Shown here: positions 1-32,205 of the stretch, in pieces
How positions within the stretch are numbered: the stretch's first letter is position 1
Layout: each line of letters begins with the position of its first letter
Virus record (IMG/VR): IMGVR_UViG_3300012954_000041
Location: 1-32,205 of that record
DNA from: a virus
DNA: 32,205 nt
Reading direction: 5' to 3' (one strand)
Translations under genes and position numbers: made by a program
The notes under the pieces: model-generated
Told to the model about the DNA's origin: nothing
Database searches by the model: none
The model's input: only the letters and a program-made list of their open reading frames with translations

Positions 1-1
1 A

Positions 2-343
2 CGCACAGATCCTGGCGGTGGATACCATGTATGGCATTGTGAGAATGGTAACTTCCTGTACCGTGACCGTGTGCTGACGTGGATGATCTATTTGAATGAC
101 ATCCCTGCTGAGAATGGTGGTGGCACTGACTTTTACCATCAGAAAAAGACTTTGCATCCCAAGAAAGGAACCATTGTTCTTTGGCCTGCTACGTACACCC
201 ACATGCACCGTGGTGCTTTCTTGACAGGTGATAAATCTAAGTACATTGCCACTGGATGGTTCCTGCGTGAACCTGGTAACGTCACCAACCGCACTGTCAG
301 TGAAGCAATGGGTAAGTCAACCCCTATTGATAAACTAAATTGA
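2..343 (+). CDS. 2OG-Fe(II) oxygenase, prolyl-4-hydroxylase-like (5' end outside window)
   Basis: The reading frame is open to the left edge, so this is the C-terminal 113 residues of a longer gene. Visible are a GGYHVWH segment near the edge (a likely first Fe ligand region), a GGGTDF strand, a KKGTIVLWPA strand and a THMHRG motif (likely distal His ligand) followed by KYIATGW. This order is typical of the double-stranded beta-helix of 2OG-Fe(II) oxygenases of the P4H type, which hydroxylate a protein or small-molecule substrate using 2-oxoglutarate and O2. The substrate cannot be inferred. Its TGA overlaps the TTG start of the next gene, so translation is probably coupled. The first in-frame Met in the window (position 71) is internal to the fold and is not the start. 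Confidence 0.8.
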   Translation, partial: RTDPGGGYHVWHCENGNFLYRDRVLTWMIYLNDIPAENGGGTDFYHQKKTLHPKKGTIVLWPATYTHMHRGAFLTGDKSKYIATGWFLREPGNVTNRTVSEAMGKSTPIDKLN

Positions 344-2817
344 TTTTTTATACGTGTATCACCAACGGATACGACTCAGTTCCTGACGCATATGTTGAGG
401 AGGGTTGTAGGTATGTTCTGTTTCATGATGGAAGCATTCCTACAACCAAAGGTCCTTGGGAGTACGTACATCTAGATCAACTAAACTGTAAACTTCCCGA
501 CTGCCCTGTCAGGAAGTCATATGTTATCAAGCATGAACCCCACGTTTACTTCAAAGATTCTGGGGTAAAGACTGTATGGGTAGACGCTGCATATAATATT
601 GACAAAAATCTTGTTGATTATAGCAAGAAAATCTTTCAACATCCACATAGTTATGTTGTACTGCAGGAGCATCCTGAACCGAGGACTCTGCTAGAAGAAT
701 TCAACAAACTATATTCCGATGGGTTCTCCAACAGCGTGGACATCACCAAGATGTCTGAGAAGATGCTTGCTGAGGAAAACCCATACCCCAAGAAGGACTA
801 CAAGCAGACCATCAACTGTGTTGTATGGAGACATAACTTTGAGGAGTGCAGGAGGTGGAACCGAACATGGGCAAGATGGTATAGGAGAGGTGTCAACCGA
901 GATCAGATTGCTAGTGCCATCGCTGAGCATGAAACAGGACTGACAGCACTGCGTGTACCCATGCAAGTCAGTCTTGACAACACCAATCGGGTCAAGAAGT
1001 ACGAGGATTCTTATAATATTGATCGACCAAACAACAAACAGATCACTGACTTCCAAAAGAAATTAGTAAAGATCTGGGATACTGATATTTCTGCTGCCAA
1101 AATGAAGGCAGCAGTGCCTACTCTACCCCATGAGTTTGGGGAACTGGTAGATCCAGAGCAGATGTATGTCTATACATGCATCACCAATGAGCATGACATT
1201 CCCCAGAATGCTTACTTCGATTCAAGAATAAACTACTGGATCTTTCATGATGGGATGAGTGTCCCCAAGCATCAGAGGAAAAGTGGTGTCTGGAAGTATG
1301 TTGATGTCTCGCACCTTGGGATTGATAACCCTAGAGAGTTGGCGTTCTATGTCAAGGCAAATCCACAAGAGTTTTTTCCGCCTAACTCATACACAGTATG
1401 GATTGATGGGTGCTTCGACCATACCTGTGACTTCATAGAGAGATCCCGTGGATGCTTCCCCTTCTCTGTCTTACGTCATGGAGGAGAGTTCTCTTACTAC
1501 GATGAGTTGCTGGAAGGATTTACCTGTGCCTTCTACAAGTACAGCACAGCAATCTGTTACACCCAGTCTCTAGCAGATAAGAACTACAGTTTCTTGAACT
1601 ACTCCAGTCCACAGTGCTCTGCTGTCTGGAGACAGTTGACACCTGAGGTGATCAAGTTCAATAAAGAATGGTATGAGCAGGGCAAGTACATCAACCGGGA
1701 CACGATTCCTTTTGATGCTGCTATGCAATTCACAGGTGTAACCCCACGGTTCTATGACAACCGGGATGATTGTGGCATCAAATTTGGATTCAAGAACAAG
1801 AAGGGCAGACTCAAGAAGCATGAGCAACTGGGTGACCTAGATCAATACAAGAAGGTAGACCAGTTCCTCAAAGACATTGATCGAGTCACTGGTCTTGAGG
1901 CAAAACTGCACTCCAAGTACAAACTCCATGAGTTTTACATGAGGTACTACGGTATCGGTGGCAAGTTAGGACTATCATTCACTACCTATCCGTACCACGA
2001 AGGTGTCCGTGTAAGGAAGGACCAGGTTGTTATCTACACGTGTATCACTAATGGGCACGACGTTATCCCTAGCGAGAACTATTACGACCCTGAGATCAGG
2101 TACGTGTGCTTTCATGACGGAACCATTGATACCACCGAGAGACCATGGGAGTACATCAAACTAGATTTGGACATCGAATGCCCTAGAGACCTGGCGTTCT
2201 ATCCGAAGTGCAACCCCCACGAGTTCTTTGACAAAGGAACCTACACAGTGTGGGTAGATGGATGCTTCGTACACACCAGAGAGTTTGTTGAGAAGAGTTT
2301 GTACTCCTTCCCCTTCACCACACTCAGGAACATCAGCAAGTTCTCCTACTACGACGAGTTGCTAGAAGGATTTACGTGTGCTTTCTTCCCCTACGAGGGA
2401 GGAGTGGAGATCACTGAGGAATTGAGCAACACAAACTATAAGTTCAACAAGTATTCCAGTCCCCAGTGCTCAATCGTGTGGAGGTATCTGTATGATGACA
2501 CAATCAGATTCAACAAAGAGTGGTATAATTGGAGTAAGAAAGGCATCAATAGGGACAGTATTCCTTTTGATGCTGCCGTTCAATTGACCAGTATCAAACC
2601 TCTGTACTATGAGAACAGGTCTGACTCTGGTATCAAGATGGGATTCCAGCACAAGGTTGGTAGAGTCAAGAAGCACCCTCAGTATGGAGACAAGACTCAG
2701 TACACCAAGGTCGATCAGTTTATAAAAGATCTAGAGAAGATCACCAAACTAAAAACACTCCTGTATATCAAATACAAGTTTCATGAGTTCTACATGAAAC
2801 ACTACGACATCATATGA
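340..2817 (+). CDS. Triple-domain glycosyltransferase-like protein (DUF616/TOD1-MUCI70-like)
   Basis: 825 residues made of three tandem copies of one unit, starting near residues 1, 275 and 563. Each copy opens with an (I/V/F)YTCITN strand, then an FHDG motif and a PWEY-like segment, then VWVDAAY or VW(I/V)DGCF (a putative metal/nucleotide-sugar site). Later come a conserved VWR segment and NRD(Q/T/S)I, which continues as PFDAA in the second and third copies. This order matches my recollection of the DUF616 (TOD1/MUCI70) glycosyltransferase-like family, so transfer of a sugar is plausible but unproven. The first copy is the most diverged and has AAY in place of GCF. The start is a TTG overlapping the upstream TGA, while the three following family genes use ATG in ATGA overlaps. 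Met275 marks the start of the second unit, as if an ancestral start codon was retained. Alternative: an array of glycan-binding or degenerate transferase domains. Confidence 0.8.
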   Translation: MIFYTCITNGYDSVPDAYVEEGCRYVLFHDGSIPTTKGPWEYVHLDQLNCKLPDCPVRKSYVIKHEPHVYFKDSGVKTVWVDAAYNIDKNLVDYSKKIFQHPHSYVVLQEHPEPRTLLEEFNKLYSDGFSNSVDITKMSEKMLAEENPYPKKDYKQTINCVVWRHNFEECRRWNRTWARWYRRGVNRDQIASAIAEHETGLTALRVPMQVSLDNTNRVKKYEDSYNIDRPNNKQITDFQKKLVKIWDTDISAAKMKAAVPTLPHEFGELVDPEQMYVYTCITNEHDIPQNAYFDSRINYWIFHDGMSVPKHQRKSGVWKYVDVSHLGIDNPRELAFYVKANPQEFFPPNSYTVWIDGCFDHTCDFIERSRGCFPFSVLRHGGEFSYYDELLEGFTCAFYKYSTAICYTQSLADKNYSFLNYSSPQCSAVWRQLTPEVIKFNKEWYEQGKYINRDTIPFDAAMQFTGVTPRFYDNRDDCGIKFGFKNKKGRLKKHEQLGDLDQYKKVDQFLKDIDRVTGLEAKLHSKYKLHEFYMRYYGIGGKLGLSFTTYPYHEGVRVRKDQVVIYTCITNGHDVIPSENYYDPEIRYVCFHDGTIDTTERPWEYIKLDLDIECPRDLAFYPKCNPHEFFDKGTYTVWVDGCFVHTREFVEKSLYSFPFTTLRNISKFSYYDELLEGFTCAFFPYEGGVEITEELSNTNYKFNKYSSPQCSIVWRYLYDDTIRFNKEWYNWSKKGINRDSIPFDAAVQLTSIKPLYYENRSDSGIKMGFQHKVGRVKKHPQYGDKTQYTKVDQFIKDLEKITKLKTLLYIKYKFHEFYMKHYDII

Positions 2818-3755
2818 TCCTTTACACATCCATTACTAACGGATACTTTCAGTTACCACAATTAGATCTCGATTGTAGGTGTGTTTGTTTCCATGATGGA
2901 AGTGTAAAAGAGCAGGAAGGATGGGAACTGGAGTACATCCCTGGGTTCTCGTCTGATCCTGTACGTATGTCACGTATAGTCAAGATGCTATGCCCATTCG
3001 ACGAACCGAATGTTTATATTGATGCGTCTAAACTTCACACACTAAACAATAAGTTTTGTGAAGTATCTGAATTCATACTTTCACAGGATACTTTTACTGT
3101 AATAGAACATCCACACTGCCATAGATACCTCGAAGAGTGTGCTGAATACATTTGTAGGGGACTGGTTCCCTTCGATGATGTGTATAAGTTCACGGTTGCT
3201 GCTGCTAAGGCAGGGTATAACTTCAAAGACTATCTGTCACCACTGTGTACGATCCTCTGGAGGAAGGGCAAGACTGACTTCGATCAACTCTGGTGGGACT
3301 GGTACCTCAAGGGAGGTAGGAGAGATCAACTGTCCTTTGCAGTGGCACTGCAGATGGGTGGGGTGAAGTACAACACTGTTCCTGCCAGAGATCTGATTGA
3401 TGTCTGGTCAGATGCCAGCGATGGTGGTCAGTGGTGGGCGAATAAGGGTGGTAGGTACGGCACTAAGTATCATGTCAACCCTGAGTGGGCAGTAGACATC
3501 CTGTGTAATGTGACTGGTCTTGAAAAGAACTCAAGGAACTATCGCTGTGCTGTCGTTACTGAGGGTGATGAACCTGTCTGGTTGTTCGGAGATATGTCAT
3601 CTCATTTCGATTATAAGTATAAAAAATTGAACGTTTTGAACCCACACCACAGTCTGCTGTGGTATACGAATAGAAAGACTGGTCTCATGCGAAGACCCAC
3701 TCGAACTATCAGGTCACACTTCACCGATCCTTTCTTCTTCCCACATCCAATATGA
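2814..3755 (+). CDS. Glycosyltransferase-like protein, DUF616-like, diverged copy
   Basis: Fourth unit of the tandem family, 313 residues. It keeps the opening LYTSITNGY strand, CFHDGS, a NVYIDASKLHT segment in the position of the family VWIDG motif, a LWR segment and RRDQLSFAVALQ. It is the most divergent complete unit and has an extra C-terminal stretch of roughly 60 residues rich in aromatic and basic residues that the other copies lack. It starts with ATG overlapping the previous TGA by four bases. Function is inferred only from the family; changes around the IDAS site could mean altered donor choice or loss of catalysis. Confidence 0.75.
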   Translation: MILYTSITNGYFQLPQLDLDCRCVCFHDGSVKEQEGWELEYIPGFSSDPVRMSRIVKMLCPFDEPNVYIDASKLHTLNNKFCEVSEFILSQDTFTVIEHPHCHRYLEECAEYICRGLVPFDDVYKFTVAAAKAGYNFKDYLSPLCTILWRKGKTDFDQLWWDWYLKGGRRDQLSFAVALQMGGVKYNTVPARDLIDVWSDASDGGQWWANKGGRYGTKYHVNPEWAVDILCNVTGLEKNSRNYRCAVVTEGDEPVWLFGDMSSHFDYKYKKLNVLNPHHSLLWYTNRKTGLMRRPTRTIRSHFTDPFFFPHPI

Positions 3756-4567
3756 TTATCTACACTTGCGTCACCAACGGATACGATAAGTTCTCTGACG
3801 AACATTATTACGATCCGGATGTCAGGTACGTTGCCTTTACTGATGGGACAGTAGAAGTTCCTGAGCAGTGGGAGTCCTACCCCATCAAGATAGAGCACGA
3901 GTGTCCTCGGAGACTGTCTGCTCACCCCAAGATCTGTCCTCACCATTACTTTGAGGTAGGACAAGCAACTGTATGGATTGATGGGTGCTACGTCATCACC
4001 AAAGAGTTTGTTGAGACCTCTAAGAAAATCCTGTCACAGTATAAGTTGACCCATATGATCCATCCCTGCCGCTTCAACTTTGTTGAGGAGGTGATGGAAG
4101 GTTACGTGTCTTCCTTCAACACCAAGGAGCAGATGGTGGAGATTATGGAGACGTTGAGGGAGTTGAAGTATGACTTTAGGGCATACTGTAGTCCTGTACT
4201 GGCATCAATCTGGAGGCAGATCATCCCTGAGATATATGAGTTCCACGATATCTGGTGGAAGTATTCTTTGATTGGTCCCAACCGCGACCAGATTTCCTTT
4301 GATACTGCACGGCAACTGACTGGAATCCCGTGGCAGACAATCAAAAACAAAAAACAGAACTACTGGCCTGAGGTTGGCATTGATTTTGATCACCGCACAG
4401 GTAAAAAGAACCGTCTGGGCAGGCACCCACAGGCAGGAGACCTGGAGCAGTACAAGCGTGAAGGTGAGATGCTCAAGGAGATCGGTAGGTGCACTCGTTT
4501 GATTCCCAAGTTGCATTACAAACACAACTTTCAGTCAATGATTGAGGCAAACGTATTGAACCGATGA
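3752..4567 (+). CDS. Glycosyltransferase-like protein, DUF616-like
   Basis: Fifth unit, 271 residues, a single canonical copy: YTCVTNGYD at residue 4, VRYVAFTDG, a CP.R.SA...ICPHHYF segment, VWIDGCYVIT, a WR segment and NRDQISFDTARQLTG. Its FTDG motif, rather than FHDG, brings it closest to the next gene. ATGA overlaps at both ends imply translation as part of one coupled transcript. Expected role is sugar transfer to an unknown acceptor, such as host surface glycan, phage structural protein or modified DNA. The neighbouring 2OG oxygenase could supply hydroxylated acceptors, but that is inference. Confidence 0.78.
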   Translation: MIIYTCVTNGYDKFSDEHYYDPDVRYVAFTDGTVEVPEQWESYPIKIEHECPRRLSAHPKICPHHYFEVGQATVWIDGCYVITKEFVETSKKILSQYKLTHMIHPCRFNFVEEVMEGYVSSFNTKEQMVEIMETLRELKYDFRAYCSPVLASIWRQIIPEIYEFHDIWWKYSLIGPNRDQISFDTARQLTGIPWQTIKNKKQNYWPEVGIDFDHRTGKKNRLGRHPQAGDLEQYKREGEMLKEIGRCTRLIPKLHYKHNFQSMIEANVLNR

Positions 4568-5424
4568 TTATCTACTCTTGTATCACTAATGGATATGATG
4601 AGATTCCTGATGAGAATTACTACGATCCGGATGTCAAGTATGTGATGTTCACGGACGATACTGTCAAGAGGAAAGGACCATGGGAGTTCCGACCCATCCC
4701 ATGTGTTCATGTCTGTCCTCGTATCCGTTCCTCCTACGTCAAGATCAATCCCCACAAAGTTTTTGATGAGGGTGAGGAGGTTGTTTGGATTGATGGTTGC
4801 TACATCATGACCAAAGAGTATGTGGAGAACAGTAAGAAATACTTTGAAGAGGATTCCTTTACGGTCATCCGTCATGTGAATCGCTACTCATACTATGACG
4901 AGATACTGGAGGGGTTTATGTCCTCCATGAACACCAAGGAGCAGCAACTACAGATCACTCGGGTCCTGAAGTGGATGGGGTATGACTTCAAGAAGTACAG
5001 CAGTCCTGTGCTGGGATCTATTTGGCGTCGTCTAGAAAACTATGAGGAGTTCGGTGATCTCTGGTGGAAGTATGCATTGATTGGTCCCAATCGTGACCAG
5101 ATCTCTTTCGATGCTGCCAAACAATTCACCAATAAGAAGATGACATTCATTGAAGATGGGTGGCATGAAGTGTGGAGAGATAAGAGAGGAAAGTATTTGC
5201 ACAGGGCAGGAAGTTGTGGTATATTGTTTGGACAGCAGGGTAAAAAGTATCGTCGCAAAAGACATCCACAAGCAGGACATCCTACTCAGTGGAAGGAGAG
5301 ACGAGAAATCCTTGCTGAACTTAGAGACATCACTGGACTACATCCATTTGTTTTTGCTAAACATGATCACTCTGAGTTCATAGAACGTAATGTGATTTCT
5401 CCTACTTTACCTTTACAAAAGTAG
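4564..5424 (+). CDS. Glycosyltransferase-like protein, DUF616-like, last unit of array
   Basis: Sixth unit, 286 residues: YSCITNGYD, VKYVMFTDD, VNRYSYYDEILEGF, VWIDGCYIMT, WRR, and NRDQISFDAAKQFTN. The SYYDE(L/I)LEGF block is shared with the second and third units of the fused gene, so copies from both ends of the array are close relatives. The ATG overlaps the preceding TGA. No terminator follows; the next 160 bases hold a late-promoter-like box and the structured psbA leader. Glycosyltransferase activity is a family-level inference. Confidence 0.78.
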   Translation: MIIYSCITNGYDEIPDENYYDPDVKYVMFTDDTVKRKGPWEFRPIPCVHVCPRIRSSYVKINPHKVFDEGEEVVWIDGCYIMTKEYVENSKKYFEEDSFTVIRHVNRYSYYDEILEGFMSSMNTKEQQLQITRVLKWMGYDFKKYSSPVLGSIWRRLENYEEFGDLWWKYALIGPNRDQISFDAAKQFTNKKMTFIEDGWHEVWRDKRGKYLHRAGSCGILFGQQGKKYRRKRHPQAGHPTQWKERREILAELRDITGLHPFVFAKHDHSEFIERNVISPTLPLQK

Positions 5425-5437
5425 GGTTATCCGCTAC

Positions 5438-5445
5438 ACTAAATA
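5438..5445 (+). promoter_or_regulatory. T4-type late promoter -10 box upstream of psbA
   Basis: ACTAAATA, followed by AAT, matches the core TAAATA of the T4 late consensus TATAAATA (six of eight positions). It lies about 140 bases before the psbA start, in an intergenic region, so it would give a long structured leader. Confidence 0.45.
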
Positions 5446-5446
5446 A

Positions 5447-5540
5447 ATTACGTTACAAAGCGTAATGAACACCCCGCAAACCGAGACCTCTAGGGTGTCT
5501 AAACCACGTCTCTCATACCTCACCTGGAGGGTAGGTGAGG
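5447..5540 (+). promoter_or_regulatory. Structured psbA leader with three successive hairpins
   Basis: Three inverted repeats follow one another: ATTACG (5447) with CGTAAT (5461), loop 8; ACACCC (5469) with GGGTGT (5493), loop 18; and CCTCACC (5518) with GGTGAGG (5534), loop 9. Together they fill most of the 160-base gap between the last glycosyltransferase-like gene and psbA. The third is not followed by a T-run, so it is not an intrinsic terminator. A role in mRNA stability or translational control of psbA is inference. Confidence 0.5.
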
Positions 5541-5585
5541 AATAATCTACCAGTGTTCCCCGCACTAATACATAACCCTTTTTCA

Positions 5586-6662
5586 ATGTCTGCTACTCTT
5601 TCACGCTCCCGGCAAACGTCCTGGGAGTCTTTTTGTGAGTGGACCACCAGCACTAACAACCGCCTCTATGTGGGTTGGTTCGGTGTCCTGATGATCCCCA
5701 CTCTTCTTGCTGCCACCACCTGTTTCATCATTGCTTTCGTCGCTGCTCCCCCCGTGGACATCGACGGTATCCGTGAACCAGTTGCTGGATCTCTCATCTA
5801 TGGCAACAACATCATCTCTGGTGCTGTTGTTCCTTCGTCAAACGCAATCGGTCTCCACTTCTATCCCATCTGGGAAGCTGCCTCTCTTGATGAGTGGTTG
5901 TACAACGGTGGTCCTTACCAGCTGGTTGTCTTCCACTTCCTGATCGGCATCTTCTGCTACATGGGACGTGAGTGGGAACTCTCTTATCGTCTGGGCATGC
6001 GCCCATGGATCTGTGTTGCTTACTCCGCTCCGGTCGCTGCTGCATCCGCAGTTTTCCTTGTCTACCCGTTTGGGCAGGGCAGTTTTTCAGACGGCATGCC
6101 TCTGGGCATTTCCGGTACGTTCAACTTCATGCTCGTCTTTCAGGCTGAACATAATATTCTTATGCATCCTTTCCATATGCTTGGTGTTGCCGGCGTATTT
6201 GGTGGGTCTTTGTTCAGTGCTATGCATGGCAGTCTGGTCACGTCGTCCCTTGTTCGTGAGACGACTGAGTCAGAGTCTCAAAACTATGGTTACAAGTTTG
6301 GTCAGGAGGAAGAGACTTATAACATCGTGGCGGCGCACGGTTATTTCGGACGGCTTATTTTCCAATATGCTTCGTTCAATAACAGTCGCTCTCTTCATTT
6401 CTTCCTTGCTGCTTGGCCCGTTGTGGGTATTTGGTTTACTGCCCTTGGAGTATCTACTATGGCGTTCAACTTGAACGGCTTCAACTTCAACCAGTCCATC
6501 CTCTCTAACGATGGTCGTGTCCTGAACACCTGGGCAGATGTCTTGAATCGCGCTAACCTTGGTATGGAAGTAATGCACGAGCGTAACGCTCACAACTTCC
6601 CTCTTGACCTTGCTGCTGCTGAGTCAACTCCTGTTGCACTCACCGCTCCCAGCATCGGTTGA
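5586..6662 (+). CDS. psbA: Photosystem II reaction-centre protein D1
   Basis: 358 residues, full length for D1 and uninterrupted by an intron. It binds the manganese cluster, P680 and QB in the thylakoid membrane and is the fast-turnover subunit damaged by light; phage copies replace host D1 during infection. Visible residues, one lower than plant numbering: Tyr160 (YZ, Tyr161), Asp169 (Asp170), Glu188-His189 (189/190), and the C-terminal [13 protein letters not shown], whose terminal Ala (Ala344) precedes the CtpA-processed tail [15 protein letters not shown]. Glu129 corresponds to Glu130 of the high-light D1 form. The ATG is chosen because the upstream in-frame GTG at 5535 would add 17 residues foreign to D1 and overlap a leader hairpin. 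A terminator follows. Confidence 0.98.
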
Positions 6663-6673
6663 TACTATTTTTC

Positions 6674-6682
6674 TGTTATAAT
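6674..6682 (+). promoter_or_regulatory. Extended -10 promoter between psbA and the next gene
   Basis: TGTTATAAT is a perfect extended -10 (TGN-TATAAT); no good -35 is seen. A start about seven bases downstream (~6689) would fall inside the 5' arm of the terminator hairpin, so transcripts begun here could not form that terminator. Confidence 0.5.
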
Positions 6683-6684
6683 AT

Positions 6685-6710
6685 GGGGGTCTTAGGACCC
6701 CCTATTTTTT
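6685..6710 (+). terminator. Rho-independent terminator of psbA
   Basis: GGGGGTC, loop TTAG, GACCCCC, then TATTTTTTT. A seven-base-pair GC-rich stem with a U-tract lies 23 bases after the psbA stop. This is the clearest intrinsic terminator in the window. Confidence 0.88.
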
Positions 6711-6714
6711 TGAT

Positions 6715-6996
6715 ATGAATATTCGTCGCAATACTCTGCAACATCTTAGAGATTCATGCAGAGATAAGATCGCTGAACAGAATGCGAAGATCGAACATCG
6801 TTTAGATCATCGTCCTCCTGCTCACGTTGCTGCCGTATCCGCTGGTTCAGTGGACATGGAGTCTTTACACGTTATCAATCAGTGTTTGGACAAGATCTCT
6901 GCAGCAGAACAACGTCTACGGCTCATTGATCGGTTTGACTACGAACTGCTGAAAGAGCACGACGATAACCTCAACTACGACACTTACAGCAAGTAA
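6715..6996 (+). CDS. Hypothetical protein between psbA and psbD
   Basis: 93 residues, hydrophilic, charged and probably mostly helical, with possible coiled coil in residues 1-28 and 50-80. No cysteine pair, membrane segment or catalytic motif is recognisable. The ATG lies directly after the T-run of the psbA terminator, and the stop (TAA) is two bases before the psbD start, so it is probably co-transcribed with psbD. I do not recognise a family. Confidence 0.75.
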
Positions 6997-6998
6997 CT

Positions 6999-8054
6999 AT
7001 GGTCGCATCAACGCTCCAACAACAAAAAAGGGGTTGGTTCGATGTCCTTGATGACTGGTTGAAACGAGACAGGTTTGTCTTTGTTGGCTGGTCTGGACTT
7101 CTCCTCTTCCCTACTGCCTACCTGGCAATCGGTGGTTGGCTTACAGGCACCACCTTCGTCACCTCCTGGTACACCCACGGACTCGCTTCCAGTTACCTCG
7201 AAGGTGCAAACTTTCTTACCGCTGCTGTCAGCACACCTGCTGATGCAATGGGTCACAGTCTCCTTCTCTTGTGGGGTCCTGAAGCACAGGGAGACTTCGT
7301 CCGCTGGTGTCAACTCGGTGGACTCTGGGCATTCGTTGCCCTCCACGGTGCTTTCGCACTGATCGGATTCATGCTTCGTCAGTTTGAGATTGCACGTCTT
7401 GTCGGTATCCGTCCCTACAATGCTATTGCTTTTTCTGGTCCTATCGCTGTTTTTGTCAGCGTCTTTCTCATATATCCTTTGGGACAGTCGTCCTGGTTCT
7501 TCGCGCCATCGTTTGGGGTTGCCGCTATTTTCCGCTTCCTACTTTTCCTACAAGGTTTCCACAATTGGACGCTCAACCCGTTCCACATGATGGGAGTTGC
7601 CGGTATCCTGGGCGGAGCATTACTCTGTGCTATCCATGGGGCAACCGTTGAGAACACACTCTTTGAAGATGGTGAACAAGCGAACACGTTCAAAGCATTT
7701 GAACCGACACAGGAAGAAGAAACCTATTCAATGGTTACTGCCAACCGTTTCTGGTCTCAGATCTTTGGGATTGCTTTCTCTAACAAACGTTGGCTTCATT
7801 TCTTCATGCTATTTGTTCCTGTTATGGGCTTGTGGACATCCAGCATTGGCATCATTGGTCTTGCTCTCAACCTCCGTGCTTACGATTTCGTCTCTCAGGA
7901 GATCCGTGCAGCAGAAGATCCAGAGTTTGAAACCTTCTACACTAAAAACATCCTTTTGAATGAAGGACTCCGTGCTTGGATGGCACCTGCTGACCAACCA
8001 CATGAAAACTTTGTCTTCCCAGAAGAAGTTCTTCCAAGAGGTAATGCACTGTGA
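6999..8054 (+). CDS. psbD: Photosystem II reaction-centre protein D2
   Basis: 351 residues, essentially the usual D2 length of about 352. D2 pairs with D1 and carries QA and the redox-active Tyr D in the thylakoid membrane. Characteristic segments are [20 protein letters not shown] at the N-terminus, LARLVG-like and [11 protein letters not shown] in the middle, [42 protein letters not shown] and the C-terminal [12 protein letters not shown]. The frame is intact with no insertion. Presence beside psbA is typical of broader-host-range cyanomyoviruses. Its TGA overlaps the GTG start of the next small gene. Confidence 0.98.
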
Positions 8055-8308
8055 TCACATCACTTTTCAATATTATGTTTGCCGCTTTATTGTGGGTTCA
8101 AGTTCCACAATGGAGTGACGATTGGTCAAAGTGTGCTGTAGATGTACCTGATGTTCAATGTCATTGGTATATCCCAGCACCAGACAACACCTTTGGCGAA
8201 GGATTTAGTTGGGCAAATGCTCCTTGGTTCAGTGCTGAAGGTCTTCTTGATATTGGAGAACTTCACGATACAGTGCAGTCTATCCAGGATAAAACGCACT
8301 ATAAATAA
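8051..8308 (+). CDS. Small Trp-rich protein downstream of psbD, signal-peptide-like N-terminus
   Basis: 85 residues. The first ~18 are hydrophobic ([18 protein letters not shown]), consistent with a signal peptide or membrane anchor. The rest is rich in Trp, Asp and Pro with two cysteines, which could form a disulfide if exported. The GTG start overlaps the psbD TGA (GTGA); an internal ATG at 8075 is a less likely alternative. Coupling to psbD suggests a role during photosynthetic infection, but no function is known to me. A perfect late-promoter box overlaps its last codons. Confidence 0.7.
8300..8307 (+). promoter_or_regulatory. T4-type late promoter -10 box (perfect TATAAATA)
   Basis: Exact TATAAATA followed by AG, overlapping the stop of the small gene after psbD and 86 bases before the next gene. 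It is the only perfect consensus copy I found and would drive the HEXXH protein gene late. Confidence 0.65.
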
Positions 8309-8357
8309 GAACATATCGTCGCCGCATGGACACTGTCTGGCAAAATCCAGATAGTTA

Positions 8358-8366
8358 TGCTAAAAT
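8358..8366 (+). promoter_or_regulatory. Extended -10 promoter-like site
   Basis: TGCTAAAAT fits TGN plus a five-of-six TATAAT match. No convincing -35. The predicted start (~8373) lies within the 5' arm of the adjacent terminator hairpin, the same nesting seen at 6674. Confidence 0.35.
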
Positions 8367-8393
8367 AAGGAGGTCTAACGACCTCCTTTTTTT
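8367..8393 (+). terminator. Rho-independent terminator before the HEXXH gene
   Basis: AAGGAGGTC, loop TAAC, GACCTCCTT, then a T-run. A nine-base-pair stem ends directly at the ATG of the next gene. The 5' arm contains AGGAGGT, a perfect Shine-Dalgarno match, though it is 17 bases from the ATG. Confidence 0.82.
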
Positions 8394-9134
8394 ATGTTCA
8401 AATATATTCTTACTGGTCTGCTGTTGGGAGCAGCTGGTGCAACTGTTCCTCTTGAAGCACATCATCATCATGATGACTCTATGATCGCACATCATCATGA
8501 TGACTCTGTGATTGCACATCATCATGATGACTCTAAGATCACCAAGGGTTGGAAAACCATGGATGCCATGGGGTGCATGCTCCTAAAGGAATGCACTGAC
8601 GGAGTAGAAAAGATTACCTCCATCGATGACGTAGCAAAACTCAACCCCGGACGAGACTGGGATGTCGTGCGGACTGAGTTTCATCAGATGATGGATGCCT
8701 TCAATAAGATTGGAGTTGATGTGCATCTTGCTGATGATAAGTATTTCCCTGCCACGCATCGTGGTGTCTATCACACGATCAGCAATCATTTTTATTTGAA
8801 CAAGCAGTTCATGACCCGCCCGAGCACATTCATGAGTGTGATGAGGCACGAGGGATGGCATGCTGCACAGGACTGTATGGCAGGTACTATCAAGAACAAC
8901 ATGATTGCAATCATCTTGCCAACAGATACTGTCCCTCAACTGTGGCAGGATATTGTTGAGCGTGGGTATCCCAAGAGTTCATGGCCATGGGAGAAGGAAG
9001 CAACCTGGGCAGGCAAGACTGAAGGCATGACCCAGAAAGCATTGACCTCTTGTGCTGCTGGTACAATGTGGTCTGACTACGAACCCACCCCATTGACTCG
9101 TCAGTATCTTGAGGATGAAGGGTTTATCAAATGA
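8394..9134 (+). CDS. Exported His-rich repeat protein with HEXXH motif, putative zinc metallopeptidase
   Basis: 246 residues. Residues 1-22 look like a signal peptide (short basic start, hydrophobic core, Ala-rich end). Residues 22-49 are three tandem repeats of HHH(H)DD-S-x-I-x, a His/Asp-rich stretch likely to bind zinc, nickel or copper. A helix-like MRHEGWHAAQDC carries HEXXH (His152-Glu153-x-x-His156), the zinc-binding catalytic motif of many metallopeptidases; a downstream EKEATWAG (around residues 201-208) could supply a third ligand. Two further cysteines near residues 61 and 67 and others at the C-terminus may form disulfides. Predicted location is periplasm or cell envelope. The enzymatic call is a motif-level inference; a metal-storage or sensing role is the alternative. 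Its TGA overlaps the next ATG. Confidence 0.7.
   Translation: MFKYILTGLLLGAAGATVPLEAHHHHDDSMIAHHHDDSVIAHHHDDSKITKGWKTMDAMGCMLLKECTDGVEKITSIDDVAKLNPGRDWDVVRTEFHQMMDAFNKIGVDVHLADDKYFPATHRGVYHTISNHFYLNKQFMTRPSTFMSVMRHEGWHAAQDCMAGTIKNNMIAIILPTDTVPQLWQDIVERGYPKSSWPWEKEATWAGKTEGMTQKALTSCAAGTMWSDYEPTPLTRQYLEDEGFIK
8457..8540 (+). repeat. Tandem 27-30 bp repeat coding for His/Asp-rich units
   Basis: Three units at 8457-8486 (30 bp), 8487-8513 (27 bp) and 8514-8540 (27 bp), each GCA-(CAT)3-4-GAT-GAC-TCT plus two variable codons. The unit codes for A-HHH(H)-DDS-x-I. The first unit has one extra CAT, as expected from slippage. Confidence 0.92.
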
Positions 9135-9397
9135 AACTCTGGGAGATTTGGAAGTATTCGTTAGGGAGTTTCTCTGATGACAGAACGAAACCCTATGACA
9201 ACTACGTGGCTGGCGTACGGACTGTTCTATTTCTCAGTGTTCTTTGTACTAATATTTTTATTGTTAGCGGGGTCATGAGGCATTGGAATGGTTCAACAAA
9301 TCAAGTGGTTATCAGCAACGATCATCCTCATCGCCATGGTTTTTCATGTGATGGGGTGGACCCCTTGGAACAGTATCCTTCAACTGCTGGGCGCTAG
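9131..9397 (+). CDS. Small membrane protein, C-terminal third doubtful
   Basis: 88 residues. Residues 1-30 contain WKYSLGSFSDD..KPYDN, which I recall as a recurring opening in small cyanophage proteins, followed by one membrane segment (residues ~29-47) and RHW. Beyond about residue 52 the sequence is polar, low in recognisable pattern, and overlaps the next membrane gene for 110 bases in another frame. It looks like a protein of about 52 residues extended by loss of its stop. The ATG overlaps the upstream TGA. Function unknown. Confidence 0.65.
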   Translation: MKLWEIWKYSLGSFSDDRTKPYDNYVAGVRTVLFLSVLCTNIFIVSGVMRHWNGSTNQVVISNDHPHRHGFSCDGVDPLEQYPSTAGR

Positions 9398-9506
9398 TGG
9401 TTGGACGTACGTAGGAATCAAGTGGAAGGAACGTGCCATCGTCATGAATTTCCTTCCGCAGTTTTTTATTATCATCCCTGGACTCATGTACCTGCTCTCT
9501 AAATAG
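9288..9506 (+). CDS. Small two-span membrane protein
   Basis: 72 residues with two hydrophobic segments (about 8-24 and 54-70) and a central Trp-containing loop, so a hairpin integral membrane protein is likely. The stop overlaps a late-promoter-like TCTAAATA. The start overlaps 110 bases of the previous gene; an in-frame ATG at 9339 (residue 18) lies inside the first membrane segment and is less likely. Function unknown; position before the amidinotransferase gene may simply reflect a small-gene cluster. Confidence 0.65.
   Translation: MVQQIKWLSATIILIAMVFHVMGWTPWNSILQLLGASGWTYVGIKWKERAIVMNFLPQFFIIIPGLMYLLSK
9498..9505 (+). promoter_or_regulatory. T4-type late promoter -10 box
   Basis: TCTAAATA, seven of eight matches to TATAAATA, 20 bases before the amidinotransferase-like ATG. 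A start ~6 bases downstream would give a leader of about 13 bases. Confidence 0.5.
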
Positions 9507-9524
9507 GGCAGGTTTCTTTTTGCT

Positions 9525-10979
9525 ATGCCATCTGTTTACCAACCGTGGGACAAACTGAAGACGTGTCTTGTTGGCAAATCATATCCTCCTGAGTTTTATT
9601 CATACATCAAAGATCCCAAAGCACGTGCTGGGATGGAAAGAATTGCTCAGGAAACTGAGGAAGACTACCAAAAACTCTGCGATAAATTGACGGAGTTAGG
9701 TGTCAATGTTATTAGAACTAATATTTCTGATGACTGGGAGAAGGATCATAACTGGGGATATCAATGTAAGTATCCTTCGGCAATGATTCCACGGGATCAC
9801 CTTGCAGTGATCGGTGACAAACTGTACATGCCGAACAGTGATTACCTAAAGAACATAGATCTTCGAGAGATGATCTACAGCATCCACAATCAGGACTGTA
9901 AGCGTGAGTGGATGCAACCTGGTGCTGACTTGGTTGCAGAGTTCATCCTTGACATGATGAAACCTGCTAGGGGTGTTCAGAATATGGATCCCATTGAGGA
10001 ACTCCGTGACTTCTACCATAACTATGGGTCCAAGCGTCGTGATGGTCACGCCTACAGTCTGGGTGGACTACTGGTAGGACTAGATCTAGAGGACATGGAG
10101 AGACTGTGTCTGAGTGCTGCTACTAATACCATTGGTGATCCTTACAGGGTCAATAGAGATTACAATGAGTTCCAAGATGCAGAGAAGTGGTTCAAAGACC
10201 AGGGTGGTGAAGTTGTATACAATCAGTACGTCAACAGTGCTGCCGTCATCAGTTGTGGTAGGGATCTATATTTCTCCCTGAACAACATCATAAACCTGGC
10301 AAACCAGGATACATTCATGGCGAAGTGGGAGCGTTTGTTCCCTGAGTTTAGAAATCATCCTCTGTATGTTCCTGGACATGGTGATGGTGCTTTGACTCCA
10401 GTCAAACCAGGATTGTTAGTTACTATTTCTAGAGAAGAATTCTTCGCAGAAACATTCCCTGGATGGGAGGTCTGTCGTATTCCTGGCAGTGGATGGAAGC
10501 AGATGGATGGTTTCTTGAAGATCAAGAAGAAAAACAAAGGACGTTGGTGGGTTCCTGGAGAGGAAGACAACGATGCGTTGACTGAGTTTGTGGAGACTTG
10601 GTTGAATGACTGGGTGATCTATGTTGAGGAGACGGTCTTTGATGTCAATATGCTGGTGGTGGATGAGAAGAATGTCATCTGTAACAACTACAATAAGAAA
10701 GTGTTTGATGCCTTTGAAAAGCATGGCATCACAGGTCACATCGTGAACTTCAGGCACCGTTACTTCTGGGATGGTGGACTGCACTGCATCACTCTCGACC
10801 TTGATCGTGAGGGAGAGATGCAAGACTTTTGGCCTGAGCGTGGTAATAAAAGTTATATCATTCAAGACCCCCGGTCACATAAAAAGTCAGAGATGTATAG
10901 TAAGTGGAGCAAGTATGACATGGAACGTCCTAGTTACAGGAAGGACCAAGAGATCTTGGCAGAGCGAAATAAGGATTGA
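9525..10979 (+). CDS. Glycine amidinotransferase-like enzyme (GATM superfamily)
   Basis: 484 residues. The family moves an amidino group from arginine to an amine acceptor through a covalent Cys intermediate, or hydrolyses it (arginine deiminase relatives). Visible landmarks are a PRD motif near residue 88, GLLVGLD, a CGRDLYFS strand, GHGDGALTPVKPGLLV and, near the C-terminus, FRHRYFWDGGLHCITLDL, where His420-Cys421 sit where the catalytic Cys is expected. It resembles the arginine:glycine amidinotransferase class more than deiminases by length and the GLHC context. Products such as guanidinoacetate or a guanidinylated metabolite or base are possible. The gene has its own late-promoter box upstream and is followed by a terminator-like hairpin. 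Confidence 0.8.
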   Translation: MPSVYQPWDKLKTCLVGKSYPPEFYSYIKDPKARAGMERIAQETEEDYQKLCDKLTELGVNVIRTNISDDWEKDHNWGYQCKYPSAMIPRDHLAVIGDKLYMPNSDYLKNIDLREMIYSIHNQDCKREWMQPGADLVAEFILDMMKPARGVQNMDPIEELRDFYHNYGSKRRDGHAYSLGGLLVGLDLEDMERLCLSAATNTIGDPYRVNRDYNEFQDAEKWFKDQGGEVVYNQYVNSAAVISCGRDLYFSLNNIINLANQDTFMAKWERLFPEFRNHPLYVPGHGDGALTPVKPGLLVTISREEFFAETFPGWEVCRIPGSGWKQMDGFLKIKKKNKGRWWVPGEEDNDALTEFVETWLNDWVIYVEETVFDVNMLVVDEKNVICNNYNKKVFDAFEKHGITGHIVNFRHRYFWDGGLHCITLDLDREGEMQDFWPERGNKSYIIQDPRSHKKSEMYSKWSKYDMERPSYRKDQEILAERNKD

Positions 10980-10996
10980 GTTTCTGCAAAACAGAA

Positions 10997-11035
10997 AAAA
11001 AATCTCCGACAAAAATTAGGGTTCTAAGATTTTTT
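10997..11035 (+). terminator. Weak terminator between amidinotransferase and petE
   Basis: AAAAAATCT pairs with AGATTTTTT (nine base pairs, loop 21). The stem is AT-rich, so efficiency may be low, but the geometry (A-tract stem and long loop) resembles the hairpin at 12050. Confidence 0.45.
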
Positions 11036-11036
11036 A

Positions 11037-11045
11037 TGATACAAT
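11037..11045 (+). promoter_or_regulatory. Extended -10 promoter for petE-petF
   Basis: TGATACAAT is TGN plus a five-of-six -10 match directly after the terminator-like hairpin. Predicted start near 11052 leaves a ~43-base leader before petE. No strong -35 is seen. Confidence 0.4.
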
Positions 11046-11094
11046 AGTAGGTAAGGAATAATACTTGAATACATAATGTGTCTGCGATTCGCAA

Positions 11095-11418
11095 ATGAAA
11101 TTCATCATTGCATTCCTCGCTACATTATTTCTTGCATTACCTGCCTGGGCAGTTGATGTACAGATGGGTGCCGGTGGCAACCTAGTATTTGAACCTAATG
11201 AGATTACAATTTCAGCAGGTGACAGCGTCCACTTTGTCAACCAAGCACTACCTCCTCACAATATTATTGTAGAAGGTCGTGCAGATCTATCCCGAGAAGC
11301 ACTCTTGTTTGCTCCCGGAGAGACTCAAGACATTTTATTTACTGATCCAGGAGACTATCAGTTCTTCTGTGGTCCTCACCAAGGTGCAGGTATGACTGGC
11401 ACAATTCACGTTCAGTAA
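11095..11418 (+). CDS. petE: Plastocyanin
   Basis: 107 residues including a Sec-type signal peptide of 19 residues ending AWA. Type 1 copper ligands are all present: His55 (PPHN), Cys92, His95 and Met100 in [11 protein letters not shown]. It is a thylakoid-lumen copper protein that carries electrons from cytochrome b6f to photosystem I or terminal oxidase. The mature protein is slightly shorter than typical cyanobacterial plastocyanin. It stops four bases before petF, so the two electron carriers form one unit and can be expressed together. Confidence 0.95.
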
Positions 11419-11422
11419 GTTT

Positions 11423-11710
11423 ATGTTCACTGTTACTCTCAAGACTTCCGAAGGAGACCATACTGTTGAATGTGCTCCTGATCAATACATTCTCGACGCT
11501 GCTGATGAGGCAGGCATCGATCTTCCTTACTCCTGTCGTGCAGGTGCATGCTCTAGTTGTGCAGGAAAGATTGAGTCTGGCACTGTCAACCAAGAAGAAC
11601 AATCGTTCCTAGATGACGATCAGATTGAAGCAGGTTTCCTTATGACCTGTGTCTCCTATCCGACTTCTGACGTGACCATTGTAACTGAGCAAGAAGAGAA
11701 CCTTTACTAA
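11423..11710 (+). CDS. petF: 2Fe-2S ferredoxin, plant type
   Basis: 95 residues, matching the usual length. The four cluster cysteines are Cys38, Cys43, Cys46 and Cys76 in [12 protein letters not shown] and LMTC. It accepts electrons from photosystem I in the cytosol and supplies FNR, bilin reductases or reductive enzymes; here possible clients include the radical SAM proteins and oxygenases encoded nearby (inference). It follows petE by four bases. A late-promoter-like box overlaps its stop codon. Confidence 0.96.
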
Positions 11711-11713
11711 ATA
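11706..11713 (+). promoter_or_regulatory. T4-type late promoter -10 box
   Basis: ACTAAATA followed by CC, overlapping the petF stop and 29 bases before the next ATG. Core TAAATA conserved, six of eight overall. Confidence 0.4.
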
Positions 11714-11741
11714 CCTCTGTATAACAGTCGTAAAACAAGAG

Positions 11742-12041
11742 ATGTCGGTTTCAAAGAACTGTACTTCGCTTTCCTCCGCTGATGTTCGGAGTGAGCTCAA
11801 GGTAGATGCGAACGGCAACCTTTCCCTTGATGGCACTGGCGAGACAATTGATCCCTCCGATAAGTCTCCTTCCTGGCGTTTTCGTGAGCGTATCTGGAAG
11901 CGTATCGATCGTGTGCAGCATGATATCGAAATGGATATGTACCGTAAGCAGCAACTTGCTAAAAAGGAAGTGCAAGCTGATATCGAGTTCATGGAGCGTG
12001 AAAAGGTCAAGACTGGTTCCTATCCTGAGCGTCCTGAGTGA
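11742..12041 (+). CDS. Hypothetical protein, charged helical C-terminus
   Basis: 99 residues. The N-terminal ~40 are polar and probably disordered; residues ~45-90 are strongly charged and likely form a long helix. No catalytic motif or membrane segment. It sits between a late-promoter-like box and a strong sigma70 promoter/terminator junction, so it is probably a single-gene transcription unit. I do not recognise a family. Confidence 0.72.
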   Translation: MSVSKNCTSLSSADVRSELKVDANGNLSLDGTGETIDPSDKSPSWRFRERIWKRIDRVQHDIEMDMYRKQQLAKKEVQADIEFMEREKVKTGSYPERPE

Positions 12042-12044
12042 TAT

Positions 12045-12073
12045 TTGACAAGGTAACTAAGGTATACTATAAT
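12045..12073 (+). promoter_or_regulatory. Consensus sigma70 promoter
   Basis: TTGACA (12045-12050), 17-base spacer, TATAAT (12068-12073): a perfect consensus early promoter. The -10 lies in the loop of the overlapping terminator hairpin. The predicted start (~12080) lies at the hairpin 3' arm, 14 bases before the next ATG. Confidence 0.85.
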
Positions 12074-12090
12074 ATCTCAGTTACCTTTTT
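12050..12090 (+). terminator. Terminator hairpin enclosing a promoter -10
   Basis: AAGGTAACT (12050-12058) pairs with AGTTACCTT (12079-12087), loop 20, followed by TTT. It would stop read-through from the upstream gene but not transcripts started at the promoter nested within it. Confidence 0.7.
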
Positions 12091-12093
12091 GTA

Positions 12094-12339
12094 ATGACCA
12101 AACGATATCAGGTCAAATCAAGATACTACTATTGGTTCTGGGGCATCGCAACGGTCTCAGTGGTGGCGGGGCAAATCTATGTTGGTTCAGGCTATCGGCG
12201 CATGGCATCTGCTATTGAGTCGATAGTCTCTGCTGTTGGTGACATTGATGTGACGTTGATTATTCCAGAAAATGATTCTTTATTCAGAGAAGTGGGAGCA
12301 CCCGCCCGAACTAATACAAACTCTCAAGAAAAGGTATGA
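12094..12339 (+). CDS. Small single-span membrane protein
   Basis: 81 residues with one membrane segment (about 11-31) ending in GQIYVGS and a polar tail. The same TM-GQ(I/V)Y(V/L)GS-x(n)-M pattern ends the protein encoded at 24909-25235, so the two may be related anchors. The last 68 bases overlap the next gene in another frame. Expressed from a perfect sigma70 promoter with a very short leader, so probably early. Function unknown. Confidence 0.7.
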   Translation: MTKRYQVKSRYYYWFWGIATVSVVAGQIYVGSGYRRMASAIESIVSAVGDIDVTLIIPENDSLFREVGAPARTNTNSQEKV

Positions 12340-12847
12340 TGATCCTTTCTTCCTAAAAGGAGGAGAAGATTCCATCGAGAATAGAAAGAACTGGGGACAA
12401 CACTACACAGGATTTCATAAGAACCCAAACAATAAAGCACCCACTGTAGAAGGGAACTTTATTGACAAGGATCTTTTACAACTTTACGTCCCTAAACTCA
12501 AAAAGATTCTCGGTGACATCGGTCTGCCTATGGGTAAGACCATCTACAGTTACAGCAGCATATGGGGTCAACTATATAAACTTGACCTCGAAGCAGTGAT
12601 TGATGTCCACAATCACTACGAGGACCCACGTCAACTAATTTCGTGGGTGCATTTTGTTGATGTCCCCGACACCAAACTGTTTTACTTTCAGGTGGGAGAT
12701 AAAAAATTCTATCCTGAGTGTCAAAAGAGTGGGGATCTTATGCTATATCCTTCTTACGCCATGCATGGCGTAGACAAGATGACAAAGGGGTCTGACCGCT
12801 TCGTCGTCGTAGGCAACATCGTAAAACTCAACCAAAACCGCTGGTAA
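12272..12847 (+). CDS. Putative 2OG-Fe(II) oxygenase-like protein
   Basis: 191 residues. The C-terminal half reads like a double-stranded beta-helix: VHNHYED (possible His-x-Asp/Glu Fe site), SWVHFVDVPD, a FYFQ strand, KSGDLMLYPSYAMHGVDKM (probable distal His) and DRFVVVGNIV. Such proteins hydroxylate small molecules, proteins or bases using 2-oxoglutarate. The spacing differs from the P4H-like copy at 2-343, so it belongs to another branch. The start overlaps the upstream membrane gene by 68 bases. Glutaredoxin follows by one base. Confidence 0.65.
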   Translation: MILYSEKWEHPPELIQTLKKRYDDPFFLKGGEDSIENRKNWGQHYTGFHKNPNNKAPTVEGNFIDKDLLQLYVPKLKKILGDIGLPMGKTIYSYSSIWGQLYKLDLEAVIDVHNHYEDPRQLISWVHFVDVPDTKLFYFQVGDKKFYPECQKSGDLMLYPSYAMHGVDKMTKGSDRFVVVGNIVKLNQNRW

Positions 12848-12848
12848 A

Positions 12849-13085
12849 ATGCAAGCAGTTCTGTATTCAAAGGATAATTGTCAATGGTGTGACCGAGTTC
12901 GCCAACTGTTTACGGCAGTTGACATCGAGTATCTTGAGTACAAACTCGATAAAGATTTTACTCGCGAACAGTTCTACGATGAGTTTGAGGAGGGTGCTAC
13001 CTTCCCACAAGTCTCTATCAACAACAAACCAATTGGTGGATGCAAAGAGACACTACAACATCTTCAAAGTTTGGAGATGATCTAA
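12849..13085 (+). CDS. grx: Glutaredoxin
   Basis: 78 residues, dithiol active site Cys11-Gln-Trp-Cys14, TFPQV with the cis-Pro needed for substrate binding, and GGCKET at the glutathione-binding turn. It reduces disulfides using glutathione and in T4-like phages commonly serves ribonucleotide reductase, though no such gene is in this window. It follows the oxygenase-like gene by one base and precedes a weak promoter/hairpin region. Confidence 0.92.
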   Translation: MQAVLYSKDNCQWCDRVRQLFTAVDIEYLEYKLDKDFTREQFYDEFEEGATFPQVSINNKPIGGCKETLQHLQSLEMI

Positions 13086-13108
13086 AGAACAGGGGCACTC
13101 TTCTGATG

Positions 13109-13149
13109 TATAATCGGAGGAAGCGTGCACCAAAACTCATTCCTCTTTT
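13109..13149 (+). promoter_or_regulatory. -10 box followed by a terminator-like hairpin
   Basis: TATAAT at 13109-13114 without a good -35, then GAGGAA (13117-13122) pairing with TTCCTC (13140-13145), loop 17, and TTTT. This repeats the promoter-plus-hairpin arrangement of neighbouring junctions. It separates glutaredoxin from the next gene (115-base gap); a GGGAG ribosome site precedes the ATG at 13200. Confidence 0.4.
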
Positions 13150-13199
13150 CAAAATATTTGGAAGGAGATTTTCGCTACATATAGAAAGGGAGAATTAGC

Positions 13200-13430
13200 A
13201 TGGCGCTCGATTCAACTGCTGTCTTACTCGCAATGGGTGCGGTAATCTTACTGCAAACAATTGGAATAGGTTTAGTGATTGGATATCTAGTTCGTGCCTA
13301 CATCTACGATGTAACTCCTCAATATTCTCACCCTGAGATGTTCGATGAACATGGCAACCCTGTTGCCGACAGTCTAATCTCTTTCCGATTTGAAGGTGAG
13401 ACCCCCTACCTCGATGAATTTGACGACTAA
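13200..13430 (+). CDS. Small single-span membrane protein
   Basis: 76 residues: one strong N-terminal membrane segment (about 8-32, rich in Leu, Ile, Val and Gly) and an acidic, Pro-rich cytosolic or lumenal tail ending YLDEFDD. A GGGAG ribosome site lies nine bases before the ATG. It is followed two bases later by the next gene. No family recognised. Confidence 0.72.
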   Translation: MALDSTAVLLAMGAVILLQTIGIGLVIGYLVRAYIYDVTPQYSHPEMFDEHGNPVADSLISFRFEGETPYLDEFDD

Positions 13431-13432
13431 TC

Positions 13433-13882
13433 ATGGCAAAACTTCCTAACAATCCACTGGTCTCCGAACTGTTCAAAGCAGTACACGGTGCTAAGACTGT
13501 GGATAAGAAGGTTGAACTACTGGAATCCCACAAACGGGATGACGTAAAGGCAATCCTTATCTGGAACTTCGATAAGGGTATCAAGTCTGCCATCCCTGAG
13601 GGTGACGTTCCTTACAAGAAGAACGAATCACCTGCTGGCACTGATGGGCACACCCGTCTGGCACATGAGTGGCGGTCACTGTATAACTTTATCCGTGGCG
13701 GCAACGACAAGATTTCTCAGATGCGTCGGGAGACCCTGCTGATTCAACTGTTGGAGTCACTCCATGCTGATGAGGCAGAGATCGTTACCCTGGTCAAGGA
13801 TGGTGAACTGCAAAGCAAGTATCGCATCACTCGTAGTGTTGTAGAGAAAGCGTACCCTGAGATCCACTGGCGTGATAAGTGA
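13433..13882 (+). CDS. Conserved T4-like phage protein (DUF6433-like)
   Basis: 149 residues, soluble. The pattern K..KVELLE.H..DDVKAIL-W-FD..IKSAIPEGDVPYKKNE followed by RLAHEWRSLYNFIRGG and a helical C-terminal half matches the DUF6433 family of T4-like phages as I recall it. Function is unknown. Its TGA overlaps the GTG start of the radical SAM gene. Confidence 0.75.
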   Translation: MAKLPNNPLVSELFKAVHGAKTVDKKVELLESHKRDDVKAILIWNFDKGIKSAIPEGDVPYKKNESPAGTDGHTRLAHEWRSLYNFIRGGNDKISQMRRETLLIQLLESLHADEAEIVTLVKDGELQSKYRITRSVVEKAYPEIHWRDK

Positions 13883-14991
13883 AGTTTCTCATTGATCTAA
13901 CAGATCATTGCAACTCCAAGTGTCCTCTGTGTGCCAGACATAAGACATCATATAACGATGAGGTTGCGGTGCTCGCACCCGATCCATCAATGAACCTGTC
14001 AAAGATTTCACTTCAACAGTGGAAGACATGGTTCCCACAAAAGACCCTTGAGAAGACAGAGTTGATCTACTTCCAAGGGTCTTTTGGTGAACCAACATTA
14101 TGTGATGATTTGCTTGAGATATATGCCTACACCCTGAAGTCCAACCCCAACATCGTTTTCCAGATGAGTACCAACGGTGGTACCCGTGACGATGAATTTT
14201 GGGGCAGACTTGGTGCTCTCATGGGAGCATCACACAAAGATAGTTTCCTCATCTTTTCTATTGATGGTCTAGAAGATACCCTGCAGCAATACCGTGTGGG
14301 TGTGGACTACAAGAAGGTGATGCAGAGTGCTAAAGCATTCATCAAGTCAGGTGGTCCTGCTGTGTGGAGGATGCTGGTGTTCAAGCACAACCAACACCAG
14401 ATAAAAAGATGTAAGACACTGAGCAAACTGTGGAAGTTCAAAGACTTCCAACACACTCGTGTCAATGATATGTATGACGCCAGTGGACGTGGAAATGGTA
14501 AGTTTACTTATTCCTACAGGAATAAGGTGCACACCCTGCAGGTAGCAGATGATCCAGACCAAACGTACCGCCCAGACCCTGTAGCAGAGGACTCAGAGGT
14601 CGTGTGTCGCTATGGTCATATCAAAGGCAGTCCTGGGCAACTGAGGATTGATAGTAGGGGTGTGGTGCATGCCTGTTGCTTCCACCAGTCACGTCTCAGG
14701 TTCTTCTACCCTGGATATTATATTGACAATGATATTGATGCACCTGCGGTCTTCCGTGACATCAACAACCCAAACAAGGGAGTGGGTGCAGAGTATATTC
14801 AGAAGGTCTTCTGGGACAACGTGATCCCTTTGATTGAGGAGCAGGGCGGTATCAAAACCATTTCTTTAGAGCACCACTCGTTACATGATGTATTGCAAAC
14901 TCCCTTTTTCCAACATACTCTGGTAGAATCTTGGAGTAATAGACCGCACATCTGTGCAGACTATTGCGGTAAGAAAAGGTGTATCCGTTGA
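13879..14991 (+). CDS. Radical SAM protein with C-terminal Cys-rich region
   Basis: 370 residues. Cys11-x3-Cys15-x2-Cys18 in DHCNSKCPLC binds the 4Fe-4S cluster that cleaves S-adenosylmethionine to a 5'-deoxyadenosyl radical. Later segments fit the TIM-barrel (YFQGSFGEPTL, FQMSTNGGT, LIFSIDGLEDTL). The C-terminal part has VVCRYGH, HACCFHQ and ICADYCGKKRC, a possible SPASM/Twitch-like auxiliary cluster, as in peptide-modifying and small-molecule-modifying members. Starts with GTG overlapping the previous TGA. It is a different subtype from the radical SAM proteins at 18659 and 21390. Substrate unknown. Confidence 0.85.
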   Translation: MKFLIDLTDHCNSKCPLCARHKTSYNDEVAVLAPDPSMNLSKISLQQWKTWFPQKTLEKTELIYFQGSFGEPTLCDDLLEIYAYTLKSNPNIVFQMSTNGGTRDDEFWGRLGALMGASHKDSFLIFSIDGLEDTLQQYRVGVDYKKVMQSAKAFIKSGGPAVWRMLVFKHNQHQIKRCKTLSKLWKFKDFQHTRVNDMYDASGRGNGKFTYSYRNKVHTLQVADDPDQTYRPDPVAEDSEVVCRYGHIKGSPGQLRIDSRGVVHACCFHQSRLRFFYPGYYIDNDIDAPAVFRDINNPNKGVGAEYIQKVFWDNVIPLIEEQGGIKTISLEHHSLHDVLQTPFFQHTLVESWSNRPHICADYCGKKRCIR

Positions 14992-15015
14992 TACATTTTT
15001 TCTTTTCTATATAAT
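14988..15015 (+). promoter_or_regulatory. Sigma70-type promoter
   Basis: TTGATA (14988-14993), 16-base spacer, TATAAT (15010-15015). It overlaps the stop of the radical SAM gene and would start near 15022, two bases before a 22-codon open frame. Confidence 0.65.
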
Positions 15016-15030
15016 ACTACATCATGAAAT

Positions 15031-15084
15031 CGTTCATCCAACTTTGTTGGACGCAAGTAAGTCGCGGAACGGAGCGTTCATCCC
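15031..15084 (+). promoter_or_regulatory. Structured leader with direct repeat before a small gene
   Basis: CCAAC-TTT-GTTGG (15038-15050) and GAACG-GAG-CGTTC (15067-15079) form two compact hairpins with three-base loops. CGTTCATCC occurs twice (15031-15039 and 15075-15083). The section GTTGGACGCAA...GGAACGGAG reappears at 15224-15252 as GTTGGGACGCAA...GGAACGGGG before the next small gene. This points to a shared regulatory RNA element; role unknown. Confidence 0.5.
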
Positions 15085-15243
15085 ATGTTTGAATTTCTAC
15101 TTTACTCAGGTATTGCCTGTGCAGATGCTGATGCTGTGATCCTTCGGATTGAGAAGCATGAAAATCTGGAAGCAGAGTGGAAACTCGAGCTGGTCGAGAC
15201 CGTAAAGGAATCTACACCAGAATGTTGGGACGCAAACGACTGA
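15085..15243 (+). CDS. Small conserved cyanophage-type protein
   Basis: 52 residues, acidic, beginning MFEFLLYSGIAC and ending ESTPECWDAND. I recall this opening and ending from short proteins that recur, often several per genome, in cyanomyoviruses; function unknown. A helix covering residues 14-42 is likely. It sits directly behind a structured leader and lacks an obvious Shine-Dalgarno. Its 3' end overlaps the second copy of the leader motif. Confidence 0.65.
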   Translation: MFEFLLYSGIACADADAVILRIEKHENLEAEWKLELVETVKESTPECWDAND

Positions 15244-15285
15244 AGGAACGGGGACTAAACCACCCTTTCTTTTAGGAGACCTACC

Positions 15286-15450
15286 ATGAACACACTGAAG
15301 ATGATCCGTGATCAAATCAAGAAAGCATCCGCTCTTCACGATGCACAGATCACTCACACTGCCTACCGTGGTGTGAAGTATGAGTGCAAGCAACCCATTG
15401 AGGAAACTCATGGGAACTTCTGCTATCGCGGACGGACCTACACCAAGTGA
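15286..15450 (+). CDS. DUF4278-like small protein
   Basis: 54 residues with two YRG-x(1-2)-Y motifs (AYRGVKYE and CYRGRTY), the hallmark of the DUF4278 proteins found in cyanobacteria and cyanophages. A good TAGGAGA ribosome site lies seven bases upstream. Function unknown. It is followed by a strong terminator that overlaps the next promoter. Confidence 0.7.
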   Translation: MNTLKMIRDQIKKASALHDAQITHTAYRGVKYECKQPIEETHGNFCYRGRTYTK

Positions 15451-15476
15451 TGAGGTTGTAAAAATCTCATATAAGT

Positions 15477-15503
15477 AAGGGAAGGTTTGACACCTTCCCT
15501 TTT
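15477..15503 (+). terminator. Rho-independent terminator overlapping a promoter
   Basis: AAGGGAAGGT (15477-15486), loop TTGAC, ACCTTCCCTT (15492-15501), then TT. A perfect ten-base-pair stem. Loop plus first 3' arm base form the -35 (TTGACA) of the next promoter. Confidence 0.85.
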
Positions 15504-15515
15504 CTGTTTTATAAT
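15487..15515 (+). promoter_or_regulatory. Consensus sigma70 promoter, predicted leaderless start
   Basis: TTGACA (15487-15492), 17-base spacer, TATAAT (15510-15515): perfect consensus. Transcription start seven bases after the -10 falls at 15522, the A of the next ATG. Confidence 0.85.
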
Positions 15516-15521
15516 AAAACT

Positions 15522-15674
15522 ATGGAACGAGACAAACTCAAACTAATCGTTTCCGACTTGGAAATGCTGCTTAGTGCACTCAAAGCAGAGGTCTACTCAG
15601 ATGTAGAAGCATATCGCTTCGATGAGATTGACCCTGTTGAAATTGACTACGACGAAACTTACGAAGGTCCATGA
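15522..15674 (+). CDS. Small acidic protein upstream of thyX
   Basis: 50 residues: a likely amphipathic helix (residues 1-30) and an acidic tail ending DYDETYEGP. No family recognised. The ATG coincides with the predicted start of transcription, so the mRNA may be leaderless, and its TGA overlaps the thyX ATG by four bases, so it may serve to couple thyX translation. Confidence 0.65.
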   Translation: MERDKLKLIVSDLEMLLSALKAEVYSDVEAYRFDEIDPVEIDYDETYEGP

Positions 15675-16318
15675 GCGTCAAACTAATTAGCGTCACTCCC
15701 GATGCGGAGCAGACGATGGCATACATCGCCCGCGTAAGCAACCCTGCAAACCAAGAGAACGAAAAATATGCAGGACTTCTGAAGTATTGCATCAAACACA
15801 ATCATTGGAGTGTATTTGAACAGTCTTCAATGACACTGGAGATATCAACTACACGTGCAATTTCAGCTCAAATTTTGAGACATAGGAGCTTTACATTTCA
15901 AGAATTTTCACAACGCTACGCTGATACTCAACTCCTAAAGGACAACATTCCCCTGCCAAAGATGCGTCGGCAGGATACAAAGAACAGACAGAACTCCATC
16001 GATGACCTGGATGATTTCATTGTCCAGAGACTAGAGTTGCAGATGCAAACTCTGTTCTCCTCTGCTCAGGCATTGTACAACCAGATGCTGGATGCAGGTG
16101 TGGCAAAGGAGTGTGCAAGAAATGTGCTTCCGTTATGCTCGCCCACCAAAATGTACATGACCGGTTCATGCAGATCATGGGCACATTACATCTCCCTCCG
16201 TACTGCTAACGGTACACAGCAGGAGCACATGGACATCGCTAAGGAGTGTAAAAAGATCTTCATTGAACAATTCCCTGCTGTTAGTGAGGCACTGGAATGG
16301 GTCGAATCTGCGGAATAA
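15671..16318 (+). CDS. thyX: Flavin-dependent thymidylate synthase
   Basis: 215 residues, usual ThyX length. The ThyX motif RHR-x7-S is at Arg70-His71-Arg72...Ser80, followed by QRY. It makes dTMP from dUMP using FAD, NADPH and methylene-tetrahydrofolate, supplying thymidine for phage DNA. The C-terminal RSWAHYISLRT carries the conserved Arg region. Transcribed from the perfect promoter at 15487, so probably early. The last 22 bases overlap the carbamoyltransferase gene. Confidence 0.95.
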   Translation: MSVKLISVTPDAEQTMAYIARVSNPANQENEKYAGLLKYCIKHNHWSVFEQSSMTLEISTTRAISAQILRHRSFTFQEFSQRYADTQLLKDNIPLPKMRRQDTKNRQNSIDDLDDFIVQRLELQMQTLFSSAQALYNQMLDAGVAKECARNVLPLCSPTKMYMTGSCRSWAHYISLRTANGTQQEHMDIAKECKKIFIEQFPAVSEALEWVESAE

Positions 16319-17289
16319 ATTTGTCGCACAATGGATCTCTTGCCATTCTTGAGGATGGGGAGGTCCAATTTTATGTGGAAGAGGAGAGATTGAGTCGTGT
16401 CAAGCGGGACAGGTCTGCCTACACTGCTGCGACTCAATTTTTAGATGATTTTATCGATGTGGTCACCATCAGTGACTGCTTCACCAAATATAACTTGGAA
16501 AAATACCTGCTTAGAACCAAGCAGGCAAACAAAATCATTGATCTAGTCAAGGAAAGGGGACTTCCTCTCAAGGATTATCGTGACAGACATCATGAATGTC
16601 ATGCAGCAAATGCCTACTACAACTCTGGGTTCGATAATGCTGCTGTCATTGTCATGGATGGCAAAGGTTCCCTCCATCCCCACAAAGACTGGAAGTTTTG
16701 TGAGACTGAAAGTATCTACGATGTGAGCGGCGGCAAGTTTGAGTCAGTCTTCAAACACTACTCAACATTCTGGAGTGAAGAGGAGTCTAAGAAGTTAGGT
16801 GCTTCCTTCTGGGATGGTGGAAACTTTTACAGCACCAGGACCAGCGTCGGTCAGGCATACCGCAGGGTGTCACGATACTGTGGGTTTGATGAGACACATG
16901 CTGGTAAAACCATGGGTCTATCAACATACGGTGCAGCACCTGAGGACCTGTTCGAGATTCACAATGGACACAGCGTGTGCTCCACTGAACTTAGTGCAGA
17001 AGGTAACACTACTAGTTACACAGGAATTGAATACCATCCTGAAGACTTAGCGTACCGACTCCAGAAGTCTGCCGAGAAGCATGCCTTATTCATGTTAGAG
17101 AAAGCGTATGAGTTGACCGGCAGGGAGAATGTGGTAGTGACAGGAGGATTCTTCCTCAACTGCATTGCCAACTATCAACTCCTGAAGACTGGCATAAATC
17201 TCTATGTAGATCCACTTGCATATGACGGCGGAATCGCCATTGGTTCTGCCCTTTTAGAACATTATGAGAACACTGTACCTCGGTCCTGA
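16297..17289 (+). CDS. Carbamoyltransferase N-domain subunit (NodU/CmcH/TobZ type)
   Basis: 330 residues. ICGINLSHNGSLAILEDG and VEEERLSRVKRD are the canonical N-terminal strands; H98-H99-E-C-H102 and YDGG near the end are the Fe-binding His/His/Asp of the Kae1-like fold; AGKTMGLSTYG and VVTGGFFLNCIANY are further family blocks. In TobZ-type enzymes this domain transfers carbamoyl from carbamoyl-adenylate to a hydroxyl. Usual family proteins are single chains of ~550 residues; here the C-domain is a separate gene in the +1 frame overlapping by 26 bases. The protein ends right at the normal domain boundary. Confidence 0.9.
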   Translation: MGRICGINLSHNGSLAILEDGEVQFYVEEERLSRVKRDRSAYTAATQFLDDFIDVVTISDCFTKYNLEKYLLRTKQANKIIDLVKERGLPLKDYRDRHHECHAANAYYNSGFDNAAVIVMDGKGSLHPHKDWKFCETESIYDVSGGKFESVFKHYSTFWSEEESKKLGASFWDGGNFYSTRTSVGQAYRRVSRYCGFDETHAGKTMGLSTYGAAPEDLFEIHNGHSVCSTELSAEGNTTSYTGIEYHPEDLAYRLQKSAEKHALFMLEKAYELTGRENVVVTGGFFLNCIANYQLLKTGINLYVDPLAYDGGIAIGSALLEHYENTVPRS

Positions 17290-17860
17290 ATACGATCTGT
17301 CTTCAATCAAAGGTGAGGATGTAACTTACGATGATGTAGCAGAGATCATTGCAGGTAGAGAACTAGTTGCTCTGTTCCAAGGCAGGTCAGAGGCAGGTCC
17401 TCGTGCTCTTGGCAATCGCTCTTTGCTTTATGACCCCCGTGATAATGAAGCACAGAAGGTAGTAAACAAAATAAAAAAGCGTGAGGAGTGGAGACCATTT
17501 GCTGCCAGCGTCATGCTTGAGTATGCAAATGATTGGTTTGATATGCAGGGACTTGATGAGTCACCCTTCATGATGTATGCCATGGATGCACGTCCAACTG
17601 GTTGGCATCTGATCCCAGGTGTCCTGCACATCGACAAAACTTGTCGCATCCAAACTGTTACTGAGAAACAGAACGAGCACTACTACAAACTGATCCGTGC
17701 ATTCTGGGACAGGACAAGCATCCCAATGCTATTCAACACCTCGTTCAACCTGGCAGGTCAACCCCTGGTAGAGACACCGCAAGATGCATTCGCTACCTTC
17801 AACATGTCAGACATACCTTACCTTTACTTTCCAGAGATCGGAAAGCTGGTACGAAAATGA
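17264..17860 (+). CDS. Carbamoyltransferase C-domain subunit (YrdC-like)
   Basis: 198 residues with GRSEAGPRALGNRSLLYDPR, REEWRPFAASV and FNTSFNLAGQPLVETPQDAF, the hallmark blocks of the carbamoyltransferase C-terminal (Carbam_trans_C) domain, which in TobZ makes carbamoyl-AMP from carbamoyl phosphate and ATP. It starts at an ATG inside the end of the N-domain gene without a clear Shine-Dalgarno, so coupled re-initiation is likely. It begins LYLGPEYD, the natural continuation of a single-chain enzyme. It may serve both N-domain proteins flanking it. Confidence 0.9.
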   Translation: MRTLYLGPEYDLSSIKGEDVTYDDVAEIIAGRELVALFQGRSEAGPRALGNRSLLYDPRDNEAQKVVNKIKKREEWRPFAASVMLEYANDWFDMQGLDESPFMMYAMDARPTGWHLIPGVLHIDKTCRIQTVTEKQNEHYYKLIRAFWDRTSIPMLFNTSFNLAGQPLVETPQDAFATFNMSDIPYLYFPEIGKLVRK

Positions 17861-17925
17861 CTTTTGAGTTACCAGAAACTGGAAAAAAAACTCGGGCAAA
17901 AAATTTGCTCCTAGGGTTGAACATG
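17852..17925 (+). repeat. Dispersed ~70-nt hairpin element, copy 1
   Basis: Matches 26814-26885. The core TACCAGAAACTGG, A8 and CTCGGG is identical in both. Contains hairpin CCAG-AAA-CTGG and hairpin GGGCAAA-AAA-TTTGCTC (17894-17910). Here it overlaps the first 22 codons of the second N-domain gene. Paired changes in the second stem between copies are described in the findings. Confidence 0.8.
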
Positions 17926-18672
17926 TCCAACAACGGTTCGGCATGTGTTTTAGAGGATGGTAAACCCGTTTGGTACCTGGAGGCAGAGCGTGCTTCTTAT
18001 GTAAAGTATGACTATGACATCAGGATTCTCCTTGACAGGTTGCCCAATGATATAGAGCACATTGCTCTGGCAGATTCTTTTTGGAAGCGAGGTAACAAGC
18101 AGGTCGATAACGTCAAGATTTTGTCTGCTGTCAAGAAAAAGTTCCCCGGTGCCACACTGTATGACTACAGGAAGAAGCACCACATGACACATGCAGCGTG
18201 TGGTTTCTACAACTCTGGGTTCACCAGTGCTACCTGCATTGTGGTTGATTCCAACGGATCAAAGACACCAGATGGACTAGAGATTGAGTCTGTCTTCTTT
18301 GCACCCACCTGGGACACCATTCACAAAACGATGTTCTCTCCTGACAGCATAGGTTTTGGTAGGAGATTTGAAGAGGCATGTGTTCACTATGGGTGGCACC
18401 ACATGGATGCAGGTAAGGTCATGGGCAAGAGTGCATATGATTCTGAACCTGCCAAGTCTCTACAGGCAGAGTGGGAGGAGAGGGTGCTCGACCTGATCTG
18501 TATGGCACCTACAAAGGATATTGTTCTGGCAGGTGGATGTTTCTTGAACTGTGTAGCAAACTATAAAGCACTCAAAAGATTCCCTGACTACAGGTTCTAT
18601 GCAGAACCACTAGCGAATGATGGAGGCACTGCTATGGGTGCTGCTTACCTGGCATACCATGGCATTGATTGA
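17857..18672 (+). CDS. Second carbamoyltransferase N-domain protein without C-domain
   Basis: 271 residues. LLLGLNMSNNGSACVLEDG aligns with the opening strand of the gene at 16297, so translation must begin before Met23 (17923), and the ATG at 17857, overlapping the preceding TGA, is preferred. Metal and nucleotide blocks remain: KKHHMTHAACGFYNSGF, DAGKVMG, VLAGGCFLNCVANY and PLANDGGTAMGAAY. It is about 60 residues shorter than its paralogue in the middle and has no adjoining C-domain of its own. It could use the C subunit encoded just upstream, giving two acceptor specificities from one carbamoyl-AMP source. The first 22 codons contain the dispersed hairpin element. Confidence 0.85.
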   Translation: MTFELPETGKKTRAKNLLLGLNMSNNGSACVLEDGKPVWYLEAERASYVKYDYDIRILLDRLPNDIEHIALADSFWKRGNKQVDNVKILSAVKKKFPGATLYDYRKKHHMTHAACGFYNSGFTSATCIVVDSNGSKTPDGLEIESVFFAPTWDTIHKTMFSPDSIGFGRRFEEACVHYGWHHMDAGKVMGKSAYDSEPAKSLQAEWEERVLDLICMAPTKDIVLAGGCFLNCVANYKALKRFPDYRFYAEPLANDGGTAMGAAYLAYHGID

Positions 18673-19450
18673 CATCCTAGACATCAGTGCATCGATTGGA
18701 TGTAACCTTCAGTGCAAGGGTTGCAACCATTTCAGTAACTATTTTGCTCCTGGTAGCAAGATTGATACGGATAGTTTACTCAAAGATATTGAAACGCTAC
18801 TACCCAGGGTAAATATTGGTAGGGTATCTGTTATTGGCGGTGAACCCCTACTGAATCCACGTTGCAGAGAGATTCTCGATGCATGTACAGCACACACTGA
18901 CGCTCCTGTTTATCTATACAGTAATGGTCTATTGCTCCTGGAGAATGAAACGTGGATCAAGGAAATCTTAGAGAATCCTCAGGTGTTTCTTAGGATCAGC
19001 ATTCATTTAGAAAGAGTAGAAGATATCATCAAAGAGTTCAACCACCCCAAGGTTCTCGTCACTGAGCACCATACAGGCAAGGACAGGTGGTTCAACTCAA
19101 TCAAGAAAAGGGATGGCAAGGTCCATCCCTACACCCACAACAATCCGGCAAAGAGTTTCAAGGTATGTTCCTGTCCTAATGCACAGTTGTATGGAGGGAA
19201 ACTATGGAAGTGTCCTAACACAGCATTCCTGAGGGAATTGTTGTATGTAACAGAACAGCAGGATGATCCTGAGTGGCAGGAGTATCTTGTCGATGGTCTT
19301 CCTGTCACTTGTAGTGATAATGAGTTGACAAAATTCTGTAGTAATAGTAAACTGCCTGAAAGCGTTTGTAACATGTGTACCGCCAAACCAATAAAGTTCA
19401 GTGCTGCACTGCAAGAACGCAGTAAACGAAAGGTTATTTCCCCAAAATAA
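18659..19450 (+). CDS. Radical SAM protein, paralogue of the gene at 21390
   Basis: 263 residues. Cys15-x3-Cys19-x2-Cys22 in GCNLQCKGCNHFSNYFAP binds 4Fe-4S; VSVIGGEPLLNPR is the SAM-binding GGE block. The C-terminal region, SCPNAQLYGGKLWKCPN...DDPEWQEYL and SVCNMC, is nearly the same as in 21390-22466 and probably binds an auxiliary cluster. The ATG at 18659 overlaps the previous gene by 14 bases; the upstream in-frame ATG at 18617 would extend deep into it. Placement behind carbamoyltransferase genes suggests a shared pathway. Substrate unknown. Confidence 0.85.
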   Translation: MALIDILDISASIGCNLQCKGCNHFSNYFAPGSKIDTDSLLKDIETLLPRVNIGRVSVIGGEPLLNPRCREILDACTAHTDAPVYLYSNGLLLLENETWIKEILENPQVFLRISIHLERVEDIIKEFNHPKVLVTEHHTGKDRWFNSIKKRDGKVHPYTHNNPAKSFKVCSCPNAQLYGGKLWKCPNTAFLRELLYVTEQQDDPEWQEYLVDGLPVTCSDNELTKFCSNSKLPESVCNMCTAKPIKFSAALQERSKRKVISPK

Positions 19451-19453
19451 ATA
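19446..19453 (+). promoter_or_regulatory. T4-type late promoter -10 box
   Basis: AATAAATA followed by CCC, seven of eight to TATAAATA, overlapping the radical SAM stop and 19 bases before the next ATG. Confidence 0.5.
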
Positions 19454-19471
19454 CCCAAAACTACCCCCCAC

Positions 19472-19723
19472 ATGCCAACATACCCCGTAAAAAATCTAGA
19501 AACAGGTGAGACAAAGGAATTGTCCATGACTGTCGCTGAGTATGATCAGTGGAAGAACGACAATCCTGCCTGGGATAAAGACTGGTCTAAAGGTGTTGCC
19601 TCTGCCGTTAGTGGTACAGGTGATGTCTATAGCAGAACTGATGGCGGATGGAACGAAGTTCTGTCAAAGGTTGCACAAGTCCCTGGTTCCAAAGTCAAGC
19701 CTCAGAAAACTACACACTCATGA
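19472..19723 (+). CDS. Conserved small T4-like phage protein upstream of phoH
   Basis: 83 residues beginning MPTYPVKNLETGETKELSMT, then a NPAWDKDWSKG block and GWNEVLSKVAQVPGS. This outline recurs in T4-like phages, sometimes annotated FmdB-like, but the zinc cysteines are absent here. Function unknown. Late-promoter box directly upstream; its TGA overlaps the phoH ATG. Confidence 0.75.
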   Translation: MPTYPVKNLETGETKELSMTVAEYDQWKNDNPAWDKDWSKGVASAVSGTGDVYSRTDGGWNEVLSKVAQVPGSKVKPQKTTHS

Positions 19724-20475
19724 CTGCACGTCGTAAGAAAATTTCGTCATCTGTCGGTGCTGGTATGACTGCTAAGCAAATGCGACGCAAAAAACCGATC
19801 AATTCTGATTCGATGGTAGACATCCTACCAATCACTGACAATCAGGAGACAGTCTTTCAGAAGTACAAGGAAGATCAGAACCTGTTTCTGTATGGGTGTG
19901 CTGGTACGGGTAAAACATTCATCACTCTCTACTTGGCATTGAAGGATGTTCTTGATCCTCTGAACCAATATAACAAGGTCGTTCTTGTTCGCTCATTGGT
20001 CTCTACTCGGGAGATTGGTTTTCTTCCCGGTGATCACGAGGATAAGTCCGCTCTTTACCAGATTCCTTACAAGAATATGGTGAAGTACATGTTCGAGATG
20101 CCTACGGACAATGACTTTGAGATGCTTTGGGGTAACCTCAAGACACAGGAGTCAGTGACGTTCTGGTCTACTAGTTTTATCCGTGGTACCACGTTGGATG
20201 ATGCTATTATTATTGTAGATGAGTCTCAGAACCTGAACTTCCACGAACTTGACAGTATCATCACCCGTGTTGGTGAAGGTTCTAAGATCATGTTCTGTGG
20301 TGACGTAGCACAGACTGATCTTGTCAAGACCAATGAGAAGAATGGAATCCTAGATTTCATGAAGATCGTTCAGCGTATGCCTGAGTTTGATGCGATTGAA
20401 TTCGGCATCGATGACATCGTACGCTCCGGTCTCGTCAAGTCTTATCTCACCAGTAAAATTGAACTTGGTATGTGA
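19720..20475 (+). CDS. phoH: PhoH-like P-loop ATPase
   Basis: 251 residues. Walker A GCAGTGKT (residues 59-66), KVVLVRSLVSTREIGFLPGD, and Walker B AIIIVDESQNL, all typical of PhoH, a helicase-like NTPase common in cyanophages and sometimes linked to phosphate starvation or RNA handling. The first 25 residues are basic and probably flexible. The ATG overlaps the previous TGA (ATGA); an upstream in-frame ATG at 19648 is buried in the preceding gene. Confidence 0.93.
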   Translation: MTARRKKISSSVGAGMTAKQMRRKKPINSDSMVDILPITDNQETVFQKYKEDQNLFLYGCAGTGKTFITLYLALKDVLDPLNQYNKVVLVRSLVSTREIGFLPGDHEDKSALYQIPYKNMVKYMFEMPTDNDFEMLWGNLKTQESVTFWSTSFIRGTTLDDAIIIVDESQNLNFHELDSIITRVGEGSKIMFCGDVAQTDLVKTNEKNGILDFMKIVQRMPEFDAIEFGIDDIVRSGLVKSYLTSKIELGM

Positions 20476-21164
20476 TGTTTGATTATGTAGAATGTGAACT
20501 TCCGCGACTCCAGCGGAAGAATATTGAAGGAGTTCGTTTCTACACAGTCAATGAGAGACCGATGGTGTCCATCACCTCGGTCACTTCTCATTGGAATGCT
20601 AAGAAATTTGTAGAGTGGCGGAAGCGTGTCGGTGATGACGAGGCAAACCGCATCACCAAGCGTGCTACTAGTCGTGGTACTGAATGTCATGAGTTGATTG
20701 AGACATTCCTGCTGAATAAAGAGGTTCAATATAAGAATCCTGGACCGAAGATGCTCTTTCTCCAGGCGAAAAAGACGTTGGAAAAGATAAATAATATCTA
20801 CGCATTAGAAAAAAGTCTCTACAGCGAAGAGCTTGGGGTAGCAGGCACAGTTGATTGCATCGCTGAGTACGAAGGCGAGCTTGCTATTATTGACTTCAAA
20901 ACATCAGCAAAACCTAAACCTAGATCTTGGATTGAAGGTTACTTTGTGCAGGCAGCAGCATATGCTTGTATGTTCTTTGAACGTACTGGTATTCCCGTCA
21001 AAAAACTTGTCATCATTATGACATGTGAGAACGGAGAGGTGCAAGTGTACGAAGAATATGATAAAATGAAATACATGAAACTTCTTGTTCTTTACATCGA
21101 CAAATTCGTTGAAGAAAAAATCACAGCACTCCAAGTCCGAAATGAAGTCTATTTTGAAGAGTAA
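20475..21164 (+). CDS. PD-(D/E)XK exonuclease
   Basis: 229 residues. GTECHELIE supplies the early acid/His of Cas4/RecB-type nucleases; GVAGTVDCIAEYEGELAIIDFKTS is the catalytic D...(D/E)xK core; YFVQAAAYACMF is the QxxxY helix. Such nucleases act on DNA ends or host DNA during phage replication. TGATG coupling with phoH supports the ATG at 20475; a GTG at 20472 adds one residue. No Cys cluster of the Cas4 iron-sulfur type is visible. Confidence 0.82.
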   Translation: MFDYVECELPRLQRKNIEGVRFYTVNERPMVSITSVTSHWNAKKFVEWRKRVGDDEANRITKRATSRGTECHELIETFLLNKEVQYKNPGPKMLFLQAKKTLEKINNIYALEKSLYSEELGVAGTVDCIAEYEGELAIIDFKTSAKPKPRSWIEGYFVQAAAYACMFFERTGIPVKKLVIIMTCENGEVQVYEEYDKMKYMKLLVLYIDKFVEEKITALQVRNEVYFEE

Positions 21165-21390
21165 GTTCTTGTGTCAAGACAAGTTCACGAATGACATTGA
21201 GAACTTAGTCAAAGACAATGCTGACATGAACTACATCGAGGCGATTTGTTTCTATTGTGAGACAAACAACATCGAGATCGAGTCAGTTTCTAATCTCATC
21301 ACCAAACCTTTGAAAGAAAAACTCAAAGGCAATGCGATGAACCTAAATTATTTGAAGAGGACATCTAGAGCAAAGTTCTTTAGTATCTAA
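21142..21390 (+). CDS. 33: gp33-like late transcription co-activator
   Basis: 82 residues: KFTNDIENLVKDN-DMNYIEAICFYCETNNIEIESVSNLI..PLKEKLKGNAMNLNYLKR. The order (an acidic N-terminus, DMNYIEAI..YCE...IE.E.V..L, then KEKLK..A..LNYLK) matches cyanophage gp33 as I know it. In T4, gp33 bridges RNA polymerase and the gp45 clamp for late promoters. The ATG at 21142 lies 22 bases inside the nuclease gene; an upstream in-frame ATG at 21085 would add 19 residues from that frame. It is located near gp59 and gp32 as in T4. Confidence 0.75.
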   Translation: MKSILKSKFLCQDKFTNDIENLVKDNADMNYIEAICFYCETNNIEIESVSNLITKPLKEKLKGNAMNLNYLKRTSRAKFFSI

Positions 21391-22466
21391 TGGACAAACG
21401 AGAGTTCAAACTATCTCAGATCAAGAGTCACCTATCACTAGAAAGACTTCGAGAAGTATCTGAGAGTGTGGACTTCGTTCGACAACAGAAAGGATTCTGG
21501 ATAACAAACTTCAAACAGGTTACTCCTGAAGAGATTGCATCTCTTGAGGCGGAGCGACCTACCACAAGACTGTTGAGCATACATGTCATCAACGGATGCA
21601 ACCTGGCATGCCGTGCATGTAACCATAACAGTAGTCTTCTTGGTGTCAAGAGTGGGGTAGACATCGATGCTTTGATGGAAGACATCAAAGAATTCTTGCC
21701 CAAAGTATATGTGTGGAGTCATATCAGTATCATTGGTGGTGAACCTTTACTAGAACCACGCACCAGAGAGGTCGTGAAGGTTACCAGAGAGGTCGCAGAG
21801 GCAACGGGGCAGACCTGTAACATAAAACTGTTTAGCAACGGTTCACGCCTCTTACAGGAGCAGGAGTGGATCGCTGATGAAATGTTGAAAGGTGTCAACT
21901 TCAGACTCACCTTTCATAAACCCTGGTTTACTGAGCAAGGATCAGTGAACTGGTGTAATACTGCAAAGTTCATCAGGTATCTTCAGTCCAGAGACGTGGA
22001 CATCGATAACCTGTTGGAGTTTAGTGAAGCATTCCGTTTACTGGATGGCAAACCCAGGCAGTGGTTTGACCTTGTGCGGTATGAGATCACAGAAGATCAA
22101 ATCAAATACTACCCATTCGAGGAAGGGAATCCTGAAGAAAGTTTTCAGCACTGCACCTGTCCCAATAGTCAGTTGTATAATGGACACCTGTGGAAGTGTC
22201 CCATGATCTCTTACCTTAGAGAATCATTGGATGCCACAGATCAACTCAATGATCCTGAATGGCAGAAGTATCTGGCGTACAAACCCACCAGCATCTCTGC
22301 TTCTACAGATGACATCCAAGCATCGTTTGATGAGGTAAAAAAACCTCATGAGATCTGCTCCATGTGTCCTCGCAACCCTGTGTGGTTCACAGCAACCAAA
22401 CAGTTGGATGCGAAATTGAAAAAGAACGTCGCAATGCACGATGAAGCAACCTATGACACCGTTTGA
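21390..22466 (+). CDS. Radical SAM protein inserted in the gp33-gp59 interval
   Basis: 358 residues. An N-terminal extension (~60 residues) precedes NGCNLACRACNHNSS, with Cys70-x3-Cys74-x2-Cys77, then ISIIGGEPLLEPR. The C-terminal block HCTCPNSQLYNGHLWKCP...NDPEWQKYL and ICSMCPRNP matches the gene at 18659 closely. TAATG coupling to gp33 and a 26-base overlap with gp59 show it is embedded in the replication/late-transcription operon. Co-expression with replication genes would fit a modification of DNA, nucleotide or protein, but this is inference. Confidence 0.87.
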   Translation: MDKREFKLSQIKSHLSLERLREVSESVDFVRQQKGFWITNFKQVTPEEIASLEAERPTTRLLSIHVINGCNLACRACNHNSSLLGVKSGVDIDALMEDIKEFLPKVYVWSHISIIGGEPLLEPRTREVVKVTREVAEATGQTCNIKLFSNGSRLLQEQEWIADEMLKGVNFRLTFHKPWFTEQGSVNWCNTAKFIRYLQSRDVDIDNLLEFSEAFRLLDGKPRQWFDLVRYEITEDQIKYYPFEEGNPEESFQHCTCPNSQLYNGHLWKCPMISYLRESLDATDQLNDPEWQKYLAYKPTSISASTDDIQASFDEVKKPHEICSMCPRNPVWFTATKQLDAKLKKNVAMHDEATYDTV

Positions 22467-23049
22467 TACTTACAAAGAGTATCTGGCGTACAAAAATCAC
22501 TTCTCCAAGGAGAAGTATGATTACTTTGTGTATGGCGGCAAGTCCAGAGCAAGTCTTGACTCCTTCTATAAGAGGAAGGACAGGTATTTTTTTGAGAAGA
22601 CATCAAGGAAGTACAAGGACGAGGACATCCGAAACTTCTTCCTTGCTAACTTTGTGAGCACTGATAACCCACAGGGTCTGTGGATCGGTAACATCATCCG
22701 TGGCGGTGAAGGAGTTTACGTGGCATGGCAGCGTCGTCAGCAGAGTTTGTTTTACAACTTCAAGAGCACCAACAAAAACATGTTGGAACAGTATGGGTTG
22801 CAGCAATTCATTGAAGTGAAGGGTGGTCACCCACCACTCCTCAAGGAATACCTGGCAGGCAACCTCAGCATTGAAGAGGCAGTAATCTATGAGAAGTTGT
22901 TTGGATACTGCAAAGACTACGACAAGAAATTAGATGACCCAGTGTGGCATCAGATCGGAATGAAAATCAAAAAGTATCTACCGTTTCTAAATATTGATAA
23001 AGAAAAGTATCGTATGCAAGTAATTGCTGAGGTCAAAGATCAATTCTAA
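22441..23049 (+). CDS. 59: gp59-like loader of replicative helicase
   Basis: 202 residues. F.TYKEYLAYKNHF..EKYDYFVYGGK, KRKDRYFFEK.SRKYKDEDIRNFFLANFV and GLWIGNI follow the same course as T4 gp59 (KLYLMIKQH, RRDKYFFQKLSEKYK, FISNLVANQDAWIGDI), and the C-terminal DDPVWHQIGMKIKKYLPFLNID matches too. In T4 gp59 loads gp41 helicase on gp32-covered DNA. Met5 (22453) is a possible alternative start. A TCTAAATA box at 22986 within the gene might serve downstream genes. Confidence 0.9.
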   Translation: MKQPMTPFDTYKEYLAYKNHFSKEKYDYFVYGGKSRASLDSFYKRKDRYFFEKTSRKYKDEDIRNFFLANFVSTDNPQGLWIGNIIRGGEGVYVAWQRRQQSLFYNFKSTNKNMLEQYGLQQFIEVKGGHPPLLKEYLAGNLSIEEAVIYEKLFGYCKDYDKKLDDPVWHQIGMKIKKYLPFLNIDKEKYRMQVIAEVKDQF

Positions 23050-23381
23050 TGAGCAAATTTTTTGAGAACGAGAATGTCCGCCGCGAAATGGAGGACATCT
23101 ATGACATTCAAAAAGAACTGTACAATGTGATCATGCAGTTCCCCTCCATGTCTGACGCTGCGAAGTGGGAGCACATTGAAACGTTGAAGAGTTTGATTGA
23201 GAAGCAGCAGATCATGTGGACCAGGGTCTCATACTCCGAAGACCCTGAAGCAGTTGACATGAAGAAAAAGATTCAGGAGTCTGCCAAACAGATTGGATTT
23301 GGTAACGCAGACATGAATACTATTTTCAGTAACATGAAGAACACCTTGAATCTGATGCAAACGCAACTAAAAAGGCAATGA
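23049..23381 (+). CDS. DUF1825-like protein
   Basis: 110 residues, helical, soluble. FFENENVRREMEDIYDIQKELY, WEHIETLKSLIEKQQIMWTRVSYSEDPEA and the Met-rich C-terminus follow the DUF1825 pattern shared by cyanobacteria and cyanophages. TAATG coupling with gp59. A role near replication is suggested only by position. Confidence 0.75.
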   Translation: MSKFFENENVRREMEDIYDIQKELYNVIMQFPSMSDAAKWEHIETLKSLIEKQQIMWTRVSYSEDPEAVDMKKKIQESAKQIGFGNADMNTIFSNMKNTLNLMQTQLKRQ

Positions 23382-24358
23382 AAGATTTACTGACTATTGG
23401 ATGCTCAATGACTTGGGGAGCTGAGCTTGAACGATTATTTTTGTTCAACGAATTAGGTTTAGAGCATGCTATTGTCCCCAAATATCAAGATGATGAGAGA
23501 GGTTTTGGTTATGTTCTAAAGGGGGAGAATGAATTAGTTGATAAGGTTTTTGGTGGTCCTTATATGGTAGATAACTCCCTTTCCAAAGAAATGGATCTGT
23601 ATCGAAAATCTAATAGATGGGGAGGACTCCTTGCTAAAAAGATGGGACTCAAGGAGGTTTCTCTTTCAAGAAATGGTCATTCTAATCAAGCAATGGTGCA
23701 CGACATTGCACGATACCTACAAGATGATAGTAGAAGAAAGAACTTAGATTATGCAGTGGTTCAACTTACATTTCCTAACAGGTCTATTGTTCCATCTGCA
23801 AGCAAAAAAATACTCTCGTCAATGTATCCTAACTTTAGGGAGTGGGAATATGCTGATTGGTATTTTGAGGGTGGTGCATATGTAAACAAAGTGTACTCTA
23901 TAAATGGATTGTGGTTGTCTGTTGGTGCAGGTCAATCTAGGTCAAAGCATAAAATACGCGAAGAAGGAGGTTATATGCGTCAGTTTTTCAATTCTCTAAC
24001 TAAATGTTCAGATGAATACTATGATGCGTTGACGTGGCATGCAATGTGGTCAATTTATGGACTGTTTGCAAATTATAATATTCCTATGAAAATATTTTTC
24101 ATTTCAGATATATCTGATACTGGATATCAGGACTCTATTCCGTGTAATGCAGTTTTAGATAATAATTTGTATATTGAGTGGGGTAGTGAGGAGTGGGATA
24201 AAATGCGTATAACATTTCCTGGTTTTGTTGGAAAATTTGGATGCATGGAATATAGAGATAATGAGGGTCATGCGTTGAGTGTCTATGGAACACATTTAGG
24301 TATAGAAGGTCATAAAATATGGGCAGATACTATTTTTGAATACATTGATTGTAAATAA
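23378..24358 (+). CDS. SGNH-hydrolase-like protein, AT-rich insertion
   Basis: 326 residues. GCSMTWGAE near the N-terminus fits SGNH block I (nucleophile Ser10), SLSRNGHSNQAM fits the Gly/Asn region, and GTHLGIEGHKIWAD near the C-terminus carries the late His block. The family includes esterases, acyl- and glycan-deacetylases; substrate unknown. Codon use is visibly AT-rich (many AAT, GAT, TAT, AAA) compared with neighbours, suggesting recent acquisition between gp59/DUF1825 and gp32. It is coupled by ATGA to the preceding gene. Confidence 0.68.
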   Translation: MKDLLTIGCSMTWGAELERLFLFNELGLEHAIVPKYQDDERGFGYVLKGENELVDKVFGGPYMVDNSLSKEMDLYRKSNRWGGLLAKKMGLKEVSLSRNGHSNQAMVHDIARYLQDDSRRKNLDYAVVQLTFPNRSIVPSASKKILSSMYPNFREWEYADWYFEGGAYVNKVYSINGLWLSVGAGQSRSKHKIREEGGYMRQFFNSLTKCSDEYYDALTWHAMWSIYGLFANYNIPMKIFFISDISDTGYQDSIPCNAVLDNNLYIEWGSEEWDKMRITFPGFVGKFGCMEYRDNEGHALSVYGTHLGIEGHKIWADTIFEYIDCK

Positions 24359-24361
24359 ATA
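24354..24361 (+). promoter_or_regulatory. T4-type late promoter -10 box
   Basis: AATAAATA, seven of eight, overlapping the SGNH gene stop and 16 bases before the ATG of the ABM-fold gene. Confidence 0.5.
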
Positions 24362-24377
24362 ACTTTTGTTTACTGCA

Positions 24378-24650
24378 ATGATTTCTGTTTTATTTGTTGG
24401 TAAGGTGAAGGAGTTCACTGACGAGTACAATGAGTACAATAACACCCTGCTGGATAGTGCACAGAAGATCCCAGGGTTTATAGGTATGGAGAGTGAGATG
24501 GTAGATGACATTGAGATCACCATCAGTCAGTGGCAGAGTGAAGATGACGTGCGGGAGTGGGCACGTGATCCAACGCACATGAAAGCAAAGCGAAGGGTCA
24601 AAAAATGGTACCACTGGTACCGCGCTAAACATTTTACGTCTAACCAATGA
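24378..24650 (+). CDS. ABM-fold protein (antibiotic biosynthesis monooxygenase-like)
   Basis: 90 residues. The pattern IPGFIGMESEMVDD-EITISQWQSEDDVREWARDPTHMKAKRR..KWYHWYRAKHF follows the dimeric alpha/beta ABM fold, whose members include quinol monooxygenases and heme-degrading enzymes. Heme or quinone chemistry would fit a photosynthetic host, but active-site identity is not clear. ATG at 24378 preferred over an upstream in-frame TTG. ATGA coupling to the next gene. Confidence 0.75.
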   Translation: MISVLFVGKVKEFTDEYNEYNNTLLDSAQKIPGFIGMESEMVDDIEITISQWQSEDDVREWARDPTHMKAKRRVKKWYHWYRAKHFTSNQ

Positions 24651-24874
24651 ACGAAGACGATCTGTATCCAGTGTTTGAGGATGACTGGTATGCATCCTTG
24701 AACATGGGCATACAGGAACTCCGTATGTTGTACAGTCACATCGAGTATTCAATCAAGATGTGGCCGGGTGCTCCTGCACGTCCAGTGGAGGAGCAAGAGT
24801 ATCTCCAGAAATTGAAGTCACGAATTGCAAGTGTAATAATGCAATACAACTTTGACATGCTGGAACTGGAGTGA
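24647..24874 (+). CDS. Hypothetical protein upstream of gp32 region
   Basis: 75 residues, acidic, helical, with WYASLNMGIQELRMLYSHIEYSIKMWPG near the N-terminus. No family recognised with confidence. The start overlaps the ABM gene stop (ATGA). The 3' end contains a near-consensus sigma70 promoter, so the region downstream can be expressed separately. Confidence 0.72.
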   Translation: MNEDDLYPVFEDDWYASLNMGIQELRMLYSHIEYSIKMWPGAPARPVEEQEYLQKLKSRIASVIMQYNFDMLELE

Positions 24875-24880
24875 TAGAAT
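24852..24880 (+). promoter_or_regulatory. Sigma70-type promoter inside the 3' end of a gene
   Basis: TTGACA (24852-24857), 17-base spacer, TAGAAT (24875-24880). Predicted start ~24887, 22 bases before the ATG at 24909. Confidence 0.7.
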
Positions 24881-24908
24881 GCACTTGTATCATGCACTCC
24901 GCATTGAA

Positions 24909-25235
24909 ATGACAAAGGGTTTCAAAGATCTTCGTAATGTAAAACCACGTCCTGACTTGACACCACAGACCACTACCGTTGACACGTCAGAGAAAAAGAA
25001 ACCTCAGACCCTGCTGAACAGCAAGCATCTTGCCTTTGATAAAGATGGCAATGTGGTAAACGCACGTGATCAAAGAGAGAAAAAAGCAATAGAAGATCGT
25101 AAGCGTATGAATGTGATTGTCGCCACTGGATTGCTGTTCATTGTTTTCGGTCAAGTTTATCTTGGTTCTGCTATCAACGGTATGACAAGAACCATCAACC
25201 GTCTTGCTGAAACTTCCTTGACAGGTGCTAAATAA
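24909..25235 (+). CDS. Small tail-anchored membrane protein upstream of gp32
   Basis: 108 residues. Residues 1-60 are polar and Lys-rich; the only membrane segment is near the C-terminus (~residues 68-86), ending VFGQVYLGS and a short polar tail. That ending resembles the protein at 12094-12339. The promoter at 24852-24880 favours ATG 24909, although ATG 24879 has a better ribosome site (GGAG) and would add ten residues. The stop is followed by overlapping early and late promoters of gp32. Confidence 0.65.
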   Translation: MTKGFKDLRNVKPRPDLTPQTTTVDTSEKKKPQTLLNSKHLAFDKDGNVVNARDQREKKAIEDRKRMNVIVATGLLFIVFGQVYLGSAINGMTRTINRLAETSLTGAK

Positions 25236-25246
25236 ATCGCTATATT
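25218..25246 (+). promoter_or_regulatory. Sigma70-type promoter of gp32
   Basis: TTGACA (25218-25223), 17-base spacer, TATATT (25241-25246). Predicted start ~25253, giving a 39-base leader. Confidence 0.75.
25227..25234 (+). promoter_or_regulatory. T4-type late promoter -10 box of gp32
   Basis: GCTAAATA followed by AAT lies inside the sigma70 spacer. Its predicted start is ~25240, upstream of the early start, so late mRNA has a longer leader. Confidence 0.5.
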
Positions 25247-25248
25247 AT

Positions 25249-25291
25249 GTAAGCGGTGACAATCTTACAAATCCACCGAATCTAATCTAAT
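25249..25291 (+). promoter_or_regulatory. Possible gp32 translational operator (pseudoknot-like)
   Basis: GTAAG (25249-25253) can pair with CTTAC (25264-25268), and CGGTG (25254-25258) with CACCG (25274-25278); the two helices interleave as in an H-type pseudoknot. An unstructured AATCTAATCTAAT repeat then runs to the ATG. T4 gp32 represses its own mRNA by binding an unstructured leader nucleated at a 5' pseudoknot. The zero-base first loop is sterically tight, so this may be two alternative hairpins instead. Confidence 0.4.
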
Positions 25292-26242
25292 ATGTCTTTT
25301 GCAGACCTCAAAAAACAATCTCGACTTGGTTCTCTGACTTCAAAGTTGACCAAGGAGATAGAAAAAATGAATACCAGCGGCGCTGGTAACACAGACGAAC
25401 GTCTGTGGAAACTTGAAGTCGATAAGGCAGGCAATGGTTATGCCGTCATCCGATTCTTGCCCGCTCCCGATGGAGAAGAACTCCCTTGGGCGAAGGTGTG
25501 GTCACACGCCTTCCAAGGACCTGGAGGTTGGTATATCGAAAATAGCCTGACCACCTTAGGACAGAAAGATCCTGTCTCTGAGTACAACCGTCTCCTTTGG
25601 AACAGTGGTACTGATAGTGACAAGGATTTGGCACGTAAGCAGAAGCGAAAGCTCACTTACATTGCGAACATCTACGTTGTCAAGGATCCGACTAACCCCC
25701 ATAACGAAGGACAAGTTTTCCTTTATAAGTTCGGAAAGAAGATCTTTGACAAGATCACTGCTGCCATGCAGCCTGAGTTTGAAGACGAAGAAGCAATCGA
25801 CCCGTTCGATTTTTGGCAAGGTGCGAACTTCAAACTGAAGGCAAAGAATGTTGCGGGTTACCGTAACTATGACAGTAGTGAGTTTGCTGCTGCATCTCCG
25901 GTGCTGGACGACGACGATGCCCTAGAGGCATTGTGGAAGAAACAGTATTCTCTAGAAGAATTTACTCGCCCTGATCAGTTCAAGGCATATGGGGAACTAG
26001 AGAAGCGTTTGAATTCCGTGTTGAACAACACCCGGAAACCAGTTGACCCTGAGACCTTCGATGAGGAGGAAGCAGCGGTCACTAAATCTCGTCAGCAAAT
26101 GGATGAGGAAGATCGTGTCGTCAAATCTGTTCCGAGATTCATCGATAATGAACCTGTTGTCGCGACCAGGTCAACAGATGTTGATGACTCAGATTCAGAT
26201 GACGATGCCCTGTCCTATTTTCAGAGACTTGCCGAGAGCTGA
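25292..26242 (+). CDS. 32: Single-stranded DNA-binding protein gp32
   Basis: 316 residues. N-terminal KKQSRLGSLTSKL resembles the LAST-type basic/Ser-Thr motif for cooperativity; the core WKLEVDKAGNGYAVIRFLPAPDG, WAKVWSHAFQGPGGWYIENSL and KRKLTYIANIYVVKDP is the OB-fold binding region; the acidic tail DVDDSDSDDDALSYFQRLAES mediates partner binding. T4 gp32 has a zinc site of three Cys and a His; no cysteine is present here, as expected for cyanophage relatives. It coats replication intermediates and works with gp59. It has early and late promoters and a candidate autoregulatory leader; a strong hairpin follows 39 bases after the stop. Confidence 0.95.
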   Translation: MSFADLKKQSRLGSLTSKLTKEIEKMNTSGAGNTDERLWKLEVDKAGNGYAVIRFLPAPDGEELPWAKVWSHAFQGPGGWYIENSLTTLGQKDPVSEYNRLLWNSGTDSDKDLARKQKRKLTYIANIYVVKDPTNPHNEGQVFLYKFGKKIFDKITAAMQPEFEDEEAIDPFDFWQGANFKLKAKNVAGYRNYDSSEFAAASPVLDDDDALEALWKKQYSLEEFTRPDQFKAYGELEKRLNSVLNNTRKPVDPETFDEEEAAVTKSRQQMDEEDRVVKSVPRFIDNEPVVATRSTDVDDSDSDDDALSYFQRLAES

Positions 26243-26245
26243 GGC

Positions 26246-26812
26246 ATGAAGTTTTACAGCTTCAACGAGCTGATTGGAGTCTGGGATGGGGAGCTCCCCA
26301 TCCTGGACTTTTCTCTTAGGAAGATCTATGAATGGAGGGATGAGTTCCCTGAGTCAGAAGGCAATTCCAACATCGAGGGTTGGCAACGCACTGGTATGCA
26401 CAAGGATGGGCGATTCAGTTCACTGATGTCACTCATCGCAAATAAGTCTCGGGAATACATCGATCAGCATGATGTAAAACCACCCCGTTACATGGAAATT
26501 GTTCACGCCTTTGCCAACATCAATGGACCTGGTGCATCAAACTGCATGCATCATCACACCTATGGTCAGATCAGTGGGGTGTACTGGTTGAAAACTCCAC
26601 GCAATAGTGGTGATCTGATCATCATGAGTCCTTTTCACAACCAATACCTGAATACCTCGTGTGTATCAAAAATAGACCGCAATGCGATGGTCATCGAACC
26701 CAAATCAAACACAGGGGTGTTTTTCAACAGCAATCTAGTTCATTACGTAGATCAGAACCGATCAAGCAAAGATAGGGTGTCTGTAGCGTTTCACATCCTT
26801 CTTCACCCGTAG
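26246..26812 (+). CDS. 2OG-Fe(II) oxygenase (2OG-FeII_Oxy_5/TIGR02466-like)
   Basis: 188 residues. CMHHHTYGQISGVYWLKTPRN, GDLIIMSP, IEPKSNTGVFFNSNLVHYVD and DRVSVAFHI follow the small oxygenase family that includes many phage members: an early His site, a distal His (LVHYV) and the 2-oxoglutarate-binding Arg (DRVSV). Substrate unknown. It starts three bases after gp32, and its codons 12-23 contain a perfect terminator-like palindrome, so its expression would depend on read-through. Confidence 0.85.
   Translation: MKFYSFNELIGVWDGELPILDFSLRKIYEWRDEFPESEGNSNIEGWQRTGMHKDGRFSSLMSLIANKSREYIDQHDVKPPRYMEIVHAFANINGPGASNCMHHHTYGQISGVYWLKTPRNSGDLIIMSPFHNQYLNTSCVSKIDRNAMVIEPKSNTGVFFNSNLVHYVDQNRSSKDRVSVAFHILLHP
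26281..26312 (+). terminator. Strong hairpin within the start of the gene after gp32
   Basis: GGATGGGG-AGCT-CCCCATCC is a perfect 20-base palindrome (26284-26303), extendable to 11 pairs with two G.U wobbles, then ACTTTTCTCTT. It is coding (VWDGELPIL) but has terminator-like geometry 39 bases after the gp32 stop, so it may cap or attenuate gp32 mRNA. Confidence 0.6.
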
Positions 26813-26813
26813 C

Positions 26814-26885
26814 GAAAACGAACTTTCAAATACCAGAAACTGGAAAAAAAACTCGGGGTAAAAATTGCCCCTATAGGATTTTATG
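26814..26885 (+). repeat. Dispersed ~70-nt hairpin element, copy 2
   Basis: Matches 17852-17925 with the same spacing from CGAAAA through the core TACCAGAAACTGG, A8, CTCGGG, to an ATG. Contains CCAG-AAA-CTGG and GGGGTAA-AAA-TTGCCCC (26856-26872). The position of the first ATG in copy 1 is ACG here, so this copy is non-coding or a relic and precedes the oxygenase at 26883. Confidence 0.8.
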
Positions 26886-27431
26886 TACAAAAACATAGTC
26901 ATCATAGAACGGAATATCGATGTGACGCCGTTTTTGGAGGAATTGAACCCAGATCACTGGGACTGGGTTTCGCAGCAAACGGGGAATAACCTAGGAGGCG
27001 ACAGAAACCCATATGGGTTCTTACCGCTAGTTTGGGCAAAAGTTCAAAAAGGCGAAGATCCGCATGATGCGATGGGACAAGAAAAAACGGCACTTTACGA
27101 CTTATACCCCAAAGTGCACGAATTTTGGAAAAAGCACAATATCACCGAAACTGGCAGAGCAGCATTTTTCCGATTACAACCCGGAAAACGTGTTTTGGAG
27201 CATATTGACCGTGGTGAGTATTATAAGAAAAAAGACCGATATCACCTATCTCTGCAAGGCACCTATTTGTACCGTGTTGGTGATGAAAGCATGATTGTGC
27301 CACCTGGCACGTTTTTCTGGTTCCACAACAAATTACCCCACGAGGCATTCAACGTGGGGAATGTTGATAGGTATTCACTGGTCTGGGATGTTCCTCACAG
27401 TCCCAATAACCCACATTTAGCGAAGTGCTAA
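26883..27431 (+). CDS. Aspartyl/asparaginyl beta-hydroxylase-like oxygenase
   Basis: 182 residues. FFRLQPGKRVLEHIDRGEYY (HxD iron site), DRYHLSLQGTYLYRVGDE, PPGTFFWFHNKLPHEAFNVG (distal His) and DRYSLVWDV (2OG-binding Arg) are the core of the Asp/Asn hydroxylase family. It would hydroxylate a protein side chain or small molecule; the target is unknown. The start follows the dispersed hairpin element. The 3' end overlaps the convergent gp53 gene by 15 bases with no terminator between. Confidence 0.85.
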   Translation: MYKNIVIIERNIDVTPFLEELNPDHWDWVSQQTGNNLGGDRNPYGFLPLVWAKVQKGEDPHDAMGQEKTALYDLYPKVHEFWKKHNITETGRAAFFRLQPGKRVLEHIDRGEYYKKKDRYHLSLQGTYLYRVGDESMIVPPGTFFWFHNKLPHEAFNVGNVDRYSLVWDVPHSPNNPHLAKC

Positions 27432-28073
27432 AAGGCGAAGATTATCTCCTTTCTTCATCTTACGGTCAATGTATTGACTAGAATCTTCATAAGTCATGAT
27501 GTCCCTCATGTCTTCGATAATGGTATCGATGTACATTGACTTGAGAGTGAAGATGTTCCGCTTCGCATCATTTTTGCGAGTCTCATACTCTAGGTAACTA
27601 ACTGACTGAGTTCCTTGATCAGTGTAGTTGATACCTCTGTATGAGTAAGTAAACGTGGCATCTCCATCAACCACGAGACCACCTTGCTGCAAGAGCTTCC
27701 CTTCAGGATCGCGACGCTCGACACTTTCGTAGTGATGAATCTCAGCAAGTTGCTGAGGAGTATAGTTGTTGTCGATATAACGTTGGAAGTCAAACTCACT
27801 CATAGGCCATTCATCACGAATGTTTAGAATGTTGTTGGAGATTAGGATAATCCAATCGTATTCTGGATTGCCATACAACTCATCTGCCACATTATCGGGA
27901 CGGTCATCGCCACGAATGGAAAACTTGTCAAAGGCAGCAGCGACCTGGAAGATGTCGTCTCGAATCTTGCCTCTTTTGAAGATATTGGTGCTTTCAACGT
28001 AGTCGGAACTAGATGACCGATTGTCGGAAAATGAAAGCAGAGATACTTTGGGAAAGTCGTCGAAATAAGCCAT
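27417..28073 (-). CDS. 53: Baseplate wedge protein gp53
   Basis: 218 residues. The N-terminal YFDDFPKV, ESTNIFKRGKIRDD, then RGDDRPDNVADELYGNPEYDWIILISNNI and WPMSEFDF match cyanophage/T4 gp53, which joins wedges in the baseplate. The C-terminal half has YEVRKNDAKRN-like charged helices. Its ATG shares one base with the stop of gp48. Last gene of the minus-strand structural run, converging on the oxygenase gene. Confidence 0.9.
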   Translation of the reverse strand: MAYFDDFPKVSLLSFSDNRSSSSDYVESTNIFKRGKIRDDIFQVAAAFDKFSIRGDDRPDNVADELYGNPEYDWIILISNNILNIRDEWPMSEFDFQRYIDNNYTPQQLAEIHHYESVERRDPEGKLLQQGGLVVDGDATFTYSYRGINYTDQGTQSVSYLEYETRKNDAKRNIFTLKSMYIDTIIEDMRDIMTYEDSSQYIDRKMKKGDNLRLLALR

Positions 28074-29578
28074 TAGAATCCGATGTCCTCCTCGGTGATT
28101 TTGTTAGTGCCCATGAGAGGACCTTGGAACCTAATCAGATCTTCAGTAGAAGCAGTTCGATTTTCGCCCAACTTATAATCATCACGGAAGATTGGAGTAA
28201 GCTCAGTGAAACTGAGCATCATGGTTGTTCTGACTGGTTGGGAGATTGATTTTGGGTCGGCATATGACTGATAGACACCTCCATCAGTGTAATTGAACCC
28301 AATATTGGTCAAAGCACACATTTTGTGGATAGGCAATGCCCTAATCCGTTCCTGACCATTGAAGTATGAGATTCGGAAGATATCTGGAGAACCAATGAAG
28401 ATGCCAGTACCAGTCTTCAGGGGAGTCATGCCCTCCTTGAAGAATTTTGAAATGCTATTTGCTTGTTTAGCATCCTCTTCATTATTGGGAGCAAACTCAT
28501 ATTTGAACACAAACTGTCTCAGTTTAGGACCTGAGAATAACAACTCCATATTGGGGTTCAAGACCTGACCATTTTTTCTGGCAATGAATTGTGCAGGATC
28601 AACATTGATGTTTACCTTAGACAAAAGTATCTTGGCAATTTGACCACTGATTGCTGTATTGACATCACCGCCAGCAGTTTGTACTTCATTGGCAAAAGTT
28701 TGACCCACCTTCGTTATATTTTGCAATCCATTTCTTATTAGGTCAAATACGTTTTGTTGTTTAGAAAACGTCTTAGAAATTTCATCTCGTGCCGTCATGA
28801 ATGTACCCGCTTCCACAATATTGGCAGTTCCTTGACCCCAGTTCATGCCTTGACTGGTTTGGAGATCATTTGGGATTGGTAGACGGACACTACCAATAAA
28901 TTTTCGTGTTTGAACGGACCTGGTTAGACCATCAGTAAAGATTTTAGATAAGTCAGCTGCTACACTAGCATTTGGGGCACTATATTCAAACCGCTCAATC
29001 TTCATGTAATCTTGAGCACCCAAACCATCCTCTAAGTAAATTGCATCAACAGGATATTGAAAAAACTTTGGCGGTTTATTTTTTGTTGACGTAAACACCT
29101 GAGCAGCAGCTTCTTCTAGATTGGAGGGCACTGCTGGGATCGGCGCAACGTCGCCATTGTAAGCAGCATCAGGATGAAGAAAATTCTTTGCCTGGAAAGA
29201 TGGAATTACCTGAGACGCATCATATTCACTTTTTCCTAAGTTTGCAGAAAGGCGGGCGATAGTATTACCATCATAAGCAAACGAGGTACCTGCTTTGTTG
29301 GCAGCGTCTTGTACCTCAGATAGCATGCCTGACTTCGATGCCAGGGAATATGCACTGTCTAATGCACGAACCAATCCTCTTTCTAAGGCAGGATCATCTA
29401 ACAATTTTCTATTATTACTCTGATTCAGGTCTAGACTTACTCCAGCAGCATCCACAAGACCTCTAATCGTTCCAAACTGATCATCCAGTTTGGTGCTCAT
29501 AATCAGTCGATGGGCAGCACCTTGGATAGTAACCTTCTGGTTCAGAAGACAGTTTTTACCAATACATTTGTTACTCAT
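28073..29578 (-). CDS. 48: Baseplate tail-tube cap protein gp48-like
   Basis: 501 residues, longer than T4 gp48 (364). The central and C-terminal part includes YMKIERFEYSAPN, VRLPIPNDLQ, and MELLFSGPKLRQFVFKYEFAPNNEEDAKQANSI..FFKEGMTPL, typical of tail-tube-fold baseplate proteins (gp48/gp54 class). The extra length is mostly an N-terminal ~150-residue helical region. Neighbours gp53 and gp4 support a baseplate role. TAATG-type overlap with the upstream gene. The fold is clear, the exact T4 equivalent somewhat less so. Confidence 0.78.
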   Translation of the reverse strand: MSNKCIGKNCLLNQKVTIQGAAHRLIMSTKLDDQFGTIRGLVDAAGVSLDLNQSNNRKLLDDPALERGLVRALDSAYSLASKSGMLSEVQDAANKAGTSFAYDGNTIARLSANLGKSEYDASQVIPSFQAKNFLHPDAAYNGDVAPIPAVPSNLEEAAAQVFTSTKNKPPKFFQYPVDAIYLEDGLGAQDYMKIERFEYSAPNASVAADLSKIFTDGLTRSVQTRKFIGSVRLPIPNDLQTSQGMNWGQGTANIVEAGTFMTARDEISKTFSKQQNVFDLIRNGLQNITKVGQTFANEVQTAGGDVNTAISGQIAKILLSKVNINVDPAQFIARKNGQVLNPNMELLFSGPKLRQFVFKYEFAPNNEEDAKQANSISKFFKEGMTPLKTGTGIFIGSPDIFRISYFNGQERIRALPIHKMCALTNIGFNYTDGGVYQSYADPKSISQPVRTTMMLSFTELTPIFRDDYKLGENRTASTEDLIRFQGPLMGTNKITEEDIGF

Positions 29579-30003
29579 TAGTTCTTGAGGGTGCCTTTAC
29601 GATAAACCGTGTCAGGATCAATATCAATTTCAACGGACCCGAAGTCCCTAACAAATTTTTCAGAATCAAGGTTGACTGCTTTATCCCACTCTTCTGTTGC
29701 AATAGTGAGGAAGGGACTGCGGACGTAGGATTTTAGGTATTTATGGAACCCCCGCAATCTTGCTAAATTATCTCCAGCATCAATATATCTCAATAGTGCC
29801 AATCTATTCTCTGGTCTGTGGTAATGTAGGTTGACACCCCAAAATACTGTGCCTCTTTCTACCGCAATCATATAGCACAATGGGTTGCGGTCATAGAAAG
29901 GCAATTGCTCTGCTGTTTTCGCTGTATATTGAAACAGAGCAATTCTGCCAGGAATAGGTCTTCCTTCTAAAGTAGACTTTGGGAATTCATCTCTATATTC
30001 CAA
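29578..30003 (-). CDS. Conserved structural-operon protein of unknown function
   Basis: 141 residues. PIPGRIALFQYTAKTAEQLPFYDRNPLCYMI, VFWGVNLHYHRPENRLALLRY and KYLKSYVRSPFLTIATEEWDKAVNL. The arrangement LP(F/Y)YDR.PL...... GVNLHY. resembles a protein repeatedly seen in T4-like phages near head or tail completion genes, but I cannot name it. TTG start with AAGGA ribosome site; it overlaps gp4 by 11 bases and the gp48 ATG by one. Virion or assembly role inferred from position. Confidence 0.72.
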   Translation of the reverse strand: MEYRDEFPKSTLEGRPIPGRIALFQYTAKTAEQLPFYDRNPLCYMIAVERGTVFWGVNLHYHRPENRLALLRYIDAGDNLARLRGFHKYLKSYVRSPFLTIATEEWDKAVNLDSEKFVRDFGSVEIDIDPDTVYRKGTLKN

Positions 30004-30424
30004 GTTCCTTCTCCGTCATGACTTGAAACTCCCATCGGCGGTCAGCACAGAACTCCTCTGCTGCCTTCCACTTTGCTTGGTTTTTGGCATATTCGAGAGT
30101 TTCATAGAGATGCTTTTTGGTCTTCCTTTTTGTTGTTGGAGGAGCACACTGCTTAGCAGGTTTGATCTCAATAATCTTCTCAATAACCTGACCCTTTACA
30201 TTCTTGTATTTGATGTAAAAGTCAGGGAAGTACCTACGGATACGTTTGGTCGTAGGATCATAATATGGAATATGAAACTCTTCAGATGCCCAGAATAAAA
30301 TGTTCTCATTCTTGTCGCAATAGACCATAAACTTACGTTCCCAGAGAGAGCGATAGATTATGTTTCTGGAATCCCCTTTATACTTTCTCGGATTCGACGG
30401 CCTATACCGACCTTGATATGACAT
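29993..30424 (-). CDS. 4: Head completion protein gp4
   Basis: 143 residues from the ATG at 30424. IIYRSLWERKFMVYCDKNENILFWASEEFHIPYYDP, RRYFPDFYIKYK and IEIKPAKQ match gp4/50 of T4-like phages, an endonuclease-like fold (E...D...ExK) that finishes DNA-filled heads before tail joining. The catalytic-type residues Glu, Asp and Glu-x-Lys are visible. An upstream ATG at 30466 would add 14 residues but would place the late promoter box (30448-30455) inside the coding region, so 30424 is preferred. First gene of the minus-strand run. Confidence 0.87.
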   Translation of the reverse strand: MSYQGRYRPSNPRKYKGDSRNIIYRSLWERKFMVYCDKNENILFWASEEFHIPYYDPTTKRIRRYFPDFYIKYKNVKGQVIEKIIEIKPAKQCAPPTTKRKTKKHLYETLEYAKNQAKWKAAEEFCADRRWEFQVMTEKELGI

Positions 30425-30447
30425 ACATAGTATACTAGACCACTCTA

Positions 30448-30455
30448 TATTTAGA
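30448..30455 (-). promoter_or_regulatory. T4-type late promoter -10 box for gp4 operon
   Basis: TCTAAATA on the minus strand, seven of eight to TATAAATA, 24 bases upstream of the gp4 ATG. It drives gp4, the 141-residue gene, gp48 and gp53. Confidence 0.55.
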
Positions 30456-30459
30456 GGTA

Positions 30460-31416
30460 ATGTCAAAACCCGCTGCAGTTATAAGTGACTCTAACAGGAG
30501 AATTCTGAAGACTGATGACCTTTACCTCGGCAAGACCAGGGCAGGGGGTATTGTTCCCGCCTTCAACAACATTTATGATGTAACGATTGATTTTGCGGGG
30601 GATAAAACTAGCACTCTGGCAAACCATATCAAATCGACGGTGCTGTATGAGACTGATGAACCTCCTGGAAGTTACCTTTCTCTGTTTTGCTCAGAGGCAC
30701 TTCTTCCTGGAAGTCAGTTTCAAACTTCCTCTGTTGATGGACTTCGCCAGGGTTTGCAACAACAATATGCTTTGTATCGTAGATATCCCGATATCAACCT
30801 GACTTGGTATTCTCAAAGAGATTACTTTACTAATGATGTGTTCAATGCCTGGATGGAATTCATCGCTCCTCCGGATTTTGGTAAAGACACAGTAAATTTG
30901 GATGAAAAACTGAAAGGGAGTAATCCTTCTAGAAGGTTGAGATATCCAGATCAGTACAAGTGTAATTTGGAGATCACGTCATTTAGTCGTGACGCTAGCA
31001 ATCCCAGTTACATCACATATCATATTAGAAGAGCATTCCCAACTAACATCATTGCTGCTCCTTTGGCATATGGAAAAGCAGAATTGATCAAGACTACAGT
31101 ATCTTTTGCTTACGAAACATACTACATTGGTCGTCAAGGTAGTTCTGCTAATGTTACTAAAGCAAATACTAGGGGGATTGAACTACCTCTCAACCCTGAA
31201 ATAGTAATCGACGGGAGTGATCCGTTACCTAGGGAGGATAGGGAGACTCTTGGTAACGAAGAACCATCTCGTACTAAACTGACACCAGAATCTGGTACAA
31301 GTCTTGATTCTAATTTCAGAACTTTTAGACAACTCAAACCCCTACCCCCTAGTGCTACTAAACCGCTTCCCGATGTATTCAACAGTCCTGGGGAGAGATC
31401 TTTCGGGACACCCTAA
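30460..31416 (+). CDS. Tail-tube-fold baseplate protein, gp54-like
   Basis: 318 residues. SLFCSEALLPGSQF, PDINLTWYSQRDYFTNDVFNAWMEFI, YPDQYKCNLEITSFSRD, YHIRRAFPTNIIAAPLAYG and ELIKTTVSFAYETYYIG are the successive strands typical of the tail-tube fold (T4 gp19/gp54/gp48). The C-terminal ~90 residues are Pro/Ser/Thr-rich and probably disordered. The equivalent could be gp54, the tube initiator, but identity with another tube-fold protein cannot be excluded. GAGG ribosome site before the ATG; diverges from gp4. Confidence 0.7.
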   Translation: MSKPAAVISDSNRRILKTDDLYLGKTRAGGIVPAFNNIYDVTIDFAGDKTSTLANHIKSTVLYETDEPPGSYLSLFCSEALLPGSQFQTSSVDGLRQGLQQQYALYRRYPDINLTWYSQRDYFTNDVFNAWMEFIAPPDFGKDTVNLDEKLKGSNPSRRLRYPDQYKCNLEITSFSRDASNPSYITYHIRRAFPTNIIAAPLAYGKAELIKTTVSFAYETYYIGRQGSSANVTKANTRGIELPLNPEIVIDGSDPLPREDRETLGNEEPSRTKLTPESGTSLDSNFRTFRQLKPLPPSATKPLPDVFNSPGERSFGTP

Positions 31417-31422
31417 TAAATA
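31415..31422 (+). promoter_or_regulatory. T4-type late promoter -10 box for gp26
   Basis: AATAAATA followed by CC, seven of eight, overlapping the upstream stop and 21 bases before the gp26-like ATG. Confidence 0.5.
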
Positions 31423-31443
31423 CCTGTACTGAATTGAATTGTT

Positions 31444-32172
31444 ATGCCACTGCCTAAGGTTGTAACACCTGTTTTTGAGGTAAATCTGCTATCGACTGGT
31501 AAACCGGTCAGATATCGACCATTCCTGGTCAAGGAAGAGAAAGCACTATTGATTGCACTTGAAAGTGGTAATGATAAAACCATCATTGCTACTGTAAAAG
31601 ATGTTCTCAAAGCATGCGTAGTCACTCGGGGAGTAAAGATTGATACTCTCCCCTCATTTGATCTTGAATACCTATTTTTGAACATCCGAGGTAAGTCAGT
31701 TGGTGAGACTGTAGAACTGCTGGTCACTTGTGCTGACGATGAGGATACTAAGGTTCCTTTGATGGTTCATATGTCAGAGATCGGTCTGGATGTTCCTGAT
31801 GGTCATACTGACACTATTGAACTTGATGGAGGAATCTCTATCAAGATGAAGTATCCATCTATGGATGAGTTCCTGAAAAACAACTTCAGTGTTACTCAAC
31901 AAACTAACAAAGACACGGTGGATGAGGCATTCAAGGTAATTGCCAAGTGCATTGACACTGTGTTTACTGAAGAGGAAGCATGGTCTGCTAGTGACTGCAC
32001 TCAAACAGAACTGGTGAAGTTTATTGAGCAGTTGAGTTCAGCACAGTTCCAGAAGATTGAAAACTTCTTCTCCAGCATGCCTAAATTGAGGTATGAGGGC
32101 AAGGTGACTAACCCAAATACTGAAGTTGTGACTGATGTAGTTGTTGAAGGGATGTCAAATTTTTTCGGATAA
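31444..32172 (+). CDS. 26: Baseplate hub assembly protein, gp26-like
   Basis: 242 residues. PLPKVVTPVFEVNLLSTGKPVRYRPFLVKEEKALLIA is the characteristic start of the T4_baseplate (gp26) family, followed by KDVLKACV, FDLEYLFLNIRGKSVGE, and a helical C-terminal half. It acts in the baseplate central hub or its assembly. Late promoter box just upstream; TAATG overlap with the next gene. Confidence 0.87.
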   Translation: MPLPKVVTPVFEVNLLSTGKPVRYRPFLVKEEKALLIALESGNDKTIIATVKDVLKACVVTRGVKIDTLPSFDLEYLFLNIRGKSVGETVELLVTCADDEDTKVPLMVHMSEIGLDVPDGHTDTIELDGGISIKMKYPSMDEFLKNNFSVTQQTNKDTVDEAFKVIAKCIDTVFTEEEAWSASDCTQTELVKFIEQLSSAQFQKIENFFSSMPKLRYEGKVTNPNTEVVTDVVVEGMSNFFG

Positions 32173-32205
32173 TGCTATATCACACGACTCTTGATGTGTG
32201 CATGG
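32172..32205 (+). CDS. Start of a further gene, cut by window edge
   Basis: The ATG overlaps the gp26-like stop (TAATG) and opens an 11-codon frame, MLYHTTLDVCM, to the edge. In T4 gp51 follows gp26, so a hub protein is possible, but the fragment is too short to identify. Confidence 0.5.
   Translation, partial: MLYHTTLDVCM

Follow-up and report, generated by a model that had tools for sequence, protein, structure and literature searches.

A tandem array of six predicted GT-A glycosyltransferase units at the 3' end of a probable glycan-building cassette of uncultured cyanophages

Organization of the array

Six homologous units of about 270 residues each, spread over four ORFs (3+1+1+1), occupy positions 340-5424 of the window, the whole stretch of 32,205 nucleotides of viral DNA analysed here, and raise the question of what a phage would build with so many related domains and on which acceptor. 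The first-pass annotation had described six units in four genes, the first gene a fusion of three, and both the ORFs and the coordinates were confirmed. The features are as follows.

2..343, + strand: 2OG-Fe(II) oxygenase (2OGb), prolyl-4-hydroxylase-like, C-terminal 113 residues (PF13640 E 2.3e-12; phrog_61 E 3.2e-28)
340..2817, + strand: three-unit glycosyltransferase fusion U1-U2-U3, 825 aa, TTG start
340..1161, + strand: U1, position class A (unit profile 337.7 bits)
1162..2016, + strand: U2, position class B, extra B copy (unit profile 389.0 bits)
2017..2814, + strand: U3, position class B (unit profile 407.6 bits)
2814..3755, + strand: U4, own gene, 313 aa, class C (unit profile 311.1 bits; ATGA overlap)
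3752..4567, + strand: U5, own gene, 271 aa, class D (unit profile 408.7 bits; ATGA overlap)
4564..5424, + strand: U6, own gene, 286 aa, class D (unit profile 418.9 bits; ATGA overlap)
5457..5553, + strand: PhotoRC-II RNA, leader of psbA, marking the 3' end of the cassette (Rfam RF01717, 73.9 bits)
5586..6662, + strand: psbA (photosystem II D1), conserved downstream neighbour; likely start ATG at 5586, not the mechanical GTG at 5535

Since the window opens within the gene that precedes the array in the cassette, the system reaches past the array itself. Reading frames are intact throughout the array. Just two codons are open upstream of the TTG start of the 825-aa ORF, and this TTG is conserved in all 12 copies. 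It overlaps the oxygenase stop as TTGA; the ATGA overlaps previously described between the genes are therefore present at three junctions and not at the first, between the oxygenase and the three-unit ORF. A methionine had also been pointed out at a unit boundary within the fusion. At the U1/U2 boundary it is found in 3/12 copies, the other nine having leucine, and U3 starts with valine. With methionine in so few copies an internal start at this boundary was rejected.

Each of the 15 unit pairs gives a significant blastp match (E 3e-11 to 3e-103). U2 and U3 are 56% identical, U5 and U6 49%, and the other pairs 25-41%. U1 and U4 are the most changed, as remarked earlier. The landmarks YT(C/S)ITN, DG, VWIDG and RD are present in looser form than had been stated, with YTCVTN in U5, YSCITN and TDD in U6, VWVDA in U1 and VYIDA in U4.

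Fold and family of the units

On their own, Pfam, PHROGs and NCBIfam gave a borderline match to PF04765 and two matches to PHROGs. In the search of each unit against the PF04765 HMM that had been advised, U2 alone passed the cut-off directly (22.4 against 21.4 bits) and the other five fell below it; U5 (E 9e-6) and U6 (E 7e-8) match the glycosyltransferase family phrog_26101. Among 40 diverse phage units, seven match PF04765 at E <= 0.01. Alignment of the phage units with bacterial relatives by hhalign is far stronger (probability 99.9%, E 2e-32, 199 columns), and 10/10 of these bacterial relatives match PF04765 (best E 6.7e-23). PF04765-positive bacterial proteins thus link the units to TOD1/MUCI70 (PF04765, DUF616), with which they have in common a motif set, homology through these bacterial proteins and a predicted GT-A fold. 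MUCI70 is RGGAT1, a rhamnogalacturonan-I galacturonosyltransferase (PMC10576798). The phage units differ in that their Pfam scores lie at the cut-off or under it, that they make up a clade of their own (support 100) and that they come in tandem arrays of 3-6 units, some of them fused, whereas the aligned bacterial PF04765 members have one domain each.

Searching PDB sequences with the profile of the units returned chance-level matches only (epsin, E 0.07-0.12, discarded), and fold comparison was therefore used. The AlphaFold2 model of U6 (pLDDT 94.1, pTM 0.91) matches GT-A structures at Z 10-12, the best being LARGE1 (Z 11.9, the maximum), UGGT, alpha-1,3-galactosyltransferase/ABO and LgtC, all of them nucleotide-sugar glycosyltransferases. 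In the model of the fusion (pLDDT 82.3, pTM 0.57) one secondary-structure pattern is repeated three times, and each of its units matches GT-A structures at Z 10.7-11.7. The models thus predict a GT-A glycosyltransferase fold for the units, in line with the DUF616/TOD1-MUCI70-like assignment first proposed and with the structural check suggested for it. LARGE1 is a bifunctional enzyme with two fused glycosyltransferase domains, GT8-GT49. The fusion matches it at Z 12.6 with an rmsd of 22 A, a value that is meaningful per domain only, and with about 9% identity, LARGE1 and the units being of different families, the likeness is at fold level only. The closest predicted viral folds are a glycosyltransferase of Cellulophaga phage phi18:2 (phrog_26101; Foldseek E 2e-12) and a DUF616 protein of Tetraselmis virus 1 (E 5e-12). 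The phi18:2 protein is 24% identical over part of the domain, with one match place per record and no array.

Position classes and selection

The units sort into four classes in the fixed order A-B-C-D, with SH-aLRT support of 99 for class A, 98 for class B and 91 for class C. U5 and U6 each cluster with units of different phages in the tree, and synonymous sites are saturated between paralogues. A simple recent tandem duplication giving U2/U3 or U5/U6 was rejected, as neither forms a pair in the tree. The proposal of duplication followed by specialization is retained in a deeper form, in which the four position classes are older than the divergence of the phages carrying them.

Where a DXD motif would normally lie, the sole invariant acid is D77, within a D-x-(C/S/A) motif; it is kept in 220/220 units, and E113 in 219/220. 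Computed against four relatives, dN/dS is 0.13-0.21 for U1, 0.09-0.21 for U2, 0.02-0.08 for U3, 0.09-0.19 for U4, 0.08-0.34 for U5 and 0.05-0.08 for U6. Purifying selection acts on all six units, and these low values together with the invariance of D77 and E113 suggest that activity is kept. The RD motif is lost in 18/46 class A units of other phages, and some units may therefore be inactive.

The cassette in relatives

Upstream of the oxygenase, the cassette is known from relatives, the window itself containing the 3' end only. In a 192-kb relative (G001) the array is the 3' end of a cassette of about 18.7 kb, directly upstream of psbA, with overlapping genes on one strand. Its sugar enzymes comprise an RmlB-type dTDP-glucose 4,6-dehydratase (376 bits against an NCBIfam cut-off of 365), a DegT aminotransferase and epimerases, and it also encodes GT17, GT10, GT2, GT11, GT25, DUF5672 and two 2OG-Fe(II) oxygenases. 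The core gene order is held in dozens of divergent environmental cyanophage contigs; the oxygenase adjoins the array on its upstream side in 61 of the 76 loci, and psbA lies <= 2.5 kb downstream in 29 of the 31 loci with enough sequence. The phage is marked as a cyanomyovirus by psbA/psbD, baseplate and ssDNA-binding genes.

A full-length oxygenase relative (in L014) has 248 aa, and its best solved structures are prolyl 4-hydroxylases (E about 0.002). The cassette GT25 is closest to mimivirus R655 and, weakly, to procollagen galactosyltransferase. No membrane (hydrophobic) segment is predicted in any G001 cassette protein, although psbA and psbD score clearly. No wcaG-type RNA was found near the cassette at the gathering score, PhotoRC-II before psbA being the only RNA there.

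With nucleotide-sugar biosynthesis and several glycosyltransferases clustered in a T4-like cyanophage genome, the G001 cassette qualifies as a large-cyanophage LPS/cell-wall cluster. Like those of large cyanomyoviruses, it holds nucleotide-sugar enzymes, GT11, GT17, GT25, FkbM, DegT and 2OG oxygenases in one block (PMC3037559, PMC9602691); it differs in having the DUF616-type array and in lying directly upstream of psbA. We regard it as a variant of the known 'LPS' clusters with a DUF616-type array added. Among 50,697 phage records the only array carrier is one extracellular single-virus genome. Many ocean viruses that have not been cultured share the cassette, and none of the cultured phages searched yielded it. 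At E <= 1e-5 no DUF616-type array is present in P-SSM2, S-SSM7, S-SM2, S-SCSM1, RN05-S, S-B05 or S-H68, S-SCSM1 giving a very weak match (E 0.03). Relatives of the cassette GT25 are found in P-SSM2 and S-SM2, and the nucleotide-sugar/GT17 part matches S-B05, S-H68 and RN05-S.

Proposed function and possible acceptors

Taken together, we consider it fairly probable that the six TOD1/MUCI70-clan domains form the 3' end of a cyanophage cassette whose soluble enzymes sequentially build one glycan. During infection the cassette would supply its own nucleotide sugars, by the dTDP-6-deoxyhexose route at least, and the soluble enzymes would attach sugars successively to give an oligosaccharide that is branched and in part fucosylated. 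Classes A, B, C and D most likely each have a transfer step of their own, and the A-B(-B) fusion would hold successive steps on a single polypeptide. The action of all units on a single glycan is an inference, and so is the acceptor. As to the earlier suggestion that the array may build an oligosaccharide on the host, the virion or modified DNA, the surrounding cassette gives good support to oligosaccharide assembly; host and virion are both candidate acceptors, and DNA has neither support nor supporting genes.

The fusion has a working analogue in PBCV-1, where A064R and A111/114R are three-domain transferases of the virion glycan (PMC9614988). In these, three successive domains of about 200-300 residues make up one soluble protein and each domain performs one step of a virus-encoded glycan. 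The layout is near-equal, A111/114R having 860 aa (1-260, 261-559, 560-860) and the phage fusion 825 aa (1-274, 275-559, 560-825). The PBCV-1 domains are, however, of different families, A064R ending in a methyltransferase, whereas the phage fusion has three of one family. The likeness would be one of working, not of family membership.

As acceptor we consider a protein of the phage, receiving its glycan in the cytoplasm, slightly more likely than the host envelope. That the cassette instead remodels cyanobacterial LPS or surface polysaccharide, the array adding distal sugars, is a serious alternative to which we give somewhat less than an even chance; its effect would be a superinfection block or altered grazer recognition. 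LPS-type clusters are borne by P-SSM2, S-SSM7 and S-SM2 (PMC2984593, PMC3037559, PMC9602691), and the role has been proposed in print, comparable clusters being read as host-surface modification (PMC2984593, PMC9602691). The partial matches of the cassette in cultured cyanophages fit this reading, and soluble glycosyltransferases could use host lipid-linked precursors with the host flippase and ligase. Against it, no membrane segments are predicted in the G001 cassette, and neither PF01943 nor PF02397, that is, no flippase or initiating transferase, was detected in four relatives with controls working, in records that may be incomplete. Wzy_C (PF04932) gave a sub-threshold match in one of the four, which thus do not appear to encode a Wzx/Wzy-type O-antigen or capsule pathway. 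It is, moreover, not obvious what the prolyl-4-hydroxylase-type neighbour would do in LPS assembly.

The pairing of an oxygenase with glycosyltransferases resembles phage DNA-glycosylation pathways in outline. The transferases could then glycosylate a base of phage DNA hydroxylated by the oxygenase, and a DNA methylase is annotated beside the nearest named relatives among phages, those of Cellulophaga phages. We consider this very improbable: PF00303 (thymidylate synthase/dCMP hydroxymethylase) was not found in four relatives whose controls were positive, prolyl 4-hydroxylases are what the oxygenase resembles, and so many transferases would be unusual for a base. Tet_JBP was also without a match, but its control was silent too. 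A published account states that evidence of DNA glycosylation by cyanomyoviruses is lacking (PMC2984593). That the genes are decaying or serve, without any function, as filler in the head of a phage with a large genome, functional and 'stuffer DNA' roles having both been left open for cyanophage LPS genes (PMC3037559), is hardly credible given dN/dS of 0.02-0.34 in every unit, D77 and E113 invariant across 220 units, class and gene order fixed across divergent contigs and intact frames.

For the favoured phage-protein acceptor, the acceptor residue may be hydroxylated by the adjacent oxygenase. We tentatively put forward, as a possibility rather than an expectation, a pathway in the cytoplasm, primed by the hydroxylase, whose multi-domain array of glycosyltransferases would assemble a complex glycan on structural proteins of uncultured cyanophages; it would be a bacteriophage counterpart, by analogy, of the autonomous virion glycosylation of chloroviruses. 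The likeness of the GT25 and the hydroxylase to collagen enzymes is weak and would not amount to proof of a protein acceptor, and no run of >=7 GXY triplets, as in a collagen-like acceptor, occurs in any ORF of >=100 aa of the 192-kb relative. A literature search on phage capsid glycosylation by phage-encoded glycosyltransferases gave nothing useful.

Clusters of sugar genes were already seen in the first large genomes of cyanophages, and whether they are functional or filler was left open (PMC3037559). For one such cassette the array gives an answer from sequence: purifying selection, fixed order and four enzyme classes across divergent phages. It also defines an enzyme set small enough to express and assay, by which a glycan of the virion could be told from one of the host surface. 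The virus, one of marine cyanobacteria, probably places a custom sugar chain on its own particles or on the surface of its host.

Layout of the array and the surrounding cassette

The window, a virus record of 32.2 kb, derives from a T4-like cyanophage, as its psbA and psbD match those of hundreds of Synechococcus phages, and PhoH, ssDNA-binding and baseplate genes lie further along it. The first-pass annotation had described four genes carrying six homologous units (U1 to U6), the first gene being a three-unit fusion. This description holds: the units are distributed 3+1+1+1 over four successive, overlapping ORFs, and blastp finds significant similarity in each of the 15 unit pairs (identity 56% for U2/U3, 49% for U5/U6 and 25-41% for the other pairs). 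The ATGA overlaps described there are present at the three later junctions; the first, between the oxygenase and the three-unit ORF, is TTGA. The TTG start of the first array ORF is kept in 12 of 12 copies examined; the internal Met at the U1/U2 boundary, noted earlier, is not conserved among the copies examined.

Features at the psbA end of the cassette
340-5424, + strand: six-unit array, four overlapping ORFs
5457-5553: PhotoRC-II RNA in the psbA leader

psbA is the next gene after the array and likely starts at ATG 5586, not at GTG 5535 of the mechanical ORF. The next gene upstream of the array, a 2OG-Fe(II) oxygenase, is cut by the left edge of the window. A 192-kb relative (L014, G001) contains a one-strand block (109486-128153) with six units at its end.

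Gene order in the block of the 192-kb relative
Start: mannose-6-phosphate-isomerase cupin, then RmlB-type dTDP-glucose 4,6-dehydratase (376 bits against a cut-off of 365)
Next: epimerases, DegT aminotransferase, FkbM-like protein (sub-threshold)
Next: 257-aa protein without Pfam match, oxygenase, GT17
Next: RXYLT1-like protein (weak), DUF5672, GT10, GT2, GT11
Last: GT7C-like protein (weak), GT25, oxygenase, then the six units

Dozens of IMG/VR contigs share parts of this order. Of 76 loci with upstream sequence, 61 have the oxygenase directly before the array, and in 29 of 31 psbA is found no more than 2.5 kb downstream; these fractions describe a set chosen by similarity and not all cyanophages.

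Three further observations concern other genes of the window. The 484-aa protein at 9525-10979 has no Pfam or NCBIfam match; its C-terminal part resembles amidinotransferases of the inosamine-phosphate and arginine:glycine types (E 3e-8), and the 192-kb relative has two tandem copies of this type (132563-133888 and 133907-135370). A carbamoyltransferase at 16297-18672 is divided among adjoining ORFs (N-terminal 16297-17289, C-terminal 17264-17860, second N-terminal-like ORF 17857-18672); enzymes of this kind can modify sugars and might conceivably be connected with the glycan cassette. Three radical-SAM proteins (13879-14991, 18617-19450 and 21390-22466) occur in this one cyanophage segment.

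Family, fold and constraint

The suggested search of each unit against PF04765 (TOD1_MUCI70, DUF616) succeeded for U2 alone, just over the cut-off; no other unit passes it, and PHROGs assigns U5 and U6 as glycosyltransferases. When 40 diverse phage units were combined into a profile, it aligned over 199 columns with bacterial relatives from GTDB genomes (probability 99.9%), and all ten of these relatives are recognised by PF04765 (best E 6.7e-23). U6 as modelled by AlphaFold2 (pLDDT 94.1, pTM 0.91) is closest among solved structures to nucleotide-sugar GT-A enzymes, namely LARGE1 (Z 11.9), UGGT (11.5) and alpha-1,3-galactosyltransferase (10.9). Foldseek E-values against solved structures are modest (1e-4 to 1e-3), as distant families would be expected to give; the best viral models are a Cellulophaga phage glycosyltransferase and, from algal and giant viruses, DUF616/TOD1 proteins. 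For the 825-aa fusion the prediction shows three same-fold repeats with weak linkers (pLDDT 82.3, pTM 0.57), and each of its units taken separately matches GT-A structures. Membership of the TOD1/MUCI70 clan, for which the direct Pfam test is borderline, is thus well supported by the bacterial bridge and the predicted fold.

All six units appear constrained, with dN/dS of 0.02-0.34 against relatives at 71-98% identity, some dS values being near saturation. D77 is conserved in 220 of 220 and E113 in 219 of 220 non-redundant units, and the invariant residue set is intact in every unit of the window. In other phages, GC replaces the conserved RD motif in 18 of 46 units of class A, the U1-like class (e.g. 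L036:1160-1873 and L080:2779-3501), hinting that activity there may be changed or lost.

Classes, copy number and distribution

In a tree of 61 sequences (quick search, SH-aLRT as the sole support measure, some deep forks open), the phage units form a single clade apart from bacterial relatives (support 100) that comprises four classes: A (U1, 99), B (U2 and U3, 98), C (U4, 91) and D (U5 and U6, 95). A 220-unit set gives the identical four-class picture. Since the same classes stand in the same order across divergent contigs, the class-forming duplication predates these phages. The earlier idea of duplication then specialisation therefore stands for the classes; recent duplication within U2/U3 or U5/U6 is rejected, as the closest neighbours of U5 and U6 in the tree come from different phages and U2 is not paired with U3.

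Copy number and fusion state both differ among the 19 arrays with flanking sequence on both sides: 3+1+1+1 (7), 2+1+1 (5), 1+1+1+1 (3), 2+2 (2), 3+2 (1) and 1+1+1 (1). A shorter version, seen in L046, L047, L055 and similar loci, has only C- and D-like units directly before psbA, with no adjoining oxygenase or GT25.

In a wider scan, 246 viral contigs were found to encode a relative. Among 50,697 phage records, tblastn (E <= 1e-5) found the units in one, Marine virus AG-345-D19, obtained from a plate onto which extracellular particles had been sorted (PMC6122165), which argues for packaging of the array in virions. The isolates RN05-S, S-B05 and S-H68 have a similar block and lack the array.

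Possible product and acceptor

The presence of nucleotide-sugar enzymes and many different glycosyltransferases in one overlapping block suggests that the cassette would build a single glycan stepwise. This agrees with the oligosaccharide proposed in the first-pass annotation, which named host, virion or modified DNA as possible targets. The nearest solved relatives of the oxygenase are prolyl 4-hydroxylases (E about 0.002) and those of GT25 are mimivirus R655 (E 2.6e-4) and procollagen galactosyltransferase (E 0.08); together they suggest, without proving, a hydroxylated protein as acceptor. A Gly-X-Y acceptor was not found in the 192-kb relative, which counts against this reading. Published work interprets similar clusters as modifying the host surface (PMC2984593, PMC9602691), and we consider host and protein acceptors to have similar odds. 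The results disfavour a complete Wzx/Wzy pathway encoded by the phage itself: no membrane segments are predicted in any cassette protein (psbA and psbD were positive in the identical test), and in four relatives PF01943 (flippase) and PF02397 (initiating transferase) were not found and PF04932 (Wzy_C) gave one sub-threshold match in one of them, with positive controls. Host machinery could still serve. Glycosylation of DNA by the array finds no support.

The cyanophage three-domain soluble fusion is similar in layout to PBCV-1 A111/114R, which is proposed to attach three sugars in the core of the virion glycan, and to A064R, whose domains have been assayed (PMC9614988). Both the enzyme family and sugar clusters in cyanophages were known already. 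Neither cultured phages nor the literature searched showed the conserved, partly fused array of four classes at the psbA end of such a cassette.

Follow-up and report, generated by a model that had tools for sequence, protein, structure and literature searches.

A dispersed, sequence-conserved intergenic element at gene boundaries of marine T4-like cyanophages

Two segments of about 70 nt in a 32,205-nt piece of viral DNA (the whole of which is called the window here) resemble each other closely, one (w1) at the start of a carbamoyltransferase-like gene and the other (w2) ahead of a gene further downstream. What kind of element are they? A sequence-only reading had offered two answers, a mobile 5' regulatory RNA whose second hairpin is preserved by compensatory base changes, or the relic of a gene start.

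Copies in the window and in other genomes

The repeat proved to be real, with both copies in place (Table 1), 85% identity over a 54-nt alignment and a shared core of 27 identical nucleotides. The 25-mer CCAGAAACTGGAAAAAAAACTCGGG occurred exactly twice when up to three mismatches were permitted, and not once in 100 shuffles. The translation of w1, MTFELPETGKKTRAKN, and the ACG in w2 had likewise been given correctly. The count of two copies did not stand, since the window holds a third, weaker one (w3; 31.9 bits, E 1.6e-8), which the sequence-only reading had missed. As for w2, which was said to lie upstream of an oxygenase, it is untranslated between two ORFs, of which the downstream one matches Asp_Arg_Hydrox and the preceding one 2OG-FeII_Oxy_5.

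Table 1. Positions of the element and its parts in the window
Feature	Position	Strand	Remarks
Copy w1	17852..17925	+	between Carbam_trans_C gene and Carbam_trans_N-like gene
Left end of w1			upstream TGA stop (17858-17860) overlaps ATG of next ORF (17857)
Copy w2	26810..26887	+	between 2OG-FeII_Oxy_5 gene (ends 26812) and Asp_Arg_Hydrox gene (starts 26883)
Copy w3, degenerate	10976..11038	+	between 484-aa ORF (ends 10979) and plastocyanin ORF (11095)
27-nt core of w1	17870..17896	+	identical to 26831-26857
27-nt core of w2	26831..26857	+	identical to 17870-17896; unlike sister-lineage orthologues of w2
Second stem, w1	17894..17910	+	17894-17900/17904-17910, GGGCAAA/TTTGCTC, 7 pairs (one G-U), AAA loop
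Second stem, w2	26855..26871	+	26855-26861/26865-26871, GGGGTAA/TTGCCCC, 7 pairs (one U-G), AAA loop
Element as N-terminal extension	17857..17919	+	codons 1-21 of carbamoyltransferase-like ORF 17857-18672, in frame

Copies are also widespread beyond the window: 104 distinct ones were gathered from cyanophages, covering Eurybiavirus and 13 named genera of the Kyanoviridae, by similarity searches and exact patterns in viral contigs, a procedure that inflates conservation, which is thus partly by construction. Removal of one copy as too short and of 37 that were at least 85% identical to another left 66 non-redundant copies, and the flanks were long enough for context analysis in 97 of the 104. 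Each genome carries few copies in the 22 records surveyed, which were chosen for having one, so that presence in 22/22 is partly by construction. Among control phages, the profile matched once in P-SSM2 (32.9 bits) and three times, weakly, in each of S-PM2 and S-RSM4 (at best 20.7 and 23.1 bits); RB49 gave 11.4 bits, and S-CRM01, T4 and HTVC008M gave no match. A blastn search with w2 as query returned 45 records with E values of 3 to 10, and no record among them was named as a cyanophage.

As to a possible host origin, nothing convincing was found in one WH7803 genome. Under strict filters, 17 of 151 genomes of the WH7803 family had a match at E ≤ 0.01, the best scoring 29.5 bits with partial profile coverage. 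A look-alike of the 3' half occurs in the picocyanobacterial genomes G039, G063 and G128, with about 40-44 nt in common with the element, including CCGCC...AAAAATT and AAG(G/A)TTTTTT; unlike the element, it lacks the left half and is followed by TTGGCGGA repeats. In G039 a TPR-type gene follows it closely on that same strand, and its diagnostic pattern is found in 4 of 151 genomes. A description of the element was not found among the top-ranked results from the open-access PMC literature.

Gene boundaries and exchange between loci

The element typically starts at the stop codon of the preceding gene and ends in a T-run; what follows is a start codon, a motif of the late-promoter type or a convergent gene's end. 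In 56 of the 66 non-redundant copies, an ORF upstream on the + strand has its end at -60 to 0 nt relative to A8. Downstream of A8, 23 have a start codon at +34 to +50, 10 the TAAATA late-promoter motif and 20 a convergent ORF end, classes that may overlap, and 17 fall into none of the three. A passage of PMC2984593 gives NATAAATA as a late promoter. A copy is present on the sole convergent junction within 77 kb of the syn9 annotation, and in P-HM1 one lies immediately 3' of a segment that, judged by eye, resembles a terminator/promoter.

The claim that the element is mobile or dispersed is supported by the 97 copies with long flanks, among which 24 upstream and 23 downstream gene contexts occur in 34 combinations. 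One downstream context, to which the convergent gp53-side junctions in syn9, S-SM1, Syn19 and P-SSM4 belong, was paired with seven upstream contexts; the copies of Bellamy and L184, and those of S-SSM4 and ACG-2014d, have both neighbours in common within each pair. The w2 core shares 79% identity with w1 and 63–67% with its own orthologues in G002, G003 and G005, whereas its flanks are 62–73% identical to these orthologues and 32–33% to w1. The core thus looks as though it had been overwritten by copy-1-like sequence. That copies at different loci exchange sequence is well supported, because the w2 core is nearer to w1 than to the sister-lineage orthologues and its flanks are not.

Unrelated genes lie directly against the edges of the element. 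Where two copies shared the upstream side only, a single gapped alignment through neighbour and element stopped at the far edge, +38 to +53, in 47 of 51 scorable pairs (of 80), and where they shared the downstream side only, it stopped at the far edge, -54 to -29, in 57 of 64 scorable pairs (of 91); the pairs are not independent, and such endings are partly expected between two copies of the element whose other flanks are unrelated. Compared with a small control set of 44 junctions without the element, the overall proportion of one-sided pairs was similar (64/126 in controls, 171/314 at the element). At an identity of at least 80% the counts were 4/34 and 64/145, and at 90% they were 2/17 and 16/73, so an enrichment of one-sidedness at the element seems only partly supported.

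The element might simply be a recombination patch without regulatory role, a short island of intergenic homology at which neighbours are swapped and which stays alike by conversion alone. The exchange between loci, the change of neighbours exactly at the edges and the 34 combinations all fit such a patch, but its fixed orientation, the narrow range of distances from the upstream stop codon and its conservation across genera make this explanation unlikely, as does the fold energy, which on either strand is lower than in tract-keeping shuffles (mean MFE -14.0 against -11.4 on the plus strand, -15.7 against -13.0 on the minus strand).

A further explanation would be a sequence-specific site between cistrons, recognised by a protein or nuclease of the phage or its host, such as an RNase E-type enzyme acting at A8/AAAAAWTT or an RNA-binding repressor. 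This would agree with a conserved primary sequence and conserved spacing of A- and T-runs in the face of unconserved pairing, and with the 23 copies directly 5' of a start codon. The 20 convergent copies, however, have no + strand cistron downstream to serve, and the conservation is itself inflated by the similarity-based choice of copies; we know of no protein that binds the element and consider a site of this kind doubtful.

Primary sequence, RNA fold and reading frame

The structured 5' regulatory RNA was the main proposal of the sequence-only reading. Its second stem was indeed present in the predicted folds of w1 (z -1.74) and w2 (z -2.25), with seven pairs in both copies and three pairs changed between them, and on the minus strand GAG and then T8 follow it in both. 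Of the two hairpins described, the first (CCAG/CTGG) was recovered in the w2 fold but in w1 only in the centroid, being absent from the minimum-energy fold. The position of the P-HM1 copy, just 3' of an apparent terminator/promoter, would also suit a regulatory RNA.

The proposed covariation was not recovered among the wider set of copies. RNAalifold returned no consensus pair over 38 copies, and the second stem, reduced to 3–5 pairs in the inspected sister-lineage orthologues of w1 and w2, formed six or more of its seven pairs in only 4 of the 66 non-redundant copies, compared with 7% after arm permutation. An all-helix scan of the 38 copies did place its top z-scores (3.4–4.95) in the second-stem stretch, in neighbouring registers, but these helices formed on average 1.7–2.5 of 5 pairs and none was convincing. 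None of seven named helices (H0, H1, H2, H2b and H5, with hairpin 1 and stem 2 of the sequence-only reading) exceeded the largest arm permutation in the 66 copies, the nearest being H2, formed in 52% of copies against a permutation mean of 42% and maximum of 53%. In Rfam, the window at gathering scores matched only PhotoRC-II (5457-5553) and nothing at the element, and a search of nine loci with the element, at E ≤ 1, matched only a tRNA.

The structured-RNA reading is not supported, because the sister-lineage orthologues have lost the stem, no consensus fold emerges from the 38 copies and none of the named helices rises above arm permutation in the 66; it is largely refuted, and we regard it as improbable. 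Base changes that seem compensatory when two copies are compared can be specific to a lineage and hence misleading. What is conserved across copies is the primary sequence, together with a fixed spacing of A-runs and T-runs, and not a folded RNA.

The conserved positions of these runs could suggest intrinsically curved DNA built from helically phased A-tracts. Phasing slightly exceeded random placement at 11 bp (0.52 vs 0.46) and 11.5 bp (0.51 vs 0.44), but was below it at 9.5–10 bp and unsupported at 10.5 bp (0.415 vs 0.453; 65 of 66 copies scored), which makes curvature very improbable.

There remains the conserved coding start, beginning MTFELPETGKK..., of which copy 2 would be a relic. Comparison of the window with four closely related sister-lineage orthologues gave 7–8 non-synonymous and no synonymous changes in the element's 21 codons, against 32–37 non-synonymous and 20–26 synonymous in the next 74. 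The sequence-only reading had reserved the coding start for the case in which stems were lost and only synonymous positions varied; the stems are lost, yet every sister-lineage difference here alters an amino acid. The element is not simply a conserved peptide either, because the changes are all non-synonymous. Even though copy 1 is in frame and L009, by eye, has no alternative in-frame start codon 5' of the conserved GFNLSNNGS, a coding start is scarcely credible given these changes and the mostly intergenic position, or position across a gene end, of the element in 17 annotated loci, where small CDSs are annotated over it in P-HM1 (PHM1_229) and Bellamy (gene 22). The relic reading is better reversed: the element lies mainly between genes, and copy 1 was read through.

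A candidate boundary element and its relation to known systems

A hairpin followed by a T-run, at or below -6 kcal/mol, was found on the minus strand in 29 of 66 copies (44%, compared with 19% in tract-keeping shuffles), on the plus strand in 8 (12% vs 5%) and on either strand in 32 (null 22%), leaving 34 copies with no such hairpin on either strand. A GC-rich hairpin directly joined to a T-run is perfect in L068, L247 and the second L243 copy, and weak or absent in about half of the copies. Both L068 (-16.5 plus, -14.7 minus kcal/mol) and L247 (-17.0 plus, -15.2 minus kcal/mol) have the look of a textbook bidirectional terminator, with hairpins at the same alignment position. In a scan of 10900-27000 of the window, w1, w2 and w3 were all missing from the list of simple terminators and had no sigma-70 promoter-like site; terminator/promoter composites occur elsewhere in the window, for instance at 15477-15515.

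Location, dispersal, exchange between loci and the lack of a common RNA fold are apparent from the sequences themselves; a transcription stop we infer, and the signals for it are patchy. With confidence a little short of even, we propose that the element, of about 70 nt and conserved in sequence, is an intergenic transcription boundary (stop or insulator) within a cassette homogenised by recombination. Placed at a gene's 3' end, it would separate that gene from the next cistron, late promoter or convergent operon, stopping transcription through a small hairpin and T-run re-formed differently from lineage to lineage. Recombination between copies at different loci would keep them alike and swap them together with neighbouring genes. 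Several observations speak against such a boundary. The terminator-like hairpins fall mostly on the minus strand, which is odd for an element placed where + strand genes end, and in the 23 copies with a start codon directly next a + strand stop would silence the gene barring read-through. An intrinsic terminator, moreover, needs no tight sequence conservation at unrelated loci, the few copies per genome do not suit a general terminator, and the 34 copies without a terminator-like hairpin and the absence of the window copies from the simple scan also count against it.

More tentatively still, the copies may form a family, as yet without a name, of mobile joints between the genes of marine T4-like cyanophages, conserved in sequence. 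On one side such a joint would supply the stop codon and end of a gene, and on its other side a start site, a late promoter or the end of a convergent gene. It would spread by recombination between loci, serve as a seam for the trade of accessory genes and at times be incorporated into a protein, as in copy 1. Metabolic genes derived from hosts (here plastocyanin, oxygenases and carbamoyltransferases) are traded by cyanophages, and the seams are little known; a joint that is conserved, dispersed and shows signs of exchange is a concrete, testable candidate for one.

Known elements resemble it in part. Passages of PMC2864571 describe PhotoRC-II, wcaG and manA, cyanophage cis-RNAs in Rfam that are likewise noncoding, found in marine T4-like cyanophages and often placed before genes; they are structure-based motifs, unlike the element, which has no consensus fold and no Rfam match (window and nine loci). 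Ordinary intrinsic (bidirectional) terminators share its gene-end site, its convergent junctions and, in copies such as L068 and L247, its hairpin plus T-run, but not its sequence conservation across unrelated loci, and about half of the copies lack a convincing hairpin.

The PeSLs (promoter-early stem-loops) of T4-like phages carry a strong sigma-70 (early) promoter and a terminator stem-loop, and recombination at them exchanges neighbouring genes. They were reportedly described by Arbiol et al. in 2010 and Comeau et al. in 2014. Both papers are cited and briefly described in a passage of PMC4503421, which judges PeSL-mediated acquisition unlikely for the S-PM2 region studied there. The element differs from PeSLs in having no sigma-70 promoter site (scan of the window copies), a clear terminator in only part of its copies, few copies per genome and a late-promoter motif after it at some loci. 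Like them, it is a short intergenic cassette at T4-like phage gene boundaries, with recombination between copies and a link to gene gain and loss, and an exchange of neighbouring genes is seen here too, in a w2 core nearer to w1 and neighbours that change at the edges. The element is best read as PeSL-like in role, with no promoter of its own inside it.

Copies in the window and among phages

Judged by its genes, the window virus (a record of 32,205 nt) looks like a T4-like cyanophage, and psbA- and psbD-like ORFs were recognised by eye. The sequence-only reading had described two copies of a ~70-nt element with a shared core, here w1 and w2, and this was borne out: 27 nt of the core are identical, and a 25-mer of it was absent from 100 shuffles. 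A third, weaker copy (w3) was matched by profile R1, a sequence-only model made from 19 copies; the ORF preceding it had no Pfam match.

Features of the window
Feature	Position	Remarks
Paralogous gene array	340-5424	DNA repeats of ~60-90% identity
PhotoRC-II RNA	5457-5553	Rfam RF01717, 73.9 bits; before psbA
Three tandem 27-nt repeats	8463-8543	Encode HHHDDS(M/V/K)I(A/T) in a 246-aa ORF; N-terminal signal sequence likely by eye; may bind metal
w3	10976-11038	At end of 484-aa ORF, upstream of plastocyanin ORF
Sigma-70 promoter composite	14971-15015	TTGATA, 16-nt spacer, TATAAT; 11/12
Sigma-70 promoter composite	15477-15515	TTGACA, 17-nt spacer, TATAAT; 12/12
Split carbamoyltransferase	16297-18672	N-domain ORF 16297-17289, overlapped by an ORF for the C-domain alone (17264-17860); next, a second, paralogous N-domain ORF (30% identical) that lacks a C-domain and begins within w1
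w1	17852-17925
ORF at w1	17857-18672	Begins inside w1; overlaps upstream stop
w2	26810-26887

With w1 as blastn query, 16 records were matched, 14 of them cyanophages (syn9, Syn10, Sf-FS3, S-SM1, P-RSM1, P-HM1, P-HM2 and S-SM2, some as two accessions); w2 matched no named cyanophage. Newly found copies used as queries led to S-RIM2, S-CAM22, S-SSM4, S-ShM2, Syn19, P-SSM4, Bellamy, ACG-2014d, S-MbCM25 and others, intermixed with short chance hits to unrelated phages. The element records examined span 13 named Kyanoviridae genera and Eurybiavirus. In 22 records selected for having a copy, R1 gave 1-5 matches each with an E-value cut-off of 0.1, of which the weakest are doubtful, and among seven further records selected by name there was one match in P-SSM2 (32.9 bits), weak ones in S-PM2 and S-RSM4, 11.4 bits in RB49, and none in S-CRM01, T4 or HTVC008M. 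In total, 104 distinct copies were collected from 1.14 Mb of loci, viral-contig scans included, 66 of which form a non-redundant set (pairwise identity under 85%). Searches of open-access papers turned up no account of the element, though subscription papers could hold one. Look-alikes of its 3' half occur in a few picocyanobacterial genomes (loci L263 and L264 in G039, L265 in G128, L266 in G063), followed by TTGGCGGA repeats and, in G039, lying upstream of TPR-type genes.

Anatomy, folding and coding

Relative to the A8 run (position 0), conserved positions comprise A-runs near -30 to -27 and -11 to -6, TTTT at -21 to -18, a CCGCC-like motif at +10 to +14, AAAAATT at +15 to +21 and a T-run at +34 to +38. 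A stop codon often belongs to the element, since an upstream plus-strand ORF ends within -60 to 0 in 56/66 copies, peaking around -34, -22 and -15. On the downstream side, in classes that may overlap, 23 of the 66 have a start codon at +34 to +50, 10 a TAAATA late-promoter motif and 20 a convergent ORF end, while 17 have none of these; the late promoter, NATAAATA, is reported in PMC2984593. One syn9 copy lies directly 3' of a tRNA gene, and where genes converge, which happens once in the 77 kb of annotation examined for syn9, a copy occupies the junction.

The element has no common RNA structure. The 7-pair second hairpin, proposed from the sequence as preserved by compensatory changes, is present as described in w1 (17894-17910) and w2 (26855-26871), and predicted folds contain both; as a conserved feature it did not hold up, at least 6 of 7 pairs forming in 4/66 copies (null 7%). 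All 7 pairs also form in L010 and L055, orthologues of w1, and 6 in L011, an orthologue of w2; the number falls to 3-5 in sister-lineage orthologues of w1 (L012, L014, L015) and w2 (L050, L056, L058). RNAalifold predicted zero pairs from 38 copies, and no named helix exceeded the largest arm permutation over the 66 copies, H2 coming nearest. A scan of all 5-bp helices reached a maximum z of 4.95, with top scores in neighbouring registers of this same stretch, where just 1.7-2.5 of 5 pairs are formed. The copies do fold better, on both strands, than shuffles that keep A- and T-runs.

At w1, codons 1-21 differ from four closely related sister-lineage orthologues by 7-8 non-synonymous and 0 synonymous changes, so the frame is, on these counts, kept and the peptide not visibly constrained; for codons 22-95, against the same four orthologues, the figures are 32-37 and 20-26. 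Against each of the close orthologues L010 and L055, the element part shows 0 non-synonymous and 1-2 synonymous changes. In L009, no alternative in-frame start was seen by eye ahead of the conserved GFNLSNNGS. We infer that the element was turned into an N-terminal extension of this ORF. The annotated carbamoyltransferase start of Sf-FS3 lies 3' of the element, in a protein barely resembling the window's (E 0.084), and small CDSs are annotated over the element in P-HM1 and Bellamy.

Exchange of cores and neighbours

Over the core, w2 matches w1 at 79% identity, compared with 63-67% for its sister-lineage orthologues (genomes G002, G003, G005), whereas in the flanks w2 shares 62-73% with these orthologues against 32-33% with w1. 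This is most simply explained by replacement of the w2 core with a w1-like one in the lineage to which the window and G004 belong.

The 97 copies whose flanks are long fall into 24 contexts upstream and 23 downstream, joined in 34 different pairings; on either side, five contexts have more than one partner. Where only the upstream neighbour is shared, a single alignment spans neighbour and element in 51/80 pairs, ending at +38 to +53 in 47 of the 51; where only the downstream neighbour is shared, this holds for 64/91, ending at -54 to -29 in 57 of the 64. Since one-sided alignments stop at these positions, unrelated genes directly border the element's edge (P-HM2/L241, L172/L223, syn9/L199), though the pairs are non-independent and ends near the edge are partly expected given an unrelated far flank. 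Enrichment of neighbour exchange at the element is suggested, not proven, because at 44 control junctions without it the share of one-sided pairs was similar overall (64/126 versus 171/314) but lower at 80% identity or above (4/34 versus 64/145) and at 90% (2/17 versus 16/73).

A proposed boundary role and comparison with PeSLs

Terminator-like hairpins, with a T-run and at or below -6 kcal/mol, occur on the minus strand in 29/66 copies (null 19%), on the plus strand in 8/66 (null 5%) and on either strand in 32/66. Perfect bidirectional terminators stand at the aligned place in L068, L247 and the second copy of L243, and the P-SSM2 copy resembles one by eye. Against a terminator role, a simple terminator scan listed none of w1, w2 and w3. 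An apparent terminator/early-promoter composite adjoins the element in S-MbCM25, ACG-2014d and P-HM1 (by eye). In variant copies (L228, L237, L242, L243, L247, L250, L049, L069) the left A-run region reads ATATATAAT, replaced by ATATATTAT in other copies of L243 and L250 and in L225. This is a -10-like box in a constant position, and it hints at a promoter acquired within some copies.

Because the element lies where genes end and some copies stand ahead of a fresh transcription start, it is best read as a candidate transcription boundary cassette, with putative terminating activity, whose copies recombination would spread and homogenise. The nearest known system by role is the promoter-early stem-loop (PeSL) of T4-like phages. 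PeSLs are defined by a promoter, and membership is not claimed because a scan found no promoter-like site at w1, w2 or w3. The window does hold PeSL-like composites separate from the element, in which terminator hairpins are overlapped by a near-perfect sigma-70 promoter, and for the element itself a PeSL-like function is plausible.
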